Below, piece by piece: positions 1 through 64,000 of a DNA stretch of 64,000 nt. Every line of letters starts with the position of its first letter. Within the stretch, counting starts at the first letter, position 1. The notes under the pieces are model-generated. The model was not told the origin of the DNA and did no database searches. It saw only the letters and a list, made by a program, of their open reading frames with translations. Origin of the DNA: Oscillibacter sp. ER4 (lineage in GTDB: Bacteria; Bacillota; Clostridia; Oscillospirales; Oscillospiraceae); the NCBI RefSeq assembly GCF_000765235.1, contig NZ_JPJG01000033.1, positions 1-64,000 on the forward strand, written 5' to 3'. The translations under genes and the position numbers were made by a program.

Positions 1-83
1 GTGGACCTCATGCCCGCGAGAGTGGCGCTGAATCTCCGTGAAAGTGGAGCTGTTTTTCCGTGCAAGTGGTGCTCAGTGGCTGA
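1..83. repeat. Short direct-repeat cluster at left edge
   Basis: The motif AGTGGnGCT occurs at 21-29, 43-51 and 65-73 with a 22-base period, with degenerate copies at 1-8 and 75-83. Regularly spaced short repeats like these are typical of the ends of some transposons (IS21-type ends carry multiple repeats), but no transposase is adjacent inside the window. The cluster could be a remnant end of an element lying to the left. Confidence 0.4.
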
Positions 84-251
84 AATTTACACCCAACGGT
101 AATAGGTTGCTGCATTGATTTCTTCTTGTCTGCACCACGCCCGCACTGACAGGCCACTGCTGCGGCAGTCCTGTATTCGTGCTGCCCACTCCTGCAGCTT
201 CGCACGGTGTTTCAACTCTGCGCTTGTCATCCACTTACCTCCAATATGACA

Positions 252-281
252 GTAACGGAACGTTTCGCAACGTCCCGTTAC
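252..281. repeat. Nested inverted repeat (hairpin)
   Basis: GTAACGG pairs with CCGTTAC, then after one mismatch ACGTT pairs with AACGT around a TCGC loop. It lies in a gene-free stretch (about 95-750) and has no T-run on either side, so a simple terminator is unlikely. Function unknown. Confidence 0.6.
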
Positions 282-355
282 TATTGTCTCATGCCTGTCT
301 ATGCGCGGGGTGGTTTGACGCTTACGCGGTATCGCTCATTTGCTAAATTCCGACA

Positions 356-406
356 AGGCAAAAGAGAAACGCACAGCAGACAATGCTGTACGTTTCTCTT
401 TTGCCT
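356..406. repeat. Long near-perfect hairpin
   Basis: A 16-base arm AGGCAAAAGAGAAACG is perfectly complementary to 391-406. After one mismatch, ACAGCA pairs with TGCTGT around a 5-base loop, giving about 22 paired bases in 51 nucleotides. No coding gene overlaps it convincingly. It could be a bidirectional terminator or the remnant of a small palindromic element. From 407 to about 750 I see no gene or further structure. Confidence 0.65.
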
Positions 407-759
407 TATCTGCCCCGCTATATCGGGGACGTATTCATCATCCAGAAAATAGAAGCTGACTTCGCACGAATAGAAACGAACTTCAAGTTGCAGGGCATAA
501 ACTGCTATGCTTCCAGAGTTCCTTTGGCTGCTTGGACGGCACCTGTTCTTTTCCTCTAATACAAGGATCTTCTTAGTGACCCTCCAGCCTGCTTACCTCA
601 TTTTTCATGGTTTGCTTCACCTTCGTTATGCAGATAATTTGTACTATCTTTCTAATCATTAGAAGTAAAACGGCATTTATTAGAAGCGCGGTTCCAATTA
701 AAATAGTGCTAAATAAGCGATGTGTAAAACAGGCGGAAGGAGTTGCCCACAAACAGGCA

Positions 760-924
760 AATGGGAATCAAAAGCTGGTGCATGGCTACGGGAACAACGA
801 ATTAAGGCGGGGCAAGACGGACCGAAAGGATGCCGTAAAGCTGGCAAACTATGGCCTTGACCGCTGGCTTACTTTGCCGAGATATGTTCCGGAGGAAGAT
901 AAGCTAAAACCTCTCTTTCACTGA
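760..924 (+). pseudogene. IS110-family transposase remnant
   Basis: The frame encodes GNNELRRGKTDRKDAVKLA, then NYGLDRWLTLPRYVPEED before a stop. This matches the conserved N-terminal segment of IS110-type DEDD transposases, in which a KTD(K/R)KDA motif follows the first catalytic Asp region. The upstream part of the domain and everything downstream, including the C-terminal transposase_20 domain, are missing. It is the only convincing protein-coding signal on the plus strand of the window. It records past transposition next to the fused adhesin/ubiquitin locus. Confidence 0.7.
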
Positions 925-969
925 TTAGATTCCTGCAATCTTTTCCCTCGCGATAAAATGTTTCGAACC

Positions 970-2598
970 TCAATATGTTTCCGAACGAGTTCCAAACGTG
1001 ACGGAGCTTTTATAAAGATTGTAGAAATATGACGAGTAATTATCTTTTTCGGAGAAGCTGATGCTAAATGTCCCATTTGAATACTTTAGCGTTGTATTGT
1101 TATCCAAAGAATAGCTTGTTGAAATTCCATTTACCTTTTCAAAAGCAAACTGCTTAGTTGTTGTAGTAGGATTGCACAGTGAGCTAAGAGATGAATAATC
1201 AGTAAATCGCTCAAAAGTGACAGTTCCCTCAATCGTAAAGGTGGCATCGTTATTCATACGGCATTTAATCGTTATAGATTGTCCTGGGAGAACCGTATCA
1301 TAGTACCATGAATCCCAACTACCATCTCGCTTGTAGACATTTCTTGTTTCAATATAGTTATACGATGCAGTCCATTTTCCACAAGCATTAACCAATGCTT
1401 TGTGTGATTCCAGCATCTCCAATCTTCCCTTGACCGAAATCCCGTTGTAACTATAATCAGTAGGAAGTTTTAAGAGTATCGCTTTAGCCTCATTCAAAAA
1501 GCCATTCTTTAGCTTATCTTCTGCCGTCATCAAATTGCTTGCATTCACCTTGTCTGCAGCATCTTTATAATTTCCCGCAGCAGTATAGTACTTAATTGCA
1601 TCGGAATAGCTCTTATTTTTAAACCTTTCATCTCCCAAAAGGTAATTTGCCTCTTGCAATCTAATCGAACCGTCCTCAATATCCTTCGCTTTAGTAAAGC
1701 AAGTTATTGCATCTGAATACTTCTTGTCATTCAGATTTTTTCTACCTGTTGCATATTCTTTGTACGCTATAGACGAATCAAAACCGTCAGCATTTTCAAA
1801 CATCGTGATTGCTGTATCGAAGTCCTCCGCTGCAACTAATTCTTTTCCATAGCCAAAGCATGCTTCTTTAATTTTTTCACTTGAATCCTTATAATCAACA
1901 AGTGTTTCAAACTTTGCAACAGCAGCCTCATATTCACCAGCGGCCAACGCCTTCATCGCTGCGTTATATGTAACCGCCGGAATGATAACCTTAATCAGCA
2001 GCACAACAATTGCGGTAGCAGCGATAAGAGAACTGAAAATAATGATTCCTGTTTTTTGGGCTTTTCTCCTTTGCTTATCGCAATACTCTTTGCAAACGCT
2101 ATATTTTTGTTCAGACTCCTTATAGTTTCCAAATCCTGCGAAATCTTTCTCTAACTCTTTATACAGCGATTTATTTTCGCTTGCCTTTTCAAATTTTTGG
2201 CATGCGTCTTGATATTCCAGTTCGAGGAGTTCTGCTTTGCAGCTCTCTAACAAAGCCGGAGCGTCGCTATAATTGCCGAGCGTCTGGAGAATAGCAATAA
2301 TTTCTTTCAAATTTTTACTATCATGTTCCCCAGAGATCTTATTCTTCACAACTTGATAATCTTTCTGTTGCTTTGTATGTTGAGGCTCTACAACTTGTCG
2401 ATAACCGCCATTTGTCTGCTGCGATGCAAAAGCCGTTCCAGATAGTGGTGTACCGCATTTGTAGCAAAACGAAGAATCATCCGGATTCTCAACCCCGCAA
2501 TTAGGGCAGAATTTTTTCGCCTCCACCAGTTTTGTGCCACATGATGTGCAGAAGGAAATACCCGCCGGCATCTCTTTCCCGCAATTTGTACACTTCAT
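970..2598 (-). CDS. Zinc-ribbon membrane protein with TPR-like repeats
   Basis: 542 residues from the start MKCTNCGKEM. Two zinc ribbons stand at the N terminus (CTNCG...CTSCG, then CPNCG...CYKCG). After about 150 charged residues comes one membrane helix (IIIFSSLIAATAIVVLLIKV). A region of repeated YxxAxxxFxxAxxYKDA units resembling TPR/SEL1 helices follows, then a beta-rich C-terminal tail. Such proteins are common and uncharacterised in gut Firmicutes, and I do not assign a function. The gene is clearly AT-richer than the adhesin upstream. Its start lies 98 bases inside the thiF-like frame, and only AAAGG close to the ATG resembles a ribosome site, so a recent junction at the start is likely. 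Confidence 0.8.
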   Translation of the reverse strand: MKCTNCGKEMPAGISFCTSCGTKLVEAKKFCPNCGVENPDDSSFCYKCGTPLSGTAFASQQTNGGYRQVVEPQHTKQQKDYQVVKNKISGEHDSKNLKEIIAILQTLGNYSDAPALLESCKAELLELEYQDACQKFEKASENKSLYKELEKDFAGFGNYKESEQKYSVCKEYCDKQRRKAQKTGIIIFSSLIAATAIVVLLIKVIIPAVTYNAAMKALAAGEYEAAVAKFETLVDYKDSSEKIKEACFGYGKELVAAEDFDTAITMFENADGFDSSIAYKEYATGRKNLNDKKYSDAITCFTKAKDIEDGSIRLQEANYLLGDERFKNKSYSDAIKYYTAAGNYKDAADKVNASNLMTAEDKLKNGFLNEAKAILLKLPTDYSYNGISVKGRLEMLESHKALVNACGKWTASYNYIETRNVYKRDGSWDSWYYDTVLPGQSITIKCRMNNDATFTIEGTVTFERFTDYSSLSSLCNPTTTTKQFAFEKVNGISTSYSLDNNTTLKYSNGTFSISFSEKDNYSSYFYNLYKSSVTFGTRSETY

Positions 2599-3328
2599 AT
2601 CCTTTGCCAGCGAGTGTAGGAAGATTCCGATCCGCATGGAGCAGTTTCAACATTTCCTGCACTTGAATGCCAGCAATAACAGACGAAGATGTTGGCGTAG
2701 TTGGGATTTTCCCCTCGGCCATTTGCTCGTGCGTCAGAAGGGCACAGGATTTACGCTTGTTAATGAGCCGCCAGTCCATCTCTGTCATGGTGCATTCATA
2801 GCAAGCTCCCTTACCCGGAACAAACACTCTTGCAAAGCCATTCAGCGCTTCAATTGCCCCATCGATCCACGGGCGGTTCACCTTATAACAGGACTGGTTG
2901 ATTGCAAGACGAGCCTCTCGGTTGTCAAGGCCACCAAGCACAACATTCATCCGGCGAAAGACACCCAAGCCAACATCGTCAATGATATTAGCGATAAACG
3001 CTTTTGCTTTGACATCCGGATTGATTTCCATTGCCCGCTCCGCAGCAACCTCGGCTTTGTAACGACCGACATCTCTTGCACGATAGAGAATGGACCGGGT
3101 AAGGTTCGTGCTTTCAATGGCATCCATATCATAGATAAGGATGCGGCCAATTCCGAGAAGTGTCAGGTTTTTAATCAACTCATTTCCGATTGCGCCTGCG
3201 CCTACAACCATAATCGTAGCATTTTTCAGCCGGTCTTGATCCCACCACGGAATCAAGCGAAGCCGACTGTAACGATCTTCTTCGAAGTCGGAGCTTTGAA
3301 ATTCAAGAGTATTTGCGCTATCCTCCAT
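2501..3328 (-). CDS. ThiF/E1-like adenylyltransferase, C terminus replaced
   Basis: 275 residues. It has the ATP-binding glycine motif VVGAGAIGNELIKNL, the acidic loop YDMDAIESTNLTRS, LGGLDNREAR, the IDGAIEALNGFARVF strand and a CYEC motif, all standard for E1/MoeB/ThiF enzymes that adenylate the C-terminal glycine of ubiquitin-like proteins. The ATG overlaps the stop of the preceding gene (TGATG), as in ubiquitin-E1 operons. The family-like sequence stops around residue 245 (LAGKG); after that the frame reads out of phase through the zinc-ribbon gene, so the natural end is probably lost. No E2 or JAB partner is present. It may be a relic or a partly active enzyme. Confidence 0.85.
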   Translation of the reverse strand: MEDSANTLEFQSSDFEEDRYSRLRLIPWWDQDRLKNATIMVVGAGAIGNELIKNLTLLGIGRILIYDMDAIESTNLTRSILYRARDVGRYKAEVAAERAMEINPDVKAKAFIANIIDDVGLGVFRRMNVVLGGLDNREARLAINQSCYKVNRPWIDGAIEALNGFARVFVPGKGACYECTMTEMDWRLINKRKSCALLTHEQMAEGKIPTTPTSSSVIAGIQVQEMLKLLHADRNLPTLAGKGYEVYKLRERDAGGYFLLHIMWHKTGGGEKILP

Positions 3329-3450
3329 CAAACTGCACCACCCGCCGTAATCTCTGGCTGCAGACGAAGTACATCGCCATCCTTAATGCCTGCCTCTGCG
3401 AGCGTCTGCGATTCAAGAAGTTGCCTGCCAGTCACCTTATGGATAAACTT
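3328..3450 (-). pseudogene. C-terminal remnant of YukD/EsaB-like ubiquitin fold protein
   Basis: The last 40 residues of the adhesin frame read KFIHKVTGRQLLESQTLAE and then AGIKDGDVLRLQPEITAGG plus AV. The pattern (x)LxxxxTLxEAGIxDGDxLRLxPEIxAGG is the C-terminal half of bacterial YukD-like ubiquitin folds, whose genes lie directly before E1/ThiF genes, as here. The N-terminal half is gone. I treat it as a fused gene fragment. The family match is by motif recognition only. Confidence 0.7.
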
Positions 3451-6400
3451 ATTCATCGAGTTGTAATCTTCCGAGGTCTTGACGATCTGGATCTGACCGG
3501 TGATGGGCGTATTCTTCCACTCAACTTCCGTGGTTTCGCCGCTGCGGACATAAACCGTCTTTTTCTGCGTGTCGGGAATATATCCCTCATTTTCCAATTC
3601 ACGCAGATAGTAGCGGCCAGCGGTCAGGTTTTCAAAACGGACATAACCGCGGTCATCGCTGGTTTCCTGCGCAATGGGATTATTTCCACTGTCATAGAGA
3701 ATGAAGGATACGCCGTAGATGCCCTCGCCGGTGGTCGAATCGACCTTGTGGATCAGGATACCGGAGATGGCTTTGTTGGTCACCGTTTTGGTTGTGGTTT
3801 TGCCATCTTCCACGGCGAAATAGATGAGGGTATTGTCCAGCTGGAAGCCCTTGCCTGCCTCGGTTTCCACGGCATAGTAGCTGCCGCTTTCCAGCGGCAC
3901 ATACACGCGGCCGTCCGTTCCGGTGGTGACGGTGTCCACCAGACCGCCATCGCTGACACGGCGGATCTCGAAGGTGGTGTTGGGGATGCGCTGGGTCTTG
4001 TCCGCCGCATTCACTTTCACCAGCTCCAGCCCACCGATGGGAGCATTATAAAAATAGAGGGACTGCGTGTCGTTGGGGTTGACCACCACGGTCTGCGTGC
4101 GGGTGTTCTCGTCGATGGTGTAACCGGAGATGGATTTTTCCTCTGTCACCACCAGTGTGCCGGTGACGCCCTTGAGAATGATCTGCCCGTTTTCGTCGGT
4201 ATAGTACAGACCGTTGGAGCTGATTTTTCCGTTTTCGTCGGGGACGAACTCGCCGGTAGCCGTAGTGATCTTGAAGGTAACGCCCTCCAGCGGCGTCTTG
4301 CGGTCCAGAGAGGACAGCTTGTTGATGATGAGCGCGCCCTGTCGCTCATTCCAGAAGGTCATGCGCTGGGGAGACTGGCTCTGGTCGATCTTGATGCTCT
4401 GCGGCGTCCCATCCAACACGAATCCATCCACCGTCTTGACTTCCTTGGCAGTGATCGTCATGCCGTCGGCCAGCCCCTCAATAACGATCTGGCCTGCGGA
4501 GTCGGTGGTATAGTAGCCGTTGTTGGGGCCGACTACCGCGCCGGAGGAGTCCGTCACAAGGAACTGTACCCCGGCAAGCGGTTCATTTTTCGTGCCGGAA
4601 ATGTATTTCTGGAGAATCAACGTTGTAGTGGGTTTGTTGTAAAAGGTCAGCGTCTGCGTGTCGTTGGGATTGACGACCACCGTCTGTGTGCGGGTCGCTT
4701 CGTCAATGGTGAAGCCCGGAATCGTCTTGGTTTCCGTTGCTACCACGGTGCCGACGACGCCGGAGATGCGGATCTCACCAGATTTATTGGTGTAATAAAT
4801 GCCGTTGCTGGACAGTTCGCCGTTGGCGTCGGGAACGAAGCTGCCATCCGCGTAGGTGATCTTAAACTCTATGCCCTCCAGCGGCTCCCCGTTGGGGCCG
4901 GAGCTGACCTTGCGGATGATGAGATTTCCGGCAGGCTGGTTCAGAAACTGCAAATGCGCCGTTTCGCCGCTCTTGATGAGCGCGTGCTGGGGGCTGTCAT
5001 CCAGCAGGTAGCCCGTTTTTGCCCGGACTTCACGGGCAATGACCGTCATGCCGGGTTCCAGGCCATCCACCAGAATTTCGCCCGCGGCATTGGTGGTGAA
5101 GCGGCCGTTGTCATTGCCGAGATAATGGCCGCTGCTGTCGGTCAAAAGAAACTCTACGCCGGAGAGCGGTTCGTGCTTGCTGTCATCGCTCAGTTTGGTA
5201 ATTAAGAGCGATCCCAGAGGAGCATTGCCGAAGCGGAGCGTCACCACATCCTGATCCTCGCCGGAGATCCACACCGTCTGGGGTTCGCGGTCGATGATGT
5301 GATTTCCGTCGCTTTCGAGTTCCTGACAGACATAAGTGCCCTTTTTAAGGTTTGTCACGGTGAAGGCTCCGTTGGGGCCGGTCACATAGGACCCGATGAC
5401 CGTACCGCCAGTACCGGAAGTGCCGCCGCCTAAATATCGCAGTTCAAAGCGGCAGCCCTCCAGTCCCTTTCCGGTTTTGGCGTCATATTTGTACACGACG
5501 AGGGCGCTGTGAGGAACATTGTCCACGGTCACGGTCTTGGAGGTGTTGGCTTCCAGATAGAACTCGGTCGCGCCGCTGCCCTGAATGCCGAAGCCCTTGG
5601 GAGCGGACTCCTCCACCAGCTTGTACCAGCCACGGTTTACATCGGTGAGCGTGATTTTACCATCAGAGGCCGTTGTGAACACGCCGAGGTCGTTGATCTC
5701 GCCGGTGGTGGTATTGTCCGAACCGTAATAGATATGGAATTTGGCATTGGAGAGAGGATCGCCGGTGATGCTGTTGCGCTTCAGGAGCGTCAGGGAGGGT
5801 TTGACCGCGTTGAAGAAGGTCACCGTGCGGGTGCAGCCTGCTTCCAGATAGACCTCCTGCGGGATCTCAGAGAGAATGACATGGGAAGGCACATTTTTCT
5901 CCGTGACGCGATAGCTGCCCGCGGGAATGGAATCGAGGAAGATGCGCCCTGCGCTGTCCGTCGTGGCGCTGGTGGAGTAGCTGCCGTCGATCTGCTCAAT
6001 GAGATAGGTAACGCCCTCGATAGGCTCCCCGGTGGCGATGTTTTTCTTCAAAATTTCCAGACCGGGCTTCTGGTAATCCTGAAAGCGCACCTCGCTGGTC
6101 TTGCCGGGTCGGAGCGCTACGGTCTGCTCCGTATTGCTCACAATGTACGGCTCGGGAACGGATTCCTCCCGCACCACATAGACGCCTGCAGGAAGTGCCG
6201 AAAGCGTTGCCGAACCGTCCGAGCCGGTGGTGACGGAGGTGGAATAGCTGCCGGTAACGGACTTAATGGACAGCACCGTGCCGGGGATCGGCGCGCCGGT
6301 CTGCGCATCGGTCTTGATGATCTTCATGCTGGGCAGTTCATAGTTCGTAGCGGTAACGGTATACTGCTTGTTCCCGTCCGTGGTGTCCACATAGACGCTG

Positions 6401-7380
6401 ATAGGCGTGGAGTCTGCACAGTACCCTGCTGGCGCTTCGGTTTCCACGAAGGACCACAATCCTTCGGTGACGTCCTTTACCTCGATCATACCGCCATTTT
6501 TGGTCACATCGCTGCCGACAATCTGACCGTCACGGTAAATATTGAATTTTGCACCGTCCAGCCCGCGGGTCGTTCCGGCAGCCACCTTTTGCAAGGTAAT
6601 GTCCGCATCTCCCGCGGGAGGCGTGGGCTTATCCGGCTCAGGTGCGTCATTTACCACCAGCTTGCGGGGCGCATAGTAATTGAAGAAGCTCTGACGGCCC
6701 TTGACGCTGGACTTTGCATAGACCGCCCATTTTGCGGCTTCATCTTCTACCACAGAGGCGATGATACCCTTGGCGGCGTAATCTGCAATCTGCTTCTGGA
6801 ACTCCGCATCCTCCTTGGCCTTTTCTTTCAACATCCAATCGATGTAGCCAAGATAGGTTTCATAGGTATCGGCGTTCGCGTAGCCGCCGCCATCGATGTC
6901 GCCGTCTCCCTCGCCCTTGAAGGTCTGATGATCCCACACATAGGTCTGTGCGGCCATAAACAGGCTGCCGGGAACATCTCCCTTATAGTCCACAATGAAT
7001 GTCATCATCCACTTGAAGTTTTCAAGCTGCTGGGCGTCCAGCTCACCCATGCCGCTCTGCGCCAGCGCTGTTTTCAGGACGGTGTCCGCGTCTGCACCGG
7101 TGGCGGAAGTGTAGGTGTAGCTGTTCAGGAAACTGGCAGTGCCCCAGCGGTAGCCATAGCCGCGATCCAGGCAGTAAAGCATTTTACCTGCTGCCATCGG
7201 GGGCTTGTAGCTGTACGGTGTCCCGTCATGGAGCAGTCTCGTTGTCCAGTAGTTGGTATTGCTGGTAGGCTTGATACCGGTTCCGGTACTGGAAGCGGCA
7301 AGCGCGGAAGTCGGAAGCAGCGTCAACAGCGTCATAATGACAAGAAGCGCTGACATGATCCTTGTTTTCCATGTTTTCAT
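3328..7380 (-). CDS. Thioester/SpaA (CnaB) repeat surface adhesin, chimeric C terminus
   Basis: 1350 residues, starting at MKTWKTRIMSALL with AAGGAGG seven bases upstream. Order: signal peptide; thioester-type head with the likely bonding pair Cys in LYCLDRG and Gln in AAQTYVW; then 11 CnaB/SpaA beta-domains beginning with units such as MKIIKTDAQTGAPIPG. Domains 7 and 9 are close copies that share TRTQTVVVNPNDTQ. CnaB domains normally form Lys-Asn isopeptide bonds and are anchored through a C-terminal LPXTG signal. Here domain 12 breaks off after QIQIVKTSEDYNSMN, and the last 40 codons are a YukD-like ubiquitin tail. No sorting signal or membrane helix remains, so the product would be secreted rather than anchored. 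It sits with a sortase and a CAP protein, as in ICE cargo. Confidence 0.88.
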   Translation of the reverse strand: MKTWKTRIMSALLVIMTLLTLLPTSALAASSTGTGIKPTSNTNYWTTRLLHDGTPYSYKPPMAAGKMLYCLDRGYGYRWGTASFLNSYTYTSATGADADTVLKTALAQSGMGELDAQQLENFKWMMTFIVDYKGDVPGSLFMAAQTYVWDHQTFKGEGDGDIDGGGYANADTYETYLGYIDWMLKEKAKEDAEFQKQIADYAAKGIIASVVEDEAAKWAVYAKSSVKGRQSFFNYYAPRKLVVNDAPEPDKPTPPAGDADITLQKVAAGTTRGLDGAKFNIYRDGQIVGSDVTKNGGMIEVKDVTEGLWSFVETEAPAGYCADSTPISVYVDTTDGNKQYTVTATNYELPSMKIIKTDAQTGAPIPGTVLSIKSVTGSYSTSVTTGSDGSATLSALPAGVYVVREESVPEPYIVSNTEQTVALRPGKTSEVRFQDYQKPGLEILKKNIATGEPIEGVTYLIEQIDGSYSTSATTDSAGRIFLDSIPAGSYRVTEKNVPSHVILSEIPQEVYLEAGCTRTVTFFNAVKPSLTLLKRNSITGDPLSNAKFHIYYGSDNTTTGEINDLGVFTTASDGKITLTDVNRGWYKLVEESAPKGFGIQGSGATEFYLEANTSKTVTVDNVPHSALVVYKYDAKTGKGLEGCRFELRYLGGGTSGTGGTVIGSYVTGPNGAFTVTNLKKGTYVCQELESDGNHIIDREPQTVWISGEDQDVVTLRFGNAPLGSLLITKLSDDSKHEPLSGVEFLLTDSSGHYLGNDNGRFTTNAAGEILVDGLEPGMTVIAREVRAKTGYLLDDSPQHALIKSGETAHLQFLNQPAGNLIIRKVSSGPNGEPLEGIEFKITYADGSFVPDANGELSSNGIYYTNKSGEIRISGVVGTVVATETKTIPGFTIDEATRTQTVVVNPNDTQTLTFYNKPTTTLILQKYISGTKNEPLAGVQFLVTDSSGAVVGPNNGYYTTDSAGQIVIEGLADGMTITAKEVKTVDGFVLDGTPQSIKIDQSQSPQRMTFWNERQGALIINKLSSLDRKTPLEGVTFKITTATGEFVPDENGKISSNGLYYTDENGQIILKGVTGTLVVTEEKSISGYTIDENTRTQTVVVNPNDTQSLYFYNAPIGGLELVKVNAADKTQRIPNTTFEIRRVSDGGLVDTVTTGTDGRVYVPLESGSYYAVETEAGKGFQLDNTLIYFAVEDGKTTTKTVTNKAISGILIHKVDSTTGEGIYGVSFILYDSGNNPIAQETSDDRGYVRFENLTAGRYYLRELENEGYIPDTQKKTVYVRSGETTEVEWKNTPITGQIQIVKTSEDYNSMNKFIHKVTGRQLLESQTLAEAGIKDGDVLRLQPEITAGGAV

Positions 7381-7403
7381 GGTTGTTTCCTCCTTATACT
7401 CAG

Positions 7404-7444
7404 ATTTAGAAACGAAGAAGCAGACCGATTTCTCGGTCTGCTTC
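7404..7444 (-). terminator. Hairpin between CAP protein and adhesin genes
   Basis: GAAGCAGACCGA pairs perfectly with TCGGTCTGCTTC (7417-7444) around a 4-base loop. In the minus direction it is followed by TTCGTTTCT, a weak T-tract. It lies just after the stop of the CAP gene and before the adhesin ribosome site, so it probably attenuates read-through rather than stopping it fully. Confidence 0.6.
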
Positions 7445-7463
7445 GGGTTGAGATGATGTGATT

Positions 7464-8258
7464 TTATTTGGCTGCCGGAGTGTCTACCCAGCCTACGGTA
7501 TAGCCGTTCCATAGGAAGAGTTGGACGCAGTACCAGCATGCATCGCCGTTGTCATTGACGCCTCTGGCAAGTCCCACACCGGTTTCAGCGTAATTCTTTT
7601 CGAGAAGATTATCACGGTGCCCACCGGAGAGATTCCATGACCATACGGCGACCTCAGATACCGATTTGCCCTGCAGAGCCCAATCCGCGATGCGGTGGAT
7701 GTTTTCGCCTACATACGGGCAGTCCGTAACGGTGGTATTTTTCCGTCCATCTGGTCTGGTGTGGGAGTAGGCTCCGCTGGCAGCCATTTCCTCTGCCCGC
7801 ACCTGCGCCGCCTGCATGAGTTTGGCATTGACAGTCAGCGCAGAAATTCCTTGCTCTCTGCGGATGGCATTGGTGCGGTCAACGATCTCCTGTTTCATGG
7901 CATCCACATCGGCATCGCTGGCGGGGACTGCGGGTTCTGGCTGCGGAGCGGGTTTGATGACTTCGTCCTTTGCCGGTTCTTCGCCGGTGTAAGGTTTTCC
8001 GCTCTCCACCTGCACACAGCCGTTCTCGCTATCCCAATAAACCTCGAAACCAACAGCCTTGCCGATGTCCCGGAGCCGCACATAGTTGCTGCCGCCGATG
8101 GTATAGGCGGTCATGTGGGTTTCCTGTCCATCCACAAGGATGCGGTTGGTGGAAAGCGTCGCTTTCAGCGATTCCACCGCCTGCGCCGCAGGAGCACTCA
8201 GTGAAAGCCCCAGCGCAAGGCCGCAGAGGACGAGTCCGGTATTCTTCAATCTGTTCAT
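7464..8258 (-). CDS. Secreted CAP/SCP-domain protein with stalk domain
   Basis: 264 residues. A signal peptide (ending near SAPAAQA) is followed by a copper-amine-oxidase-N-like stalk domain (ILVDGQETHMTAYTIGGSNY, VRLRDIGKAVGF), a proline-rich linker, then a CAP domain (residues about 120-260). The CAP domain has the typical RxEEMAASGAYSHTRPDG, GENIH and SGGHRDNLLEKNY motifs. CAP proteins of Firmicutes are extracellular and often cell-wall associated; their activity is usually unknown. It is preceded by AATGGAGGC and sits between the sortase and adhesin genes, which points to a surface module for contact with partner or host cells. Confidence 0.9.
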   Translation of the reverse strand: MNRLKNTGLVLCGLALGLSLSAPAAQAVESLKATLSTNRILVDGQETHMTAYTIGGSNYVRLRDIGKAVGFEVYWDSENGCVQVESGKPYTGEEPAKDEVIKPAPQPEPAVPASDADVDAMKQEIVDRTNAIRREQGISALTVNAKLMQAAQVRAEEMAASGAYSHTRPDGRKNTTVTDCPYVGENIHRIADWALQGKSVSEVAVWSWNLSGGHRDNLLEKNYAETGVGLARGVNDNGDACWYCVQLFLWNGYTVGWVDTPAAK

Positions 8259-8369
8259 CGTTCTGCCTCCATTCTAAATGTGTATGTGGAAATCTTCCTC
8301 GCAGCTTCACCATATCACAGGCGATGGGCAGAAGTCGAACAGAACCGATCCGGCAAAACGGAGAAAAAA

Positions 8370-9149
8370 TCAAGTTCCCACTGCGGTGACGCACCAGCGC
8401 TGGTCCCGCTGATTGCGGACGCAGGTGTAAAGCGTGAGCATATTCTCGCCGGAGTCCGCAAGACCGCTGCGGTCTGTCTCGCTGACCTTGCTGACGTCCG
8501 TCACCTTGTAGGTGCGGGTACCCAGCTTGGTCGTCAGGGTGATCTTGTCCCCGATGTTCAGCGTGTGGATCTGCCCGAAGTAGCTGTTGGCGCCGCGGTT
8601 GTGGGCGGCGAGGCAGACATTGCCCTCCCAGATGGAGGTATCTTCAAAATGCCCAACGCCTTTGGCAAGCGTCTTGCTGTCCGTTCCCTGATAAATACGG
8701 ACACTCAGATCCAACGCGGGGATCTCGATCTTGCCGAGGGAACCGTTTTTGTAGTAGAGCTCGCTCGTTACATCCGTGAACAGCACAGAGAGCTGATAGC
8801 CGTTGCCGCTGCTTACCGTACTCCCTGGGGTAACCACATCACCGCTGCCGCTGATCACGGCGCCAGCCGTGGGAAGGGTGCGCGGCGCAAGATTCGGCGT
8901 CAGGTATTCGCCGGTATGGAGCGCATTCATGCTCTCCGAGCCGAAGGCGGGCGGAATAAGGGCTGCGTTCTTGCTCACATCCTCATTGCGCATAGCGCCG
9001 CCATCTGCCGTGTGGATGACCTCGATGGAGGTATTCCTGCCGAAGTCGTAATCATTCGGCGCGTCGATACTGTATTCCAGCGCATACGCCGGAGCTGCCA
9101 AAGCCGCTGTCATGCAAAGGCTCAGGCAAAGGGTAATGATCTTCTTCAT
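8370..9149 (-). CDS. Sortase (class B/D-like) with signal peptide
   Basis: 259 residues: signal peptide (MKKIITLCLSLCMTAALAAP), about 100 linker residues, then a sortase domain. The catalytic triad is visible: His in CLAAHNRG, Cys in LTLYTC, and Arg shortly after in VRNQRDQR. Sortases are membrane transpeptidases that cleave LPXTG-like signals and attach proteins to the wall or to pilus subunits. The ATG overlaps the upstream stop (ATGA), so it is translated with the 306-residue membrane protein. Its expected substrate, the adhesin at 3328-7380, has lost its sorting signal, leaving the enzyme without a visible client in this window. Confidence 0.88.
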   Translation of the reverse strand: MKKIITLCLSLCMTAALAAPAYALEYSIDAPNDYDFGRNTSIEVIHTADGGAMRNEDVSKNAALIPPAFGSESMNALHTGEYLTPNLAPRTLPTAGAVISGSGDVVTPGSTVSSGNGYQLSVLFTDVTSELYYKNGSLGKIEIPALDLSVRIYQGTDSKTLAKGVGHFEDTSIWEGNVCLAAHNRGANSYFGQIHTLNIGDKITLTTKLGTRTYKVTDVSKVSETDRSGLADSGENMLTLYTCVRNQRDQRWCVTAVGT

Positions 9150-10066
9150 TCTTCTGTTTCCTCCTCATCTGCGTTTTCTTTTCTGTGCTTCACCAGCAGC
9201 GCACCGCCGACACCAGCGCCCGCCGCAGCCACGACACCGATGGGGATGAGCACATAGGACCAGCGGAGCGAGGACATTGCGCCGGCAGTTTTCGCAGGCT
9301 CTGCGGGCTGGATGGGTGTTCCCTCAAAGATGGCGACATAGCGGACACGGTTGAGGGCGATCCGGCTGACGGTCCCGGTATAATCTGCCGTGACGGTGTA
9401 GCCCTTGACATAGCTGCTGGTGGCACTGCCGGTGTAGGTGGCGACGGCGGTATAGCGGTCTGCCACGGCATAACCGTCCATGTTGGCGGTATTGTCGGTC
9501 TGCCACTGGATGTCCGAGAGCGTCAGGGTCCTGCCGCCGTCCTCAATGCTCTTGGGGATGTACTGTGTATCCTGCTCGGCAAGATTGGGATAGCTGCGCT
9601 TGACGGAAAGCTGCTTTGTAGAACTGCCATAGCCGGACGGCTCGACCTGCACGGTGTCAAGTCGGAGTGTCAGGGTTCCCATGAGCCCGTCGTCCGTGAT
9701 GAACTCACGCTCCTGCGGCAGCAGCGCCAGCACGGATTCCATATCCTTTTTGGCGCTCTCGATAGAAACATGCTCCGTATGCTGGCGGCTCTCGTTTTCC
9801 GGAAGTTCCTGCTTCAGAAGGTCCGTCAGGGTGTACTGAAAGCCGTCCTGCTGGAAATTCGAGCGGGGAATGCCCGCAGGATCGTCTTCCGGACTCAGAT
9901 CATAGATTTTCTTCAGTTCTGTGCCATCGTCGTTTTGGACGATGGCGGTGGGATAGCAGACCTTGGCGTCCGGTACCGCGGGTTCAAAGTCCGCCGCCAG
10001 CGCAGTGGGCGTCAGTGCCAAAGTCAGGCACAACGCCGCAGCGCAGAGAGATAGCATTCGTTTCAT
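9146..10066 (-). CDS. Signal-peptide protein with C-terminal membrane anchor
   Basis: 306 residues. An N-terminal signal peptide ends near ALAA. About 230 extracellular, beta-rich residues follow, then one membrane helix near the C terminus (YVLIPIGVVAAAGAGVGGAL) and a short charged tail (KHRKENADEEETEE). I do not recognise a named domain. Proteins of this layout are encoded directly before the sortase in related ICE cargo blocks. It overlaps both neighbours by four bases, so the three genes from 10692 to 8370 form one translationally coupled unit. Confidence 0.75.
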   Translation of the reverse strand: MKRMLSLCAAALCLTLALTPTALAADFEPAVPDAKVCYPTAIVQNDDGTELKKIYDLSPEDDPAGIPRSNFQQDGFQYTLTDLLKQELPENESRQHTEHVSIESAKKDMESVLALLPQEREFITDDGLMGTLTLRLDTVQVEPSGYGSSTKQLSVKRSYPNLAEQDTQYIPKSIEDGGRTLTLSDIQWQTDNTANMDGYAVADRYTAVATYTGSATSSYVKGYTVTADYTGTVSRIALNRVRYVAIFEGTPIQPAEPAKTAGAMSSLRWSYVLIPIGVVAAAGAGVGGALLVKHRKENADEEETEE

Positions 10067-10692
10067 TTTGTGTTCCTCTTTTCTTTATTTTTATAGTGAT
10101 TTTTCGTCTGCTCCAGCAGAAGGTCATATTCCCAAGGCTCCAGCTCAAAGGAGAGGTAGGCACCGTCTTTCGACATACCGTCTACCCGGTAGCTCAGCAC
10201 AAGTGGAAGCTGCCGCTGCTTTTTCACGTCCTGAGGTGAGATCCAACCAACGCCGCCCACAAAAACGGAACGGATGGCGGAATCGTAGTTTTCTTCATAA
10301 CCCTGCCAGAGAAGCGCCTCCCGCAAATCTCCCCGTAGCTTCCCGCTTTGGGGAACGGGAACCAGACGCTCCGGTTCCAACAGAAATCGGGGATGCAGAG
10401 TTTCCAAGCAAGTATCCAGCGCAACTTTCAGGGCGGCATCTTTTTTCGTCAAACCGCTGCGCCGGTAATCTGCCGCCAGAACGTCCTCACCCTGGGCATC
10501 GCCGGGGAAAAGGCGTACACAGCGGATGAGTTCATAAGCGTGGGCGTCATCCGCCAGGCCAAGGACGCGGCCCCCGTTCATAGGGAGCGCCCGGTAATGG
10601 TCGATGGCCTCCGCCAGTGCGGAGAACTGTCTCACATCCCATCCGGGTCTTCCGGGGCGGAGATCGTCCACGGTGTAATAGGTCATGCACAT
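10063..10692 (-). CDS. ICE-associated hypothetical protein (YodL-like)
   Basis: 209 residues, soluble. The start (TYYTVDDLRPGRPGWDVRQF, then ALAEAIDHYRALP) resembles the YodL-like segment seen in many ICE accessory proteins, in which a short phrase computes a value from row-like input; the match is weak and its role is unknown. The C terminus is charged and ends in KNKEKRNTK. It has a GGAGG site before ATG and overlaps the following gene by four bases. Confidence 0.6.
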   Translation of the reverse strand: MCMTYYTVDDLRPGRPGWDVRQFSALAEAIDHYRALPMNGGRVLGLADDAHAYELIRCVRLFPGDAQGEDVLAADYRRSGLTKKDAALKVALDTCLETLHPRFLLEPERLVPVPQSGKLRGDLREALLWQGYEENYDSAIRSVFVGGVGWISPQDVKKQRQLPLVLSYRVDGMSKDGAYLSFELEPWEYDLLLEQTKNHYKNKEKRNTK

Positions 10693-10705
10693 TCAGACAT
10701 CCTCC

Positions 10706-11437
10706 TCATTTCATATTCATGCCGCCCATCGTGGGCGCGTCGGTCTGCTCCTGCGCTTGAAGCTCTGCCAGCTTTGGCTTTGCCCATTCCGGAAGGAACT
10801 TGTCATCCAGCACACCGATAAACTCGCTGCGGTTCCAGCGTGTCATCTCCCCGTCGCTAAGGCAGGTGCAGCGCACCGAGCGGCCAATGGCGTGAGGCGA
10901 ACAGCCAAAGCCGTCATGGGCATACCAGAGCTGGTTTTCCTGACTCCAGCAGGATTCTTTCAGCGTGTCAGGGCTGAGTACCAGCACCTTGCCGGTATAG
11001 TCCTGCTCGGCGCGGTCACCGACACAATGCTCCGCGCCAAAGAGATTTAACGCCTGCACCGCCTTGCGGTAGAAACTGACGAAGCCATCCAGCACGGCCG
11101 GATGGCTTCGGACAACAAAATCGCTGTTGTGGTTGAGATCTGTGGGAATATATATCTTCTCTGCCCAATGCTTGTTGGCGTAGCTGAAACGCCCATCCCA
11201 CTTGAGCTCATGCAAGGTATTGGCGAGCACCCATGCGGTGCGCTTGTAGCCGTATTCATCCAGCACGGACTTTAAGCAATCTGTCTGAAGGTTCATGCCA
11301 TCAAAGTTCTGGCGGATGGAATCCTCGATAGCGTTACGGCAGGCGATATTTGCCTTGTGGCTCTCCCGCCAAAGGGAAAGTTCATTCCGCTTACGGGCTT
11401 CAGCAGCGGAATACGGGTAGGGATAAGTATTGTTCAT
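10706..11437 (-). CDS. DUF3849 family ICE protein
   Basis: 243 residues from MNNTYPYPYSAAEARKRNEL. The series RESHKANIACRNAIEDSIR, VLANTLHELKWDGRFS and DGFGCSPHAIGRSVRCTCL followed by MTRWNRSEFIGVL is typical of DUF3849 proteins carried by Firmicutes conjugative elements. Function is unknown. The start was chosen at 11437, where GGAGGAGATCTCGGG precedes ATG and the codon overlaps the stop of the gene before it (ATGA). Confidence 0.8.
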   Translation of the reverse strand: MNNTYPYPYSAAEARKRNELSLWRESHKANIACRNAIEDSIRQNFDGMNLQTDCLKSVLDEYGYKRTAWVLANTLHELKWDGRFSYANKHWAEKIYIPTDLNHNSDFVVRSHPAVLDGFVSFYRKAVQALNLFGAEHCVGDRAEQDYTGKVLVLSPDTLKESCWSQENQLWYAHDGFGCSPHAIGRSVRCTCLSDGEMTRWNRSEFIGVLDDKFLPEWAKPKLAELQAQEQTDAPTMGGMNMK

Positions 11438-11955
11438 CCCGAGATCTCCTCCTTTTCCAACAGACGGCATACGCCCTCCAGCTGCACACCGGAATCCTCC
11501 AGCATGGTGCGGACATCATCGTCCAGCTCATCGATGAGCACATCTGCGGCGGTTTTCTTTGCTGCCTGCACGATGACTCTGCCATCCTCTACAAAGGACT
11601 CCAGCGCGGCGTTGGGCGAGATCCCTGCCTCCGCCAGCTGGCAGGGCGGAATTTCAAGGCCGGAGCAGTGTGGTTCGTGTTCACAGGCGCCGCACGCCGT
11701 TTCCGTCATTCCGGCCTCCATTGCCATCTGGCTTCTCTCCGCCAGACGGGAGATCAGCTGCGGTGCAACGGCGGAGATGAGAGAAATGGTTTTCAGCAGT
11801 TCCGCCACGGTGGGATCTCCCGGCAGCAGCAGAATACAGCCGCTGTCGGTATGGAGGATCAGGTCGCTGACGCCTGCAAGTCCGGAGAGCTGCAAAGCGG
11901 CGCGGGGGATGGCAAGAGTTTTATTGTTAGGATCATGGTTCAAATTGAATTTCAT
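11434..11955 (-). CDS. ICE-associated hypothetical protein with Cys-rich segment
   Basis: 173 residues from MKFNLNHDPNNKTLAIPR, with AAGGAGG upstream. The first 35 residues look like a swapped-hairpin (AbrB-like) start: a beta-hairpin with IPRAALQLSGLAG. The middle has a Cys cluster (CGACEHEPHCSG) that could bind metal, and the end is acidic and helical. I do not recognise a named family. It is coupled to the methylase gene upstream and the DUF3849 gene downstream by ATGA overlaps. Confidence 0.65.
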   Translation of the reverse strand: MKFNLNHDPNNKTLAIPRAALQLSGLAGVSDLILHTDSGCILLLPGDPTVAELLKTISLISAVAPQLISRLAERSQMAMEAGMTETACGACEHEPHCSGLEIPPCQLAEAGISPNAALESFVEDGRVIVQAAKKTAADVLIDELDDDVRTMLEDSGVQLEGVCRLLEKEEISG

Positions 11956-12938
11956 GCTGTTTTCCTCCTTGGTGGATATTTTGGGATATGGATCAGCTTC
12001 AGCTCCCATTCGCCCAACGGCTCGTCGAAGAGGTTCATCTGGCTGGTCATGTAGGGGCGGGGATCGTAGTTGGTGATGATGAGTTCGCCGAAGGACGAGC
12101 CCTTTTTCTGTGAGAGCGGGTTGCTGCGCTGGAAAGATGAAATGTACCAATCCTGATAGAGCTTACGGATAAAGGGACAGTCGTTGTAGGACAGTACCAC
12201 ATAACTGTCACGGCCAGTTAGTACCTGCCAGAGCCGGACATGGAATCTGCGGAAACGTCCCAGCTTCCCAGCGACACGGTAGAGCCGCTCCGTTTTGACA
12301 TAGGGCGGATCGGCATAGATAAGACTGCCTTTTTTATCTCGTTCCCGAATGAGCTGCAAGGCGTTTTTGTTCTCCAGTGGCACGTCCTTCAGTCGTGCGG
12401 ACACCGGTGGAAACAGCTTTAGGAAGCGTTCGACATCCAACCCTTTGACACCGAAAGAGGTGATCGTCCCGCTGAAGCTGCCTCGGATGGCGAGGTAATA
12501 CGCCGCTGCCCGCTTTACATCGTAAAGCGCCAGCCGCTCCTGAAAAATGGGGAGCAGTTCTCCGGCCTGCTCCTCCGTAAAGCAGGACCGATCTCCGAGG
12601 CATTCGATCTCCGCCTGCACATTTTGAAAGTAGACCTCTTTATGGGCAACAAAGTCGCGGTAATACTCGAAGAGCTTGCGGCTGTGGATGGGCAGGAATT
12701 TCAGCTCCCGCAGCAGAACATTGGAGCATTCTTTGATGCAAGAGAACAGGTTCACCAGCTCGGCATCCAAGTCGTTATAAATGTCCAATCGGTTTGGGTC
12801 CGGCGGCAGAGCCAGCAGCACTGCGCCGCTGCCGCCGAACGGTTCCACATACTGCGTAAGCTTAGGCGGGAAAAGCTGCAGGATGTACGGTGCGATCTTC
12901 TCCTTGCTGCCGATCCAGGGAAAGGGCGGCTTAGCCAT
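11952..12938 (-). CDS. D12-class adenine-N6 DNA methyltransferase (Dam-like)
   Basis: 328 residues from MAKPPFPWIGSKEKIAPYIL. Motif I is YVEPFGGSGAVLL (SAM binding), the NDLDAELVNLF motif follows, and the catalytic motif IV is DPPY in IYADPPYVKTERLY. This order is that of D12/Dam-type enzymes that methylate adenine in short DNA sites. On an ICE such an orphan methylase, next to ArdA-like genes, probably protects incoming DNA against host restriction. No cognate endonuclease is visible. GGGGAGG precedes the ATG, and the gene overlaps the upstream stop by eight bases. Confidence 0.9.
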   Translation of the reverse strand: MAKPPFPWIGSKEKIAPYILQLFPPKLTQYVEPFGGSGAVLLALPPDPNRLDIYNDLDAELVNLFSCIKECSNVLLRELKFLPIHSRKLFEYYRDFVAHKEVYFQNVQAEIECLGDRSCFTEEQAGELLPIFQERLALYDVKRAAAYYLAIRGSFSGTITSFGVKGLDVERFLKLFPPVSARLKDVPLENKNALQLIRERDKKGSLIYADPPYVKTERLYRVAGKLGRFRRFHVRLWQVLTGRDSYVVLSYNDCPFIRKLYQDWYISSFQRSNPLSQKKGSSFGELIITNYDPRPYMTSQMNLFDEPLGEWELKLIHIPKYPPRRKTA

Positions 12939-13245
12939 GTCCGGCCTCCCCGTCCTCACGGAACCGATCCATAGACCGTTCCAGACCGTTGATGGCCGCT
13001 TCCAGTCCTGCCGCCATCCGTTTCAGCTGGCGGATGGTGTCGTAGACCTCACCGGCAGTCGTGGCGTAAAAGTAGCCACTGCGGTCGCTGGCGATGGGAT
13101 GGGTCTTGCGCCGCAGCTGTTTCACCAGCTTTCGCAGGTCGGTCCCGCTGACATGGAACGTCCGCTCCAGCTCCGTCCCACCGACGCGGTTTTTCCTGCC
13201 GGAGCAGGAGCCTTTGAGGTAAGCCAACAGTTGTTCATCGCGCAT
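12931..13245 (-). CDS. Small winged-helix-like ICE protein
   Basis: 104 residues from MRDEQLLAYLKGS with GGAAAGGAG upstream. The region ELERTFHVSGTDLRKLVKQL, followed by THPIASDRSGYFYAT, has the helix-turn-helix plus wing pattern of small regulators that choose between two basic states. The last third (IRQLKRMAAGLEAAINGLER) is a predicted coiled helix. No family name is certain. It is the first gene after a strong terminator and starts the unit that runs through the methylase. Confidence 0.65.
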   Translation of the reverse strand: MRDEQLLAYLKGSCSGRKNRVGGTELERTFHVSGTDLRKLVKQLRRKTHPIASDRSGYFYATTAGEVYDTIRQLKRMAAGLEAAINGLERSMDRFREDGEAGHG

Positions 13246-13283
13246 GTTTTCTCCTTTCCGGGGTGATTTCCCGAAAAAGGGCA

Positions 13284-13326
13284 TAAAAAAAGAAGGGGCC
13301 GATCCCCTTTCGGAAAATCGGCCCCT
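13284..13326 (-). terminator. Rho-independent terminator
   Basis: In the minus direction GGGGCCGAT pairs with ATCGGCCCC (13295-13325), with inner TTTCC/GGAAA-type pairing, and is followed by TTCTTTTTTT. It ends the antirestriction block transcribed from the right and isolates the methylase unit. Confidence 0.9.
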
Positions 13327-13364
13327 AAAAATATTCTTAACCGCGCTCGCGGTTCAAGACGGTA

Positions 13365-13763
13365 TTACTTCATTTTCATTTCCTGTTTCTGCGGGGGATA
13401 CTGCACATAATCACTGCCGATGAACACGCCGGGATGCTCGTCCTCGTAGCGGCAGCCCAGTGCACCCAGGTCCATGTAGTCATACAGCTCCTCCGGGACG
13501 GTAGTTTCGTTGGCGAGATAATATCTGCCCAGCGCGGCGTAGTTATTGACACCCTTGAGGATCGTGTAATCACTCAACTGTTCTGGTGAATTTGCAAGAA
13601 TCTCCCCAGCCTCAGCCTCGCCCTTTTGCAGAACGATGGCGGAGAGGATCGCCTTTTCGTCCTTGGTCAGAGCGCCCATCCTGCGGCGGGCCGCCTCGAA
13701 TTCCTTCCGCGTCTTGAGCGGCAAGGAGAGTTTATACTTTTCTTGAAATTGTTCCCTGGTCAT
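13365..13763 (-). CDS. ArdA-tail-like ICE protein
   Basis: 132 residues. The second half (GVNNYAALGRYYLANE, VPEELYDYMDLGALG, then HPGVFIGSDYVQYP) resembles the C-terminal part of Firmicutes ArdA-like proteins, where the element's name-giving LGxYxxE...YxDYexxG...xGxFxxxGYV pattern recurs. The first half is charged and helical. It overlaps the stop of the larger ArdA-like gene by four bases. It could be a stand-alone partner or a shortened duplicate. Confidence 0.6.
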   Translation of the reverse strand: MTREQFQEKYKLSLPLKTRKEFEAARRRMGALTKDEKAILSAIVLQKGEAEAGEILANSPEQLSDYTILKGVNNYAALGRYYLANETTVPEELYDYMDLGALGCRYEDEHPGVFIGSDYVQYPPQKQEMKMK

Positions 13764-14968
13764 TTCATTTTCATCTCCATTTTCTGTGTTTCCTGCATTG
13801 GTGACAGCATGGGCTGATAGTCCGCACGGTGCAGCAGACCGTAGGGCGAGAGAACGGCGTTGTCCTCTCTGATGAGGTCGCAGCCGTAGGCGTAGAGGTT
13901 TACATGGGAAATCAGCAATTCCACCGAGTGGTCATCCGTCATGAAGTGAAGCTGGTCGATGGCAGTTTCCTGCGGCGAGCTGATCTCCGGTGTGAGAACG
14001 TAGTCATCCAGACACTCTGTCAGGCTTATGGCAGTTGCAATGTCCTGTACTTCAAACTGCTTCAGCAGGGCCTTCAGCTTTGGAAGCTGCTTTTCAGGCG
14101 AGGGCATATCCCGCACTGCTGCGGCGAGTGCGTTGAATTCCTCCAGTTCCATGGGCAGGTCGGTGAATTCTGCCGCATAGGGAATGATTCCGTCGTAATT
14201 AATGACCGCGACGCCCTCCCAGCCCTCCGCGCCGAGCTGCGCCTGCGCATCCAGCAGCTCCGCCTCTGCTGCGGGAAGGATCAACGTCACAGTGCGGTCA
14301 TCACCAATGTCGGGATGCAATCCGAGCGTGAGTCGGAAGAGGTATCCCGGCTTTTCCGGCAAGTCCTTGGCGCAGGGCGGCGCAGTGGTCAGTTCGCCAT
14401 CCTGCAGCACATACAGGCTGCCCACAAAAACACCGTTTTCACTGCATCGCATCATTCTTCCAATGCCGGCGAAGTCCAGCATCTCGAATACCTTGTCGGA
14501 TATACCGTCCAGCTCGGGGACAAACTCGTTTTCTGAGTAAAACCGGCCGAGCTGGGCGTCATCCGCGGCCTCCACCACATGATAGCAGTCTGTTTTTGCG
14601 CTGACCGCCAGATCCCGCAGATCCTGCAGCGTGATGACGCCGCCGTTGGTGTTTACTTTTTTCTGCACCTCCATGGAGAACAGTCCCTCAAAGGCGATCC
14701 CCTGTACCTCATCCAACGTCGCAAGCCTTGCGGCAAGGTCGTTGAGCTCGTTGAGACTGATATCCAGCTCCTCTAAATGCGGGGCAAGATATTCGAAAGC
14801 ATAGTAATCGTCGATCTCCATGTACAGTGCTTCGCCATCCTTCGGCCGCACCTTTTCCATCGCGTCCCACAGCTCCCACGGGGAGGCGGGCAGTTCCAGC
14901 GTTGCGTAGGCCTCGCTGTTTGGAACGTCCTCTTTTGCCAGATAAACGGCAAACACTTTCTTAGCCAA
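13760..14968 (-). CDS. ArdA-like antirestriction protein
   Basis: 402 residues, very acidic. The repeated segments LNELNDLAARLATLDEVQ and ITLQDLRDLAVSAKTDCYHV and the pattern LGRFYSENEFVPELDGIS are typical of the ArdA-like proteins of Firmicutes conjugative elements. ArdA mimics the charge and bend of B-form DNA and blocks type I restriction enzymes during entry; assignment to that function is by family. It starts with TTG at 14968, eight bases inside the end of the DUF4314 gene, with GGAGG correctly spaced, so it is translationally coupled. Confidence 0.75.
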   Translation of the reverse strand: MAKKVFAVYLAKEDVPNSEAYATLELPASPWELWDAMEKVRPKDGEALYMEIDDYYAFEYLAPHLEELDISLNELNDLAARLATLDEVQGIAFEGLFSMEVQKKVNTNGGVITLQDLRDLAVSAKTDCYHVVEAADDAQLGRFYSENEFVPELDGISDKVFEMLDFAGIGRMMRCSENGVFVGSLYVLQDGELTTAPPCAKDLPEKPGYLFRLTLGLHPDIGDDRTVTLILPAAEAELLDAQAQLGAEGWEGVAVINYDGIIPYAAEFTDLPMELEEFNALAAAVRDMPSPEKQLPKLKALLKQFEVQDIATAISLTECLDDYVLTPEISSPQETAIDQLHFMTDDHSVELLISHVNLYAYGCDLIREDNAVLSPYGLLHRADYQPMLSPMQETQKMEMKMK

Positions 14969-16295
14969 ACTTCATTCCTCCCATCTTCTGCTCATAGTAA
15001 CCGGGGTCAGCGCCAGGAGTGTTCCAGCCGTGCATGCTGCCGCATTCCATGGCAAGGCGCTGCTCCTGCGTCACTCCAAGCCGCTCGTTGTTATAGTCTG
15101 CCAACTCTTGGTTATGCGCTGGATCGTCCGTGGACCAGTCGCTGGGATAGTAGCCGCTCTCGCCGCGCTTGATACAGATGAGCTCACCGGTGCCGGGGAG
15201 CGTTGAGAAGCACAGCTCTGGCAGTCCATCCGCCAGCTTGGGGGAGAAAAGCTCCTGCTCCGTTTGGATGCTCCACTCGTCCGAGTTCCAAAGGTGGACA
15301 TACAATTCACCGCCGTCATCCACGGAAATTTCCCGCTGCTCAAAGCCCTCGCCCCAGCCGTCCGACGCCTGCCCGGTGAGGTACTCCTTTAAGGTTTCCA
15401 GTTCTGTGTCCGATAATTCCCCGGCAACGCGGCATTCCGCCACGCCCCAGAGCTGGCGATCACGCTCCTCCACGGTGAAGACGGCGGTGCGCACCTTGGT
15501 ATTGACGCTGTCGACTTCATCATACCAATGCATGAGCCCTCGCTCCGCCTCCTCCGGCATCCGGTTTTTCACCAGCGCCGCCGTGATCTGATCCTGGTAG
15601 CCGCGCAGCTCACGGCCCTCAAGCAATGTGCTACTATCGTCAAATTCGCCATACTCGTTTCGCTCGTAGAGATCGGCGGTCAGGGGCATATACAGCTTGA
15701 GGGTGGTCAGCTTGGGCGGCAGCACCGTGAAGCTGTCCTCGCCGGGAATAAGTGCCAGTGACCTGCCGTTATCCCACTTCATGTGGAGCTGTCCCGCATC
15801 GTCCACGAAGTCCACTTCACCCTCGGTGCCGGGAAGAACGGGCGCGTAGGGATCGTCCATCGAATTGAGCCGGATGCGGGTGCCGGGGGGATATTGCTCC
15901 TTGATAAAATTCACCATTTTTCTGTCCATCATCGTTTCCTCCATGTTTTGCTCTCTGTCGTAAAACTCCAGCTCGTAGATCACGCCGCGATCTTGCTTTC
16001 GAGTATCCTTCACCTTGACCGTCGTACCATCAAAGATGTAATTGCCGGCTTTCCCAAAATCGGTGTAGAAGCCCTTGCCGTGGTTGCATGTGGAGAAGGG
16101 ATGCTCCGGCTGATCCTTGATCTTGGAGTAAAAGCCCACCGTCTGCACCGTGGTCACCACACGGGTCAGCCCCACCATATCCGCGTGATTGGCGTGGCTG
16201 ACGGTCTTAAACTCCACACCGGGGCGGATGAACCGTTTCAGCTCGGCAAGGCTTTTGAACGCGACCGGCTCTCGCTGCTTTTTTGAGGCGTCCAT
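14961..16295 (-). CDS. DUF4314-containing ICE protein
   Basis: 444 residues from MDASKKQREPVAFKSLAEL. The segment GTRIRLNSMDDPYAPVLPGT followed by HMKWDNGRSLALIPGEDSF is the DUF4314 domain (residues about 150-205). Before it lies a beta-rich stretch that includes an STCNHGKGFYTDFGKAGNY motif. After it come an antirestriction-like region (ELSDTELETLKEYLTGQA) and a Gly/Met-rich end (KMGGMKFG). The function of the domain is unknown. The TAATG junction with the gene before it shows coupling. Confidence 0.75.
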   Translation of the reverse strand: MDASKKQREPVAFKSLAELKRFIRPGVEFKTVSHANHADMVGLTRVVTTVQTVGFYSKIKDQPEHPFSTCNHGKGFYTDFGKAGNYIFDGTTVKVKDTRKQDRGVIYELEFYDREQNMEETMMDRKMVNFIKEQYPPGTRIRLNSMDDPYAPVLPGTEGEVDFVDDAGQLHMKWDNGRSLALIPGEDSFTVLPPKLTTLKLYMPLTADLYERNEYGEFDDSSTLLEGRELRGYQDQITAALVKNRMPEEAERGLMHWYDEVDSVNTKVRTAVFTVEERDRQLWGVAECRVAGELSDTELETLKEYLTGQASDGWGEGFEQREISVDDGGELYVHLWNSDEWSIQTEQELFSPKLADGLPELCFSTLPGTGELICIKRGESGYYPSDWSTDDPAHNQELADYNNERLGVTQEQRLAMECGSMHGWNTPGADPGYYEQKMGGMKFG

Positions 16296-17317
16296 TACAT
16301 TCCCCCGAAGGTCATGCCCTGTTCGGGTCGAGGCTCGTGATCCTCCTGCCGGCAAGGGGCTTCCTCGCCATAAAGGTCGAAGATAATGTCATCCACCTGC
16401 CTGCGGACGCTGGGATCGTCGGTCAGCACTTCGTAACGGAAGCCTGTGGTGGGACGATACGGAAGTTCTTCTCTCACACACTTGAGAAAGGCTTCGGCAT
16501 CGGTAAACTCCTGTGCATCGCCATTGGCATAGGTGACGCGGCCCACCAGCGGCTTGTCCTGCGCCATGTTCTGCCGCTGGACATCCAGATCATAGGCCGT
16601 ACAGTAGCAGTTATAATCTCCAGGGGACGGATTGCAGCGCAGGCAGTACCGGTAATGCGCGGTTTCCACGATGTAGCCGTAGTTTTGTGTCCAGCCGCCG
16701 CTGATTTTCCCGCCGTGTTCATAGCAAAAACGCTCCATAGCGAAGCGGTTTTTCAGCACACTCTCCCGCAGCGTGTCCACGACCTCCTGCAGCTCCAGCT
16801 TGAATGCGGGGCTGTTCAGCTCCTCCGGGCCACGGGACCACCATGTATGCCAGAACTCGTTTCCGCTGCGTCCGAAGTCCATCCGGACATGTCCAACGGT
16901 ACCCAGCCGCTTATCTTCTTCGGGGTGCGGGGTATAAAATAAGCCCGCCTCCTCCGGGCGGGCAGGGCGGATATGAAATTTCATGTTCTCTGTGGGATAT
17001 GAGAGCTGATGCGCCTCGCAGAACTCGCGGAGCGTCATGTTGCCTTCATCGAGAAAACCGAGCTCATCCCGCACATCCAGCCGCCCAGACTTAGGCATGA
17101 CCAGCTTTTCCGGCATCAGCACCGAGCCTGCGTGGTTGACCACAACATTTTCTTCCATGTAGCACAGCGCACCGGGATCATCGTCAGAGCCGCGAATGTC
17201 ATAGCAGTACCAGCCCTCCGGCACGGTATCACGGGCGATGCGCCCGTTGGTGAACAACGCGGGCTTATCAAATACTTCAATGTGCTGGAATTCCTCTGTT
17301 CTTGCGTTTACAGCCAT
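16295..17317 (-). CDS. LPD28-type ICE protein
   Basis: 340 residues from MAVNARTEEFQHIEVF; GGAGG lies eight bases upstream. The segment FDKPALFTNGRIARDTVPEG, YCYDIRGSDDDPG and VVNHAGSVL is the LPD28 signature found in large polyvalent and ICE proteins. A second part, TLREFCEAHQLSYP, is also common in this group. The rest is unrecognised. Like its neighbours it ends with a short Met/Gly-rich tail (QGMTFGGM), a feature shared by at least five genes here (ends KMK, MNMK, GGM, GLSR, MTMK). Confidence 0.7.
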   Translation of the reverse strand: MAVNARTEEFQHIEVFDKPALFTNGRIARDTVPEGWYCYDIRGSDDDPGALCYMEENVVVNHAGSVLMPEKLVMPKSGRLDVRDELGFLDEGNMTLREFCEAHQLSYPTENMKFHIRPARPEEAGLFYTPHPEEDKRLGTVGHVRMDFGRSGNEFWHTWWSRGPEELNSPAFKLELQEVVDTLRESVLKNRFAMERFCYEHGGKISGGWTQNYGYIVETAHYRYCLRCNPSPGDYNCYCTAYDLDVQRQNMAQDKPLVGRVTYANGDAQEFTDAEAFLKCVREELPYRPTTGFRYEVLTDDPSVRRQVDDIIFDLYGEEAPCRQEDHEPRPEQGMTFGGM

Positions 17318-17377
17318 TTGGGTTTCCTCCCTTTCTTTTTTGGTAACGGCAAACACACTACACATCTGCCGCAAAGT

Positions 17378-18301
17378 CTACCGAAACATTTGCTGCCCCT
17401 GCGTCTGCTCCGGGAAGGGCGGCTCCAAGCGCCGCAGCAGGCCGAACTCTGTTTTTGCCACACAGTCGTTTTCCATGCAGTCCTGACCGTATTTCTCAAA
17501 ATCCATGTAGCCGTCCAGCTCATAGATGGCCTCATCATCCAGCCCCAGCGTTTCCTGCAATCGCTGCTGACCGTAACCGTAAGCACCCTCCGTGATGCGC
17601 TGATAGTTGTCCAGATTTCGCAGGAGCTCACAGGCACGGTGCAGGGTTTCCGGCTTCTCTGCCTCCAGCACGGCGGCGTAGGTCAGAAGCATCCCGTCCT
17701 GCTGCCAGATGTCCTCCAAGGATTCGGCAAAATCGTTGTAATCCTCCACGGCAGGGCAATCCGTATCACGAATCAGCTCCCCGATGTAAGGCACCTTGAA
17801 GCGAATATCACAGAGCATGGCGTTCGCGAAAACATCAATATCGAGGTAATTTTTCACCGCGTCCAGGTATTCCTCATCAGCGGGGAGGACGAGGGTGTAG
17901 TCCGGCTTTCCATTGACGCGCAGCGTCATGCGGAGCATTTCATCCCGATTTTCATTGCGCCAAGGCTCTGCCGGCGAAAGATAGCTGCGGTCGATCCCCA
18001 TATCCGGTGTCAGCAAGCTGCGGGCGTTGGGAACAAAGGCGCTGTACCGGGCGTAGTTATATCCCTGTGGGTCAGCAAGGAAACCGTCCGTTCCATCCGC
18101 GTCGAGGATGAGCAGGCAGTGTCTGGTGTCACCATCGCGCCGGATGGCATTTTTGTTCTCCGCGATGAAATCATAGTCAGCCAGCAGTGCGCGGCTGAAC
18201 TGCTGGAACCGCTGGCTTGGCAGCTCGATGACCTTATCCACGGCACAGGGGTCTGCCTCACACCCGGTCTGCTTACACTTCAGTTCTGCTTGAATGATCA
18301 T
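17378..18301 (-). CDS. DUF6329-like ICE protein
   Basis: 307 residues. The segment LLADYDFIAENKNAIRRDGD followed by HCLLILDADGTDG and YNYARYSAFVPNAR is typical of ICE proteins annotated as DUF6329. The C-terminal part (ITEGAYGYGQQRLQETLGLD, YELDGYMDFEKYGQD) carries the same tail pattern as ArdA-like proteins. It starts with ATG overlapping the previous stop (ATGA), with GGGAGGG upstream. A role in antirestriction is inferred from neighbours only. Confidence 0.6.
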   Translation of the reverse strand: MIIQAELKCKQTGCEADPCAVDKVIELPSQRFQQFSRALLADYDFIAENKNAIRRDGDTRHCLLILDADGTDGFLADPQGYNYARYSAFVPNARSLLTPDMGIDRSYLSPAEPWRNENRDEMLRMTLRVNGKPDYTLVLPADEEYLDAVKNYLDIDVFANAMLCDIRFKVPYIGELIRDTDCPAVEDYNDFAESLEDIWQQDGMLLTYAAVLEAEKPETLHRACELLRNLDNYQRITEGAYGYGQQRLQETLGLDDEAIYELDGYMDFEKYGQDCMENDCVAKTEFGLLRRLEPPFPEQTQGQQMFR

Positions 18302-19488
18302 CGCGAAAGCCCTCCCATCTCCATGTGGTTACTCTGACCACCGTCCATCACTTCTTCCATGCTGATATAGCCCTTATAGGCGATGTAACCCCGGTCAGTG
18401 AACATCCCGTCCTCCTCGTTCATGCGCTCTGTGCCGTACTTTTCATAGTCATAAAAAGCATCGAGATTTTCGTCATACTCAAAGCGGCCAGACTGCTGGA
18501 TCATGTACTTGCCGTATTCCTGCGGCGTATGCGCGCCGGGGGCGAAGTCAAAGAGGTCAAGGCTTTCTGCAAGGTTTTTGATCTGTACCGCGGACTTTGG
18601 CTTTGCCAAAATGACCACAGCACCGAGCTTTTCCATATCCGCTTTTGATAATCCATCCGTCGTCTCTGCCAGTTCGTTGAGATCAGAGAGAGTTTCGTAC
18701 TCCATATCCAGAAGAACATCCACTTCATTGGGGAGCTGGCTGTCCTCCAGCCGCAGGCGGACATCGGCGGGATCTGTGATGCCCCCACGAAGGAGGGCGC
18801 GGTCGATCTCCTCCTGGATCATGGGGAGGTACAGCCATGTGATATGCTCCGTATCCTCCGGCTCGGCTTTGGAGGTCACCGCAACGGTGATGACATTCGG
18901 CTCATAGTAATAGCAGGGGAAGACGCGGCCGTCGTAGACCTGCTCCAGCTTCATGCCGTTGTCGTAGACTACGCCGTAGGGGGTGATCGTGCCGCCGCCG
19001 TTTTCAATGAGCCGCCGCGCGGTTTTCTCGCCGTCCAGCGCGTTCAGCTCATCCACACTCGCGCTGCCGCCGTGCAGGTTCATATAGTGGTCACGGCCAA
19101 CAGCGGCGAGGTCAGAAAAGTCGGTGATGACCGTGGCCTGCTGGCAGCAGAAGGTCAGGTTGATGAGATCCTTCAGCTCGAAAAGCTCCAACTTGTGAGC
19201 CATCGCCTGAAACTGTGCGGCCTCGCCGGTGTCGAAGCTTTCCAGCCGTTTGGCGAGGTAATTCAGCTCCTCCACGTTGACCGTGAGCATTTCCGTGCGC
19301 TTGAGCACAGAGGAAAAACTATCAACCGCCACCACCTTGCAGTCCGCCTTGACCGCATCGCCGATCTCCAACGCCTTCAGTAGCTCCATGCAGTATGTGT
19401 ACTGGTCATGCGGAATGGGGAACGGGATGGTCGCCACACCGTATTCCGGGTGGTTGGGATTACTCAAAACTGCGCTCATCATGATCAT
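18298..19488 (-). CDS. ArdA-like antirestriction protein
   Basis: 396 residues. VNVEELNYLAKRLESFDTGE, LKDLINLTFCCQQATVITD and the end segment MNEEDGMFTDRGYIAYKG match the Firmicutes ArdA-like family, including the F-T-xx-GYI tail. The protein is strongly acidic, as expected for a DNA mimic. It is the second full ArdA-like gene of the block (with 13760-14968), suggesting protection against more than one restriction type. The exact start is one of three clustered Met codons (19488, 19482, 19479) behind GGAGG. Confidence 0.78.
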   Translation of the reverse strand: MIMMSAVLSNPNHPEYGVATIPFPIPHDQYTYCMELLKALEIGDAVKADCKVVAVDSFSSVLKRTEMLTVNVEELNYLAKRLESFDTGEAAQFQAMAHKLELFELKDLINLTFCCQQATVITDFSDLAAVGRDHYMNLHGGSASVDELNALDGEKTARRLIENGGGTITPYGVVYDNGMKLEQVYDGRVFPCYYYEPNVITVAVTSKAEPEDTEHITWLYLPMIQEEIDRALLRGGITDPADVRLRLEDSQLPNEVDVLLDMEYETLSDLNELAETTDGLSKADMEKLGAVVILAKPKSAVQIKNLAESLDLFDFAPGAHTPQEYGKYMIQQSGRFEYDENLDAFYDYEKYGTERMNEEDGMFTDRGYIAYKGYISMEEVMDGGQSNHMEMGGLSR

Positions 19489-19696
19489 TGTCCTCCTTTT
19501 TCTCGTTGATCTCGTTCATTCGGCTCCGCAGGCAGGTTCCGTCCGCACCCCAGCAGAGAAAACCGTGGCGGGGGTAAGGGCAGTCCTTGCACTCCGGGGA
19601 GCGGCTGCAAACAGGCTCCGGCAGCGGCTCCTGCTGAAAGCCGGGGAAGTGCGGAAGAATGAGTTTGAAGTGGATCGTGCCATGAATTTCCATCAT
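19460..19696 (-). CDS. Small Cys-rich protein
   Basis: 78 residues with AGGAGG before the ATG, so I accept it as real. A cluster of Cys in CSRSPECKDC and GFLCWGADGTC could bind zinc or an iron-sulfur group. The charged tail (RMNEINEKKEDNDHDERSFE) overlaps the start of the ArdA-like gene by 29 bases. No family recognised. Confidence 0.6.
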   Translation of the reverse strand: MMEIHGTIHFKLILPHFPGFQQEPLPEPVCSRSPECKDCPYPRHGFLCWGADGTCLRSRMNEINEKKEDNDHDERSFE

Positions 19697-19707
19697 CTTT
19701 TCCTCCT

Positions 19708-19740
19708 AAAATAAAAAATGCCGGACATTTCTGTCCGGCC
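19708..19740 (-). terminator. Rho-independent terminator
   Basis: On the minus strand GCCGGACA pairs with TGTCCGGC around a 4-base loop and is followed by ATTTTTTATTTT. It lies just after the stop of the 225-residue gene and before the ribosome site of the Cys-rich gene. Confidence 0.88.
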
Positions 19741-19751
19741 CGCGTGGATAC

Positions 19752-20429
19752 CTATTTCATTGTCATGCCGCTCTGTTCCGGCGCATCCCGCTGCCGCGGA
19801 ACATCCGCGGGCAGCAGTCCGCCGACCTGGTTCATGAGCTCCGCCAGTTCCTGATCCCGTCCGAAGGAAAGGCTTTCATCCTGTTCACGGACAAACCTTA
19901 GCGCGCGGTAGATCTCCGCAAGCTGCTCCGGCTCAAAAAGGGCGTCTTTTTGAACAAGCCTGCCGCGCACGGTGAAGTCCCGCTTGGCGGCGTCATAGTC
20001 ATCCTGGAAATAATGTCCGTGATGGACGCCTTTGCGGTCGAAGTCCCACTCCCAGGTCACAAACTGGACGCCGCGTTCGGTGGGGTGGCCCGCCAGCACC
20101 GCGTCACCAAAGTCAGCAAGGATGCGGTAGTCACCGGTGAGATCGGTCGCCTTGAGCCGTGGCGCGGTTTCCAGAATCGCCATGTACTCCGAAGTCATTT
20201 TGGCGGTGTCGATGACGCTTTGCAGCGCATCCTGCGCCCGAATACTGTCCACGTTCTCTTGCCGGTACAACACGCTGCCCTTGCCGGATACGCGGCAGAG
20301 ACGCCCTTTTTCCCAGCAGACGGGCAGGTGGTGATCTTCAATCGGTTCTACCGTAAAACCGTTCTGCCGCAGCCGGGTGGCGGTTTCTTCAAGGTAACGG
20401 AGCTGCGTGGTTTCGTTCTGATTGTTCAT
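19752..20429 (-). CDS. ICE-associated hypothetical protein
   Basis: 225 residues. The first part (YLEETATRLRQNGFTVEP...LPVCWEKGRLCRV) and the middle (YRILADFGDAVLAGHPTERG, VQFVTWEWDFDRKGVHHGHY) are conserved among ICE accessory proteins of gut Firmicutes that I know only as hypothetical. It ends with the same Gly-Met-Thr-Met-Lys style tail as other block members. It stands alone between two terminators, so it has its own promoter or relies on leakage. Confidence 0.65.
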   Translation of the reverse strand: MNNQNETTQLRYLEETATRLRQNGFTVEPIEDHHLPVCWEKGRLCRVSGKGSVLYRQENVDSIRAQDALQSVIDTAKMTSEYMAILETAPRLKATDLTGDYRILADFGDAVLAGHPTERGVQFVTWEWDFDRKGVHHGHYFQDDYDAAKRDFTVRGRLVQKDALFEPEQLAEIYRALRFVREQDESLSFGRDQELAELMNQVGGLLPADVPRQRDAPEQSGMTMK

Positions 20430-20447
20430 TGTGAAGTCCTCCTCGTA

Positions 20448-20490
20448 AGCAAAAAAATAGGCCGGAGCATCCTAAAAATGCTCCGGCCGG
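20448..20490 (-). terminator. Rho-independent terminator
   Basis: On the minus strand GGCCGGAGCAT pairs with ATGCTCCGGCC around a short loop and is followed by TATTTTTTT. It stops transcripts arriving from the right before the 225-residue ICE gene. Confidence 0.9.
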
Positions 20491-20721
20491 TTGACGGATT
20501 AAGTTGTGAAATGAAAAAGGGCGCCTATTTGATGGCTTCGACGAAACCAACAAACAGACGCCTGAAAGATCGTATGGAATTTTGAGAAAAATTCGCTCTA
20601 TTCTGCGCCCGCAAAAAGGGCGCTTCTCAGGATTTTACCTTTGAATCTGTGAAAGGGGGAGTTCGAATCTCCCCAGTTACCAAAATAACGCGAAAATATC
20701 TTTTTTTCTGAGTGCAGAATT
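20491..20721. other. Gene-free gap with T-arm-like fragment
   Basis: No gene seen. The plus strand contains GGGAGTTCGAATCTCCC (20659-20675), identical in form to a tRNA T-arm, then CAGTTACCA. The acceptor part is two bases too short for a normal tRNA and no D-arm or anticodon arm is visible, so I read it as a possible tRNA 3'-end relic or old attachment site. A GC-rich hairpin GCGCCC/GGGCGC lies at about 20605-20623. The gap separates the ICE cargo from the ATPase-recombinase region. Confidence 0.35.
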
Positions 20722-20793
20722 GAAAATAAAAAAGGTGGCAACCCTTTGGTATTCTAAGCGTTTCGCTTAAAATATCCGAATTGTTGCCACCTT
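20722..20793 (-). terminator. Long-stem terminator after AAA+ ATPase gene
   Basis: AAGGTGGCAAC (20732-20742) pairs with GTTGCCACCTT (20783-20793), and in the minus direction the stem is followed by TTTTTATTTT. The loop holds a second small hairpin (AAGCGAAACGCTT type). It is positioned just downstream of the ATPase stop. Confidence 0.85.
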
Positions 20794-20857
20794 ATGGAAG
20801 GGGCGGTTAAAATCGATATTTTTGATTTCGTCGTCCGAATACCCGCATCGAGCCGTT

Positions 20858-22726
20858 TTACAGCACAGGGCCCATTGTCTGGGGAACAATCTTGTTTGAC
20901 TGGCACACATCGAGATTGGGCAGTTCTTTCAGATAGGACTCTACATTTTGATACTGCACGCCCTTTTCGGCCTGCGCTGTTTCACCCCGATATAGCACAT
21001 ACCGTCCCCGAATCGGGCCGAACCGCCGCTCCGTCTGCTGGCACTTTTCTTCATCGAGCAGATGCCGGTATTGTGCTGGGACCTGTTTGCCACTGTGCTT
21101 GATCTCAAAGATCTCACAGCTGTTCTCTTTTTCGTTATAGATCACCATGTCAAACTCGCCGGCAGCAAATTGCAGCTTGAATACACGATGGTCTCTGTCA
21201 GCTGCCTTCAGGGTTTCCAGCAGCACAATATCCTCCATCATCCGTCCACGGACTTCTTCCAGAATCCGCTCTGTGACCTGCGCCTTTTCCAGCTCACTGT
21301 GCGCCGCGAAGGTCTCGTCTTTCATCAGCGCGTGGACAAGGGCCTGTGCCTGGCAATACCGCATCCCCGGCTGGGTGAACAGGATATGCTCCACGGGCTT
21401 GGCGTCTGGATCTGCCGTTTCAATGGGGCAGTCCACGATCAGCTCCAGCGCGGCCAAATATTCCTTGATCTCGTTGACATGGGCCTGTGTGATGCCGATA
21501 GACTGCTCCTCCCGGTTCCGAATGTCCAGCAGTTCCATCAGCCGGCGGGTGACGGCCTCAGTGTCAATGGTATCCAGCACATCTGTGCGTTTTTGGGGAT
21601 TGCGTTCTTTCCGCAGATTCGCGGCGGTGAGCCGCAGGTCATGGGAGGTGAAGTCCTCTGTCAGCACCGAAATCAGGAAACGGTGGTTCATGTCCTCGAT
21701 GATCCGGTTGATGGCACTGGTCAATTCCCCGGCCTCGTATAAGGAGTACAAATGGCGAAAATGCCCGCCGGCCTCATAGCAGGCCAGGGAGTGCTGGATG
21801 TTCCGGCAGATCGCCGTGTCGATATAGCGCCGTGTAGACTCGTCATCCCGGAAGGAGGCGTCCTGGGCGTTGGCGTCCGCGTCGTCAAATGCTGTTTCAC
21901 CGGCCCGCAGCGTCCCGCCATAGCGGATATACTCGTCGATGCTGTTGATCCCCAGCAGCCGGCTGTATTCCCGGTAGGGGATAAAGGTCGTGTGGATGGG
22001 CTTGGCCCGGTCGTACAGCTCCTGATCCATGGCCAGCCAGAAGCCCAGAGAGTCGGTACCGGACAGGACAATCTTCATCCCCATGGCGGCAAAGACATCG
22101 GAGAAGATGGCGGCGGAATCGATGAAGTCGCGCATCAGCGTAACCTCATCAATGAATACGTACTGGAATCCCGCGTCAAACAGCTTTTTCAGATCCCGGT
22201 TCATCATCGCCATATTGTCTGTCCTGCGGGCTTTGAGATAGGCGGCCCGCGAAAGAGCCTCGCTGGTCATCCGTCCGATGGCCTGCCGGAGCATGGTGGT
22301 TTTTCCCGTCCGGCGCAGGCCGAAGACCAGGCAGACCCGGTCGCGCCCAGAGCCGTACAGGTAATCCTCCAGCTGTGCAAAGCAGTCCCGCCGCTGCCAG
22401 CTCTCTACCCCTTGGAACATGGCGGCCAGCCCTCTGCCGGTAATGACACTGGTTTCAAAGTCCAGCTTCGGCTGGCTCTGTTTCGGCATCTCAGCCTGCA
22501 GCTTTTTTAACTCCGCCTGCAGGGATCTCCGCTCCTCAATTTGCTTTTGGAGCGGTTCCAGCTCTCCATCCCGCAGATACCGGCTGCGTTTTTTCCCGGC
22601 CTCTGTCCACTGGTGGTAATAGCGGGCCTTGCCATTGATGTTTTTCTTTGAGATATATCCAATGGGCAGCCCATTGATCTGCCGCTCTAACGCTTGGATG
22701 GCGTCCAGCCTCTTTTTTTCGTCCAT
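20858..22726 (-). CDS. AAA+ ATPase (AAA_14/DUF4143-like)
   Basis: 622 residues. The N terminus has a DUF6788-like basic region (YISKKNINGKARYYHQWTEA, GKKRSRYLRDGE) and a coiled coil. The ATPase follows with Walker A GLRRTGKTT (near residue 145), Walker B YVFIDEV and the sensor KIVLSGTDS. The C-terminal third has the DUF4143-like region and a nuclease-like strand (EFDMVIYNEKENSCEIFEIK) resembling the PD-(D/E)xK core D...ExK. Such ATPases occur widely in bacteria, often with toxin-like or transport roles that are unproven. It stands alone under its own promoter and operator, with a terminator behind it, so it is a separately controlled cargo gene. Confidence 0.85.
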   Translation of the reverse strand: MDEKKRLDAIQALERQINGLPIGYISKKNINGKARYYHQWTEAGKKRSRYLRDGELEPLQKQIEERRSLQAELKKLQAEMPKQSQPKLDFETSVITGRGLAAMFQGVESWQRRDCFAQLEDYLYGSGRDRVCLVFGLRRTGKTTMLRQAIGRMTSEALSRAAYLKARRTDNMAMMNRDLKKLFDAGFQYVFIDEVTLMRDFIDSAAIFSDVFAAMGMKIVLSGTDSLGFWLAMDQELYDRAKPIHTTFIPYREYSRLLGINSIDEYIRYGGTLRAGETAFDDADANAQDASFRDDESTRRYIDTAICRNIQHSLACYEAGGHFRHLYSLYEAGELTSAINRIIEDMNHRFLISVLTEDFTSHDLRLTAANLRKERNPQKRTDVLDTIDTEAVTRRLMELLDIRNREEQSIGITQAHVNEIKEYLAALELIVDCPIETADPDAKPVEHILFTQPGMRYCQAQALVHALMKDETFAAHSELEKAQVTERILEEVRGRMMEDIVLLETLKAADRDHRVFKLQFAAGEFDMVIYNEKENSCEIFEIKHSGKQVPAQYRHLLDEEKCQQTERRFGPIRGRYVLYRGETAQAEKGVQYQNVESYLKELPNLDVCQSNKIVPQTMGPVL

Positions 22727-22751
22727 GCCGCGCCCCCTTTCTCTGTTGATT

Positions 22752-22780
22752 ATTATACCCCATTATAACCTCTTTATCAA
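22752..22780 (-). promoter_or_regulatory. Sigma-A-type promoter of the AAA+ ATPase gene
   Basis: On the minus strand TTGATA (22780-22775) and TATAAT (22757-22752) are separated by exactly 17 bases, close to the consensus. The start codon of the ATPase lies 26 bases beyond the -10 box. Confidence 0.85.
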
Positions 22781-22795
22781 GGGGTTATAATGGGG
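22758..22795. promoter_or_regulatory. Palindromic operator across the ATPase promoter
   Basis: CCCCATTATAACC (22758-22770) and GGTTATAATGGGG (22783-22795) are perfect 13-base inverted repeats with a 12-base gap. One arm fills the promoter spacer and the other lies just upstream of -35, so a dimer bound here would cover the polymerase site. Each arm also contains a TATAAT box. Confidence 0.8.
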
Positions 22796-22824
22796 TTATT
22801 TCGACCTGTCCGCACTGGCTGGTC

Positions 22825-23256
22825 CTATCCATCTGGAAGAATGTTGCGGAAGCAGGCGCTCTGAAGTTCCAGCACATCCTCCAAGGGGATGCTCGTCCCA
22901 TCCGTGAGGACCAGTGCCTGTGCCGCCTCGTCCAGCTTTTTCAGCCGTCCCGTGGCCGTGATATACCGCCCGCCCTCTTTCTTCCCGTCGGGCTGGAACC
23001 AGGTCACCGTGATTTCCGGCTGCTCCGAGATCTGCTCCAGCAGCACGGCCTGCCGCCGGTCCAGTTCCGCCCTGGTGTCCTCGTCCAGCTCGATCTTCCG
23101 ATCCGTCAACCGGGTGGTCTCCGCCAGGGCGGCGGCGTGGCCGGACAGGGCCGCGAAAGGGGAGAACTGTGCCGCCCGGTCATGGAGGGACATCCGGGGG
23201 TGCCGCTTAGAGGTGGGATGGGGGAGATTTATGATGTTGTCGTATGGTCCGCTCAT
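22825..23256 (-). CDS. YolD-like protein
   Basis: 143 residues. The start (YDNIINLPHPTSKRHPRMSL, DRAAQFSPFAALSG) and the DGTSIPLEDVLEL segment are the YolD-like family. YolD-like genes are commonly paired with Y-family polymerases in Firmicutes and mobile elements and are thought to act with them in translesion synthesis; the mechanism is not known. It overlaps the polymerase stop by four bases. Confidence 0.88.
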   Translation of the reverse strand: MSGPYDNIINLPHPTSKRHPRMSLHDRAAQFSPFAALSGHAAALAETTRLTDRKIELDEDTRAELDRRQAVLLEQISEQPEITVTWFQPDGKKEGGRYITATGRLKKLDEAAQALVLTDGTSIPLEDVLELQSACFRNILPDG

Positions 23257-24773
23257 GCCTGATGCCCTCCGATGGTCTGGTTCCGCTCCTTGGTAGTGGC
23301 GCCCTCCTCCAGGTTCATCCCCTTGAGAATGGCGTTCTTGCCGTACTTCATTTTGATGCCAAGCATGGCCTCCTGAATCTTCCGTTCCCGGGCGTGGTCA
23401 GCCTCGTCCTCCGCCTGCTGCCGTTCTTTGGCGGCGTAGTCGGTGAAGAGATCCAGCTGCTCTGCCTCCCCGCCCTTGGGGACGGTGGCCTCGTCCAGCA
23501 GCTTGTTGGCGCTGATGCTCAGCCGCCGCACCAGCAGGTTCGGGTCCACGACCCGGTCATAGAGGGTGGTGACGGCTTTCAGCAGGTCATTGGCGGAGGA
23601 GGTATAGGGGAAGTTCTCCGTACCAATGGCGTGCTTGGGGATATTCCGGCCGTAGCGGTCGGTGGTGACGGGGCCGTGATACCGGGCAGCGCGGCCGGGG
23701 TCGTCCAGGTTCTCCCGGTCGTAGCCCACAGTGAGCACCAGCTGGTTGGTCACCAGCCTCTTGTCCACCAGATCCAGGGCCAGGACATCCGCCATCTCCC
23801 GCACCACCAGCCGGGCCTTTTCAAAGGTATAGGGGCACTGGAGCACTTGGGCGGAGACGATGCTCTTGTGCTCCGGCTTGTAGGCTTTCGCGTCCGCGAT
23901 GGTACAGGGTTCCCAACCCCAGGCGTGGTCGATGAGCAGCTCCGCGTTGACACCAAAGAGCTTATAAAGCAGTTCCTCATTGTGGTAGTCCGTAGGCTTG
24001 CCAATGGAGCACCGTGCGATATCCCCCATGGTGTAGAGGCCGTGGGCCTCCAGCTTGGCGGCATAGCCCTTGCCCACCCGCCAGAAGTCGGTGAGAGGCC
24101 GGTGGGTCCACAGGAGCCGCCGGTAGGTCATCTCGTTGAGCTTGGCGATCCGCACCCCGTCCTTGTCCGCGTGGACGTGCTTGGCCACGATGTCCATTGC
24201 AATCTTGGCCAGGTACAGGTTAGTGCCCATCCCCGCCGCGGCGGTGATGCCGGTGGTCTTCAGGATATCCAGGATGATGGTCCGGGTCAGCTCCCGCGCT
24301 GTCATCTTGTAGGTATCCAGGTAGTTGGTGACATCCATGAATACCTCATCGATGGAATAGGGATAGATGTCCTCCGGCGCCACATACTTGAGGTACACGC
24401 TGTAGACGCGAGTACTCCAGTCAATGTAGTGGGCCATCCGGGGCGGGGCTACGATATAGTCGAGAGACAGAGACGGATTTTGCCGCACCTCCGGGTCGTG
24501 GGAGGAAGCGCCGGTGAGCTGCCGGCCAGGTGCGCTCCGCTGTCGCTGGGCATTGACCTCCTTGACCCGTTGGACCACCTCAAACAGCCTGGCCCGGCCG
24601 GAAATGCCGTAAGCCTTCAGGGAAGGGGTGACCGCCAGGCAGATGGTCTTTTCGGTGCGACTCAGATCCGCTACCACAAGGTTGGTGGTCATGGGGTCCA
24701 GCCCACGCTCGATGCACTCCACACTCGCGTAAAACGATTTCAGGTCACAGCAAATGCAGGTCCGCTCCTTCAT
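23253..24773 (-). CDS. Y-family DNA polymerase (UvrX/UmuC-like)
   Basis: 506 residues. The catalytic palm starts with CCDLKSFYASVECIERGLDP (first Asp) and contains YSIDEVFMDVTNYLDTYK (the SIDE-D motif). The helix-hairpin-helix region (LYTMGDIARCSIGKP) and little-finger domain follow, then a charged tail. These enzymes copy past DNA lesions with low fidelity. Those on ICEs and plasmids (UvrX type) can raise survival after damage and during single-strand transfer. It is the first gene of a unit with YolD. Confidence 0.92.
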   Translation of the reverse strand: MKERTCICCDLKSFYASVECIERGLDPMTTNLVVADLSRTEKTICLAVTPSLKAYGISGRARLFEVVQRVKEVNAQRQRSAPGRQLTGASSHDPEVRQNPSLSLDYIVAPPRMAHYIDWSTRVYSVYLKYVAPEDIYPYSIDEVFMDVTNYLDTYKMTARELTRTIILDILKTTGITAAAGMGTNLYLAKIAMDIVAKHVHADKDGVRIAKLNEMTYRRLLWTHRPLTDFWRVGKGYAAKLEAHGLYTMGDIARCSIGKPTDYHNEELLYKLFGVNAELLIDHAWGWEPCTIADAKAYKPEHKSIVSAQVLQCPYTFEKARLVVREMADVLALDLVDKRLVTNQLVLTVGYDRENLDDPGRAARYHGPVTTDRYGRNIPKHAIGTENFPYTSSANDLLKAVTTLYDRVVDPNLLVRRLSISANKLLDEATVPKGGEAEQLDLFTDYAAKERQQAEDEADHARERKIQEAMLGIKMKYGKNAILKGMNLEEGATTKERNQTIGGHQA

Positions 24774-24825
24774 GCTCCGGTCACCCCTTTCCTAAACAGA
24801 GCAGATATGATATTTCAGTTTGTAT

Positions 24826-25137
24826 TCAGTCGTTGTCCCGCTCTTTTTCTTCCAATTTGATCCCATACTGAGCCAACAGCTTCCGCGCTTCGGCTTCCCC
24901 CTCTGGTGTGATGAGGGCAGGGTAGGTTCGCCCGGCAGCGTTGATCAGCCCCTCCTCTGACAGTTTATCCAGCAGGCTGTGTTCATAGCCCTTCCAGCAC
25001 CGGCGGACAAGTGGATACTTTTCCAGGTCCCTTTTCTTGACCGCCCGCAGCCCTGGCGCATCCCGCTCCTCCCAGGAGGTGAGATACATCAGCATGAGGG
25101 TCAGCTCCCGAATGGCTTTCTTTTGCTTTTCCGACAT
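24826..25137 (-). CDS. DUF6429-like small protein
   Basis: 103 residues from MSEKQKKAIRELTLML. The start at 25137 is preferred over 25176 because GGAGGACGGCCGG precedes it at the right distance. LMYLTSWEE...CWKGYEHSLLDKLSEEGLI matches DUF6429 proteins, whose C terminus resembles a small winged helix. Function is unknown; it usually sits near the polymerase in related elements. Confidence 0.7.
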   Translation of the reverse strand: MSEKQKKAIRELTLMLMYLTSWEERDAPGLRAVKKRDLEKYPLVRRCWKGYEHSLLDKLSEEGLINAAGRTYPALITPEGEAEARKLLAQYGIKLEEKERDND

Positions 25138-25227
25138 TCCGGCCGTCCTCCAATCTTTTTTCTTTGGTACCATCATATCACAGGACGAGCCGTCCGTCTA
25201 TTCCGCAATTCCTTCCGGTTTTACAAG

Positions 25228-25252
25228 CAGGAGCGGCCCGAAGGCCGCTCCG
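25228..25252 (-). terminator. GC-rich hairpin after phosphoesterase gene
   Basis: GGAGCGGCC pairs with GGCCGCTCC around CGAA (25230-25251). On the minus side it is followed by TGCTTGTAAAA, which is only weakly T-rich, so termination is probable but not certain. Confidence 0.5.
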
Positions 25253-25265
25253 CCGCATGGGGCGC

Positions 25266-26012
25266 CTACTCCAGTTGAGAGATCTGTTCCCACTGGAGGA
25301 TGTATTTTTCATCAATGATCCGGTTGTCATGGTAGTGGCCGAAAAACCAGTAGGCAAATTTGCATCGCTGGCTGATTGTTTCAAGGAAGTCCGTCAGTTC
25401 ATCCGTTCCATAGGAAGGGTTGACTTTTCTCACTACACTGCTGGGAGCGCAATGGGTCAGGATACAGTCCACCGTCCAGTTGACCCGGTCCAGGTTTGCC
25501 AGGGCCTCTTGGTATTCCTCCGGGCTGGGCATCTCCTCAGCCCACCAGCTCACACCCTTGACCCGGAACATGGCCCGCATCCGGCGCATCAGCCAATACT
25601 GGCGCTCGAAATCCGGAGCGGCGGGATCGAGGATGCCATCCTGAATATCGTGGGAGGCCGCGCCGCCCATGGTAAACCAGGTGAGGCCGCCGAAGTGGAA
25701 GACCTGTCCCCGCATAAGGTGCAGGACATGATCCCGCGCCGCATGGACCCGCCCGCCGTTCCACTCCTTTTCCGGAAGAGCGTCCAACAGGCCAAAATTC
25801 TCATGGTTCCCGTCCACGAACAGGGTGGTAAAGGGCTTTTCCTCCAGCCAGTCCAGCCAGTGCTGGTCTTTCTGGCCTCCGTCCCACAAGCCTCCGAAAT
25901 CGCCTGTGATGATGACATAGTCCTCTCGGCTCATCTCTTTCTGCTGGGGGAAGTATTTGCTTCCAAAGCGTTGGAAGCCGCCGTGAGTATCTCCTGTGAT
26001 ATAAATCGCCAT
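25266..26012 (-). CDS. Calcineurin-like metallophosphoesterase
   Basis: 248 residues from MAIYITGDTHG. The five metal-binding blocks are all visible: GDTHG, GDFGGLWD, GNHE, LTHCAPSS and GHYHD. This is the full set of a two-metal phosphoesterase that may act on nucleotides or proteins; the substrate is unknown. The start at 26012 is chosen because the longer frame has no ribosome site. The gene sits between the polymerase unit and the recombinases in the same direction. Confidence 0.9.
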   Translation of the reverse strand: MAIYITGDTHGGFQRFGSKYFPQQKEMSREDYVIITGDFGGLWDGGQKDQHWLDWLEEKPFTTLFVDGNHENFGLLDALPEKEWNGGRVHAARDHVLHLMRGQVFHFGGLTWFTMGGAASHDIQDGILDPAAPDFERQYWLMRRMRAMFRVKGVSWWAEEMPSPEEYQEALANLDRVNWTVDCILTHCAPSSVVRKVNPSYGTDELTDFLETISQRCKFAYWFFGHYHDNRIIDEKYILQWEQISQLE

Positions 26013-26029
26013 TCTGTCACACCTCATGT

Positions 26030-26671
26030 CTACAGGGTCATTTGCTGCTGCCCTGGCAGCGGGGAACGGATCTCCGCATCGGTTGCCGTGCGGATTCCGG
26101 GGCCGTTTCTGGTTTCTGCCGTCACCAGCCGGCCCTTCTGAACAAGCTGTTCCATCAGTTTCCCAACGAATTGATTTGCAAGATTGTGTTTGCCGTCCTT
26201 ATCGCAGAGCCTGCGCACAGAGAACCTTTGAGCAACATTCAAAGCGACCGGGCCCGCGACATACAGGTTCTTGCGTTTTGTCCGGCACTGTTCCAGGATC
26301 GTCTGCGTAATCTCCTCGCGCTTGCTTTCCAACTGGCCCAGATATTCTTCATCGGTGAGTTCCCAGTACCGCTCATAGCAGTCAACGCCATAGCACTGGA
26401 AGGTTTCCGCCTCTTTCATCAATGCTTGGAGCGCGGGGATTTCGTTCACCTCTATGATACCACTAAAATTCATCGGGTGCAGGTATAGATCCTGCTGGCC
26501 TTTCGTGACGGTATCAGATGTACTGTCTCCGTCGGGATGCAGATCCCAGCCCGCACTCTGGAACAGGCGGCGAGTTTCCTCTCGAAACTCAGTCGCGTCA
26601 CTCTCGTCCGGCCAGCTGGAATCGAACTGATAGCGGCTGTGAATCCGGAAATATGTTTTTCTGTATTCCAT
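26030..26671 (-). CDS. Hypothetical protein upstream of recombinases
   Basis: 213 residues with AGGCGGAGGT before ATG. It is unrecognised. The first half is acidic (YFRIHSRYQFDSSWPDESDA) with a His-rich strand; the second (KRKNLYVAGPVALNVAQRFS, VRRLCDKDGKHNLANQFVGK) looks like a small helical DNA-binding region. It follows the first recombinase within 20 bases in transcription and is probably co-expressed. Confidence 0.65.
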   Translation of the reverse strand: MEYRKTYFRIHSRYQFDSSWPDESDATEFREETRRLFQSAGWDLHPDGDSTSDTVTKGQQDLYLHPMNFSGIIEVNEIPALQALMKEAETFQCYGVDCYERYWELTDEEYLGQLESKREEITQTILEQCRTKRKNLYVAGPVALNVAQRFSVRRLCDKDGKHNLANQFVGKLMEQLVQKGRLVTAETRNGPGIRTATDAEIRSPLPGQQQMTL

Positions 26672-26686
26672 AATACCTCCGCCTCC

Positions 26687-28318
26687 TCATTTTTGCTGGG
26701 TGATCTCCGTCCCGTCCTTGAACCGGACAAGGAGGTTCTCCTTGTCCAGCACCTTGATATTGCTGATGAGCTGGCGCACGGTCAGCTCATCGAAGGCACT
26801 GATCACGCCGGTTGCGCCATCCACCTCCTTGCTGAGCTCCTCCAGCCGATGTTCGAATACCGGGGCAGTCTGCTGGGTACGCTCCAGCTCCGCTTTCTTC
26901 GCCATCAGGCTGGTTTTGGCCATGTTTACCTGCTGGAGCTCCTCATCATAGTCGGTGCAGTCCGGCCCGGCGCCCACAATCAGCTGGAAGATCTCCAGCT
27001 GGCGTTCCTGCAGGCCGCGTATCCGCGCCTCCACCGCCGGCAGAGTCAGTTCCTGTTCCTCCCAGGCGAGGGCGGCGGCAATGCTGGCTTTCAGTTCGTC
27101 CTTGGCCAGCTGTGTTTGAAACAGCTCGTTCATGGCCCCGATCACCGCGGCGTGAAGATCCTGCTCGTCCCAGGTGGGCGATTTCTTGCAGAGCTTTTTT
27201 CCATGCTCCAGCCGGTTCTGGCACCGCCACACCACCCGCTTGGCGCCTTTCTGTGTCCAGATCACCCGCCGATAGGGGCTGCCGCATTCTCCGCAGACCA
27301 GCAGTTCACTGAGAACATATTTGCCGCAGTATTTACCCAGCTCCGTCTTGGTTTTTGACGATGTCTTTCGGATGCTGGAGCGCCGGGCAATTTCCTCCTG
27401 CACCTTCTGAAAGGTTTCCCTGTCAATGATGGCCGGATGGCAGTCGTGTACATAATATTTCGGCAGCTCACCGTTGTTGACCCGCTTTTCTTTGCTGAAC
27501 AGGTCCGCGATGTAGGTCTTTTGAAGCAGGGCGTCTCCAATATATTTCTCGTTGCAGAGCATCTTCTGGATGACGCTGTCATGCCAGATTTCTTTGCCGG
27601 TAGCGGTTTTGATCCCGTCCGCCATCAGGTCGGTGACGATCTGGCGGACGCTATGGCCCAGCAGATACCGGGAAAAAATCCGGCGCACCACCGCAGCCTG
27701 CTCCGGATCGATTTCCGGCCGGCCGTCCGCTCCCCTCCGGTAGCCGAGGAAGCCTTTGTAGTTGTAGTAGACCTTCCCGTCCTGGAAGTTCTTGCGGTGG
27801 CCCCACTTCACATTCCCGCTGAGGGATTCGCTCTCCGCCTGGGCCTGGCTCATCATAAAGGTGAGAATCATCTCATTGTCCATATAGAGCGTGTTCACAT
27901 TTTCCTTTTCAAAGTACACGCCTACACCGTATTGTTTCAGGCGGCGCACATAGTTCAGCCCGTCCAGTGTGTTGCGGCAGAACCGGGACACCGACTTGGT
28001 GATGACCAGATCGATCTTCCCCTTTTGGCAGTCCCGTACCATCTTCAGGAAGTCCTTGCGCTTCCGGGCCGAGGTGCCGGTGATCCCCTCATCCGCATAC
28101 AGGCGCACCATGGTCCAGTCCGGATTGGAGTTGATCTTGTCGGTATAGTATTCGATCTGCGCCTCATAGCTGGATAGCTGCTCCTCCTTGTCGGTGGACA
28201 CCCGGCAGTAGGGGGCCACCCGCAGATGTTTTTTGCGGATATCACGCTCCGCCAGCTGGGGATCACAGGGGATTATAGTTACCTTTTTGGGCGCTGCCGC
28301 CTGTACAGCCGCGTTCAT
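26687..28318 (-). CDS. Large serine recombinase
   Basis: 543 residues. The resolvase domain has the nucleophile Ser in YCRVSTDKEEQLSSYEAQ (near residue 40), then GITGTSARKRKDF and SVSRFCRNTLDGLNYVR. The recombinase domain (RIFSRYLLGHSVRQIVTDLM), the zinc ribbon (CGECGSPYRRV) and a coiled coil follow. Such enzymes insert and excise DNA between attB and attP sites without sequence loss. It overlaps the middle gene of the trio by four bases. Confidence 0.93.
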   Translation of the reverse strand: MNAAVQAAAPKKVTIIPCDPQLAERDIRKKHLRVAPYCRVSTDKEEQLSSYEAQIEYYTDKINSNPDWTMVRLYADEGITGTSARKRKDFLKMVRDCQKGKIDLVITKSVSRFCRNTLDGLNYVRRLKQYGVGVYFEKENVNTLYMDNEMILTFMMSQAQAESESLSGNVKWGHRKNFQDGKVYYNYKGFLGYRRGADGRPEIDPEQAAVVRRIFSRYLLGHSVRQIVTDLMADGIKTATGKEIWHDSVIQKMLCNEKYIGDALLQKTYIADLFSKEKRVNNGELPKYYVHDCHPAIIDRETFQKVQEEIARRSSIRKTSSKTKTELGKYCGKYVLSELLVCGECGSPYRRVIWTQKGAKRVVWRCQNRLEHGKKLCKKSPTWDEQDLHAAVIGAMNELFQTQLAKDELKASIAAALAWEEQELTLPAVEARIRGLQERQLEIFQLIVGAGPDCTDYDEELQQVNMAKTSLMAKKAELERTQQTAPVFEHRLEELSKEVDGATGVISAFDELTVRQLISNIKVLDKENLLVRFKDGTEITQQK

Positions 28319-29172
28319 ACCGCCAGCTCCTCTCTATGTTGAATCTTCAATACGGGCATCGGTGCCAGCTCTATGCCGCCTTGTCCCATACGGATATGGC
28401 TGGCGGCCGCTTCGCAAAATGCCCATAGGGTTTCTTCATCCTCCGGGTTCTCGCGCACCTGCCGGACGAGATCCCTCAGCCGCTGGCAGGGGCCGGGGTC
28501 CGGCATTTCATTGTAACGCTCGGTAGCCGCGCCGAGGATAAGGGCTTTCACATATTCGTGGTTGGCGTCCGCCCGATTGAAGCACAGGTTCAGTTCATTC
28601 TGGATGCGGATGCTGTCCAGGGAGGGGGTGGGCGGAGCCGTTTCCCTGATCTCTTCCACAGCCAGAGCCAGCAGGCGGAGTTTCTTTCGCACCCGCGCCA
28701 GCAGTTCCTCGTCTGCAATGTACAGGCTGTGCCCGCATTCCGGGTTCTGGCAGTGCCAGCGGGGGCGGCCTTGGCGCCTGGTGTCCCGCGTCATGGGGGA
28801 GCCGCATATCGCGCACACTGCCCGCCCGCGCACCGGAGCCAGCTGTTTTGGGCAGGGGGCATAGGTAGTCTGGTCACCGCGCCGCAGCTGGACGGCAAGG
28901 AAATCGGCATCGGAAATCAATCGGGGGCATACATCGCCGCCCAGGTATTTGGGATTTTCCAAGATGCGTTTTACCATGTGCTTGTTCCACCGCGGTGTGT
29001 GCTGATGATAACGGATGCCCTGCCGCTCCATCTCCGCGGCGATTTGGCTGTAGGACGCGCCCAGCAGATAGCGGGAAAAGATGTCCTGGACCGCTTTTTC
29101 TTCCTCAGTCTGACGGATGATTTCTCCGTTTTGAATCGAGTAACCGAACGGAATTTTTCTCTGCCAAGCCAT
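28315..29172 (-). CDS. Recombinase-like protein lacking the catalytic domain
   Basis: 285 residues. It starts directly in the recombinase domain (MAWQRKIPFGYSIQNGEIIR, IFSRYLLGASYSQIAAEMER), then has a zinc ribbon (CAICGSPMTRD...CQNPEC) and a C-terminal helical part. There is no resolvase domain and no catalytic Ser, and the ATG directly follows the upstream stop, so the gene looks deliberate rather than broken. It is likely a DNA-binding partner that helps its two neighbours choose or pair sites. Confidence 0.85.
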   Translation of the reverse strand: MAWQRKIPFGYSIQNGEIIRQTEEEKAVQDIFSRYLLGASYSQIAAEMERQGIRYHQHTPRWNKHMVKRILENPKYLGGDVCPRLISDADFLAVQLRRGDQTTYAPCPKQLAPVRGRAVCAICGSPMTRDTRRQGRPRWHCQNPECGHSLYIADEELLARVRKKLRLLALAVEEIRETAPPTPSLDSIRIQNELNLCFNRADANHEYVKALILGAATERYNEMPDPGPCQRLRDLVRQVRENPEDEETLWAFCEAAASHIRMGQGGIELAPMPVLKIQHREELAV

Positions 29173-30759
29173 TTACCGCACCGCCCTTTCCACTTTTTCC
29201 GTCAGCTCCAGGCCATTGTGGAGCTGGAACCTCACCTGCTCTGCTGATACGATTATGATTCGCTGGATGAGCTCCTCGAAGGCACCGGCGTCCACCTGGT
29301 CCATCCGCTCAGGGATCTCCTCCAGATACACCAGCATCTGCTCTGTGGCTTGGATCTGGCGGTCTTCTCCTGTGGAATCGAGGATGCGGCGCCGCAGTTT
29401 GCGCAGATCCCGCAGTTTCCGGCCGATCTCGTCCGTCTGGGATAAATAGAGAGCAGAATCCACGTATCCTTTCGACTTCAGCCGTACAAGGACGAGATTC
29501 TGCTCTGTGAGATGGGATATTTCTTTGTCAATATCGCTGATTCTGCGGTTGGAGCGGAGCTCCCGTTCCCGCAGCTCCCGCAGCTGCCCCAGAACCGGCC
29601 GCAGGATGCGGCCGCTGCCCTGCTTCAGCTTCCGGCAGAGACGGAGGACCGCCTGTTCGATCTCCGTTTCCGGAATTTGTGGGATCGGGCAGTCAGCCTT
29701 GGACTTGTCATGCCGGTGGCAGACCCAATACCGCTTTCCACTGGAGATCTTTTGGCGGCACATGGAGCCGCACTCCCCACAGAAAATGTGGCCGCTGTAC
29801 ACAGATTCCCGCGGTTTTGCACCTGCTGTAAACTGTTCCCTGCGGGATGCCATCAGCTCCTGTACCCGTTGGAACTCCTCCCGGCTGACGATGGCAGGGT
29901 GGCAGTTCTCCGCAAAGTATTGCGGTTTCTCTCCATGATTGCGCACCTGCCGGAAGGGGATGGTATCGGTGGCATAGCTCTTTTGCCAGATCATATCCCC
30001 GGTGTAGGAGATGTTGGTCAGGATGTAGTGTACTGTGGACGGATGCCATTTCTGTCGTCCCCGGCCCCGCTCTGTTCCGAGCCGGTTCAGCTCTCTGGCA
30101 ATGTCTTCTTTGCCCTGGCCCCTCAGATAGGCGCTGTAAATCATGCGGACCACCTCAGCCTCCTCGGGGATGATCTCCAGATCACGGCCTGCCAGCCGGT
30201 AGCCATAGGGCGCTGTGGGCGGGACGAACAGCCCCTTTTCCATCCGCATCCGCACGCTGGTGCGCATATTGCCGGAGTGGTTGGTGGATTCCATCTGGGC
30301 GAAAGCCCCGTAGATCTGCGCGACCTGTTCCGAGGTCATTTTCCCCGTATCAATATTTTCCTTTTCGAAGTAGATGCTGATCCCAAGGCGGAGCAGCTCC
30401 CGCACGAATTGAATGTACTCCTTGGTGTTGCGGGCAAACCGGGAGATGGATTTGACCAATACCCGGTCGATCTTTCCCGCCCTGCAGTCCTCCATCATTC
30501 GGTTGAAGTCATCCCGCCTGCGGGCCTCCAGACCGGTGATCCCCTCGTCCGCGTAGATGTCCACCATCTCCCAGTCCTCTTTCGAGGCGATGTACTTGCT
30601 GTAAAAATCGACCTGGGCAATGTAGGAGTTGATCTGGTCATCGGAGTCGCTGCTGACTCTCGCGTAGGCGGCCACCCGCAATTTGGCCCGTTCCGGTGCG
30701 CGTGGGTCGATCACGGTAATCCGTGGAGCGCCCGCGGCTGCTGTGTTTGCCGTTGTCAT
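29173..30759 (-). CDS. Large serine recombinase
   Basis: 528 residues with AAAGGAGGT before ATG. The catalytic Ser lies in YARVSSDSDDQINSYIAQ. GITGLEARRRDDFNRM, SISRFARNTKEY and FEKENIDTGKMTSEQVAQIY are all present, then recombinase domain, zinc ribbon (CGECGSMCRQK) and coiled coil. It differs in detail from the recombinase at 26687-28318, so the pair is not a recent copy. It is the first gene of the trio. Confidence 0.93.
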   Translation of the reverse strand: MTTANTAAAGAPRITVIDPRAPERAKLRVAAYARVSSDSDDQINSYIAQVDFYSKYIASKEDWEMVDIYADEGITGLEARRRDDFNRMMEDCRAGKIDRVLVKSISRFARNTKEYIQFVRELLRLGISIYFEKENIDTGKMTSEQVAQIYGAFAQMESTNHSGNMRTSVRMRMEKGLFVPPTAPYGYRLAGRDLEIIPEEAEVVRMIYSAYLRGQGKEDIARELNRLGTERGRGRQKWHPSTVHYILTNISYTGDMIWQKSYATDTIPFRQVRNHGEKPQYFAENCHPAIVSREEFQRVQELMASRREQFTAGAKPRESVYSGHIFCGECGSMCRQKISSGKRYWVCHRHDKSKADCPIPQIPETEIEQAVLRLCRKLKQGSGRILRPVLGQLRELRERELRSNRRISDIDKEISHLTEQNLVLVRLKSKGYVDSALYLSQTDEIGRKLRDLRKLRRRILDSTGEDRQIQATEQMLVYLEEIPERMDQVDAGAFEELIQRIIIVSAEQVRFQLHNGLELTEKVERAVR

Positions 30760-30880
30760 ATCTTTTTTGACCTCCTTTCAGCGACACACAATACCATGTT
30801 CTTCTCCCAATAGCTATCACCAAACCCAACGAAGACGCGGGGGGAAATTTGGGCAACCAGTTCAGTTTTCTGGCGGCGGT

Positions 30881-31036
30881 TCAGGCGAACAGCAGAGTGG
30901 GGCGGAGCCTCCGTTCCAATTCCCGGCGGGCCGCCTCCTGCTCTGCGGCGCTCAGTCTTCCGTCCGCTGTGAGACGCTCCAGCATCTTCAGGGCGGAAAG
31001 GAATATGAGGTTATCGGTCAGTTCTTTTTTTGTCAT
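30881..31036 (-). CDS. Short SHOCT-like protein
   Basis: 51 residues from MTKKELTDNLIFLSALKMLE, with AAGGAGGG upstream. LTADGRLSAAEQEAARRELE is the short helical SHOCT-like motif often fused to other domains or encoded alone near recombinases. The longer frame upstream has no ribosome site. Role unknown. Confidence 0.65.
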   Translation of the reverse strand: MTKKELTDNLIFLSALKMLERLTADGRLSAAEQEAARRELERRLRPTLLFA

Positions 31037-31160
31037 TCTAAAAGCCCTCCTTGATAGGATGGGCCGCCCACCGGAGCCGATGGACGGCACGGTGCTGTGT
31101 TCTGATGGCTTGCCAGATGGATTGTGCCATGCGGGTGCTTTTTCTGTCTTGCCGCGACGC

Positions 31161-31550
31161 CTATTCCAGAGTGGGTCCACGATAAGCGTCAGCCAGACCA
31201 ACGCTGACCTTCAGCGCGTGATCAAACTGTTCCAGTTCTTCTCCGCTCAGCCTGCCGATCCTGCCCCGCAGTCTGGAGCGGTCCAGGGTGCGCAGCTGCT
31301 CCAGCAGGACGATGGAGCCGGGGCGCAGGGCCGCGTGTTGTCCGTCTATCCGCGCATGGGTGGGAAGCCTTGCCTTTCCCGCCCGGCTGGTAATGGGCGC
31401 CGCGATCACTGTGGGGCTGTGGCGGTTGCCCACGTCGTTCTGCACAATGACCACAGGGCGGACGCCGCCCTGTTCAGAGCCAACTACCGGCCGCAGGTCA
31501 GCATAGTAAATGTCGCCGCGGCTGATTTCCTGTCTGCAATATATTTTCAT
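31161..31550 (-). CDS. PemK/MazF-family endoribonuclease toxin
   Basis: 129 residues from MKIYCRQEISRGDIYYADL, with AAGGAGGT upstream. The patterns GDIYYADLRPVVGSEQGGVR, PVVIVQNDVGN and VIAAPITSR are those of MazF/PemK, which cut mRNA at short sites. No recognisable MazE-type antitoxin lies next to it; the SHOCT-like protein (51 residues) is the closest small gene. It may act in element maintenance, or the antitoxin may be an unrecognised type. Confidence 0.88.
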   Translation of the reverse strand: MKIYCRQEISRGDIYYADLRPVVGSEQGGVRPVVIVQNDVGNRHSPTVIAAPITSRAGKARLPTHARIDGQHAALRPGSIVLLEQLRTLDRSRLRGRIGRLSGEELEQFDHALKVSVGLADAYRGPTLE

Positions 31551-31559
31551 GGAATACAC

Positions 31560-32250
31560 CTCCTTGTATCTTGGGCTTAATATCACAAAAATAGGGACCG
31601 CTTCCGCATCTCCCGCACTTGGTTGGAATGGCTGCTCGTATGGCATGTTCCGGTCAGTAAACGGGTTTTAGACAGAAGCGATCCCCATTGCTTCTGATAT
31701 TAAGACTTCACATTTGTGTTGTCTTCTTCTGCGCTCGTATTCGACACTACTCCCCCAAGCGCGGAGCCAGCGCATACAGCGCCAACTCATAGGGCGATCT
31801 GTCTGAACCACGGCTGGCTTCACCGCGTCATGGGAGTCTCACCCCCGGCAGGATCTCTGTCGGCCGCCCTCCTTGCGTGGTCCCCATTCCGGTGGGGGCT
31901 GGGACTGGACGGAAGTATCATTGTCCCTGACGGAGTCATTGCGATACAGCTTGCCATCGGCTGTTTTGTGGACGGATGGACCCGCTTGGCACCTTATTTG
32001 GCCGTCGTTGATAGAGGGATAATCCGGCAGGCTGGCACAACCGAACAAAAATGTATAGGTGACCTCGTTTGCAGCCTGTACCAGAACCTCTACAGGTGGT
32101 CTTGGCGCATCCTCCAGCGTCGCTTGCCCCTTTTCAGAAGAGGCCCCGTCAGGAAGGTATTCAGACAATCGGATGTTCAATTTTCAAGGTGCTTGATGAG
32201 GTAGCTTATACCCCCTCACTTTCTTTCCCGTTGAAAAAGGGAATCCACAA
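31560..32250. other. Gene-poor stretch with a possible 113-residue frame
   Basis: A minus-strand frame (31839-32180, TTG start) encodes EVLVQAANEVTYTFLFGCAS, LPDYPSINDGQIRCQAGPSV and a Ser/Gln-rich end. It lacks a ribosome site and its composition is unlike a folded protein, yet I have the impression that this wording recurs in other gut Firmicutes, which would fit a conserved RNA or spurious call. The rest (31640-31840 and 32180-32250) shows no gene. A structured RNA is possible. Confidence 0.3.
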
Positions 32251-32259
32251 AAACAAAAT

Positions 32260-32721
32260 TTACTTTTTCAGAAATTTTTTGATTTTCCCTAAGATATTTC
32301 GTTCCCGATAGCTTACCGCCTGCTGTGAAAGTCCAAGCAGTTCTGCGACTTGTGATTGTGAGCATTCTTGCCAAAAACGAAGGAGGATGAGCTGACGCTC
32401 ATCCTCCTTCAGCAGTGCTACTGCCTGTCTGAGAAGTTCGTTCTCAATGCTTCTCATAAGATGCTCCTCTGGAGTAGGATCTTCATTTGAAAACTGCCGC
32501 TTCTCATCTTCGACCAGGCGTTCATAGGAATCTTCCCGGCCAGGAATGAAATGTGCAGTTTTTGTTTCTGGGTCATAGACAAAGCGCTCCTGCTTCAGAT
32601 CCACTTCCTGGTATTCTTCTTTTCGATCCCCTTTTCGAAGTACACTGAGAACTTCTGGCGGAATTTCAATGCCTGGATATAATTTTTCATAATTAATATG
32701 GTATTTATCTCGCCTTGCCAT
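32260..32721 (-). CDS. Sigma-70 region-4-like factor of the element
   Basis: 153 residues from MARRDKYHINYEKLYPGIE, with GGAGGAAAGGCAA upstream. The C-terminal helix-turn-helix (LLRFWQECSQSQVAELLGLS, QQAVSYRERNILGKIKKF) is sigma region 4; region 2 is not obvious, so it may serve as a specialised regulator rather than a full sigma factor. Such short factors are common in Firmicutes ICEs and prophages. A 16-base perfect inverted repeat lies directly upstream of its ribosome site. Confidence 0.8.
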   Translation of the reverse strand: MARRDKYHINYEKLYPGIEIPPEVLSVLRKGDRKEEYQEVDLKQERFVYDPETKTAHFIPGREDSYERLVEDEKRQFSNEDPTPEEHLMRSIENELLRQAVALLKEDERQLILLRFWQECSQSQVAELLGLSQQAVSYRERNILGKIKKFLKK

Positions 32722-32736
32722 TTGCCTTTCCTCCAA

Positions 32737-32773
32737 ATTTCAAGATTTTGATAGCGAATCAAAATCTTGAAAT
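32737..32773. promoter_or_regulatory. Perfect 16-base inverted repeat before the sigma-like gene
   Basis: ATTTCAAGATTTTGAT and ATCAAAATCTTGAAAT are perfect complements around AGCGA. The repeat ends one base before GGAGG of the sigma-like gene. As DNA it could be an operator; as RNA it would form a stable 16-base-pair stem just upstream of the ribosome site and could modulate translation. Confidence 0.75.
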
Positions 32774-32830
32774 CAGGGGTACTTGGCGATATAAGCCTCC
32801 CAGCCCATGCCGGCCCTCCCAGTGCCGGGC

Positions 32831-32867
32831 AGAAAAATAGCCGGGGACGCATTTCTGCATCCCCGGC
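32831..32867 (-). terminator. Terminator downstream of the 180-residue gene
   Basis: GCCGGGGA pairs with TCCCCGGC (32840-32867) and is followed in the minus direction by TATTTTTCT. A second strong hairpin (GGGCCGGGAC/GTCCCGGCCC) lies at 32903-32932 without a T-run. From 32774 to 33037 no gene is seen. Confidence 0.75.
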
Positions 32868-33037
32868 CGATCCCCGCCGCCATATTGCGGCAGGAATACA
32901 GCGGGCCGGGACACTTTACAGCGTCCCGGCCCTTGTCAGCTGGTCCTATTCATTTTTGCGCATACCTGCCACTGTACTGAGTATAGCAGAGGCAAAGTCG
33001 GAAGGGAGTAGGGATTTCGTCGGTTTTTCATCGGGAA

Positions 33038-33580
33038 TCAGTCGGGATAAAGTCGGGGCAGCTCCAATTCTTCCTGAAGTTCCGGCACAGCATAACCAAA
33101 AAGGCAGAGGGACAATAAGAAGATCGCCTCGCGCTTCCGGTCATAGAATACGCTTCGCTCCATATTCAACTCATCCAGCAGTTCCTTTTCTGTGCTGTTG
33201 AAACGGTGGATAAATTGTTTGGTCAAGATCTCATAGTAAAGTTCCCCCCGGTCAGGGTATCGTTTCAAGCGGAGAAGGGCACGGTCGATCACATCCACCA
33301 GCATCCGGTTTTCCATCACGCAGCAGACCCGTTCCTCAAACTCCTGCAGATCCATATCCGGGGCGAAGCTTTGCAGATAGATAAGCCCGGTATCAGCGTC
33401 CTGAGCGCCCAGCTCCCAGGCATATTCATGCAGTTCCTCCACCCGCTCACTGAGGACCCACACCACATCCCGGTAGATTTTCAATATCAGCTTTACCCGG
33501 TGATAGGCCAGCTGGCTGTCAAATCCAAGGGTCGCCATCTGCCTTTTACATTTCTGCACAGTGGAGCTTTCTTTTCTCAT
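33038..33580 (-). CDS. Putative element regulator (ArpU-like layout)
   Basis: 180 residues with GGAGGAGAATGGC before ATG. A long helical N-terminal part (LKIYRDVVWVLSERVEELHE) is followed by a C-terminal region with HRFNSTEKELLDELNMERSV and FYDRKREAIFLLSLCLFG, which has the two-helix form of phage and ICE late-gene regulators of the ArpU/RinA type. Assignment is tentative. Its start is preceded by a copy of the operator found before the XRE gene, so it is probably controlled by that repressor. Confidence 0.65.
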   Translation of the reverse strand: MRKESSTVQKCKRQMATLGFDSQLAYHRVKLILKIYRDVVWVLSERVEELHEYAWELGAQDADTGLIYLQSFAPDMDLQEFEERVCCVMENRMLVDVIDRALLRLKRYPDRGELYYEILTKQFIHRFNSTEKELLDELNMERSVFYDRKREAIFLLSLCLFGYAVPELQEELELPRLYPD

Positions 33581-33598
33581 GCCATTCTCCTCCTCCCA

Positions 33599-33618
33599 TG
33601 TTCGCTAAACTGCGAACA
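33599..33618. promoter_or_regulatory. Operator copy 1 (TGTTCGC-N6-GCGAACA)
   Basis: Perfect 7-base inverted repeat with a 6-base gap, directly upstream of the ribosome site of the 180-residue regulator. A near-identical site lies before the XRE gene at 34702-34721. Confidence 0.78.
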
Positions 33619-33694
33619 AAATGCATACAACAAAGCCTGTGAACATTGGTGCGGCCGCGCCCCTCTCTTAGGAGAAGGGCTTGCCGTACCAAAC

Positions 33695-34309
33695 TTATAT
33701 GAGATTGCGTGTTTCCAACCGAATACGCATGGCCTGCTTGGAGACTTGGAAGATCTGAGCCATTTCCGCAACCAGCTGCTCATTGCTCCTGCCTGCACGC
33801 AAACGGTAAAAACTTCTTTTGATTTGCGGCAGGGGCATGAGGAGAGCAGTAGCCAAAGCATCCGCCTGCCATTCGACCAGACCGTGGCTTTCATCCAAAG
33901 ATGTCTTTCCTTCATAGGCAGCCACATCGCCTGTGCCGGAGTACAGCTTCTGGTGCAGGACCCAGTGCCCCAATTCGTGAGCACAGGTGAACCGCAGCCT
34001 GCCGAGGAGCCTGTCCACACAAAGCCGCTCCTCCACCAGGATCGTTCCGGCCTTGACTGCAATCAAACGGTAGCGTTTTTCATCTTGGTCGTATAAAATA
34101 GCCGCTCCTTCATCAAAAATCGTTTCCCCAAGGATGCTCCCGTTTTTGCGTAGGCAATGATATTCCAGAGTTAGATCAAACTTGGTCTCTATGATAGTTT
34201 CAATGGGAACTGCCTGGGGAGGCCCGTCCAACAAAACGGGATCATACTCTTGCAGGATCTTCCGTCCAATGGTTTCAATTGCGTCCAATCGATACTTTGG
34301 TACAGACAA
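33695..34309 (-). CDS. immA: ImmA/IrrE-type metallopeptidase
   Basis: 204 residues with a TTG start behind AAGGGGGG. The zinc motif HELGHWVLH (near residue 113) in ACTCAHELGHW context and a downstream Glu/Asp (WQADALATALLMP) are the ImmA/IrrE peptidase signature. The C terminus carries a second short helix-turn-helix region (EQLVAEMAQIFQVSKQAMRI). Known ImmA proteins cleave the paired XRE repressor and so switch on the mobile element. Here the XRE gene lies directly upstream in the same unit. Confidence 0.88.
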   Translation of the reverse strand: MSVPKYRLDAIETIGRKILQEYDPVLLDGPPQAVPIETIIETKFDLTLEYHCLRKNGSILGETIFDEGAAILYDQDEKRYRLIAVKAGTILVEERLCVDRLLGRLRFTCAHELGHWVLHQKLYSGTGDVAAYEGKTSLDESHGLVEWQADALATALLMPLPQIKRSFYRLRAGRSNEQLVAEMAQIFQVSKQAMRIRLETRNLI

Positions 34310-34321
34310 GAAAATCCCCCC

Positions 34322-34681
34322 TTAGTTCTGGCGGTTCTGCAGCATTTCCATAAATGCCTTCCATTCCTCATCGGTAGCATCTACTTCCTTTGCCACTCTC
34401 AATGCTGCGCGGACGATGTCATGCTGGCGGATATAGTCAGGCAGGTCGGCCGGAACCGTCTGCCTGGAATCTGCGGCCAGATCAAGCAGCATTTCATGCT
34501 CCTGCTTATCCAATTCCAGAAAAGAAGAGATCCGCTCTACAAACGCTCCCTCTGGCGCTGGCCGGCGACCCTGCTCAATATCACACAGGTACCCATTGGA
34601 GATACCGAGGTGTTTCGCGGTATCCCGGAGATTTAATTTGGCCTCTTTGCGCCGTGTGCTGATGAAAGCTCCAAAGGTCAC
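34322..34681 (-). CDS. XRE-family repressor paired with ImmA
   Basis: 119 residues. The helix-turn-helix (LRDTAKHLGISNGYLCDIEQ, GRRPAPEGAFVERISSFLEL) is a standard XRE domain, and the remaining 50 residues are helical. GGAGGGAG precedes the ATG. It has a clear promoter and an operator between promoter and start, as expected for autoregulation. With the peptidase it forms an ImmR-ImmA-like switch for the element. Confidence 0.87.
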   Translation of the reverse strand: MTFGAFISTRRKEAKLNLRDTAKHLGISNGYLCDIEQGRRPAPEGAFVERISSFLELDKQEHEMLLDLAADSRQTVPADLPDYIRQHDIVRAALRVAKEVDATDEEWKAFMEMLQNRQN

Positions 34682-34701
34682 TGGTCTCCCTCCTTCATAG
34701 A

Positions 34702-34721
34702 GTTTCGCTGGCTTGCGAACA
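34702..34721. promoter_or_regulatory. Operator copy 2 before the XRE gene
   Basis: GTTTCGC-N6-GCGAACA; the right arm is identical to copy 1 at 33599-33618 and the left arm differs in two bases. It lies just downstream of the -10 box and upstream of the ribosome site of the XRE gene. Confidence 0.75.
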
Positions 34722-34731
34722 TCTTGTTTAT

Positions 34732-34760
34732 ATTATAACTGGCACATCCGTTCGATACAA
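34732..34760 (-). promoter_or_regulatory. Promoter of the XRE-immA unit
   Basis: On the minus strand TTGTAT (34760-34755), a 17-base spacer and a perfect TATAAT (34737-34732). Confidence 0.8.
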
Positions 34761-34763
34761 GGG

Positions 34764-34815
34764 CAAAAAAGAAAGCAGGGGCCAGGTGTTAAAATTCCAT
34801 AACACCTGGTCCCTG
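34764..34815 (-). terminator. Rho-independent terminator after the WYL gene
   Basis: CAGGGACCAGGTGTTA pairs with TAACACCTGGCCCCTG (one G-C/A-type mismatch) around an 8-base loop, followed on the minus strand by CTTTCTTTTTT. It shields the XRE promoter from read-through. Confidence 0.9.
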
Positions 34816-34817
34816 TT

Positions 34818-35780
34818 TTAGAGAAACCTGTGGGCGATCCGCTTCATTTCTTCTACACACTCTTGGGGTGCTATAATCTGAATCCCGCCCATAAATTTGA
34901 ATACCCAGCCGTAAAAGGTGCCGCTTGGGTCGACTTCAATGTTTGCCGTAAAGTGTTCCTCGTCATATGTACGGGTTGGCACAGCTTCTCCATAATGGTC
35001 TATAATGGTTTTCATCAGCTTGTTCTCACAGAGCAGTTCAACGGAAATTGTGCGGTCAGCAGCAAACATATCAACGATCTTGTTGGTGTAGCCCGCCACA
35101 TCAAAGTCTTCATCGGGTGTAAAGCCGGAGGGAAGTATCTTGATCCCCGACAGGCGGTCTACTCGGAAGTGGGCCATCCGCTGGTGTTTGTGAGAAAAGC
35201 CGATCAGGTAATAGTGGTCATTCTTCCATTCCAAAGCGTAAGGGTCCAGTTTATAGAGGTAACCGCCATGCTTGAGAACTCGTTTTTTCTCTGGCGTATA
35301 TTCATAATACTGGAACTGGATCTGTCGCTTCTCCAAGATCGCCGTTTGGATGGCATCAATGATGTAATAGACTTGCTCATTGTCCGGTTTCACCCGGCTG
35401 GACAGGCTGGCGAGCTGCCGAAGCTGCTCTGCCTGATGTGTGTTGGTCAGACGGCATAATTTCTGTACCAGTTCCTCGGATTTCTTGGCAGAAATGATCT
35501 TCGAGGATGCTACTGCGTCTGTCAGCATTTTCAGTTCTGGATACTCAAACAGGCGGCTTCCCATAAAATATTGGTTTTGGGTACTCTTGGCCACCACAAT
35601 ATCAATTCCTGCATCGATCAGCGCATTGGTATCCGCGTAAACAGTCTGCCGCACTGCCTGAATTCCTTTTCCATTCAGATGGGCAATGATGTCAGATACT
35701 GTGGCAGGATGGTTTTCATCGGTCCGCTCATAGAGAAACCGGAGTAATTCCAGTATCCTCATATTTGTTGAATTCTGCAT
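34818..35780 (-). CDS. WYL-domain transcriptional regulator
   Basis: 320 residues with GAGGAGGT before ATG. An N-terminal winged helix (ILELLRFLYERTDENHPATV, GKGIQAVRQTVYADTNAL) is followed by the WYL domain with YYLIGFSHKHQRMAHFRVDR (residues about 140-220) and a C-terminal extension. WYL regulators respond to nucleic acid or nucleotide signals and often control defence genes. It is the last gene of the 35.8 kb end in transcription order and lies directly downstream of the immunity array, so it could be co-transcribed with it or control it. Confidence 0.9.
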   Translation of the reverse strand: MQNSTNMRILELLRFLYERTDENHPATVSDIIAHLNGKGIQAVRQTVYADTNALIDAGIDIVVAKSTQNQYFMGSRLFEYPELKMLTDAVASSKIISAKKSEELVQKLCRLTNTHQAEQLRQLASLSSRVKPDNEQVYYIIDAIQTAILEKRQIQFQYYEYTPEKKRVLKHGGYLYKLDPYALEWKNDHYYLIGFSHKHQRMAHFRVDRLSGIKILPSGFTPDEDFDVAGYTNKIVDMFAADRTISVELLCENKLMKTIIDHYGEAVPTRTYDEEHFTANIEVDPSGTFYGWVFKFMGGIQIIAPQECVEEMKRIAHRFL

Positions 35781-35808
35781 ACTTCACCTCCTCGATTCTT
35801 AAAATGGC

Positions 35809-35949
35809 CTATTTTGTATGGTGTCCGGCCCCAAAGACCAGCAGCAGGGTAGCAGCACAGAGAAGCAGGCCCATCCAATTCCGGTCTACGATCAGCTTGA
35901 TTACCGCCACAAGCAGCAGTCCGCCCACCAGGAGCACAACGCCGTTCAT
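35809..35949 (-). CDS. 46-residue two-helix membrane protein
   Basis: Small gene with GGGAGG eight bases before ATG and a TGAATG junction with the DUF4261 gene. It encodes two hydrophobic helices (VVLLVGGLLLVAVIKLIV, then GLLLCAATLLLVFGAG) around DRNWM, a hairpin in the membrane with a short C-terminal tail. No family is recognised. Translational linkage to an immunity-type gene suggests it works with it, or that it is a toxin-neutralising or membrane helper protein. Confidence 0.7.
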   Translation of the reverse strand: MNGVVLLVGGLLLVAVIKLIVDRNWMGLLLCAATLLLVFGAGHHTK

Positions 35950-36828
35950 TCAGCGTCCTCCCGAGGCATAGTTCCCCATGTGGATGTCCAGCACCCCTCT
36001 GGGCGGCTGGATCAGGGCGTCCTCATACTGGCACTTCCACTGGAGCTCCCGGCTCATCTGTCCATTCTCCACACCATCTACGGTTTCCCCATCCTGAATG
36101 GGGTTATTATGCTCCAGAATATAGGACGCCGCATTATAGGCGTGGTTTACCACCCAGTTGGGGTCCATGCCGTGGAAGTGGTACTGGAGGTCCGGCAAAA
36201 ACAGGGTGCTCATGCCAACCGTGTCGATGAGCATATCCTCGGTTCCCTCGATGTTGAAGAAGCGCACATTGACGCCAAAGCGGATGAAGCGGTCCGAGCC
36301 CTCAATCTGGTGGGAGCGAACATCCTCCGCCAGAAACAGCTTGCCGCAGTTCTGGAAATAGAACGCCTCACAGGTAGGATACAGCTCCGCCAGAGCATCC
36401 AAGAAGTCGGCGTCCAGGTTGGCCCGCTCCAGTGCCGGAAGGGCCGCAGCCAGCATATCGGTGGCCACCACCTGATATTTGCACTCCCGGAAGATCCGCT
36501 CCCGATCCTCCTGGCAGTCCCACATCTGGCTCATGAGAAACGCGTCAAAGCCCTTGCCTTTGAACTTGTCGCAGCCCGTCACCATCAGCTGCACCGGAAC
36601 CTTGCCGTCCTTGAACTCCGCAATATGGTCCTGCGCGGCAAAGCCAGCCATTTTCTTATCATAACAGAAGCACTCTGCTGATCCGATGTGTTTCCCCATT
36701 GCGGCAGTCATTTTTTCTTTGTCCGGCATTTCCACCGGCTCTTTGAACAGCATCTGAACGAGATAGGGGCCGCCGGGCTGGGGGCCTTTTTTGTCATCCA
36801 GGTTTTGGTGAAATACTTTATTGCTCAT
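35950..36828 (-). CDS. DUF4261 immunity-type protein
   Basis: 292 residues from MSNKVFHQNLDDKKGPQPGG, with GGAGGAAACCAA upstream. The DUF4261 features GPYLVQMLFKEP, LMSQMWDC, LPALERANLDADF and RFGVNVRFFNIEGTED are followed by a C-terminal extension (HGMDPNWVVNHAYNAASYIL). DUF4261 is a predicted immunity domain of polymorphic toxin systems. The same domain recurs inside the giant protein at 44172-50354, though the two copies are not close relatives. The longer upstream frame has no ribosome site. Confidence 0.75.
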   Translation of the reverse strand: MSNKVFHQNLDDKKGPQPGGPYLVQMLFKEPVEMPDKEKMTAAMGKHIGSAECFCYDKKMAGFAAQDHIAEFKDGKVPVQLMVTGCDKFKGKGFDAFLMSQMWDCQEDRERIFRECKYQVVATDMLAAALPALERANLDADFLDALAELYPTCEAFYFQNCGKLFLAEDVRSHQIEGSDRFIRFGVNVRFFNIEGTEDMLIDTVGMSTLFLPDLQYHFHGMDPNWVVNHAYNAASYILEHNNPIQDGETVDGVENGQMSRELQWKCQYEDALIQPPRGVLDIHMGNYASGGR

Positions 36829-37700
36829 TTGGTTTCCTCCTTCTTCTCCGGGAACAGCTTCCACCGGAACTCCAGCTCTCTCTGGACAAACTCCTTCGGC
36901 AGGCCCCGGGGATTGGCGATGAGATACCATACCCGAAAGGTGCGCTTCTTCGGATCTGTCTCCTGCCGGTAGAGCTGATAGCCCGCCTCATCCTCCTGTG
37001 TCCACTGTCCTGTCTGCCGCTTGGCCTGCACAAATGGTTCCACCACCTTGTCCAGTTCCTCTTTGGTGCGGCTTGAGGCCCAGGCTTGATCCACATCATT
37101 GGCGTGGGAGAGGTGGAACAACATCGAACCCATCCAGTTCTTTGCCTTGTGCTCCGGTGTTCCGCGTAATTCCGATTGACGGCGGTACTCCGCCAGCTGC
37201 TCTGGTGTTCCGTACCGTTCCACCATCTGCTCATCCACATGAATGCACCAGCTGTAATCCTCCGGCTGGATAAAGGGGGCGCAGACCGGCTGGAGCGCCT
37301 CTGCTGGGTCCACCTCAAAATGGTCGATAAAGTCAAGGTAGTGGGCTTGGATCAGGGGCAGAAAGGTGTCCAGCAGCCCGGTGTTCAGCCGCAGGTCCTC
37401 TGTCAGCATCTGAAAGAATGAACCGCCTGTTGTCGGTTCTATTTTGAAAGAGTAGAGCCGGTCATCTCCCTGCTTTATGATACAGGTGAAGCCCACCTCC
37501 ACATTTCCATGGCCAATTTCGTAGTCTATGTAGTTGTAGCGCCTCCGGTCAAACCATATCTGATAGGTCAGCCCGTTTTTCATTTTCTTTTTGAAGTCGC
37601 CTTTTTTCAGCCGCTTCCAGCCCTTTTCCTCCAGGCCCAGGCCATTCCACAGGTAGTCCAGGGCCTCCTGAAATAGATCTACTGGGCGCTTTTGCTCCAC
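36825..37700 (-). CDS. Hypothetical immunity-array protein
   Basis: 291 residues from a GTG at 37700, eight bases behind GGAGG (the GTG at 37709 is too close to it). The first 110 residues (WKRLKKGDFKKKMKNGLTYQ, IWFDRRRYNYIDYEIGHGNV) resemble the DUF4304-like immunity fold; the rest is unrecognised and basic. It overlaps the DUF4261 gene by four bases. Confidence 0.6.
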   Translation of the reverse strand: MEQKRPVDLFQEALDYLWNGLGLEEKGWKRLKKGDFKKKMKNGLTYQIWFDRRRYNYIDYEIGHGNVEVGFTCIIKQGDDRLYSFKIEPTTGGSFFQMLTEDLRLNTGLLDTFLPLIQAHYLDFIDHFEVDPAEALQPVCAPFIQPEDYSWCIHVDEQMVERYGTPEQLAEYRRQSELRGTPEHKAKNWMGSMLFHLSHANDVDQAWASSRTKEELDKVVEPFVQAKRQTGQWTQEDEAGYQLYRQETDPKKRTFRVWYLIANPRGLPKEFVQRELEFRWKLFPEKKEETK

Positions 37701-37726
37701 GGTCTCCACCTCCTGGCGAATCCTCT

Positions 37727-38506
37727 TTAATAGTCAAGCAGGATGGGCACCTGCTGTTCCTCTGCAAATCGCATGGCCCGCCAGAACATGGAGAAGGCAA
37801 ACTTGGCCAGGGATTGGGTGTCATACTGGGTGTGTTCCGGGATGTCCGCCTTGCTGTACTGTCCGTCCGGGCCTACGGTCCCGTCTACCGGGTACCCTTC
37901 CGTATCCGCCCAACCAAGGATGGTATCCTCATCGGCCTGCCATGCCAGCTGGTTCAGCTTCTCCAGCTCCTTCCGCAGTCCGCCCAGGGTGGCGATCATT
38001 GCCTGATCATCGGTGGGCAGAGGTGCCTGAAAGAAGAAGGGGTCCGCCAGAGGCAGCCACCAGGTAGCCCCATGGAACAGGGACCACACCCGCTCCTCGT
38101 CCGATGCAAGACGGGCGACCAGGGGATGCTCCCCGAAGCTCCAGTCCTTCTCCACAGTGGAAGGCACCGGCTCATTGTATGTATGGCAGGCAGCCACCAG
38201 AAGCATAGCGCCGAAGGCATCCCAATCCGGCTTGTCGGTGTAATAGGGCTTCTCATTATCTTCCGGCCAGGGGGTGTAGGGGGGCTGGCCCGGTTGAGAA
38301 ATGGCGCTCAAGATCTGATCCCGCCAGTTCTCCACTGCAGCCTGAACCTCAGCTGGGGACATTTCTTCCTCGTTATCAGCAGCTTCTCCATCCGGCGTGA
38401 TCCGGTTGAAGGCATATCCGTTTTCCTCCGCCCACTGCTGAACAACAGTTTTCCAGTTGTGAGAATAGTACCGGGTCAATGTCCCGGCGTAAATGTCAAG
38501 TCCCAT
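37727..38506 (-). CDS. Hypothetical immunity-array protein
   Basis: 259 residues with AAAGGAG upstream. It starts with MGLDIYAGTLTRYYSHNWKT, a start seen in proteins annotated only as hypothetical near toxin-immunity clusters. Aromatic-rich acidic stretches (WSLFHGATWWLPLADPFFFQ) dominate the middle, consistent with an all-alpha, charge-mimicking immunity protein. No named domain. Confidence 0.6.
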   Translation of the reverse strand: MGLDIYAGTLTRYYSHNWKTVVQQWAEENGYAFNRITPDGEAADNEEEMSPAEVQAAVENWRDQILSAISQPGQPPYTPWPEDNEKPYYTDKPDWDAFGAMLLVAACHTYNEPVPSTVEKDWSFGEHPLVARLASDEERVWSLFHGATWWLPLADPFFFQAPLPTDDQAMIATLGGLRKELEKLNQLAWQADEDTILGWADTEGYPVDGTVGPDGQYSKADIPEHTQYDTQSLAKFAFSMFWRAMRFAEEQQVPILLDY

Positions 38507-38530
38507 AAGTTTTTCTCCTTTTCTGTTTTA

Positions 38531-38836
38531 TCAAAGCCGTTCCAGGGTACAGTCGTGCCCGGAATGGTCTGTATCCAAAATGATTTCCACAAGGGTGTCC
38601 ATAGTCTCTTTCCCGAGATTACGGACGCTTTTTTCATAGGCCAACCACTGGATGTGGATGGGTCGTCCATACGCATGCCGCCCGAAACCGCCCCGGAGAA
38701 TATCGTTAAAGGCGTTCAGGTTCCGACCGATCTTCCGGTCCAAACCGAGGGTAAATACCCGCTCCACCTCGTCATAAAAACCGGCCATGTTGGAAAAGCG
38801 GCGGCCGTCGATGGTGAACACCTCTCTCATGTCCAT
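38531..38836 (-). CDS. Barstar-family RNase inhibitor
   Basis: 101 residues with AAAGGAG before ATG. FTIDGRRFSNMAGFYDEVER is the barstar start; RKIGRNLNAFNDILRGGFG contains the conserved (W/L)xLDAFND region with Asp that binds the barnase active site, followed by the basic C-terminal helix. Barstar proteins bind and silence extracellular-type RNases of the barnase family. It overlaps the gene before it by ten bases. It is the best-understood immunity protein of the array and implies RNase toxins among the threats. Confidence 0.85.
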   Translation of the reverse strand: MDMREVFTIDGRRFSNMAGFYDEVERVFTLGLDRKIGRNLNAFNDILRGGFGRHAYGRPIHIQWLAYEKSVRNLGKETMDTLVEIILDTDHSGHDCTLERL

Positions 38837-39177
38837 ATAAAAGGCTCCTTTAAGTGGTATTTCTCCATGATCTTATTTTCCAAGGCTTCATAGGCATCCA
38901 TATCCTCTGGCTGCGCTGGGATGCCCTTTTGCCAATAACCGTTCCCATAGTAGAAAAACATAGCCCAGTAATACGGCAGGTCATGGCTGAATATCGACAC
39001 TCCCAAGGCATCGGCCACTGGCGCTGCCAGCGGTGAGCGTTCCACGATCCGGGAGGCTTCCTCATAGGAGATCCCCACCAGTTCCATCAGCAGGTGCTTC
39101 ACCAGTTCACAGAAGCTGTACTGGTTGAATATGACCTGGCCATCCTCATCTTTGAACACAAGTCCATCTCTCACCAT
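38827..39177 (-). CDS. Hypothetical immunity-array protein
   Basis: 116 residues from MVRDGLVFKDEDGQVIFNQY; the longer frame is poorly supported. The middle (ELVKHLLMELVGISYEEASR, IVERSPLAAPVADALGV) is helical and the end aromatic (YYWAMFFYYGNGYWQ). The last part repeats a His-Asp-Leu pattern near the metal-free core. No family recognised. Confidence 0.6.
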   Translation of the reverse strand: MVRDGLVFKDEDGQVIFNQYSFCELVKHLLMELVGISYEEASRIVERSPLAAPVADALGVSIFSHDLPYYWAMFFYYGNGYWQKGIPAQPEDMDAYEALENKIMEKYHLKEPFIWT

Positions 39178-39227
39178 GGTTTTCTCTCCGTTCCTTAACC
39201 TGTATCCTTGGCATGGGTATAGTCCCG

Positions 39228-39587
39228 TCAAGTCATTTCATACAGCAGGGCAGCGTCGCCCTGCACCAGTTCCAGATGGGAGCGCAGCGTTTCCAGTCCG
39301 CTTTGTACCGCCTCGGTGGGCAGATCCCAGTCTGGCGCAATTTCGGCGGCCAGTTCCGGGAGGGCCTGCTCCCGCAGAACTGCCAGCAGTTTAGACGCCA
39401 GCTCTCCCTCCAGCAGAGCGCAGTCCAGGGTGTCCTCCGTCTGGAGAGCAGGAAAACGGACATCCAGATCCAGCTCGCTCTCACACCAGTCCCAGATGGC
39501 CATATAGACCGCGCCGGAGCAGTCGCCGTTGGACAGTTCCTGCCGCTGGCCGTCTTTGAGAAGATAAAAGGACGCGATCTGTGACAT
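39228..39587 (-). CDS. Hypothetical acidic immunity-array protein
   Basis: 119 residues with AGGAGGAATTGCC before ATG. Strongly acidic (GDCSGAVYMAIWDWCESELD, EGELASKLLAVLREQALPEL), a charge profile common in inhibitors of nucleases. An overlapping frame at 39233-39592 lacks this composition and is a shadow. No family recognised. Confidence 0.62.
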   Translation of the reverse strand: MSQIASFYLLKDGQRQELSNGDCSGAVYMAIWDWCESELDLDVRFPALQTEDTLDCALLEGELASKLLAVLREQALPELAAEIAPDWDLPTEAVQSGLETLRSHLELVQGDAALLYEMT

Positions 39588-39605
39588 GGCAATTCCTCCT
39601 GAATG

Positions 39606-40121
39606 TTATTCTTTATCTATCAGCCCTTCTGCCTGCATCCGGATCACATAGAAGGCCCGCACCCAGTCCAGCTCCTGCTCCATGGATTCCTCCAAAGCCA
39701 GCAGGCGGCGCTTTCCCAGCCTTCGATCCAAAAGAGCAAAGATGCGGACAAGAGGATTCTCGCTGACAAGGCTTTTCTCGATGCTCTGGTTGTCAAAGAT
39801 ACCAAACGCCTCATAGAACACCTTTTGGTCAAAGGTGCCCTGCTCCAGCGCAAAGGCATGAGCCTGGTTGATGGCCTCTTTTGCGGAGTCGCAATCTTTC
39901 AGCGTTGTGGACCGCAGGTGATGAAATTTCATCCACACATTCTCAAAATAGATGTAGTAGTTGCTCCGCAGTACTTCCACACCGTCCATGCGAATGGCTG
40001 CCCGGCCCTCATGGTCAGCACTCTTGCTGTAACTGGTGGCAAAATATTGGATATGGCCCCGGAGCGCCGGGCACAGGTAGTCATTCTCCAATTTGTTCCG
40101 GATTCCGCTCCAGGTTGACAT
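39606..40121 (-). CDS. SF0329-family protein
   Basis: 171 residues. The pattern WSGIRNKLENDYLCPALRGH, IRMDGVEVLRSNYY...W and RIFALLDRRLGKRRLLAL is that of the SF0329 family. Members occur in immunity clusters and prophages; function is unknown. The neighbours on both sides are immunity-type genes in the same direction. Confidence 0.7.
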   Translation of the reverse strand: MSTWSGIRNKLENDYLCPALRGHIQYFATSYSKSADHEGRAAIRMDGVEVLRSNYYIYFENVWMKFHHLRSTTLKDCDSAKEAINQAHAFALEQGTFDQKVFYEAFGIFDNQSIEKSLVSENPLVRIFALLDRRLGKRRLLALEESMEQELDWVRAFYVIRMQAEGLIDKE

Positions 40122-40195
40122 AGGTACTTGTCTCCTTTCTGATGCCGTTGCGGGCGTTGCCCTTTCCGCAGAATTTGCCTTTTGTGTTTGAAGCG

Positions 40196-40684
40196 TTATC
40201 CGTTGAATCCGCCGACTTCAATTTTATATTTGCAGTCGACCTCGATACAAACTAAATGTCCCATGAAATAGTCGGGTTCCGCATCCAAATCGATGTAAAA
40301 GCCAGTTTCGCTTCCATTTACAAATACCGTTACATTGTTTACAAACAGTGCTTTTACAAACTCATCTTCTGAAATCTTCCCATCCGCTTCCAGCGTTCCA
40401 TCTTCGATCATTTCATTCACGACGTCTATGCAGTCATCGTTCTCATCCAAAAATGCTCGGATAATGGTATCTTTATGGTCATTGACCCAAGTTACCTTTT
40501 CCAAAACGATATCGCCTATATTTCCCTCTGTGCTCTGAAACTCAAGGAGAATTTTAGTCTTTCTATCCCATACGGTCCATTCTCCAACATGAAAGCCGAG
40601 TTTGCGGTCAAATACAAATTCTGTATTCCCCAATAAAATTCTATCCGACATTTCGGCGTTTTTCTTCTTTGAAAACATTCCCAT
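40196..40684 (-). CDS. DUF2262-like protein (low GC)
   Basis: 162 residues. TEFVFDRKLGFHVGEWTVWD, ILLEFQSTEGN and AFLDENDDCIDVVNEMIEDG fit the DUF2262 family that also forms the end of the gene at 62242-63081. Codons are clearly AT-richer than in the neighbours, a sign of separate acquisition. AAAGGAG precedes the ATG. Confidence 0.6.
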   Translation of the reverse strand: MGMFSKKKNAEMSDRILLGNTEFVFDRKLGFHVGEWTVWDRKTKILLEFQSTEGNIGDIVLEKVTWVNDHKDTIIRAFLDENDDCIDVVNEMIEDGTLEADGKISEDEFVKALFVNNVTVFVNGSETGFYIDLDAEPDYFMGHLVCIEVDCKYKIEVGGFNG

Positions 40685-40751
40685 ATAGCTCTCCTTTACT
40701 GTATATTACTGTGCCCGCCAATCCCGATAGCATTTTTCATGGGCGATGTTT

Positions 40752-41501
40752 TCAGTGCTCATTGAGATACCTCGCCAATTTCTTCTCCAGCAGTTCCGTT
40801 ATATCATTGCAGAGGCGCTTTACCTTGTCCTGCTCATGGGCGTAGTACCAGATGGTTTCCTCTCCGGGGCGGAGCAGGAGCTGGTCGCCGTCCGCTTCCT
40901 TCCAGAACTCGCCCAGCACACAATACCGCTCTCCGTGGATGGTCAGATCAAACAGACCGGATAAATCAATGGTCACGCCTGTGGACGCCTGGATGCCTGC
41001 GGTCAGCAGGAAAAACTCCCGCACCTGGGACGGGAGCGTGAAGTCCAGCACGCTTTCTTGATTCCTGATCTGTTCCTCCGCGGCGGCAGGCTGGATCTTA
41101 TCCGTGGGGTCCAGCACCTTTGCCAATGCCTTGGAAAACTTGGGGTATCGGCCAAATAGTTCTGGGTGGCTGGCCTTGAATTCCTTTTGCTTTTCCCGCT
41201 GTACTCGCTCCTGCTCCTTGCAGAAAGCGTCCAGCTCCGCCAGATACCGCTCCTGGTAGAGATTGCTGGCCTCAAACGCTGTGCCGCTCTTTTCCAGAAT
41301 GGCGATGGCGCCCTTTTGGCTGCCAAATACCGGGACCCACTTAAAACCATGTCGGCAGGGTTTCAGTTTCAGGAATTCACCCCGATTGAGCAGGGTTTCC
41401 AACTCCGGCTCGTGCTCGTCCCACCAGTTCCGCCAGGTTTCAGGTGTTTCCCGTCCCTCAGCCAAGTCCAGAAGTTTTGCAGTCAATGATTCTTTGTCCA
41501 T
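40752..41501 (-). CDS. SUKH (SMI1/KNR4)-like immunity protein
   Basis: 249 residues. The C-terminal part has RNQESVLDFTLPSQVREFFL, which matches the SUKH helix-strand core (xLxFxLPxxxxxxxxxxxG), then GERYCVLGEFWKEADGDQLL with the conserved Asp/Leu. The first 120 residues are charged and helical. SUKH proteins are the most common immunity proteins against nuclease and other polymorphic toxins. Confidence 0.75.
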   Translation of the reverse strand: MDKESLTAKLLDLAEGRETPETWRNWWDEHEPELETLLNRGEFLKLKPCRHGFKWVPVFGSQKGAIAILEKSGTAFEASNLYQERYLAELDAFCKEQERVQREKQKEFKASHPELFGRYPKFSKALAKVLDPTDKIQPAAAEEQIRNQESVLDFTLPSQVREFFLLTAGIQASTGVTIDLSGLFDLTIHGERYCVLGEFWKEADGDQLLLRPGEETIWYYAHEQDKVKRLCNDITELLEKKLARYLNEH

Positions 41502-41530
41502 AGGTGCGATTCTCCCTGATAAATGAAAAA

Positions 41531-41860
41531 CTATAAATCCGTAAGAAAGATTTCTGCAGCTCCCTTTTTCCGCAGTTTATACTTCTGCACCTTGCTCAAT
41601 GGAATTTCAAACGATGCATCTGTCTTGGGAAATCTGTTGTCTAAGATGTCCTCATATAGGACGGTAATAAATTGATTCCACTTTTGCAGTTTAGTTCTTC
41701 TCGCTGATTTTTCCAAGTATTCGTACCCGTCGGCTAAATAGAAAATCTCCAACGCCAATGCCAAATCGCAATCCGGGTCAGCGAGGATTGTTCTTGGGAC
41801 TTCGAACCCGTCATCCCAGTTATACTCATCAAGTTTATTCTTCAAATCAGCATACGCCAT
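41531..41860 (-). CDS. DUF4274 immunity-type protein (low GC)
   Basis: 109 residues. NWDDGFEVPRTILADPDCDL and ALALEIFYLADGYEYLEK match DUF4274, a predicted immunity domain. AT-rich codon use compared with neighbours again suggests recent arrival. GGAGG before ATG. Confidence 0.75.
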   Translation of the reverse strand: MAYADLKNKLDEYNWDDGFEVPRTILADPDCDLALALEIFYLADGYEYLEKSARRTKLQKWNQFITVLYEDILDNRFPKTDASFEIPLSKVQKYKLRKKGAAEIFLTDL

Positions 41861-41876
41861 TTCGTCCGCCTCCGTT

Positions 41877-42989
41877 TCAGAGGGCGCAGGAATAGATGCT
41901 CATGGCCCCGTAATCGGTGTGCAGGACAAGTCCGCTCTTGGTAAAGGCAAAATTCACCTGCCGCACCACAAAGGGGTCGTCAATGGTGGCCAGCAGCTGG
42001 TCGCTGCCGGTATCCCACAGCTCTATTGGGGAGCTGCCACGATCCTGCTGAACGGCCATCAGGCTACCCCTTGTCCGCACCATACAGGTGTCTGAAAAAT
42101 TCAGCCCCTGCCGGACAGAAAACGGGAAAGGATTGGCTATCTCCTCTCCGGTCTGGGTCAGATAGAACTTGCCGCCCACCGAGAAGCACTGGTCATCCGG
42201 AGAGAAGAAGGGATGCCAGCCCGCATTGGGGATCACTGCTTTTTGGGCGGACTTCAAATCGACCAGCACATACTCCCCCTCGGTGACGCGGTAAGCCGCT
42301 TTGCTCTGCCGGGGAGAGAGCATCCCGAAGCAGTAATAGGCAAAATTCGGGTCTTTTGACTTCTTGCATTTTACCGTTTCCCGCCACACCTCTGTGTTGC
42401 TACCAAAGTCAAAGACGACAATCTCCTCGCCTGTGTACCACAGGGCCAGGTCGCCGCTGGCATCCAGCATGGTCTTCATGCTGTTTTTCTTGTTGGCAAA
42501 GGGCGTGACCTCATGGGTGCGGAGTAAGAACTGCTGGAGAAGATAACTGTTGTTCAGCAGCAGGGTATCATTGGGGCAGAGGACCTGCTCATAGGTCATC
42601 CGCTTGGCCCCCAGAGAGACCGTTTCAAGGATCTCCCCGCTGCCATCGAAGTGATAGAGGGTCTCGTCCTCAAAATCTCCGACCACCCTCGTCAGGAAGA
42701 AGTCATCCCGTGTGAGGGCGGCAGCCAAGGGCATAAAACCGTTACTGTCCTTACCGACAAACCGATGGCACCGCGCCTGCCCAACAGCGGCATCCGGATT
42801 CTGATAGACAAATCCTTTCCGCATCTGGCCCATCATGGCGCTGGCCGCCTTGCTCTTGACCTGGAAGGCGGAGTCGCACAGGATTTCCTTGACCTTTCCG
42901 CCATTCAAGCAGGTTCGGATGGTATGTCCGTCAATTTCAATCCGCCACTGCTTATTTGTGGCGGGGTTGAGGAAGGTTTTTTCAATCAT
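41877..42989 (-). CDS. WGR domain plus beta-propeller protein
   Basis: 370 residues. The first 75 residues (MIEKTFLNPATNKQWRIEID, then KVKEILCDSAFQVKSKAASA) form a WGR domain like that in PARP-associated proteins, with Trp in KQW rather than WGR itself. The remainder is a series of beta-blades (DDFFLTRVVGDFEDETLYHF, WYTGEEIVVFDFGSNTEVWR) like a WD40-type propeller. WGR domains bind nucleic acid or sense ADP-ribosylated targets, fitting the KptA/NADAR genes nearby. It could be a decoy or immunity scaffold. Confidence 0.7.
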   Translation of the reverse strand: MIEKTFLNPATNKQWRIEIDGHTIRTCLNGGKVKEILCDSAFQVKSKAASAMMGQMRKGFVYQNPDAAVGQARCHRFVGKDSNGFMPLAAALTRDDFFLTRVVGDFEDETLYHFDGSGEILETVSLGAKRMTYEQVLCPNDTLLLNNSYLLQQFLLRTHEVTPFANKKNSMKTMLDASGDLALWYTGEEIVVFDFGSNTEVWRETVKCKKSKDPNFAYYCFGMLSPRQSKAAYRVTEGEYVLVDLKSAQKAVIPNAGWHPFFSPDDQCFSVGGKFYLTQTGEEIANPFPFSVRQGLNFSDTCMVRTRGSLMAVQQDRGSSPIELWDTGSDQLLATIDDPFVVRQVNFAFTKSGLVLHTDYGAMSIYSCAL

Positions 42990-43264
42990 GGTTTTGGCCG
43001 TTCCTCCTTTCGGATCAGGATGCTTTTTCCCTCGGAGTTGATGCTATAGAGGTCATCCAAATGGATATGGAATCCATCCTCACGAACGGTTTCTGCCATT
43101 CCCAAAGCGGCTTTCGCCAACAGGAGCAGCCCCGCCCGGTTTCCCGTTAGCTCCAATTCATTTCCATCGGCATGAGTGGTAAAGGAGAGGTGGGCTTCCG
43201 GCTCTACCGGAAGGATGGGCAGTTGTTCATCATTCAGTTGAATGGTCAGTGTTTTGGGTTTCAT
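42986..43264 (-). CDS. Imm32-like immunity protein
   Basis: 92 residues from MKPKTLTIQLNDEQLPILPV, with AAGGTGGG upstream. The pattern NRAGLLLLAKAALGMAETVR followed by GFHIHLDDLYSIN is typical of the Imm32 family. It overlaps the WGR gene by four bases and is thus coupled to it. Confidence 0.7.
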   Translation of the reverse strand: MKPKTLTIQLNDEQLPILPVEPEAHLSFTTHADGNELELTGNRAGLLLLAKAALGMAETVREDGFHIHLDDLYSINSEGKSILIRKEERPKP

Positions 43265-43292
43265 CGCTTGTATCCCACCTTTTGAAAACTCC

Positions 43293-44156
43293 TCAATCAA
43301 AATCCATCCAAACCAGGTGCTTCCCGCAGTGGAGGCACTGGAACAGATAGCATTGCAAATGCCCGCCATTGACGGATTCCTGAATCATTTCCCTCTGCTC
43401 ATCGTCCCACATGGGATCGTCCAGCACATCCTCCAGCACACCCAGCGCCCGCAGTTCTCTGGCACCCACATGGCCCAGATAGGCGCAGTAGTCGCCGCAG
43501 TGGGCGCGCCAGTATTCCTGCTGCCAACCGGAGTAGCCGGGAGTTCGGTGGATGAGCTCGTCCAACTGGGCTGGATTCTCCACGCCATCGTCCACGGAGC
43601 AATCGTCCTGGAAGCTGCCGTCATATTTCCGGGCCGCCTCGCCGCTGGAGATACACTCCGGGCACAGACACTCAATATCCTCCACAGCGTAAAAGGGGCC
43701 TGTATAGAAAATATGGGTCGTCTTGCCGCAGCAGTCGCAGGCAACGCCATCCGCGGACTCCTCAAAAGCGCCGGTTTCCAGCGGATTGGGGTGATACCGG
43801 AAGGTGGGCAGGCCCAGCTGAGCCTGCCGCTCCTTCTCTTTCTGCTTTTCCTGCGGCGTTTTGGGCTTGGGGAGAGCATAATGATTGCCCCAGTTTTCCG
43901 CATATTCCTTCAGCGTGCCCAGCCGCTTGAGTGTCTTTTTATCGGAACGATTTCCGATTTGGCAGAGCAGTTCGTAGGCATCCTTCTTGAAGTCCAGCAG
44001 ATCATACACATCCACCAGCACTTCCTTGGCCTGTTTGTCTTCCGATAGCTCCAGTTTCTCCTTGAAGGTATAGAGAGCGCGGACACTGTCTGGATTTCCT
44101 TTTGTCTCCCGAAACTGCTTTTGGAGTTCAATATATTGCTTCAGGTATTCGTTCAT
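43293..44156 (-). CDS. CbrC/UPF0167-domain protein
   Basis: 287 residues from ATG 44156 behind GGGAG. The last 180 residues have LPTFRYHPNPLETGAFEESA, the Cys pairs CDCCGK and CLCPEC, and HCGDYCAYLG, which is the CbrC (colicin E2 tolerance) domain. The first 110 residues are helical. CbrC protects against colicin E2, so this is a plausible immunity protein against nuclease-type bacteriocins. Confidence 0.85.
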   Translation of the reverse strand: MNEYLKQYIELQKQFRETKGNPDSVRALYTFKEKLELSEDKQAKEVLVDVYDLLDFKKDAYELLCQIGNRSDKKTLKRLGTLKEYAENWGNHYALPKPKTPQEKQKEKERQAQLGLPTFRYHPNPLETGAFEESADGVACDCCGKTTHIFYTGPFYAVEDIECLCPECISSGEAARKYDGSFQDDCSVDDGVENPAQLDELIHRTPGYSGWQQEYWRAHCGDYCAYLGHVGARELRALGVLEDVLDDPMWDDEQREMIQESVNGGHLQCYLFQCLHCGKHLVWMDFD

Positions 44157-44171
44157 GGTCACAATCTCCCA

Positions 44172-47100
44172 TCAATCCCACCAGAAGTACCAGACGGTGG
44201 ACTGCCACAGTGCATCTGCCAAGGAGCCAATGCTTCCATCCTCATTCTGATCCAGATCCGGGCAGAAGCCATACAGTTCTACCGCCACATCCATGGCCTT
44301 CTCCTTGGGGACGGGGGCCGGAAGCAGGAACTCCAGCTCATCGTGGCTCATGGCGGCAGGAACTGCGCCGTACTGCTCGAACCAGTATTTGGCCGCAGCC
44401 ATCAGGTCCGGTGTGTCGGGGCAGTCGTTCCAGTTTCCAAAGGGCAGGTAGGCGAAGATCTCCCAGGGATTCTTCACCGGGATCTCGGCCAGGATAAGCG
44501 GATAGGTCATCTCCGTATCATCATCCCAGTAGCTGGAGAAGCGGTCGTTTGGTTCTCCGCCTTCCATCTCGCCCAGGATTTCCTCATCCCAGTCCATATC
44601 GTCATCCTCGGCTTCTTCCTTGCGCTGGCCGATCAGTGCCTCCAGGACCGCCTTGCTGTCCTTGACAGGTGCAGACAGTATCTTCTTCCGGTAGTCGGCT
44701 ACCTTGTCCGGGTCGAAAGCATAGTCGTCCTCACCATCACTGTCCGGGTCGGAATTCATAATGAGGCACTCCCACAGGGTTTCGTCATCCGCCTTGATGA
44801 GCACTGGCACAAAGCCTTCTTTGACACTTTCCCGTTTGGCATAGCTGTATGCCGACATGATGGGATCATCGTCCTTCATGGAGGGGAAATAGGTGCATTC
44901 ACAGTCCAGATACTCCATCAACGCCTCAGCCAGTTCGGAGGGTTCCAGCGTGTCCTCGTCGAAGTCCTGTCCCTGCCAGTTGGTGAAGCGTTCCTCGATC
45001 ACCTTTGCCATGGCCTGGTAGTAGTCCTCGTCAAAGGGGATGAACAGCGGGGCCTTAAACTGGAACTCATCGGAGTAATACTTTTCTGGGCCGAGATATT
45101 CCAAGGCATAGTTTTCAATGTCACGAGGGAAATTGGGACTGTCAGGTTCGCCATAGTAGTAAGAAGTAAATGCTCGCCCAATCTTATTGAACATCGGAAC
45201 CATAATCTGCCCGTTCAGTTTGTCCCGAATAAACGCCCGCAGATCCACGCTGGCAGGGTCGGCTTTGACCTGTTTGGCCACTTCGCCGTATTCGTTCAGA
45301 AAGTCCTCGCCCATCAGATCATGCTCTATGCACCAGCGCAGGTAAATGGCAAAGAGGTTATAAGCATTTATGGGGTCAACGGGCAGCCCCTTCTCCTCAA
45401 TACTCTCGATATGATAGGAGGCATCGTCCATCTCACCGTCAAAATCATCATTGGAAAGGGTGCCACGAGTGATGGCATCCTGACGGTCAGGCTCCACCAC
45501 AAAGCTGATGCCGTTCATTTTGTCCAGCAGGGCATCCGCGTCATGGGCCAGCTTATATTCCAATTCATCCCGGTAGAGAGGGATCACCTGATAGAAGTTG
45601 ACCTCCTCGCCACTCGGCAGGATGCAGACCTCGCTGCCATCTTCGGTGTCCTGGGGACCGGTCAGAATGGCGGCGCACAGCTTTGTGCCTTTTGCGAAGT
45701 CCTCCTCATTGTCCATGGTATGGCCGAAGCCCAGCCAGGTATCGCTGGCAATGGGAAGGCGGGCCAGGGTTTTCAGCAGGCGGATGGGCCAGTACCACCG
45801 CTCATTCTTCAAATCCTCGCGCTTCAACTTCCAGTTTCCCGGCAGTGCGATAGCAAGCTCCGCCCGCTCCAGCTTGTATTCGGCCAGTTCCTCCGGCACA
45901 TTCATCCGGTGGGCACCCATGCCCATGGTTACCAGGGTGTAGTAGTCCCGATCCCCAGAGGGCGGCACAACGCAGATGTCCACATGGATGTCCGGGGAAG
46001 ACAGCTCGTGGAACACATTCTCAAACTTGCCGAAATACTGCTGAATGTGAGCCTCGACGGCCTCCATCTCCTCCTCGGTGTAGACCTCGGGAACACCGTT
46101 TTGTTCATCCTCGGCCACTTCACCGTCCGGGTCATCGTCATCATCGTCAGGGTCACCGTCCGATGACGCCCAGGAAATTTTCAGGGTCATCTGATCTTCC
46201 GGCAGACCGACGCCAGGACTGCGGGTGATGGTGTGCTTATCGTCTGCCGCAAAACCGATGGTCTCCCCATCGTGCAGTTCCACATCATTCTCCAGCACAT
46301 AGGACACAAGGCTGGCCAAAAAGTCCCGCAGATCGCTCGGCTTGGCATCGGTGCCCAGCACCTCCATCTCGTCTTTGCCGAACACATCCAGGCCGTAGGT
46401 GTAGCCATTCATGCCATTCTCATCCTGCCAGAGGCCGAACCAGATCCAGTTGAAGATGGGCAGCTCGTCCTCGCTCATCTGCTCGGCAAAGCCCTCATAG
46501 AACCGGGGCTCAAACACCACGCCGCTGGTGTAGATGCCGGTGGCATATTCCTGGCGACAGCAGGCGGCAACCACCTTGGTGAACAGCTTGCCCTTTTCCA
46601 GCAAATTCTCCTCTTTACCCAGCACTGCTACCATCAGGTGGGCACGGTGCTTTTTGGCTACCTTGACCGCATCCTCCCACATATAGTTGTTTTCCGCATT
46701 GCCCTCGGCCTCGCCTCCGGGGATGGGATAGTTATTCAGGCTGACGGCGGCGAGCATATCGCCTACTTCAAACACCAGCGCGTCATCGTCCTTCTCCTCG
46801 CTGGCGTCATATTCATCCACGGCGATGTCCCACTTTTCCTTCATATCCCGGATGAACTGCTCCTTGTCCCATTCTCCCTTGGACAGGAGGACAAAGCCGG
46901 TGAAGACGCCTGTGTGGTCGGTTTCCTCCTCGTCGGCGTCATCCTCAAGATCCTCTACATCTTCATCCGGATCATAGAGGGATTCATGCTCCAGTCCGCG
47001 GATAAATTCCTCAAAGCTGTCTGCCAGATGGGTGATTTTGTAGTCATTTTCCTGATCCACATGGACCACCGCAGGCTCTCCCTGGGGGCCGCAGGCACGG

Positions 47101-50100
47101 TAGTCCAGGAAGATCATATCGTGTCCGGCGCTGGGACAGTCGCAGATGGCCACGCCGATGGCAGGATACTCCCACTCATCGATCATAAACTGACTGCCCA
47201 GCTCTCCACAGAGAGAGCAGCTCTTTTCCCGTCCGATTCCGAAAATGCCGGTGATGGCCACATGGTCCTCTGCCCAACAGGTAGGCTCATCGCAGGGATA
47301 GCAGGTATTCACCGGAATGCCGCCGTTGTGCTGCTTCATCAGCCAGATATAGGCGGCAGGCAGCTTGTAGCCCAGCTCCTCCTCCACGCTGGCGATCAGC
47401 TCATCGGAAGGCGGATCACTGACATACTCTTTCAGTGCATACCAATTATCATCCCAGAAGTTGGTGAGGTCAAAGCCCTCAAAGGGGGTATCACCGGGCA
47501 CGAATTTGGCCTTCTTGTTCCGGCTGCGCCGGCGTTTCCGAATCTCCGCCTTACACTCCTGAATCACCGCCGGGGCATTTTCGTCCTCCGGGTCCAGTTC
47601 TGCCCAACGCCGGGCGTAGGGGATGGCCTTTTCCTCCTGCCCATAGAGATACTGATAGCCATAGGCCATCCGCATATTCCACTCCGCCTTGTCCTGGCCC
47701 TCTTTCCGGACAGACTCCAGCACATCAATGGCTCGGCGCAGGGCCTTGTCCCCCTTGTAACGGGGCGTGCCCTCGTCATGGTCCCCGATGATGGCGTAGT
47801 TCTCCAGTGCACGGGCCAGGGCGTAGGCGGTGCGGTAGTTCCGCCAGTCCTCCGGGATGGCATTCAGTGCCTGGATGCAGCGGGTGTACTCGTCCTCGTC
47901 GTTCCACTGCTCCAGCTGAGCGAAGAATGCTTCGGCGTTCTGTTGGGTATAAGGAATATAGTCCATGCCCGTCAGCGTCTCGTCCAACTCGGGAACCTGA
48001 TCCTCATCGTCCGGTTCCTCCTCGGGCGGCGTTTTCAGATTCACAGTACCTGCTTCTCGACGGAAGGTGTGGAAGCTGGCCCAGGGGATGTCGCTGTCCT
48101 CGAAGAACTCCTTGGCCATCTGGAGCGCCGTTTGGATGTCCCAGGCGATGAAGTCCACATAGCCGCAGAAGAGACCGGTGGCTCCGCCGGTGAGGGTGAG
48201 CACCTCCGGTCCGTCGCCGGTGGTAAATACTTCTTCCAGCTTGTCCCGGAAGTCGAAGATCTTCTGGGTTCCTTCCTCCTCCCGCAGGGTGTCCAGGGGA
48301 TAGCAGAAGAAGCCCGCCACCGCGCCGTCGGCATGGAGTGCGTCCATAAAGTCATTGTCGGCATTCAGATAGCCATTGATGAGCGGCACACAGCAGGTGG
48401 AGCCGGCCATCACATCCAGCCGCCAGTCAGCGTCCGGGTCTTCATTGGGTTTCATTTCGTAGCCAAGATAGCTCTCCAGATAGGCTTCCGGATCGGTGGA
48501 GAGTTCCAGGCCCTGCTCCCGCAGTTTGTCGGGCAGCTGGGACAGGAGGAAGGACGGCTCTGCCTTGGGCTCCTCCAGCACATTGAAGTCATCAATGTAC
48601 CACATGTGGGAGATCTCGCCCAGCACTTGGTCGGTGAGGGTGGTGAGCATCCACCAGACCCGGCCCTCCGCCTCCCGGAGCATGGGAAGCAGCTTTTCGC
48701 AGTAGGCGGAGATGGAGAAGCTGTTTTCACCCTGCTCCTCCAGCCAGATCTGCACATCATCCCCGGAGATGTCCCATCCATCCTCGGTACGCAGACCGAT
48801 GTTCTGGAGGGGCTGACGGCCCACCAGGATGTTCCAGTGCTCCAGCACCTCCTTGGGGGCGTGCTTCTGGAAGTAGATCAGCTCAAACAGCTTGACCTTG
48901 TCACCCTCCGGGGTGAGGATCAACTCATGCTTTTCGCCATTGAAGCCCATCTCGAAGGAGATTTCGTCAAACGCCTGGTTCAAAGCCCCTTCCATTTGGG
49001 CTACGAGTTCGGCGCCGCGGGTGTGATCCTTGTCCTCGTCCATCATCTGGCGCAATTCTGCTTCCATCTCGGCAAAGGTTTCCCACCAGTCCTCCGTCCG
49101 CTCCCGGAAGCACTCCGAGAATTGCGGCAGAGAAATGCCCCTCTTGCACCCGTCGATCAGCTGCATGGTGTCCTCGTCGTCGGGGCGGGCCTCCAATGCC
49201 TTTTCAAAGTAACGAAGAGCCCTGTCCTCCTGATCCAGATAGTAATAGGAATAGCCCATGCGAAAGTTCCAGTAGTAGTCTCCCTCAAAGTATTCCTCAT
49301 GAGGTTTCAAGAGAGCGATGGCCTTTTTGAGCATAGCTCGGCCTTCCGGCGTTCTGTGATCTGCCTCGTTGTTGTACGCCCTTGCAAGCTGGCTGTCCAT
49401 TTCCGGAGTGCGCTCCTCAATACTCTCCAGTGCTTCAATGATCTTGTGATGCTCGTTGTTCTCATGCCACTTCTGGCACTGCTTCAAAATATCCATATCC
49501 GGGTCCTCCTCGTCCTCATCCGGTTTCCAGTCTTTGATCTGCTGGAACACGCCATTTTCATCCCGCTCAAAGGCGCAGGGGGCGGGGGTGTTCAGCAGAG
49601 GGATGATGTCGGGATCGTCGTTGCAGATTGTGTTCAGCTTGTAGATCCCGGCATTGTTGGGGTCGTCCATGTACTCGTCGCTCTCATCGCCGGCGGTGAA
49701 GCGCCAGCCGCTGTCCCAGCCGCTGTCCGGCTCCTCCCGGTAGCAGTAGCCGACCTTGCAGCCCTCCACCGTGATGCGGTTGGTGGCAATGCAGCCATCG
49801 GCACCCTTCCAGTCAGGGAGCAGAGCTTTTACATCCTCCGCCTTCACATGGTAGTCCCGGTTGCGGCCGGCGGCCTCGTACAGCTCCTTCCGCAGTGCCG
49901 CCACATCCCGAGCCATCTCCTGGATCTCCTCGTTGTCCATCATCTCGCTGAGGTCATATTCCATCGGGTTCTGGGCAAAATCCGCCAAGGCCTTGTTCAT
50001 GGCGTCGTGCTCCTCTGGCGTGGCGGTGATGCGGATGCGGCGGGAGGGGGTGTTGTACTCGTCCAGATCGTGGAGGTTCACACTGCCGCTGACGCTGCAC

Positions 50101-50354
50101 TCCAGTAGGATGGCGGCCAGATCGGTGACCACATCAATGGCGAAGTGAAAGTCCATCTCCACGCCATCCGAGTGGGTAAATTCCAGATACTCCACTGTCT
50201 GGCGGAAGTCCCCGTTTTGCTTGTCCAGCCCGATCTTGGCGAAAATTTCGCTGAGTGGGATTTCCTCTTTCCTCTGGTCCTCCAAAAAGGCCACAAGGTT
50301 CAGACTGTCATCGGAACCTCCAATAAACTTACCCCAGTATTTGTTGATATACAT
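44172..50354 (-). CDS. Giant 2060-residue polyimmunity protein
   Basis: One unbroken frame. Approximate layout: unassigned head (1-170); DUF2185 (187-272, GCIATNRITVEGCKVGYCY); TPR-like region (300-405); unassigned 410-800; second TPR-like region (818-931); SUKH domain (950-1130, ELGYKLPAAYIWLMKQHNGG); DUF4261 (1148-1395, NYMWEDAVKVAKKHRAHLMV); suppressor-of-fused domain (1430-1618); DUF7832-like (1645-1760, DDASYHIESIEEKGLPVDPI); acidic C-terminal region to 2060. Several are known immunity domains of polymorphic toxin systems. Proteins with tandem immunity domains (polyimmunity proteins) have been described. This one is exceptionally long. GAGGAGGAG precedes an internal ATG at the SUFU start, but too close to the codon to be a normal site. 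Confidence 0.85.
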   Translation of the reverse strand: MYINKYWGKFIGGSDDSLNLVAFLEDQRKEEIPLSEIFAKIGLDKQNGDFRQTVEYLEFTHSDGVEMDFHFAIDVVTDLAAILLECSVSGSVNLHDLDEYNTPSRRIRITATPEEHDAMNKALADFAQNPMEYDLSEMMDNEEIQEMARDVAALRKELYEAAGRNRDYHVKAEDVKALLPDWKGADGCIATNRITVEGCKVGYCYREEPDSGWDSGWRFTAGDESDEYMDDPNNAGIYKLNTICNDDPDIIPLLNTPAPCAFERDENGVFQQIKDWKPDEDEEDPDMDILKQCQKWHENNEHHKIIEALESIEERTPEMDSQLARAYNNEADHRTPEGRAMLKKAIALLKPHEEYFEGDYYWNFRMGYSYYYLDQEDRALRYFEKALEARPDDEDTMQLIDGCKRGISLPQFSECFRERTEDWWETFAEMEAELRQMMDEDKDHTRGAELVAQMEGALNQAFDEISFEMGFNGEKHELILTPEGDKVKLFELIYFQKHAPKEVLEHWNILVGRQPLQNIGLRTEDGWDISGDDVQIWLEEQGENSFSISAYCEKLLPMLREAEGRVWWMLTTLTDQVLGEISHMWYIDDFNVLEEPKAEPSFLLSQLPDKLREQGLELSTDPEAYLESYLGYEMKPNEDPDADWRLDVMAGSTCCVPLINGYLNADNDFMDALHADGAVAGFFCYPLDTLREEEGTQKIFDFRDKLEEVFTTGDGPEVLTLTGGATGLFCGYVDFIAWDIQTALQMAKEFFEDSDIPWASFHTFRREAGTVNLKTPPEEEPDDEDQVPELDETLTGMDYIPYTQQNAEAFFAQLEQWNDEDEYTRCIQALNAIPEDWRNYRTAYALARALENYAIIGDHDEGTPRYKGDKALRRAIDVLESVRKEGQDKAEWNMRMAYGYQYLYGQEEKAIPYARRWAELDPEDENAPAVIQECKAEIRKRRRSRNKKAKFVPGDTPFEGFDLTNFWDDNWYALKEYVSDPPSDELIASVEEELGYKLPAAYIWLMKQHNGGIPVNTCYPCDEPTCWAEDHVAITGIFGIGREKSCSLCGELGSQFMIDEWEYPAIGVAICDCPSAGHDMIFLDYRACGPQGEPAVVHVDQENDYKITHLADSFEEFIRGLEHESLYDPDEDVEDLEDDADEEETDHTGVFTGFVLLSKGEWDKEQFIRDMKEKWDIAVDEYDASEEKDDDALVFEVGDMLAAVSLNNYPIPGGEAEGNAENNYMWEDAVKVAKKHRAHLMVAVLGKEENLLEKGKLFTKVVAACCRQEYATGIYTSGVVFEPRFYEGFAEQMSEDELPIFNWIWFGLWQDENGMNGYTYGLDVFGKDEMEVLGTDAKPSDLRDFLASLVSYVLENDVELHDGETIGFAADDKHTITRSPGVGLPEDQMTLKISWASSDGDPDDDDDDPDGEVAEDEQNGVPEVYTEEEMEAVEAHIQQYFGKFENVFHELSSPDIHVDICVVPPSGDRDYYTLVTMGMGAHRMNVPEELAEYKLERAELAIALPGNWKLKREDLKNERWYWPIRLLKTLARLPIASDTWLGFGHTMDNEEDFAKGTKLCAAILTGPQDTEDGSEVCILPSGEEVNFYQVIPLYRDELEYKLAHDADALLDKMNGISFVVEPDRQDAITRGTLSNDDFDGEMDDASYHIESIEEKGLPVDPINAYNLFAIYLRWCIEHDLMGEDFLNEYGEVAKQVKADPASVDLRAFIRDKLNGQIMVPMFNKIGRAFTSYYYGEPDSPNFPRDIENYALEYLGPEKYYSDEFQFKAPLFIPFDEDYYQAMAKVIEERFTNWQGQDFDEDTLEPSELAEALMEYLDCECTYFPSMKDDDPIMSAYSYAKRESVKEGFVPVLIKADDETLWECLIMNSDPDSDGEDDYAFDPDKVADYRKKILSAPVKDSKAVLEALIGQRKEEAEDDDMDWDEEILGEMEGGEPNDRFSSYWDDDTEMTYPLILAEIPVKNPWEIFAYLPFGNWNDCPDTPDLMAAAKYWFEQYGAVPAAMSHDELEFLLPAPVPKEKAMDVAVELYGFCPDLDQNEDGSIGSLADALWQSTVWYFWWD

Positions 50355-50369
50355 TCGTCATGCCTCCTT

Positions 50370-50720
50370 TTATTCCGGCCACTCATCACCGTCACAACGG
50401 CAGATGAAGTCATAGTGCAGACTCTCAAAATAGTCGTTGGGATAGGATTCACCGTCCTGATGAAGCTCCAGCCCCTCCAGATCCATCATCTCATTGATAT
50501 ATGCAAGGGTATCGTGAATACCCGCAATATGTTCGTCCTGAAGCATCTCAGCCAGCACACCTTTCTGCTCCGGTGTCAGTGCGGCGAGAAATTCATTTTT
50601 CGCCTTGTTGTCCTCTGTCTTGGGGAAACCATCACCCTTGACCCACAGGGCTGTCATGCTGTCTTTCCGCTCCACAAGGCCGTCAATAAATGCTTGATAC
50701 AGTTCCAGCTCCTTGCTCAT
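50370..50720 (-). CDS. DUF6547-like immunity protein
   Basis: 116 residues from MSKELELYQAFIDGLVERKD. ALWVKGDGFPKTEDNKAKNE and LAALTPEQKGVLAEMLQDEH match DUF6547, a family found in toxin-immunity arrays. It directly precedes the giant gene, ending 16 bases before it. Confidence 0.7.
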   Translation of the reverse strand: MSKELELYQAFIDGLVERKDSMTALWVKGDGFPKTEDNKAKNEFLAALTPEQKGVLAEMLQDEHIAGIHDTLAYINEMMDLEGLELHQDGESYPNDYFESLHYDFICRCDGDEWPE

Positions 50721-50745
50721 AGCAGATCCTCCATTCCCAAGCAAT

Positions 50746-51594
50746 TTACTTTCGGATCAAACTCCCGTCATCAATGAAGGCAGCTTCCCGGATGCGCCGG
50801 AGGGATTCCGGTTCCAGCAAAAACTCCCGCAGGTTCGGGTCCTCAAAGAAGGACATGGGGCGCACCTGCGTCGGCCCGGCAACCGCCCACAGCCGCGATG
50901 TTGCCAACCGCTCCGCTGTCTGGAGCGCCTTCTCCCGTTCGCCTAAATAGAGATAGCGGGCGATTGCGTCCCGATAGGAGGAGTCAGCCATGGGCACGCC
51001 TTGAATCTCCTCAAAGAGATCTACGGCATCCCTGGCGGTTCCGAACATACAGCAGTGGTTATAGAGCTTCCGCCTGGCATCGGGATCGTCTGGCGAGAGC
51101 TTCTTATTCTGTTCCACCAGCTTTGCCCAGAGCTGCTCCTTTGTCTGCGGTTCCTCTGGTTCATGGTAGGGGTAGTTCTTGTCGTTGTCCGCAAAGGGCA
51201 TAAGGCCCCGTTTGAGGTAGTCCATCAGGATGTCACAGAACCGATCCCGCTGGGGGAGGCCGTTCTCAGCCCGGATGTGCGTCTGTTCCTTCGTCAGCGC
51301 CTCAATCAGCTCCTGCTCCCGGTGGAGCTGGATGGCGGCCACTGTCATGGCGATCATGTGTTCATCGCTCACATTGCTGTAATACCACTCCTCCAGCCAG
51401 GGAAGGATGGTCAGATCCAAAGCCAGCGCCTTTTCATAGTCCAGGTTGAAATAGGCGACCTCCGCCTTGACCGCCGCTACCTGATGGGGGTATTGATCGG
51501 CAAAGGATTCCAGCGTGTCCAAGGCTCCTTCTTTGCCATCCATGATCTCATAGCAGACCATGCGGACTTTCTTGGGGAGTTTCACGACATCCAT
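50746..51594 (-). CDS. TPR-like immunity-array protein
   Basis: 282 residues from MDVVKLPKKVRMVCYEIMDG with GGAGG upstream. Helical repeats (ALDTLESFADQYPHQVAAVK, AEVAYFNLDYEKALALDL) resemble TPR-type units. No named domain. It lies between KptA and the giant gene. Confidence 0.6.
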   Translation of the reverse strand: MDVVKLPKKVRMVCYEIMDGKEGALDTLESFADQYPHQVAAVKAEVAYFNLDYEKALALDLTILPWLEEWYYSNVSDEHMIAMTVAAIQLHREQELIEALTKEQTHIRAENGLPQRDRFCDILMDYLKRGLMPFADNDKNYPYHEPEEPQTKEQLWAKLVEQNKKLSPDDPDARRKLYNHCCMFGTARDAVDLFEEIQGVPMADSSYRDAIARYLYLGEREKALQTAERLATSRLWAVAGPTQVRPMSFFEDPNLREFLLEPESLRRIREAAFIDDGSLIRK

Positions 51595-51721
51595 GTTGAC
51601 GCCTCCTTCAGTCTTTTTTCTGTAAATAGTAGGTTCCACACCGGCCCCACAGCCGGGTGTCCAGGCTTTCCTTCTCCCTCCGGCTACAAATTACTTTCTA
51701 CAACCATAACGGTGGGATAGG

Positions 51722-52291
51722 TCAATGTTGTTTCAATCCACCCTCCAAGCGTTTCAGGTAGGTTGCAGGAACCGCCTTTGTCAGCCAGACTCCATTGGCG
51801 GACAAATAAAAGAGATATCCGTCCCGGTGCATCTGTCCGGCATCCACCAGATAGATCACAGGTTCTCCATGCCGGCGCCCAACTTTCTCCGCTGTTTCCT
51901 GATCCGGTGAAAGATGAACATACAGGCGGCTCTGGGGGAGCAGTCCCTGGGCCTCGATGGAGGCGGCAAACCGCTGGGCCGTCCCGTGGTACAGCGTCTC
52001 CGGTGGTTCAGTCACGGGGAGTTCCACATCCACCTGAATGGAGTGGCCCTGGTTGGCCCGGATTTTTGTCCCGTCCTCGCTGAAGGAATACCGCTGTTTT
52101 TCATCACTCCGCACGATTTCCTCCAGAATGTCCCGGTTGATGGGGTATTTTCTGCTGATACCCGCCAGCAGCGCATTGACATCCGCCCAGCCGTGGGTAT
52201 CCAACTTGATCCCAATAACCTCCGGCTTGTGCCGAAGAATCAAGCTGATATACTTGCTGATCCTTGTGAGATCGGGTGTTGTTTCTTTCAT
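51722..52291 (-). CDS. kptA: RNA 2'-phosphotransferase KptA/Tpt1
   Basis: 189 residues. ISKYISLILRHKPEVIGIKL, GWADVNALLAGI, YSFSEDGTKIRANQGHS, LYHGTAQRF and YVHLSPDQETAEKVGRRHGE are all standard KptA motifs. The enzyme transfers a 2'-phosphate from RNA to NAD with an ADP-ribosylated intermediate and can also remove or add ADP-ribose marks on RNA ends. Bacteria lack the tRNA splicing that needs it, so here it may repair toxin-made 2'-phosphate or ADP-ribosylated RNA. Confidence 0.9.
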   Translation of the reverse strand: MKETTPDLTRISKYISLILRHKPEVIGIKLDTHGWADVNALLAGISRKYPINRDILEEIVRSDEKQRYSFSEDGTKIRANQGHSIQVDVELPVTEPPETLYHGTAQRFAASIEAQGLLPQSRLYVHLSPDQETAEKVGRRHGEPVIYLVDAGQMHRDGYLFYLSANGVWLTKAVPATYLKRLEGGLKQH

Positions 52292-52308
52292 AAGTTACCT
52301 CTTGAAAA

Positions 52309-52857
52309 TTATCTTTTATGCCATCGTTCCAACATATTGATTTCTTGAAATGGATGCCACAGCAATTCTGCCATTTGTATCGATTCCTGCTGCTCTGACT
52401 CCTCAGAAGGATTAGAGCAAGGCGTTAAGTGCAGTACCAATTCTATCTCGGTTTGATTTTGGATGGCAATTTGATGACCATGTGTATCCATTGTCAACAC
52501 CGTGAATTGCCGCTCATACAAATCCAGGAGAAGCAGAGGACACTCCACTCGATTTTGGCCGGATAAGTACACCTGTGACTTCAAACACACATACCGGCCA
52601 TTTGCAGAAAACACAGGGGTTTGAGGAGGGAAATGGGCTTTGTACGCGTTCAGTAGCAGGAGGGGATGTTCTCGGCTTTCGAAAACAGCCAGACAGCCTA
52701 CCTCGTTGCACATACTAACTTCTGCAATGGAATAGATCAAGATGGCATATTTATCAGACGGAGACTGGGTGAGTTGATCATAAACATAGGGAAAACGCTC
52801 CCTAATCCTCCAATGAGGCAGGCTTTCAAAGAGATAATTCCAGCCGTTGATGTCCAT
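52309..52857 (-). CDS. Hypothetical immunity-array protein (low GC)
   Basis: 182 residues. A beta-rich protein (YAILIYSIAEVSMCNEVGCL, PLLLLDLYERQFTVLTMDTH) that resembles a propeller or beta-sheet fragment. AT-rich codons mark it as different from its neighbours. No named domain. Confidence 0.6.
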   Translation of the reverse strand: MDINGWNYLFESLPHWRIRERFPYVYDQLTQSPSDKYAILIYSIAEVSMCNEVGCLAVFESREHPLLLLNAYKAHFPPQTPVFSANGRYVCLKSQVYLSGQNRVECPLLLLDLYERQFTVLTMDTHGHQIAIQNQTEIELVLHLTPCSNPSEESEQQESIQMAELLWHPFQEINMLERWHKR

Positions 52858-52874
52858 TGTTTCCCTCTATTCTC

Positions 52875-54506
52875 TCAAGTCATCTCTACCCGGATAATGG
52901 GCCGGTAGAAGTCATAGTCGCCGTTCAGTTCCTTGTCCTCCTGCACTTCCGGCTTGCAGTGGGGCGAACAGGGCAAGAAACCGAGGAAAATTCCAAGTCC
53001 GCCGCAGATGCTGCGCCCGCCATCACCGCCGCAGCTGGTAAACTGCTCGGCCTTCACAACCTCCCGCATATATGGGTCATAGGCGATGGACACTCCGAAG
53101 AAGTTAGGCTCCTCCATATCGAAGGGCTTGTCCTTATCCTCCGGGCTTTCGAAGTGGTGCAGGTGCATGGAGTAGTCCATTCCATCTCCCCAGGGGAACA
53201 GGGTGCGGCACCCGCCGCCGCACAGATAGGCCCACTCGTCTGCCGTAGGCAGTGAGAGCCCCTGCTTTTCCAGCCCGGCAAGGAGTTCATCGTAATCAGT
53301 GCGGTTATAGATACAGATCTGAAAGCCCTTTTCCGTCCGCTCAATGCGGGCTGACTGGTGCATAGTAAGGCTGTCAAGGTCACTCCAAGCAAAATCCCGG
53401 AACTTCTTCAGCCAGTCAGGGTGGGCGGTCAATCTGGGATCGTCCATTGTGACCGGCTCCCAGCAGAGTTCCTCCAGCTCCCGGCCCACCAGCATAGGGC
53501 CAATAGCTGCCTGCCGAACGGGAGCCATGCTCTCCCGGATCATCTCCTCTGGGTCTTGTTCCATCTCCCATTCCTGGAACAGATCGTCCAGTTCCTCCCG
53601 GCTATCCTGATCCAGCCCTACGGCAAAGCGGTCCCAGCCCAGGGTGACGGTATCGCCGGGGACAAAGACGAACTCCCGGCCATCTTTCTCAAACACGCCG
53701 GTGGTGCAGCTCTGGCCCCAGCGGTCAAAGGTATGTAGACCGAGAAAGGTCATCGTATAACGAGCAGCCAGACTTTCCATCAGCGCCTGCTTCTCGGTGG
53801 TTTCCATTTGATTGAATTGGGTGCGAAATAGTCTTTCGTTCATAGCAAGTCCTCCTTCAATCCTTTCTGCGTGTTCCAGCAGATAGCGCCGGCCATCCTG
53901 CTTGGCCTGCTCCAAGTATTGTGGAAGCAGGCCGGAATGGATGGCGTCCAGCGAGACCAGAACAGCGATCCGCTGGTATTCCTGTAATTCGAGGGAATAA
54001 CAGTTCCGCTCCCAGAACAGCGGAGCGAACTGTTCCACACAGTCAGGACGCAGAGCGGGCATCGCCAAAAGCGCTCGACGGCTCACATATTCATTGGGGT
54101 CCTTTGCGAAGTCCAGGATCATGTCTTTGACTTCCTGGCTGCATGGACATTCTGGCAGATACGCGGCAAACTGCCACTTGGCCTCACTCTCATTGGAGGC
54201 CGCGGCCCTGCGGCAGAGGCGCTCGAACCATTGGGGATGGGAAGTGGTCTCCTGTATAAACCCCTCCGCTTCGTTATCCCTGGCGATCAGATAGACCATC
54301 TCATCCAGTAGGACGCTGTCTGCCGTTTCTGCATCCATTTGGGTCAACACATGGCCAAAGGCACTGTAAATGTCATTCCAGTATGGATAATCAACTTCCC
54401 ACTCACCACCGATCTCCTCGGCGGTTTTGTCTGGATAAGTGGCTTCCTGCCATTGATGGAACTTGATTGCCTGCTCCAGCAGGCGTTCACGAATGCCCTT
54501 TGCCAT
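52875..54506 (-). CDS. HEAT-like repeat fused to formylglycine-generating-enzyme-like domain
   Basis: 543 residues in one frame. Residues 1-220 are HEAT-type helices (YVSRRALLAMPALRPDCVEQ). From residue 222 a second module starts with MNERLFRTQFNQMETTEKQA and ends in an FGE/SUMF1-type fold (SLPTADEWAYLCGGGCRTLF, then PWGDGMDYSM). Exactly at the join, AAGGAGGACTTGCT lies before the internal ATG at 53843, a full ribosome site of the kind used by separate genes here. The frame could yield both a fused and a shorter 322-residue product, or be a recent fusion caused by loss of a stop. Function unknown; an immunity role is inferred from context. Confidence 0.75.
   Translation of the reverse strand: MAKGIRERLLEQAIKFHQWQEATYPDKTAEEIGGEWEVDYPYWNDIYSAFGHVLTQMDAETADSVLLDEMVYLIARDNEAEGFIQETTSHPQWFERLCRRAAASNESEAKWQFAAYLPECPCSQEVKDMILDFAKDPNEYVSRRALLAMPALRPDCVEQFAPLFWERNCYSLELQEYQRIAVLVSLDAIHSGLLPQYLEQAKQDGRRYLLEHAERIEGGLAMNERLFRTQFNQMETTEKQALMESLAARYTMTFLGLHTFDRWGQSCTTGVFEKDGREFVFVPGDTVTLGWDRFAVGLDQDSREELDDLFQEWEMEQDPEEMIRESMAPVRQAAIGPMLVGRELEELCWEPVTMDDPRLTAHPDWLKKFRDFAWSDLDSLTMHQSARIERTEKGFQICIYNRTDYDELLAGLEKQGLSLPTADEWAYLCGGGCRTLFPWGDGMDYSMHLHHFESPEDKDKPFDMEEPNFFGVSIAYDPYMREVVKAEQFTSCGGDGGRSICGGLGIFLGFLPCSPHCKPEVQEDKELNGDYDFYRPIIRVEMT
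53843..53857 (-). promoter_or_regulatory. Internal ribosome site inside the HEAT-FGE gene
   Basis: AAGGAGG (53857-53851) is correctly spaced from the in-frame ATG at 53843. This matches the domain boundary of the gene at 52875-54506. Confidence 0.75.
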
Positions 54507-54515
54507 GTGCTCACC

Positions 54516-55205
54516 TCACAATTTTCCGAAATGGTCCAGATATAAATCCCGCACAGAATAAGGGCCTACAAGGTTCGTTTCCTGTCGGCCATCCCAGGAA
54601 TACACATGAATTTTGCCCTCGTCCCCAATGTACTGCTGCTCCTCAAAGGATGCGGGGAAGGGGAAGCTATCTACTATGCTCCAGTCGATCTTGGGTTTCA
54701 GCCCATCAAACTCCTCGCGCTTGAGCCTTTTGAAGTTAAACACCAGTGCTGCCCCAATCCCATCGAACAGCAAGTCTGCGTATTCTCTGGGGGTGATGCT
54801 CTCGCTCACATTGGCGGCATCAACATTCACATCCAGAACCTTGTTACCGCAGTTTGTCCAGATTTTATCGGGAGAGAACCAGGTAGCGCGTTCCTCGGCG
54901 TCTGCAAAATCCTCGCGGGGATACCATCCGTTTGCGCTGTCCGGCTTGACGCCTTCCCGAAGCGGCCCGTTGTACGGGGAAAGCGGATAATATCGGTGAC
55001 GCACCGGATCAAATCGGTGAAACGAAATTTTCAGCAGATATTTGTGCTTTTCGCTGCGCATGAGCTTATGGGGCTTCACGATATGTTCTTCGATCAAGCT
55101 CCAAATGTATTCATCCACACGGATGGATACACGGGGGCGGCCGAATAGTGTGATTTTGTTGGTGTCTGTATCCACATTGAGCCAGACGCGATTGATTTCA
55201 ACCAT
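54516..55205 (-). CDS. Hypothetical immunity-array protein
   Basis: 229 residues from MVEINRVWLNVDTDTNKITL behind GAGGAATGACA. Beta-rich first half, then WTNCGNKVLDVNVDAANVSE and WDGRQETNLVGPYSVRDLYL. No family recognised. It ends ten bases before the HEAT-FGE gene. Confidence 0.6.
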   Translation of the reverse strand: MVEINRVWLNVDTDTNKITLFGRPRVSIRVDEYIWSLIEEHIVKPHKLMRSEKHKYLLKISFHRFDPVRHRYYPLSPYNGPLREGVKPDSANGWYPREDFADAEERATWFSPDKIWTNCGNKVLDVNVDAANVSESITPREYADLLFDGIGAALVFNFKRLKREEFDGLKPKIDWSIVDSFPFPASFEEQQYIGDEGKIHVYSWDGRQETNLVGPYSVRDLYLDHFGKL

Positions 55206-55221
55206 TGTCATTCCTCGCTTT

Positions 55222-55935
55222 TCAAAACGCTCCGCTATAAAATCGGCTTTCCCAGATGGCCTCAAATTCCGCCTGCTCTATGATGCAGGCGTGGAATTCC
55301 TCGCCCCAGACATGGGCGTTCAATTCCTCCACGGTGGGGATCGGCGTGATCTCGATGACACCGTCGTAAAGGTCAGGGATGTTGTGGGTGCGGCCATCTG
55401 CAAAAATGTCGATGGAGCGATGGGCCAGCCGCTCATTTTCGGTATCCACTTCATAGAGGATGACCGATGGTTCACCCTCCGGTGCGTCCTCCCAAAAGAG
55501 CTTGATGTATTCGATCTTGCCAAGATAAGTCCGCATCGTTTTTTCATCGGTACAGGCCGCCCGGATCATTTTGGCCAGCATCATCAAATCGTCGATGTAT
55601 TGGGAGTACACGCAGAACACATCTTCGTCGGAGTCAAAGTGAAACAGATTCTGACCACTATTGTTTTCCTCAAACTCCCGGATCACGCCCTGGACCAGTC
55701 GCTCCCAGTCTCCGCTGCTTCCAGTCAGTCCCAGCCGACGGAATTCTTCCGTCCGGAATCCATCGTTGATTTTCAGCAGAAGGGAGATGGCATAGGGGTG
55801 GTGGGGAATGAGAAAGAATGGCGCGATCTGCTCCGGCTTCACCCAGATTTTGAAGGGCGGACGCGGATCGGGTATCCAGGGCAGCATCTCCCACTGGTCG
55901 TCCGGTCTGTTTCCGTATTGGGAAAAGTCTTTCAT
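55222..55935 (-). CDS. Imm51-like/DUF6881-like double immunity protein
   Basis: 237 residues from MKDFSQYGNRPDDQWEMLPW. The first half (PFFLIPHHPYAISLLLKIND, GFRTEEFRRLGLTGSSGDWE) resembles Imm51; the second (IEYIKLFWEDAPEGEPSVIL, VDTENERLAHRSIDIFADGR) resembles DUF6881. If right, it is a smaller two-domain polyimmunity protein. The ATG at 55935 has GAGGG upstream; a coupled start at 55959 (TGATG) is also possible. Confidence 0.65.
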   Translation of the reverse strand: MKDFSQYGNRPDDQWEMLPWIPDPRPPFKIWVKPEQIAPFFLIPHHPYAISLLLKINDGFRTEEFRRLGLTGSSGDWERLVQGVIREFEENNSGQNLFHFDSDEDVFCVYSQYIDDLMMLAKMIRAACTDEKTMRTYLGKIEYIKLFWEDAPEGEPSVILYEVDTENERLAHRSIDIFADGRTHNIPDLYDGVIEITPIPTVEELNAHVWGEEFHACIIEQAEFEAIWESRFYSGAF

Positions 55936-55958
55936 GTAATCCCTCGCTTCCCGGCACA

Positions 55959-56417
55959 TCAGCAGCCCAGTTGTCCTCCGTTTACCGGGCGGAAGATCCT
56001 TCGGCCCGCCAGCAGTTCCTCCAGCTTTTTGGCCAGCGCCTCCACAATGGCGTGGCAGGAATTCTCAACCCCCACGATCTCCAGCCTTTGCAGCTCGACA
56101 CAGTGGAGCGTTCCATAGAAGCCCAGCATAAACTCCGTCAATTCAGCAATCATCTGGTAGCCTTCCATGTTGCTCACATCCGTCTGACCCTCTTTTGCGG
56201 TCATCAGCCCAATGATCCCCACCGCCACGGTGAAAGCGCCGCAGCAGGAGTGCTCGGTCTGCATCCCAAGGCCCATGACGGAGAACATCTTCCGGGTCTC
56301 CTCGGACAAATTCAGGTGGTAATATTCATTGCAGGCCAGGAACATCGCCTCGGCGCAGGTCAGTTCCGTACCGATGTGGTAGTGGTTGACCAGTTCATAG
56401 AGTTTCATTGTTGCCAT
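55959..56417 (-). CDS. C-GCAxxG-C-C-like Cys-rich protein
   Basis: 152 residues. ELTCAEAMFLACNEYYHLNL, TEHSCCGAFTVAVGIIGLMT and the later Cys residues match the C-GCAxxG-C-C family of small redox or metal-binding proteins only in part. The start at 56417 follows GGAGT. It overlaps the NADAR gene slightly. Confidence 0.6.
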   Translation of the reverse strand: MATMKLYELVNHYHIGTELTCAEAMFLACNEYYHLNLSEETRKMFSVMGLGMQTEHSCCGAFTVAVGIIGLMTAKEGQTDVSNMEGYQMIAELTEFMLGFYGTLHCVELQRLEIVGVENSCHAIVEALAKKLEELLAGRRIFRPVNGGQLGC

Positions 56418-57274
56418 ACCATACTCCAATCGCAAAGCATTTCATTCTGTGTCACTCTGCGCAGCTCGTCCCGCACCTCCATCAGCGCAAAGCCCAGCAG
56501 GTTTTGTCCCCGCCACTTCATGGGGTCCTGGGCCTCCGGCGAACTGGCCGCGAGGCGGATGCCCCAGATGGCATCGTAGGGGCTGGCCTCCACCAGCACG
56601 CTGTCCCCGGTGGAAAGGAGAAACTCCCGCAGTTCGCGGTTCTGGCTGAATTTGTGCCAGTTGCCAAGCAGCACAATGGCGTACTTGAACTTGTCCCATA
56701 CCTTCTGCTCAAAGCCCCGCACCTTGCGGCCCAGGGCCTTGATCTGCTTTTGGTCGCTGCATTTCAAAATCTGGTCCCGGATCTCTTTGTCGCCGAACAG
56801 CTCGGCCTTAGCAGCCATCATATACTGCTCCATGCAGAGGTAGGAGTCAGCCGTCGTATAGAAGTCCTCCATCCACCACTGGCTGAGGCAGCTTTTTGTC
56901 AGCTGGCCGTCCTCGGATAGCTGATGGCCCCAGAACAGGCACAGCTCCCGCTTCCGCCCGGCGGCAAACTCCTGCTGGAGCCACTGCCGGGTGTACTTGG
57001 GCTGGCCCTCCGGCTGCCACGCATCCACCAAGAAGTCACCATGCTCCAGTACCTCGCTGCTGTCCTCGTCATCCCACCAGCCCTTCCAGGTCACAGGCTC
57101 GGGAAAGAGGGTGCGGTATTCCGTCCGCTCCTCCGGGGAGAGGGTGTCCAGCCAATCGCCAAATCGGTCTATGTAATCCTCCCCATAGCCCATGCGCCAG
57201 CCAATGGAGTATCGCTCGATCTCCCGGTGGGCCAGCCAAGGGGGAGGCATTATTTTCTTATCTTGTAGTGCCAT
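56405..57274 (-). CDS. NADAR-family (YbiA-like) ADP-ribose hydrolase
   Basis: 289 residues. The NADAR motifs are visible: LCLFWGHQ, KSCLSQWWMEDFYTTADSYL, CMEQYMMAAKAELFGDKEIR, IKALGRKVRGFE, KFSQNRELREFLLSTGDSVL, VEASPYDAIWGIRLA and LLGFALMEVRDELR. Members of this family remove ADP-ribose from guanine bases and act as antitoxins against DarT-type toxins in described systems. About 110 N-terminal residues with a Trp-rich acidic stretch are extra. With KptA it suggests protection against ADP-ribosylating toxins. Confidence 0.88.
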   Translation of the reverse strand: MALQDKKIMPPPWLAHREIERYSIGWRMGYGEDYIDRFGDWLDTLSPEERTEYRTLFPEPVTWKGWWDDEDSSEVLEHGDFLVDAWQPEGQPKYTRQWLQQEFAAGRKRELCLFWGHQLSEDGQLTKSCLSQWWMEDFYTTADSYLCMEQYMMAAKAELFGDKEIRDQILKCSDQKQIKALGRKVRGFEQKVWDKFKYAIVLLGNWHKFSQNRELREFLLSTGDSVLVEASPYDAIWGIRLAASSPEAQDPMKWRGQNLLGFALMEVRDELRRVTQNEMLCDWSMVWQQ

Positions 57275-57288
57275 AGGGTTTGTCCTTT

Positions 57289-57525
57289 CTACCGTAATTC
57301 TTCTTTCACATCCAGCGGAGCGCCGTCCAGGGATGTGATCTGTGCCAGCTCTGCTTCCGTCAGATTTTTCAGGAAAATGCAGTATTCGTCCGGGTGGCCT
57401 CCCACAAATTCCATTTTAGGCATCCCGATCTGCTCCGGGTCGGTGATCCACAGGCAAGGCTCTCCCGTCGCCCAAAAGCGCGTCAAGGTAAGAATTTGGC
57501 CATTGTAAATTACTGTCTGGTCCAT
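57289..57525 (-). CDS. Small hypothetical immunity-array protein
   Basis: 78 residues from MDQTVIYNGQILTLTRFWAT behind GAGGAGGGG. A compact beta-sheet pattern with a C-terminal helix (LTEAELAQITSLDGAPLDVK). No family recognised. Confidence 0.6.
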   Translation of the reverse strand: MDQTVIYNGQILTLTRFWATGEPCLWITDPEQIGMPKMEFVGGHPDEYCIFLKNLTEAELAQITSLDGAPLDVKEELR

Positions 57526-57537
57526 CCTCACCCCTCC

Positions 57538-59013
57538 TCAAAAATCTCTTAGTTCCTCAAACTTCTCAATCAGGGCATCTTTCTGGAGCGCATCGCCCGG
57601 CAGGGCATCCAGAATACCCCGCAGGGCCATGTAGATTTCATCCCGTTCCTCGGTTTCGATAAAGCCCATCTTGTTGAAGGTCTGAGTGTAGGCTGCCACC
57701 GCCTCCAGTGCCTGGGCGTCCTCGCCCGGCTCAGCGGCCAGCTTCATCAGCTGGGAACGGGTCTTTCGGTATTGATTGGCTGCCTTTTTCGCAGCAGAAG
57801 CAGGGATATGCTCCGCACCGTCCCAGCCCCGGAAGGGATTGTCCAGATTTTGCGCCAGCCACTCCGGTTTCCGGGGTTTGGTGATCCACAGGTCCATTCC
57901 CGGCTTGCTTTTCCAGAGCTGCTTTGCCGCTTTTGCCGCCGTCTCCGGCAGGCTGGTCATCCAGAACCAGCGAAGCTCCGGCATCTGCTCTGGGGTGGGG
58001 ATGTCAGCTGCGCCGAAGCCAAAAAGGTCGAAGGTGGAGAAGTCCGTCAATTCCCGAAACTGGGCCACGGCGGAGAAATTTTGCAGATTCCCCGGTGCGC
58101 CCCAGAGTCTCAGCTTCTTCAGGTGGGGATGGGCAGCGGCCAATCCGGTCAGATCAAAGTCCTTCAGCTGGATGCCACGCAGTCCCAATAGGTTCGGCAG
58201 TTCCAGGTGGGGGCGGCATTCCCCGATAAATTGGAGGGTCAAACCGCTGCCATCTTCGGAGGCATGGATAGTACAGGCGTCCGGCCCCTCGTTCTGAAAC
58301 AGGAGCTGCTCCGTATCCTCACCCAGCCACAGTTCCTCCAGGCCGGTCATATCCAACATCAGCTTTCTGATGCTGGTGCCCCGCAGATCAAGTGTCCTCT
58401 GGCTGTGGTTCAGCAGGGTCAGTTCACGGATGAAGGGATTGCCCCGCAAAAACTCCAGCAGATCCGGGTGCCATTGCTCACAGATGAGTTCGGAGAGGCA
58501 GGGCAGAGCCTTTAGTTCCAGCGCCGAATCAAATGGTGCGTACTGGTCCATCACCCGATGGCTGCTGACCTTCAGCGGGATGCCGCCGATCTCCGTTTGC
58601 TCGTCGCTCTCCATGGCCTCCTTGAAGGCCCGCCGCCGCTTTTCCGGGATGGCCCGCCATTTCATCTGTAAATATACCTCATGTCCGTCATTCCAGCCAC
58701 CATAGGAGTAGCAAGGCTCGTCGGTGAAGGGCGGCAGGGTGCCCACCAGCATGTACTGGGGCGGGACCTCCATCGGCACCCGCAGCAGATGAAGGTCACG
58801 GGACCAGTACATGAAGTCCTTGTAGAGCGGGCGGAGATGGGGCAGTTCCTCCGCAGTCAGAGGGGCGTCGCCCACCCAATCCAGAGAGAGGACTACCGCC
58901 CAGGGTTCCTTGCTCACTGTGTCCGGCGGCGCGATATAGGCCACCTGGCAGGCGGTGTAGCGTTTCAGATATTGGTTGTAGACGGTATAGACCTCTCCGG
59001 CATTGGCTTTCAT
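57538..59013 (-). CDS. Leucine-rich-repeat immunity-array protein
   Basis: 491 residues. From about 170 to 380 it shows repeated leucine patterns (LEELWLGEDTEQLLFQNEGP, LPNLLGLRGIQLKDFDLTGL) typical of LRR solenoids, with a beta-rich start and a helical end (MDLWITKPRKPEWLAQNLDN, EDAQALEAVAAYTQTFNKMG). LRR proteins recur in toxin-immunity arrays. The downstream gene at 59274-60233 has a similar LRR part. Confidence 0.68.
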   Translation of the reverse strand: MKANAGEVYTVYNQYLKRYTACQVAYIAPPDTVSKEPWAVVLSLDWVGDAPLTAEELPHLRPLYKDFMYWSRDLHLLRVPMEVPPQYMLVGTLPPFTDEPCYSYGGWNDGHEVYLQMKWRAIPEKRRRAFKEAMESDEQTEIGGIPLKVSSHRVMDQYAPFDSALELKALPCLSELICEQWHPDLLEFLRGNPFIRELTLLNHSQRTLDLRGTSIRKLMLDMTGLEELWLGEDTEQLLFQNEGPDACTIHASEDGSGLTLQFIGECRPHLELPNLLGLRGIQLKDFDLTGLAAAHPHLKKLRLWGAPGNLQNFSAVAQFRELTDFSTFDLFGFGAADIPTPEQMPELRWFWMTSLPETAAKAAKQLWKSKPGMDLWITKPRKPEWLAQNLDNPFRGWDGAEHIPASAAKKAANQYRKTRSQLMKLAAEPGEDAQALEAVAAYTQTFNKMGFIETEERDEIYMALRGILDALPGDALQKDALIEKFEELRDF

Positions 59014-59028
59014 GGGTTCACGCTCCTC

Positions 59029-59265
59029 TCATCCGTCTTTCTCTAAATAAAATCCCCATACGCAGTTGGAGAACTCTCCGGCGGCAAAGCGGTGGATCTG
59101 CCCGTTGATCTCCACCTGCCAGACCTCGAAGGTATGGTCCTGGTGATAGATCGGGTCTTGGACCTTTACTCGCTTGCCGGTGGTTTGCCAGTCGTAGTCA
59201 AAGATGTTCACCCCGAACAATTTACATTGACCGTCTGGGCCAAAGGTTTCATATTCCCAAGCCAT
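59029..59265 (-). CDS. Small hypothetical immunity-array protein
   Basis: 78 residues from MAWEYETFGPDGQCKLFGVN. Beta-rich, with FEVWQVEINGQIHRFAAGEF. No family recognised. Overlaps its upstream neighbour closely. Confidence 0.6.
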   Translation of the reverse strand: MAWEYETFGPDGQCKLFGVNIFDYDWQTTGKRVKVQDPIYHQDHTFEVWQVEINGQIHRFAAGEFSNCVWGFYLEKDG

Positions 59266-59273
59266 GTGGTGCC

Positions 59274-60233
59274 TCACAATCCCGTGCGCTGCCAGCCGTC
59301 CAGCCGCTCCTGAACCCCGTCGATCCTCCAGCCCTCGCCCACACGCTTCATGAGAAAGCGTCGGTCAAAGCCGGTATTTTTCTCCCTGGTGTAGATGTAG
59401 AGTTTATTCTTTGTGATCTGCTCCGCGTCCAGGAACTGCTCTCCCTTGTAGGTGCCCTGGGCGCTGTATGAGATGCCCAGGGGCCGGTAGCCCGAACGGG
59501 GCTTTTCGCTCACATACTTTTCCCAAATCGCCAGCAGGCGGGGCGCTGCCTCGGCATCCTCAAATCCGGCCTGCTCCATGTACTGCTCCCATTGCGTCAT
59601 CTCGGCAAAGAAAGAGGACAGCACCCTGCGGCATTCCTCCGCCGCCTGTTCGTCCAGCTTGGTGGGCTTTTTGGCCTTTTCCCGCTGCAGCTGGGAGAAG
59701 TGTTCCATCTGCTCCTTGGTAAATTGCACATGGGCCACCGGCTCGATGCGGTTGTTGCTGGCGATGGCCAGCAGGCCCTCATAGGTAACGGCGGTATGGT
59801 CGATCTGGATGTGGGAGAGCTTGGGAATGGAGGCCGCCTGGAGAAGACCGGCATCATCCAGTCCGGTGCGGTTGAGCGTCAAAAGGTCCAGCTTGCAGCC
59901 TTGCAAGGCGGACAGGCCGCTGCCATGGATGGCGGCGTTGCCGTCCAGCAGCAGATAGGGCAGCTTGGGCATAGCGGAAAAAACGGGGAAACAGGCATCG
60001 GTGAGCGCACCGTCCTCCACTCCGAAGTTGGCCATGCTTTTATGCCCAGCAAAGGGGGCAAGCAGTTCATCGGTCACCGGATAGCCTTTCACATGAAAGC
60101 CCACCAGGGTGTAAGCGGCCAGCTGCTCCATGATCTCTGCGGTCAGCTCCGGGATTTCAAATTGCTTTTCACCGTCTAAGGTCAGGACACCACTCTCCCA
60201 GTTCACTGTCCGCGCCCGTTTCGGCCATTCCAT
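59274..60233 (-). CDS. LRR plus NTF2-like immunity protein
   Basis: 319 residues. The first part is LRR-like (LSALQGCKLDLLTLNRTGLD, SIPKLSHIQIDHTAV). The last 130 residues (YKGEQFLDAEQITKNKLYIY, TREKNTGFDRRFLMKRVGEG) form a beta-sheet pattern ending in WRIDG, like NTF2-fold immunity proteins (RhsIA/NTF2_fold types). It is a second gene in which two module types are joined. Confidence 0.65.
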   Translation of the reverse strand: MEWPKRARTVNWESGVLTLDGEKQFEIPELTAEIMEQLAAYTLVGFHVKGYPVTDELLAPFAGHKSMANFGVEDGALTDACFPVFSAMPKLPYLLLDGNAAIHGSGLSALQGCKLDLLTLNRTGLDDAGLLQAASIPKLSHIQIDHTAVTYEGLLAIASNNRIEPVAHVQFTKEQMEHFSQLQREKAKKPTKLDEQAAEECRRVLSSFFAEMTQWEQYMEQAGFEDAEAAPRLLAIWEKYVSEKPRSGYRPLGISYSAQGTYKGEQFLDAEQITKNKLYIYTREKNTGFDRRFLMKRVGEGWRIDGVQERLDGWQRTGL

Positions 60234-60247
60234 CGCTGTTTCCCTCC

Positions 60248-61657
60248 TTACACCTGCTTCTTATAGCTGGCTTCAATGTCGATGAAGCGTACATACACGG
60301 CGCAGATTTCACCTTTCGCGTCATAGCCGAAGTAGACCGGATAGTAGCCGTCCCCCCAGCCAGAGGCAAAGATGGGCAGATTGCAGTCCGTGTCCGGTAC
60401 CGTCCAGTTGAGCCAGTCGCCGTAGTCCCCCTGATATTTGGGGCGGGCTTTGGCGTTTTCCTCCAGAAGGTCGCAGAACAGGTCATTGTAGGGGTCGATG
60501 TCCGGGGCCTCCTCCAACCGCTTGGCCCAGTATGCCTTAAAGGCCGCCTGGGTCTGGATGTCTGCAATACACCCCATCCCGGCATCCACGCCGAAACCGA
60601 AGTAGTCGTCATCTCCCAGTGCCGCGTCCAGATTCTCGTTGCCCACCATGCCCAGCTCATAGCGGACAGGCTTCTCCCGACTGACCTCCACCTTGACACA
60701 GGCGTAGCGGTCGCCGTATTTCTCACTGGGCACCACACAGATCTTTACGGGATAAGTCCCGGCGGGGATCGTCTGTATAAAGGGCGGTGTGTCCTCCAGC
60801 TCCACCAGCGGATCGCAGGCGAAAATCGTCCCGGTGGGGAAATGGACGGTGCCAATGTCCAGCACATCCACGCCCATATTCCCAATCACTTTCTCAGTGA
60901 AATGAGCGTCCAGGTCCGTTTTGCAGGCCAGTTTGTCCTTAACGGATTCATATTTGTTCAGCCATTCTGTTGTCGGCATACTCGTTTCCTCCTGTTGATT
61001 TGGTTTCTTGATGTACTCGCTCTTTGAGCCATCCCAATACCCGATCTTATCTAAGCCCGCCTTGATTTCTTCCCATTTGCTGCGTTTCGGGTTCAACGCA
61101 GTAACCAGTTCTTTTGTCACCGGAACCACATCAGCAAGCTGGCGCACAGTCTCCAAAGGCAGGTCTGCTGGGTAAAACCACTTCCCGTAATCCACATAGC
61201 TCTGTGGATTACCATCAATCGTGGAGAGCAGATCCTTGGATGCGTCCTCGCCGTCCATGGGATTGCAGTGCCAGGTGGAGCCATCTTCCGTCCAGACGCA
61301 GAAGGTACTTTTCATCTTTTTGACTTCACGGCTGCCCATGAGCTTTTGCAACGCAGGGGGCATCCCATCCGTCAGGTCTTCGATTCGGGGAAGTTTTTCC
61401 TCCCAGTCGTAGAGTTCGGAATCCACACCGTTGATTACACAGCCTTCCGGCGCAAACATGACGATCATGCTCTGGTCACTGCCATCAGTGGCAAAGAATG
61501 CCTCTTTGCCTTTTCGCCATGCGGGGTTGTATGTATAGTGGCGGATGAAGCTCCATTCCTCCTCCACCATGATGATGTCCAGAGCCGCCAGCCCTTTGCA
61601 GAAGTTTTTCAGGCGCTCCGCGTTGGGCAGGCCAGATAAATCTTTTGTGGAAATCAT
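60248..61657 (-). CDS. Two-module protein ending in a DUF4241 immunity domain
   Basis: 469 residues from MISTKDLSGLPNAERLKNFC behind GGAGG. The first 200 residues resemble no named family. From the internal MPTTEWLNKYESVKDKL a second module of 243 residues begins; its C-terminal part (KICVVPSEKYGDRYACVKVE, VSREKPVRYELGM, FGVDAGMGCIADI) is a DUF4241 domain. CAGGAGGAAACGAGT precedes the internal ATG at 60979, so, as in 52875-54506, a full gene start stays at the join of the two modules. This suggests a fusion by loss of the first stop, or two products from one frame. Confidence 0.75.
   Translation of the reverse strand: MISTKDLSGLPNAERLKNFCKGLAALDIIMVEEEWSFIRHYTYNPAWRKGKEAFFATDGSDQSMIVMFAPEGCVINGVDSELYDWEEKLPRIEDLTDGMPPALQKLMGSREVKKMKSTFCVWTEDGSTWHCNPMDGEDASKDLLSTIDGNPQSYVDYGKWFYPADLPLETVRQLADVVPVTKELVTALNPKRSKWEEIKAGLDKIGYWDGSKSEYIKKPNQQEETSMPTTEWLNKYESVKDKLACKTDLDAHFTEKVIGNMGVDVLDIGTVHFPTGTIFACDPLVELEDTPPFIQTIPAGTYPVKICVVPSEKYGDRYACVKVEVSREKPVRYELGMVGNENLDAALGDDDYFGFGVDAGMGCIADIQTQAAFKAYWAKRLEEAPDIDPYNDLFCDLLEENAKARPKYQGDYGDWLNWTVPDTDCNLPIFASGWGDGYYPVYFGYDAKGEICAVYVRFIDIEASYKKQV
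60979..60993 (-). promoter_or_regulatory. Internal ribosome site inside the DUF4241 gene
   Basis: AGGAGGA (60993-60987) lies seven bases before the in-frame ATG at 60979, at the boundary of the two modules. Confidence 0.75.
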
Positions 61658-61679
61658 GTGGTTATCCTCCTGTCTTTCG

Positions 61680-62229
61680 TCACCACAGTCGGTCAATCTG
61701 GGTATATATCTTATTAGGCTCTCTGTCCGTAAAACTGGTCAATGAGTCAGTGGGTTCTGTAAGCGGCATCACATTCAAAATATCCAGTACATAATACCAG
61801 ATTCCTGTATCCCAGTCCCGGAACCGCCCATTGCAGACAGCTCTCCCATACTCGCCGGGAGCCAAATCCAATGCCAGCTCATTGAGAGGCTGTTTCTGCC
61901 CGGTCTTATCGTAGGTATATCGCTCCGGCATCGCACCGATGTGCCAATCATTACGGTATATTGCTCTCCTGTCCCTTTGGGAGAGGAAAGACCATTGGAG
62001 GACAACGCAGGGCAGCATGGTTCGTGGTTTTATTCCAATCCTCCATGGCCGCAGATAAAATGGCGTCAATGTGTGTCAATACCTTCTCAATGGAGCCCGC
62101 TGAGATGTTGTAAAAAGCGGGGTTTTTATGATACTGCTCTGTGATGAAGTTTTTATAGGTTTGCACTGGCATAAAGCAAAATTCCCAATCAAGGGGATAC
62201 AACCCAAGCCAGTACTCATGCAGTTTCAT
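61680..62229 (-). pseudogene. Frameshifted immunity-array gene
   Basis: The frame from 62229 gives MKLHEYWLGLYPLDWEFCFM...KGQESNIP and stops. A second frame ending at 61680 continues the logic (YRNDWHIGAMPERYTYDKTG, YVLDILNVMPLTEPTD). The junction lies at 61955-61963 in ATAT/TATA sequence, so loss of two bases in a TA repeat would explain it. Either a recent pseudogene, a phase-variable gene, or a sequencing error. Confidence 0.75.
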
Positions 62230-62241
62230 CTCTGCGCCTCC

Positions 62242-63081
62242 TTACCCCTCGATGCAGGCAGCTTTGAGGCCCTTTTTCAGGGAGCCGTAGACCGTCACCG
62301 CATGGTCGGTGAATAGTTCGTCGCAGTCAAACCAGGCGGTGAAGCTGCCGCCGGAGGTGACGGACAGGCTGGTCATGCTGATTCGCCGGGCAAGTTCTTC
62401 CTCTGTGATGGGGTCTGTTTCCGGATCGCGGGGATTTTCCTCATCCTGAGAGAGCCAGTTGTTGGCCAGCCCGGTCAGGTTCTTGGCCGCAAGCTCCCGC
62501 ATGGCTTTGTCCCAGGTTTCACAGTCGGCCAGCAGTTTCTTGGCAGCACTGCGGGCGCGGGTCCAGGAGGGCTTGCTCTCCGCATTGACCTCCAGGGAAA
62601 GAAGCACAGCCTTTCCGCGCCACTGGATCTCACCCTCAAAGGCATCATGGTCCTTGTCCAGTGTCAGTTCTCCCAGCACCTGGTCCTGGATCACCACCGG
62701 CTTGTGGTACTCGTCCAGAATGGCTTGAAGCTCCGGGCAGTCCTCATGGGCCTGGACCACCTGGGAGATACACCAGGGCCGTACCATCAGATTTTGCGCC
62801 CATTCCTCTTTCATCCGGCGGATCTTCAGGCGGCAGATCTGCTCGCTTTGAAAGCGTCCCCAGCCCTTGTCACTGTTGCGTTCCTCGTCGGTGACTGGCC
62901 ACTCCAGCCGCTCCTCTTTGGTGCTGACCTTGCCGGTGTCACAGAACACCATGCCCAGTGTCACGACGGTCATTTGCCAAAAGTTGCCTCTGTTGTTGTA
63001 TCCGCCCCCGATGAAGCGATTGATCAGAGCGACCACTTCCTGCTCCTCGGGCTCGTACATCTCATAGAATTCTTCACACAT
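62242..63081 (-). CDS. DUF7021-like/DUF2262 immunity-type protein
   Basis: 279 residues with AAAGGAGG before ATG. DHDAFEGEIQWRGKAVLLSL, WTRARSAAKKLLADCETWDK and LSVTSGGSFTAWFDCDELFT are DUF2262; the first half (GKVSTKEERLEWPVTDEERN) resembles DUF7021. A distant relative of the short gene at 40196-40684. Confidence 0.75.
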   Translation of the reverse strand: MCEEFYEMYEPEEQEVVALINRFIGGGYNNRGNFWQMTVVTLGMVFCDTGKVSTKEERLEWPVTDEERNSDKGWGRFQSEQICRLKIRRMKEEWAQNLMVRPWCISQVVQAHEDCPELQAILDEYHKPVVIQDQVLGELTLDKDHDAFEGEIQWRGKAVLLSLEVNAESKPSWTRARSAAKKLLADCETWDKAMRELAAKNLTGLANNWLSQDEENPRDPETDPITEEELARRISMTSLSVTSGGSFTAWFDCDELFTDHAVTVYGSLKKGLKAACIEG

Positions 63082-63095
63082 CGGTGTATCCTCCT

Positions 63096-63689
63096 TTACA
63101 GCAGTTTCAGCACCGCGGCGGCAGGCCCAGAAAACTCCGCCGGGGCCTGCTCCAATACATCCCGGTAGGCCAGCACCGCCTGCCAGGAGTAGTAATAGAA
63201 GCTGTAAAACAGGTCATCTGGGAAGACCTCGTCCTCCTCGTAGCGCATCTCATCTTCTTCCTCGTCGTATTCCTCCGACCACAGGTATTCTTCCTTTAAC
63301 AAATCGGAGAAGCAGGGGAGGGGAGAGGCGTGTTCCATCTTATCTCCATCGTGGAAGCACTGGAGGATGCAGTCAAAGAAGTCCAGCAGTTCCCCGGCCA
63401 GGAAATGGGCTACGGGGTTCTGCCCGCTGTCTGCGAGGGCCTTCTCCAGAATCCGGTTCAGGAACACCATGCCGAAGGGGGTAGCGTGCCACAGGGTACT
63501 CTGGTGCTCCATGTTGGTGGTGAGCTCATAGAGGGACTCTTTGACGGACGCCAAGTCACACATCTGCTCCAGCACCGCCAGGTGAGCGGGAAACTCTGTC
63601 CCTCGGCCATAGGAGGTGGTGAGCCGGTGCCACGGAACATCCGTGACATTGAGTTGAGTAATATAGGTTCTGTTTTCTTCTGTCATCAT
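63096..63689 (-). CDS. Hypothetical acidic immunity-array protein
   Basis: 197 residues. YITQLNVTDVPWHRLTTSYG is a start seen in other array proteins; a strongly acidic run (EEYDEEEDEMRYEEDEVF) follows, then an aromatic one (FYSFYYYSWQAV). Such charge suggests binding to a basic toxin surface. No family recognised. AAGGAGGG precedes ATG. Confidence 0.62.
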   Translation of the reverse strand: MMTEENRTYITQLNVTDVPWHRLTTSYGRGTEFPAHLAVLEQMCDLASVKESLYELTTNMEHQSTLWHATPFGMVFLNRILEKALADSGQNPVAHFLAGELLDFFDCILQCFHDGDKMEHASPLPCFSDLLKEEYLWSEEYDEEEDEMRYEEDEVFPDDLFYSFYYYSWQAVLAYRDVLEQAPAEFSGPAAAVLKLL

Positions 63690-63702
63690 GTTATTGCCCT
63701 CC

Positions 63703-64000
63703 TTATCCCGCCGTCTGATTGCGGTATTCCTTCTCCAGTTGGGTGTACCACCGTTTCAGCATGGTTTCCAGACTGGTTTTCCCACTGCGGTCTGTAAAAA
63801 CAAGGAACTTCTGCATCAGTCTGGGGAATAGATATTTGCCTGCTTCTGTCAGGTCCTGATTGAGATAGACCATTCGCAGGATACGGCCATGTCGGTCCAG
63901 AGGGTTCTTTTTCAGCAGCTCCTTTTCAAAGCAGAAGCGCAGGAATACCACATTCTCGTCGTAGAAGTCCTCCACCACTGCTGCGCCAATGCTGGTGTAG
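63703..64000 (-). CDS. Partial protein at the window edge
   Basis: The open frame continues past 63978 to the right edge (residues TSIGAAVVEDFYDENVVF), so the gene is cut by the window. The visible part (LKKNPLDRHGRILRMVYLNQ, YLFPRLMQKFLVFTD) is helical and basic, ending in EYRNQTAG. It is the next member of the immunity array. Confidence 0.6.
   Translation of the reverse strand, partial: YTSIGAAVVEDFYDENVVFLRFCFEKELLKKNPLDRHGRILRMVYLNQDLTEAGKYLFPRLMQKFLVFTDRSGKTSLETMLKRWYTQLEKEYRNQTAG

Follow-up and report, generated by a model that had tools for sequence, protein, structure and literature searches.

The window analysed here, a 64,000-nucleotide stretch of Oscillibacter sp. ER4, carries a single open reading frame in which a surface adhesin continues in frame into the C-terminal part of a YukD-like ubiquitin-like protein (UBL). 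Comparison with intact relatives of both genes suggests that this fusion is probably real, and that it is an ordinary product of genome decay by deletion. It appears to be accidental, derived from two broken loci on a mobile region, and its significance is low. A preliminary description had proposed that a deletion fused an ICE adhesin with a ubiquitin-like conjugation locus. That account fits the data but is incomplete, as there are two joins instead of one, the adjoining E1 gene is also cut, and the locus lacks the E2 and JAB genes.

An adhesin reading frame ending in part of a ubiquitin-like fold

3328 to 7380, minus strand: fused adhesin-UBL open reading frame, open throughout, coding from 7380 to 3331
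3453 to 7380, minus strand: adhesin part, with a signal peptide and 11 SpaA/CnaB-type domains, its end cut off at join 1
3450 to 3452, minus strand: join 1, adhesin GATGAAT followed by UBL AAGTTTATCC, placed by setting the parental homologues side by side
3331 to 3450, minus strand: C-terminal part of the UBL plus GAV, residues 53 to 89 of 89 (KFIHKVTG...PEITAG), matching Pfam YukD 49 to 76
2597 to 3328, minus strand: E1/ThiF-like fragment, the N-terminal ~245 of ~395 residues, linked to the tail by TGATG (ThiF E value, 4.6e-53)
2596 to 2598, minus strand: join 2, E1 GGATATG followed by ATGAAGTGTACAAATTG, with the ATG common to both parents, placed by comparison with the E1 of the intact operon L026
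2501 to 2596, minus strand: out-of-frame extension of E1, 31 codons (EVYKLRERD...KILP-stop) through the zinc-ribbon gene, as part of an open reading frame from 2501 to 3331
970 to 2598, minus strand: gene for a 542-aa zinc-ribbon/TPR protein (Pfam double zinc ribbon and TPR)

The adhesin begins with MKTWKTRIMSALLVIMTLLTLLPTSALA, an N terminus assigned by eye as a signal peptide, and contains the motif pair YCL (69) and QTYVW (145), a candidate for the Cys and Gln of a thioester. Pfam recognized 11 SpaA/CnaB-type stretches in the fused product and returned no thioester-domain (TED) match for it. An intact homolog in a genome of the same genus (G012, locus L104) is 1,600 aa long, has 12 SpaA stretches, and ends in SKPLPRTGY. 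Over the 3' region compared, the window copy is 93% identical to it in DNA up to exactly position 3451, and no identity is found past that position. The join cuts the coding region of the 12th domain, so that ~260 aa are lost, including the 12th domain, a further region of ~160 aa, and the LPRTGY sorting motif; the window protein ends instead in PEITAGGAV, without a sortase signal. The loss of the 12th domain and LPXTG signal is therefore as previously proposed. The genome that contains the window also encodes a 60% adhesin paralog on contig C45 (L105, G000:C45:88000-104000, at 6169 to 10728), in which an in-frame TGA lies near the N-terminal third, so neither adhesin copy is a complete LPXTG gene in this assembly.

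At position 3451 the frame passes from the adhesin into UBL residues 53 to 89, then GAV, then TGATG into the E1 gene. The parents of this join have ~2 bp (AT) in common, and on both sides of the ~855-bp UBL/E1 piece the joins are nonhomologous, with microhomology of 2 to 3 bp. Both joins, the matches on each side of them, and the missing parts can be read directly from the sequence comparisons. The other two sense frames past join 1 reach stops within 0 and 5 codons. Given adjacent parts, orientation and frame match by luck about one time in six, so the in-frame state of the fusion is weak evidence of anything.

The UBL match itself is not chance. YukD was matched at aa 1313 to 1340 (profile positions 49 to 76 of 76; E value, 4.8e-5, slightly below Pfam's own cutoff), in agreement with the original assignment of the tail as a C-terminal YukD-like part, and the aligned stretch is 64 to 74% identical to the UBLs of more than 40 genomes. 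Numbered against 29 aligned intact UBLs, the window protein has lost 52 of 89 residues, with strands 1 and 2 and the helix, and keeps part of strand 3 onward. Join 1 falls inside strand 3 (residues 51 to 56) of the modeled intact fold, which resembles ubiquitin-like structures in the PDB, and with residues 53 to 89 alone remaining, a complete beta-grasp fold is absent from the window. In a model whose alignment included intact UBLs, the fused tail was predicted to be disordered, with pLDDT of ~32 to 55 versus 74 to 93 when these residues are modeled as part of the intact UBL, while the CnaB domain ahead of it was modeled confidently (pLDDT, ~93).

A Gly-Gly end had been described for the tail, and as a sign of conjugation it was rejected. 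The conserved C terminus of these UBLs is PEITAG, with one Gly, and the extensions after it vary among relatives. The window tail keeps this motif with its terminal Gly, and the second G comes from its own variable extension, GAV. In some other operons (L048, L049, L050, L056, and L106/L065), the UBL genes form open reading frames of 338 to 407 aa that continue past PEITAG with a segment of membrane or lipoprotein-like type and an additional domain. Because the UBL in those operons is not a free protein, a modifier with such extensions may be membrane tethered or in need of cleavage. The single conserved Gly, after which membrane or lipoprotein segments come in some cases, bears on how UBL modifiers are processed.

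A truncated E1 gene and its left flank

As first described, the tail keeps its TGATG overlap with the E1 gene (the E1 ATG is A3328 to G3326), comparable to a TAATG overlap in intact operons. The suggestion that the old operon layout survives on one side of the join holds for this overlap, but what survives is merely the ~855-bp scrap. The E1 fragment is 93% identical to the E1 of L026 over residues 7 to 245, and none of the listed E1 relatives aligns past query residue 248, with matches ending at ~245 to 248. In another genome (G196), E1 homology likewise stops at 2596, where in the window E1 abuts the ATG of the zinc-ribbon/TPR gene. No homolog matched the 31-codon extension. Among nine cysteines conserved in 98 to 100% of 64 E1s, the cut protein retains C145, C174, C177, and C193 and lacks the other five (C262, C312, C314, C334, and C337).

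Neither an intact E1 of the same family nor the remainder of the cut E1 was found elsewhere in the genome. At the locus, no E2, protease, JAB, or RING-like gene and no intact UBL were found, and the zinc-ribbon/TPR gene directly follows E1. This E1 was present in just 2 of 400 genomes in the family sample, a distribution suggesting that it was probably acquired horizontally; a search of viral contigs returned none. UBL operons contain homologs of the zinc-ribbon/TPR protein, encoded ahead of the UBL in L048, L049, and L056 (42 to 49% identity over aa 251 to 542 or the C-terminal part) and downstream, after JAB, in L059 (37 to 55%). The gene is thus probably another member of the old operon, and join 2 is best read as an internal operon deletion, as we infer from these positions.

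Two mobile-element pieces lie to the left.

771 to 901, plus strand: internal fragment, 131 bp, of an IS110-family transposase gene, 93% identical to an IS110-type transposase open reading frame on G000:C102
92 to 326, no strand assigned: transposon-like piece, 235 bp, matching part of G000:C106 at 84% identity

The 131-bp fragment matches Pfam DEDD_Tnp_IS110 at an E value of 2.7e-4, below its cutoff, and a 91-bp contig-end repeat is common to other contig ends at 100% identity. Because these pieces match the same genome (93%, 84%, and 100%), the scrap is, by sequence, bracketed by host-type DNA. The contig end as a whole (positions 1 to 970) is composed of short IS fragments. Far from the fusion, a very large minus-strand open reading frame (44172 to 50354; 2,060 aa) lies amid many mid-sized acidic proteins, in what looks like a dense island of uncharacterized proteins.

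Origin and meaning of the fusion

Adhesins carrying the same tail were sought in partly overlapping samples of 400 genomes from the family and 394 from the order, and by DNA search of 199 relatives, and no such adhesin was found. About 100 adhesin matches in the family and order samples stop at or near join 1, ending at query residues 47 to 53 of 90 apart from two that reach 64 to 65, and UBL matches cover query residues 33 to 88 in separate short open reading frames of 90 to 339 aa. With no second case in the sampled genomes, the fusion was rejected as a conserved architecture; by these comparisons it is private to this genome. A plasmid collection searched with the region, and viral contigs searched with degenerate DNA patterns of both joins, returned no match. 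Intact forms of both parents do exist, the adhesin in the same-genus genome G012 and the UBL-E1-E2/FHA-trypsin-JAB-RING operon in about 50 genomes, including one of the same family (G337, L134). These operons were counted by intact UBL plus E1 in the survey, with full gene order taken from fully read loci. In L026, one gene (9201 to 11099) encodes an E2-like domain fused to a multipass membrane region and, at the C terminus, an FHA domain; it adjoins a trypsin-like protease gene, and this layout recurs in many relatives.

Several other UBL operons are damaged. L097 (7396 to 8640) contains a truncated relaxase gene, an E1 piece (residues 112 to 226), a protease remnant, and then JAB, with mobilization genes beside them; in L038 (7800 to 7990) the UBL gene has an internal deletion of ~28 codons that breaks its frame, with an intact E1 downstream; L074 has a frameshift and L066 a stop. 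Because these loci come from metagenome-assembled genomes, faulty assembly could account for some of them. In several genomes of gut Clostridia, nonhomologous deletion seems to have removed YukD-type UBL operons, sometimes beside mobile-element genes.

Decay by deletion is favored by the presence of two separate joins with different partners, by the intact adhesin in the genus and the intact operon in ~50 genomes, by the recurrence of broken UBL operons (L038, L097, L074, and L066), and by the low modeled confidence of the tail relative to its counterpart in the intact UBL. In the order and by the mechanism that we infer, a UBL-E1 conjugation operon, apparently acquired horizontally, would have been located close to an integrative element or have moved into it. 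Illegitimate rearrangements at sites of microhomology would then have fused the ICE adhesin gene, broken within the 12th domain, with the UBL gene at its middle, and would have removed the stretch from mid-E1 through E2, the protease, and JAB to the start of the zinc-ribbon/TPR gene. Translation, if it occurs, would yield an adhesin exported via its signal peptide, with an unfolded ~40-aa tail at its end; without LPXTG it would escape sortase anchoring and be secreted, the tail being inert. Both halves are most likely nonfunctional, because the adhesin has no LPXTG, E1 is five cysteines short, the locus has no E2 or intact UBL, and no intact E1 of this family was found elsewhere in the genome.

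The main competing explanation is that the contig is a chimera, in which UBL-operon DNA from another gut bacterium was attached to the ICE contig during library preparation or metagenome assembly, and the fused gene does not exist. In its favor, the genome is a draft of 130 contigs with the feature 3.4 kb from a contig end, the remainder of E1 is absent from it, and this E1 is nearly absent from the family. G+C content steps at both joins, from 56.5% in the adhesin to ~50% in UBL/E1 and 39% in the zinc-ribbon gene, which fits a mosaic as well as a chimera. However, assembler errors usually occur at shared k-mers, and neither join is spanned by a repeat of the genome; the assembly would have to be wrong twice, at points 855 bp apart; the DNA to the left of the scrap has matches in this genome's own IS elements; the first 8 kb contain no run of N; and the missing adhesin end, sought on the other contigs, is represented by nothing but a 55% paralog on C45. 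No disabling mutations besides the cuts were seen in the scrap, so either the event was recent or the contig is chimeric. Taken together, a chimera is unlikely, although it deserves real weight.

Readings that grant the fusion a function fare much worse. Retention of the truncated adhesin as a secreted variant with a neutral tail, the join having been selected for freeing it from the wall, is improbable. No stop interrupts the 11-domain part, which is intact, and since the C45 copy has an in-frame TGA, the window copy is the longer uninterrupted frame, but the join cuts through a domain-coding region and there is no sign of selection. More doubtful still is the idea that the fusion works at the surface, its ubiquitin-like tail serving in attachment or E1 recognition. 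The fusion is in frame and keeps both its PEITAG end and its overlap with the E1 reading frame. Against this, most of the UBL is gone, the tail is modeled as disordered, E1 has lost five of nine invariant cysteines with no intact E1 of its family found elsewhere in the genome, and no sampled relative keeps the fusion; moreover, the adhesin is an exported protein and E1 is not. The novelty implied by a ubiquitin-like tail on a surface adhesin is not supported, as the tail amounts to less than half a fold and the genome yielded no matching machinery to use it. Functional novelty has a very low probability, and co-option of a translated, exported product together with the E1 fragment, as an adhesin with a functional ubiquitin-derived C-terminal peptide, can be considered negligible.

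Comparison with known systems

The adhesin part resembles the LPXTG multi-CnaB (SpaA-type) adhesin of integrative elements (G012, L104) in signal peptide type, in domain order, and in the CAP-domain gene adjoining both copies, with the DNA identity given above up to the join. Unlike that protein, it ends in 37 UBL residues and GAV. The scrap resembles operons encoding a YukD-like UBL, E1, E2-FHA, trypsin-like protease, JAB, and RING-like zinc-finger protein (L026, L134, L106, and ~50 others), in which the UBL stop likewise overlaps the E1 start and whose best relatives match the E1 part at 93% and the tail at 64 to 74%, whereas the window retains only UBL residues 53 to 89 and E1 residues 1 to 245.

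There is also a likeness to the Bil/Bub pathways. The E1 matches PADLOC E1-E2 models, the E1 of an intact relative weakly matches BilD, and that relative's operon likewise has E1, E2-like, and JAB proteins. In contrast to those pathways, E1 and E2-FHA are separate proteins, the UBL is YukD-like, the scores are weak only, and the remnant has no E2 or JAB. The closest parallels to the event itself are the remnants in L097 and L038. Their breakpoints and partners differ from those in the window and involve no adhesin, but in both a YukD-like UBL operon has been cut by nonhomologous joins as it has here, in L097 near mobilization genes.

Follow-up and report, generated by a model that had tools for sequence, protein, structure and literature searches.

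In-frame fusion of two genes at a ribosome-binding site within a polyimmunity island of Oscillibacter sp. ER4, with two probable products of one reading frame

A reading frame of Oscillibacter sp. ER4 unites an upstream module with a formylglycine-enzyme-like (FGE-like) module and retains a full Shine-Dalgarno (SD) sequence and an in-frame ATG at the place where the two meet. The comparison of relatives establishes, at sequence level, a genuine gene fusion, since both the separate and the fused states occur among them, the joint is mosaic and the downstream start signal is intact. Taken as a whole, the explanation that we favor with good confidence is an in-frame fusion, at a ribosome site, of adjacent genes of a polyimmunity island, with two products and a role in immunity. 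Formation of two products (543 and 322 amino acids) from the one frame is probable, judging from the start signal and by analogy, and the genomic context by itself makes it reasonable to expect that both modules confer immunity against toxins of neighbors. The features of the window, i.e. the whole analyzed stretch of 64,000 nucleotides, are collected in Table 1.

Table 1 Coordinates of the features of the window
Feature	Position	Strand	Basis or remark
Fused reading frame, 'HEAT-like' helical and FGE-like modules	52875..54506	-	Open frame; fused loci in relatives
Upstream module, 221 aa, predicted all-helical	53844..54506	-	Separate gene in 10 named class-B loci
FGE-like module, 322 aa	52875..53843	-	Stand-alone in most relatives and in distant homologues
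Internal SD AAGGAGG, inside the 9-nt AGGAGGACT of the recombination joint	53851..53857	-	7 nt before ATG 53843
Internal ATG, start codon of the FGE-like gene in relatives	53841..53843	-	Junction comparison
SD GAGGTG of the fused frame's own start at 54506	54512..54517	-	
Second fused frame: N-module, tail of 75-aa Zn-ribbon gene, DUF4241	60248..61657	-	
Internal SD AGGAGG, 8 nt before ATG 60979 (DUF4241 start in relatives)	60988..60993	-	
Third mosaic joint, Imm51 fused to DUF6881, without SD at the join	55222..55959	-	
2060-aa polyimmunity protein: Imm68, Imm33, SUKH, DUF4261, SUFU, DUF7832, DUF4253	44172..50354	-	
Large serine recombinase genes near the island	26687..30759	-	

The frame encodes 543 amino acids without an internal stop, and the internal ATG corresponds to residue 222 (counted from 1), from which a product of 322 residues would begin. 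The plus strand reads CCTCCTT at 53851-53857, which confirmed on the minus strand the motif before residue 222 that had been noticed in the sequence-only reading, and its spacing is 7 nt. The same reading had held that random coding sequence seldom gives consensus spacing at a domain boundary. Of the 318 in-frame ATGs that lie inside the likely genes of the window seven were preceded by an SD match of at least 6 nt at a spacing of 4-10 nt, and only those at 53843 and 36828 by AAGGAGG. The site at 36828 looks like a mis-assigned gene start; in the DUF4261 gene concerned (35950-36930, minus strand) the arrangement AAGGAGG-7-ATG suggests that the true start lies at about residue 35 and not at the first ATG. 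When the energy of pairing with the 16S tail (anti-SD duplex) was compared over 150 internal ATGs of the island genes, the site at 53843 ranked first with -12.1 kcal/mol (median -3.45 kcal/mol), and the frame's own start was weaker (-9.9 kcal/mol). Accessibility of the internal site was similar (9.3 v 8.3 kcal/mol to open).

A chance SD-like sequence within an ordinary two-domain gene is conceivable in so far as matches of at least 6 nt precede about 2% of internal ATGs, some of them in Glu- or Gly-rich linkers, e.g. at residue 286 of the 2060-amino-acid protein. However, dozens of relatives have a stand-alone gene that begins with the internal ATG, and the SD together with everything that follows it up to nucleotide 60 of the FGE gene is identical in DNA to one of the loci, L003. 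We regard coincidence as very improbable and reject it on the comparison with stand-alone relatives sharing the ATG.

When 84,980 species genomes were scanned, the FGE-like module was found at 54 loci (68-96% identity) distributed over several families of gut Bacillota; within the genus it occurred in the window's own genome only, among 18 genomes searched, which points to horizontal spread. Searches of viral contigs with both modules gave no relatives. The loci were divided according to the junction into those with a fused frame, those with separate genes and a GTGA overlap, those with a TAG inside the SD after a DUF6966 gene, and others. The in-frame fusion (class A) is present at 11 loci (the window, L019, L025-L028, L031, L037, L041, L042 and L072, the last being a Subdoligranulum plasmid record) and all 11 retain AAGGAG. 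At the 10 named loci of class B the same upstream gene is separate and the spacer is one base shorter; this gene ends with ...EGGLL-TGA, and its TGA overlaps the GTG start of the FGE-like gene (GTGA). Two of the fused loci, L026 and L042, belong to Anaerotruncus colihominis DSM 17241, and the class-B locus L005 to Flavonifractor sp. An10. In class C (about 20 loci) the gene upstream is the unrelated DUF6966, the TAG stop of which lies inside the SD (CTG TAG GAGG). Two loci, L044 and L046 (class D), have the FGE-like module fused to an upstream protein of about 500 amino acids without an SD at the joint; in both, the joint between FGE and DUF4241 does have an SD (AAAGGAG before the ATG), with an open frame of 834-842 codons ahead of DUF4241. 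These two loci represent a triple in-frame fusion of about 1080 amino acids, composed of a propeller-like module (weak DUF6630 match), the FGE-like module and DUF4241. At L058, around position 2127, about 8 FGE codons are all that follows the HEAT-like gene before the sequence becomes unrelated, so that here too a breakpoint lies close to a gene start.

Distant homologues of the FGE-like module (27-40% identity, 318-354 amino acids) are stand-alone and start at the equivalent place, which makes separation the ancestral state of this gene. Homologues with separate genes and a stop, for which the sequence-only reading had advised to look, do exist, with TGA over the downstream start or TAG within the SD. 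The opposite outcome which it had named, homologues always fused and the ribosome motif not conserved, is contradicted by these separate forms together with the retention of the motif in the fused ones. Its placing of the domain join exactly at the internal ATG also stands, since the stand-alone relatives start there, independently of how the two modules are labeled.

In aligned DNA class B is the nearest to the window upstream of the SD and for almost the whole of the upstream module (660 nt). Beginning with AGGAGGACTTGCTATG, the initial 60 nt of the FGE gene show no differences from the class-C locus L003 and at least 6 differences from every class-B locus compared, and the switch point falls within AGGAGGACT, the 9 nt common to classes B and C which constitute the ribosome site. 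In the alignment the window joint thus proves to be a recombinant of a class-B upstream gene and a class-C downstream gene. Because the class-C spacer is 1 nt longer than that of class B, the upstream frame passes its stop and runs into the start codon. It had been suggested beforehand that two immunity genes were joined by loss of a stop codon; the joining agrees with the separate genes in relatives, but the stop was lost by a recombinational change of frame by 1 nt and not by point mutation. In the remaining fused loci the first 50 nt of FGE form a linked variant peculiar to them, this variant start is now on several FGE bodies, and the fused state requires five changes on the FGE tree.

A sequencing or assembly indel could in principle mimic such a fusion, given that the spacers of class B and the window differ by 1 nt; we give this almost no credence and reject it, since linked substitutions also separate the two joints beyond the spacer and a similar in-frame joint is present at ten other loci in independent genomes, the plasmid record included. 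The class-B upstream and class-C downstream genes were joined by recombination at the 9-nt block, and the switch of spacer shifted the frame by 1 nt, removed the stop and led the upstream frame into the downstream gene. We propose that the mRNA would give a two-domain protein of 543 amino acids from 54506 and an FGE-like protein of 322 amino acids from 53843, and both products would be cytoplasmic binding or immunity proteins, a bank held against toxins of neighboring bacteria.

For the second product, the start signal is both present and conserved in the fused frames, as judged from AAGGAG and the duplex energy. It counts against two products that the internal start could be masked by elongating ribosomes. 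In a synonymous-site test at the joint of the helical and FGE-like modules 63% of codon columns were invariant, too little divergence for the test to have power. That the downstream start alone matters, with an accidental open frame across the join and a fused product that is in effect the upstream module with a readthrough tail, would fit class B, in which the overlap of the same, separate genes is an arrangement for coupled translation, and the flipping of the fused and separate states with a 1-nt change. We consider it improbable: the upstream frame meets no stop until FGE ends, which means that the fused polypeptide must form if the upstream gene is translated, and purifying selection acts on the upstream module (dN/dS about 0.11-0.16) in fused and separate copies alike.

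The second fused frame of the window offers a parallel. In all eight relatives examined its N-module ends with ...KIGYP and a stop a few residues on, with other genes after it, and DUF4241 is stand-alone, with an identical or almost identical SD, at L084, L086, L095, L099, L100, L103 and L104; at L083 a TAA stands directly ahead of the DUF4241 SD. At about three dozen loci the reading frame of the 75-amino-acid zinc-ribbon gene crosses the SD and runs into DUF4241. Over 20 distinct sequences of this fused joint, the window included, the SD codons CAA-CAG-GAG-GAA have no synonymous changes and the neighboring codons vary; 1.9% of 4-column windows are as invariant. This suggests, with moderate force, that a ribosome site remains of use after it has come to lie within a fused frame.

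It may also be that only the 543-residue protein matters, as in any polyimmunity fusion, and that the SD and ATG are unused relics of an old gene start. Polyimmunity proteins with many fused domains are indeed known from Zhang et al. 2012 (PMC3482391), with the 2060-amino-acid example in the window itself; the fusions of the propeller-like module to FGE (L044 and L046) and of Imm51 to DUF6881 both do without an SD, and none of the group-2 fused loci has lost the frame, with dS reaching about 0.23. We nevertheless find this account rather doubtful, as SD pairing at the internal ATG exceeds that of the frame's own start, AAGGAG is present in every fused locus and the sister DUF4241 joint shows no synonymous change in its SD codons. 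The absence of an SD from the Imm51-DUF6881 and propeller-like-FGE joints means that the feature is common, not universal. In many relatives Imm51 and DUF6881 are two genes 300-1000 nt apart, and DUF6881 has about six different upstream sequences across relatives.

The two modules had been labeled HEAT and FGE, and both labels are weaker than the sequence-only reading implied. The FGE-like module of the window protein matched Pfam FGE-sulfatase (PF03781) with E=0.14 (12.2 bits), the best score, that of a distant relative, being 18.7 bits (E=0.0015), under the curated cut-off of 23.3; PDB profile matches, with values from 2.5e-5 to 2.3e-4, covered no more than about 40 residues. The FGE likeness is a shared motif of that length, short of membership in PF03781. 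For HEAT repeats, a profile search with the upstream module gave no family match, and the likeness consists of a predicted all-helical array in a low-confidence model. AlphaFold2 with an alignment of 25 rows gave pLDDT 54.8, and Foldseek found no significant match for this model, so the folds carry no argument. Neither the helical nor the FGE-like module, the two joined in this one frame, matched a curated immunity family.

About 20 co-oriented minus-strand genes with small gaps occupy 40-64 kb of the window. They encode Imm51, Imm-NTF2, SUKH, NADAR, RNA 2'-phosphotransferase, DUF4241, DUF2262 and the 2060-amino-acid protein, in tandem as in a polyimmunity locus, and a WYL regulator is found near the island. 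No toxin domains were seen among the island proteins scanned with Pfam, and neither of the two fused modules has a toxin paired with it. The content is strain-variable, the genes present and the gaps differing in nearly every relative, and the shared gene order is kept, which indicates that genes come and go by exchange at their boundaries. Site-specific cassette exchange via intergenic repeats, as in recombinase-associated arrays, was considered and rejected, as only weak, chance-like repeats were found. Two island genes concern ADP-ribose chemistry, KptA (RNA 2'-phosphotransferase, 51722-52291) and NADAR (56405-57274), both on the minus strand.

A more general proposal, which we put forward tentatively, is that polyimmunity islands of gut Clostridia may be reshaped through exchanges that fall at ribosome-binding sites and start codons, often giving in-frame fusions which keep the downstream start, so that one gene would supply immunity proteins of two kinds, multi-domain and single-domain. 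Because the downstream start survives, the single-domain protein is not necessarily lost to the cell on fusion. If true, there would be a stepwise path from polyimmunity loci to polyimmunity proteins on which the old product is never lost, and this bears on the origin of large multi-domain immunity proteins from separate immunity genes. The intermediates are visible in the DNA as the same two genes, separate with a stop/start overlap or fused at the ribosome site. Gene callers will label such frames as single proteins and miss the possible second product.

The polyimmunity loci and proteins described by Zhang et al. 2012 (PMC3482391) are the nearest known system and, as far as their polyimmunity section goes, the 40-64 kb array shares most of the features given there: tandem same-strand immunity genes, strain-variable and near recombinases, with no toxin domains among the proteins scanned, and fused immunity domains, here in the 2060-amino-acid protein with SUKH, SUFU, Imm33 and Imm68. 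Unlike the cases of that section, the HEAT-like and FGE-like modules stand outside curated immunity families, and the fusions in the window keep the downstream ribosome site and start, a feature absent from the section. A joint with the ribosome site kept is a variant of the already known polyimmunity proteins. The paper suggests that a long array and a large fused protein together are not usual, whereas both coexist in the genome of the window. An internal in-frame product is also known in Cas11, made from cas8/cas10 with expression shown (McBride 2020, as cited in PMC11899642); the likeness lies in one frame with an internal SD and ATG and a C-terminal product expected beside the full-length one. 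As presented there, Cas11 is an established subunit, whereas the internal start of the window is a recent remnant of a separate gene and its product a predicted one. The tandem type VII secretion (T7SS) immunity paralogues esaG and tipC recombine as well (Garrett 2022, PMC9484751), and they resemble the island as Firmicutes immunity arrays remodelled by recombination at short conserved blocks; they are paralogues of one family, whereas in the window unrelated genes are exchanged and the joint lies in the ribosome-binding site, where in-frame fusion becomes possible.
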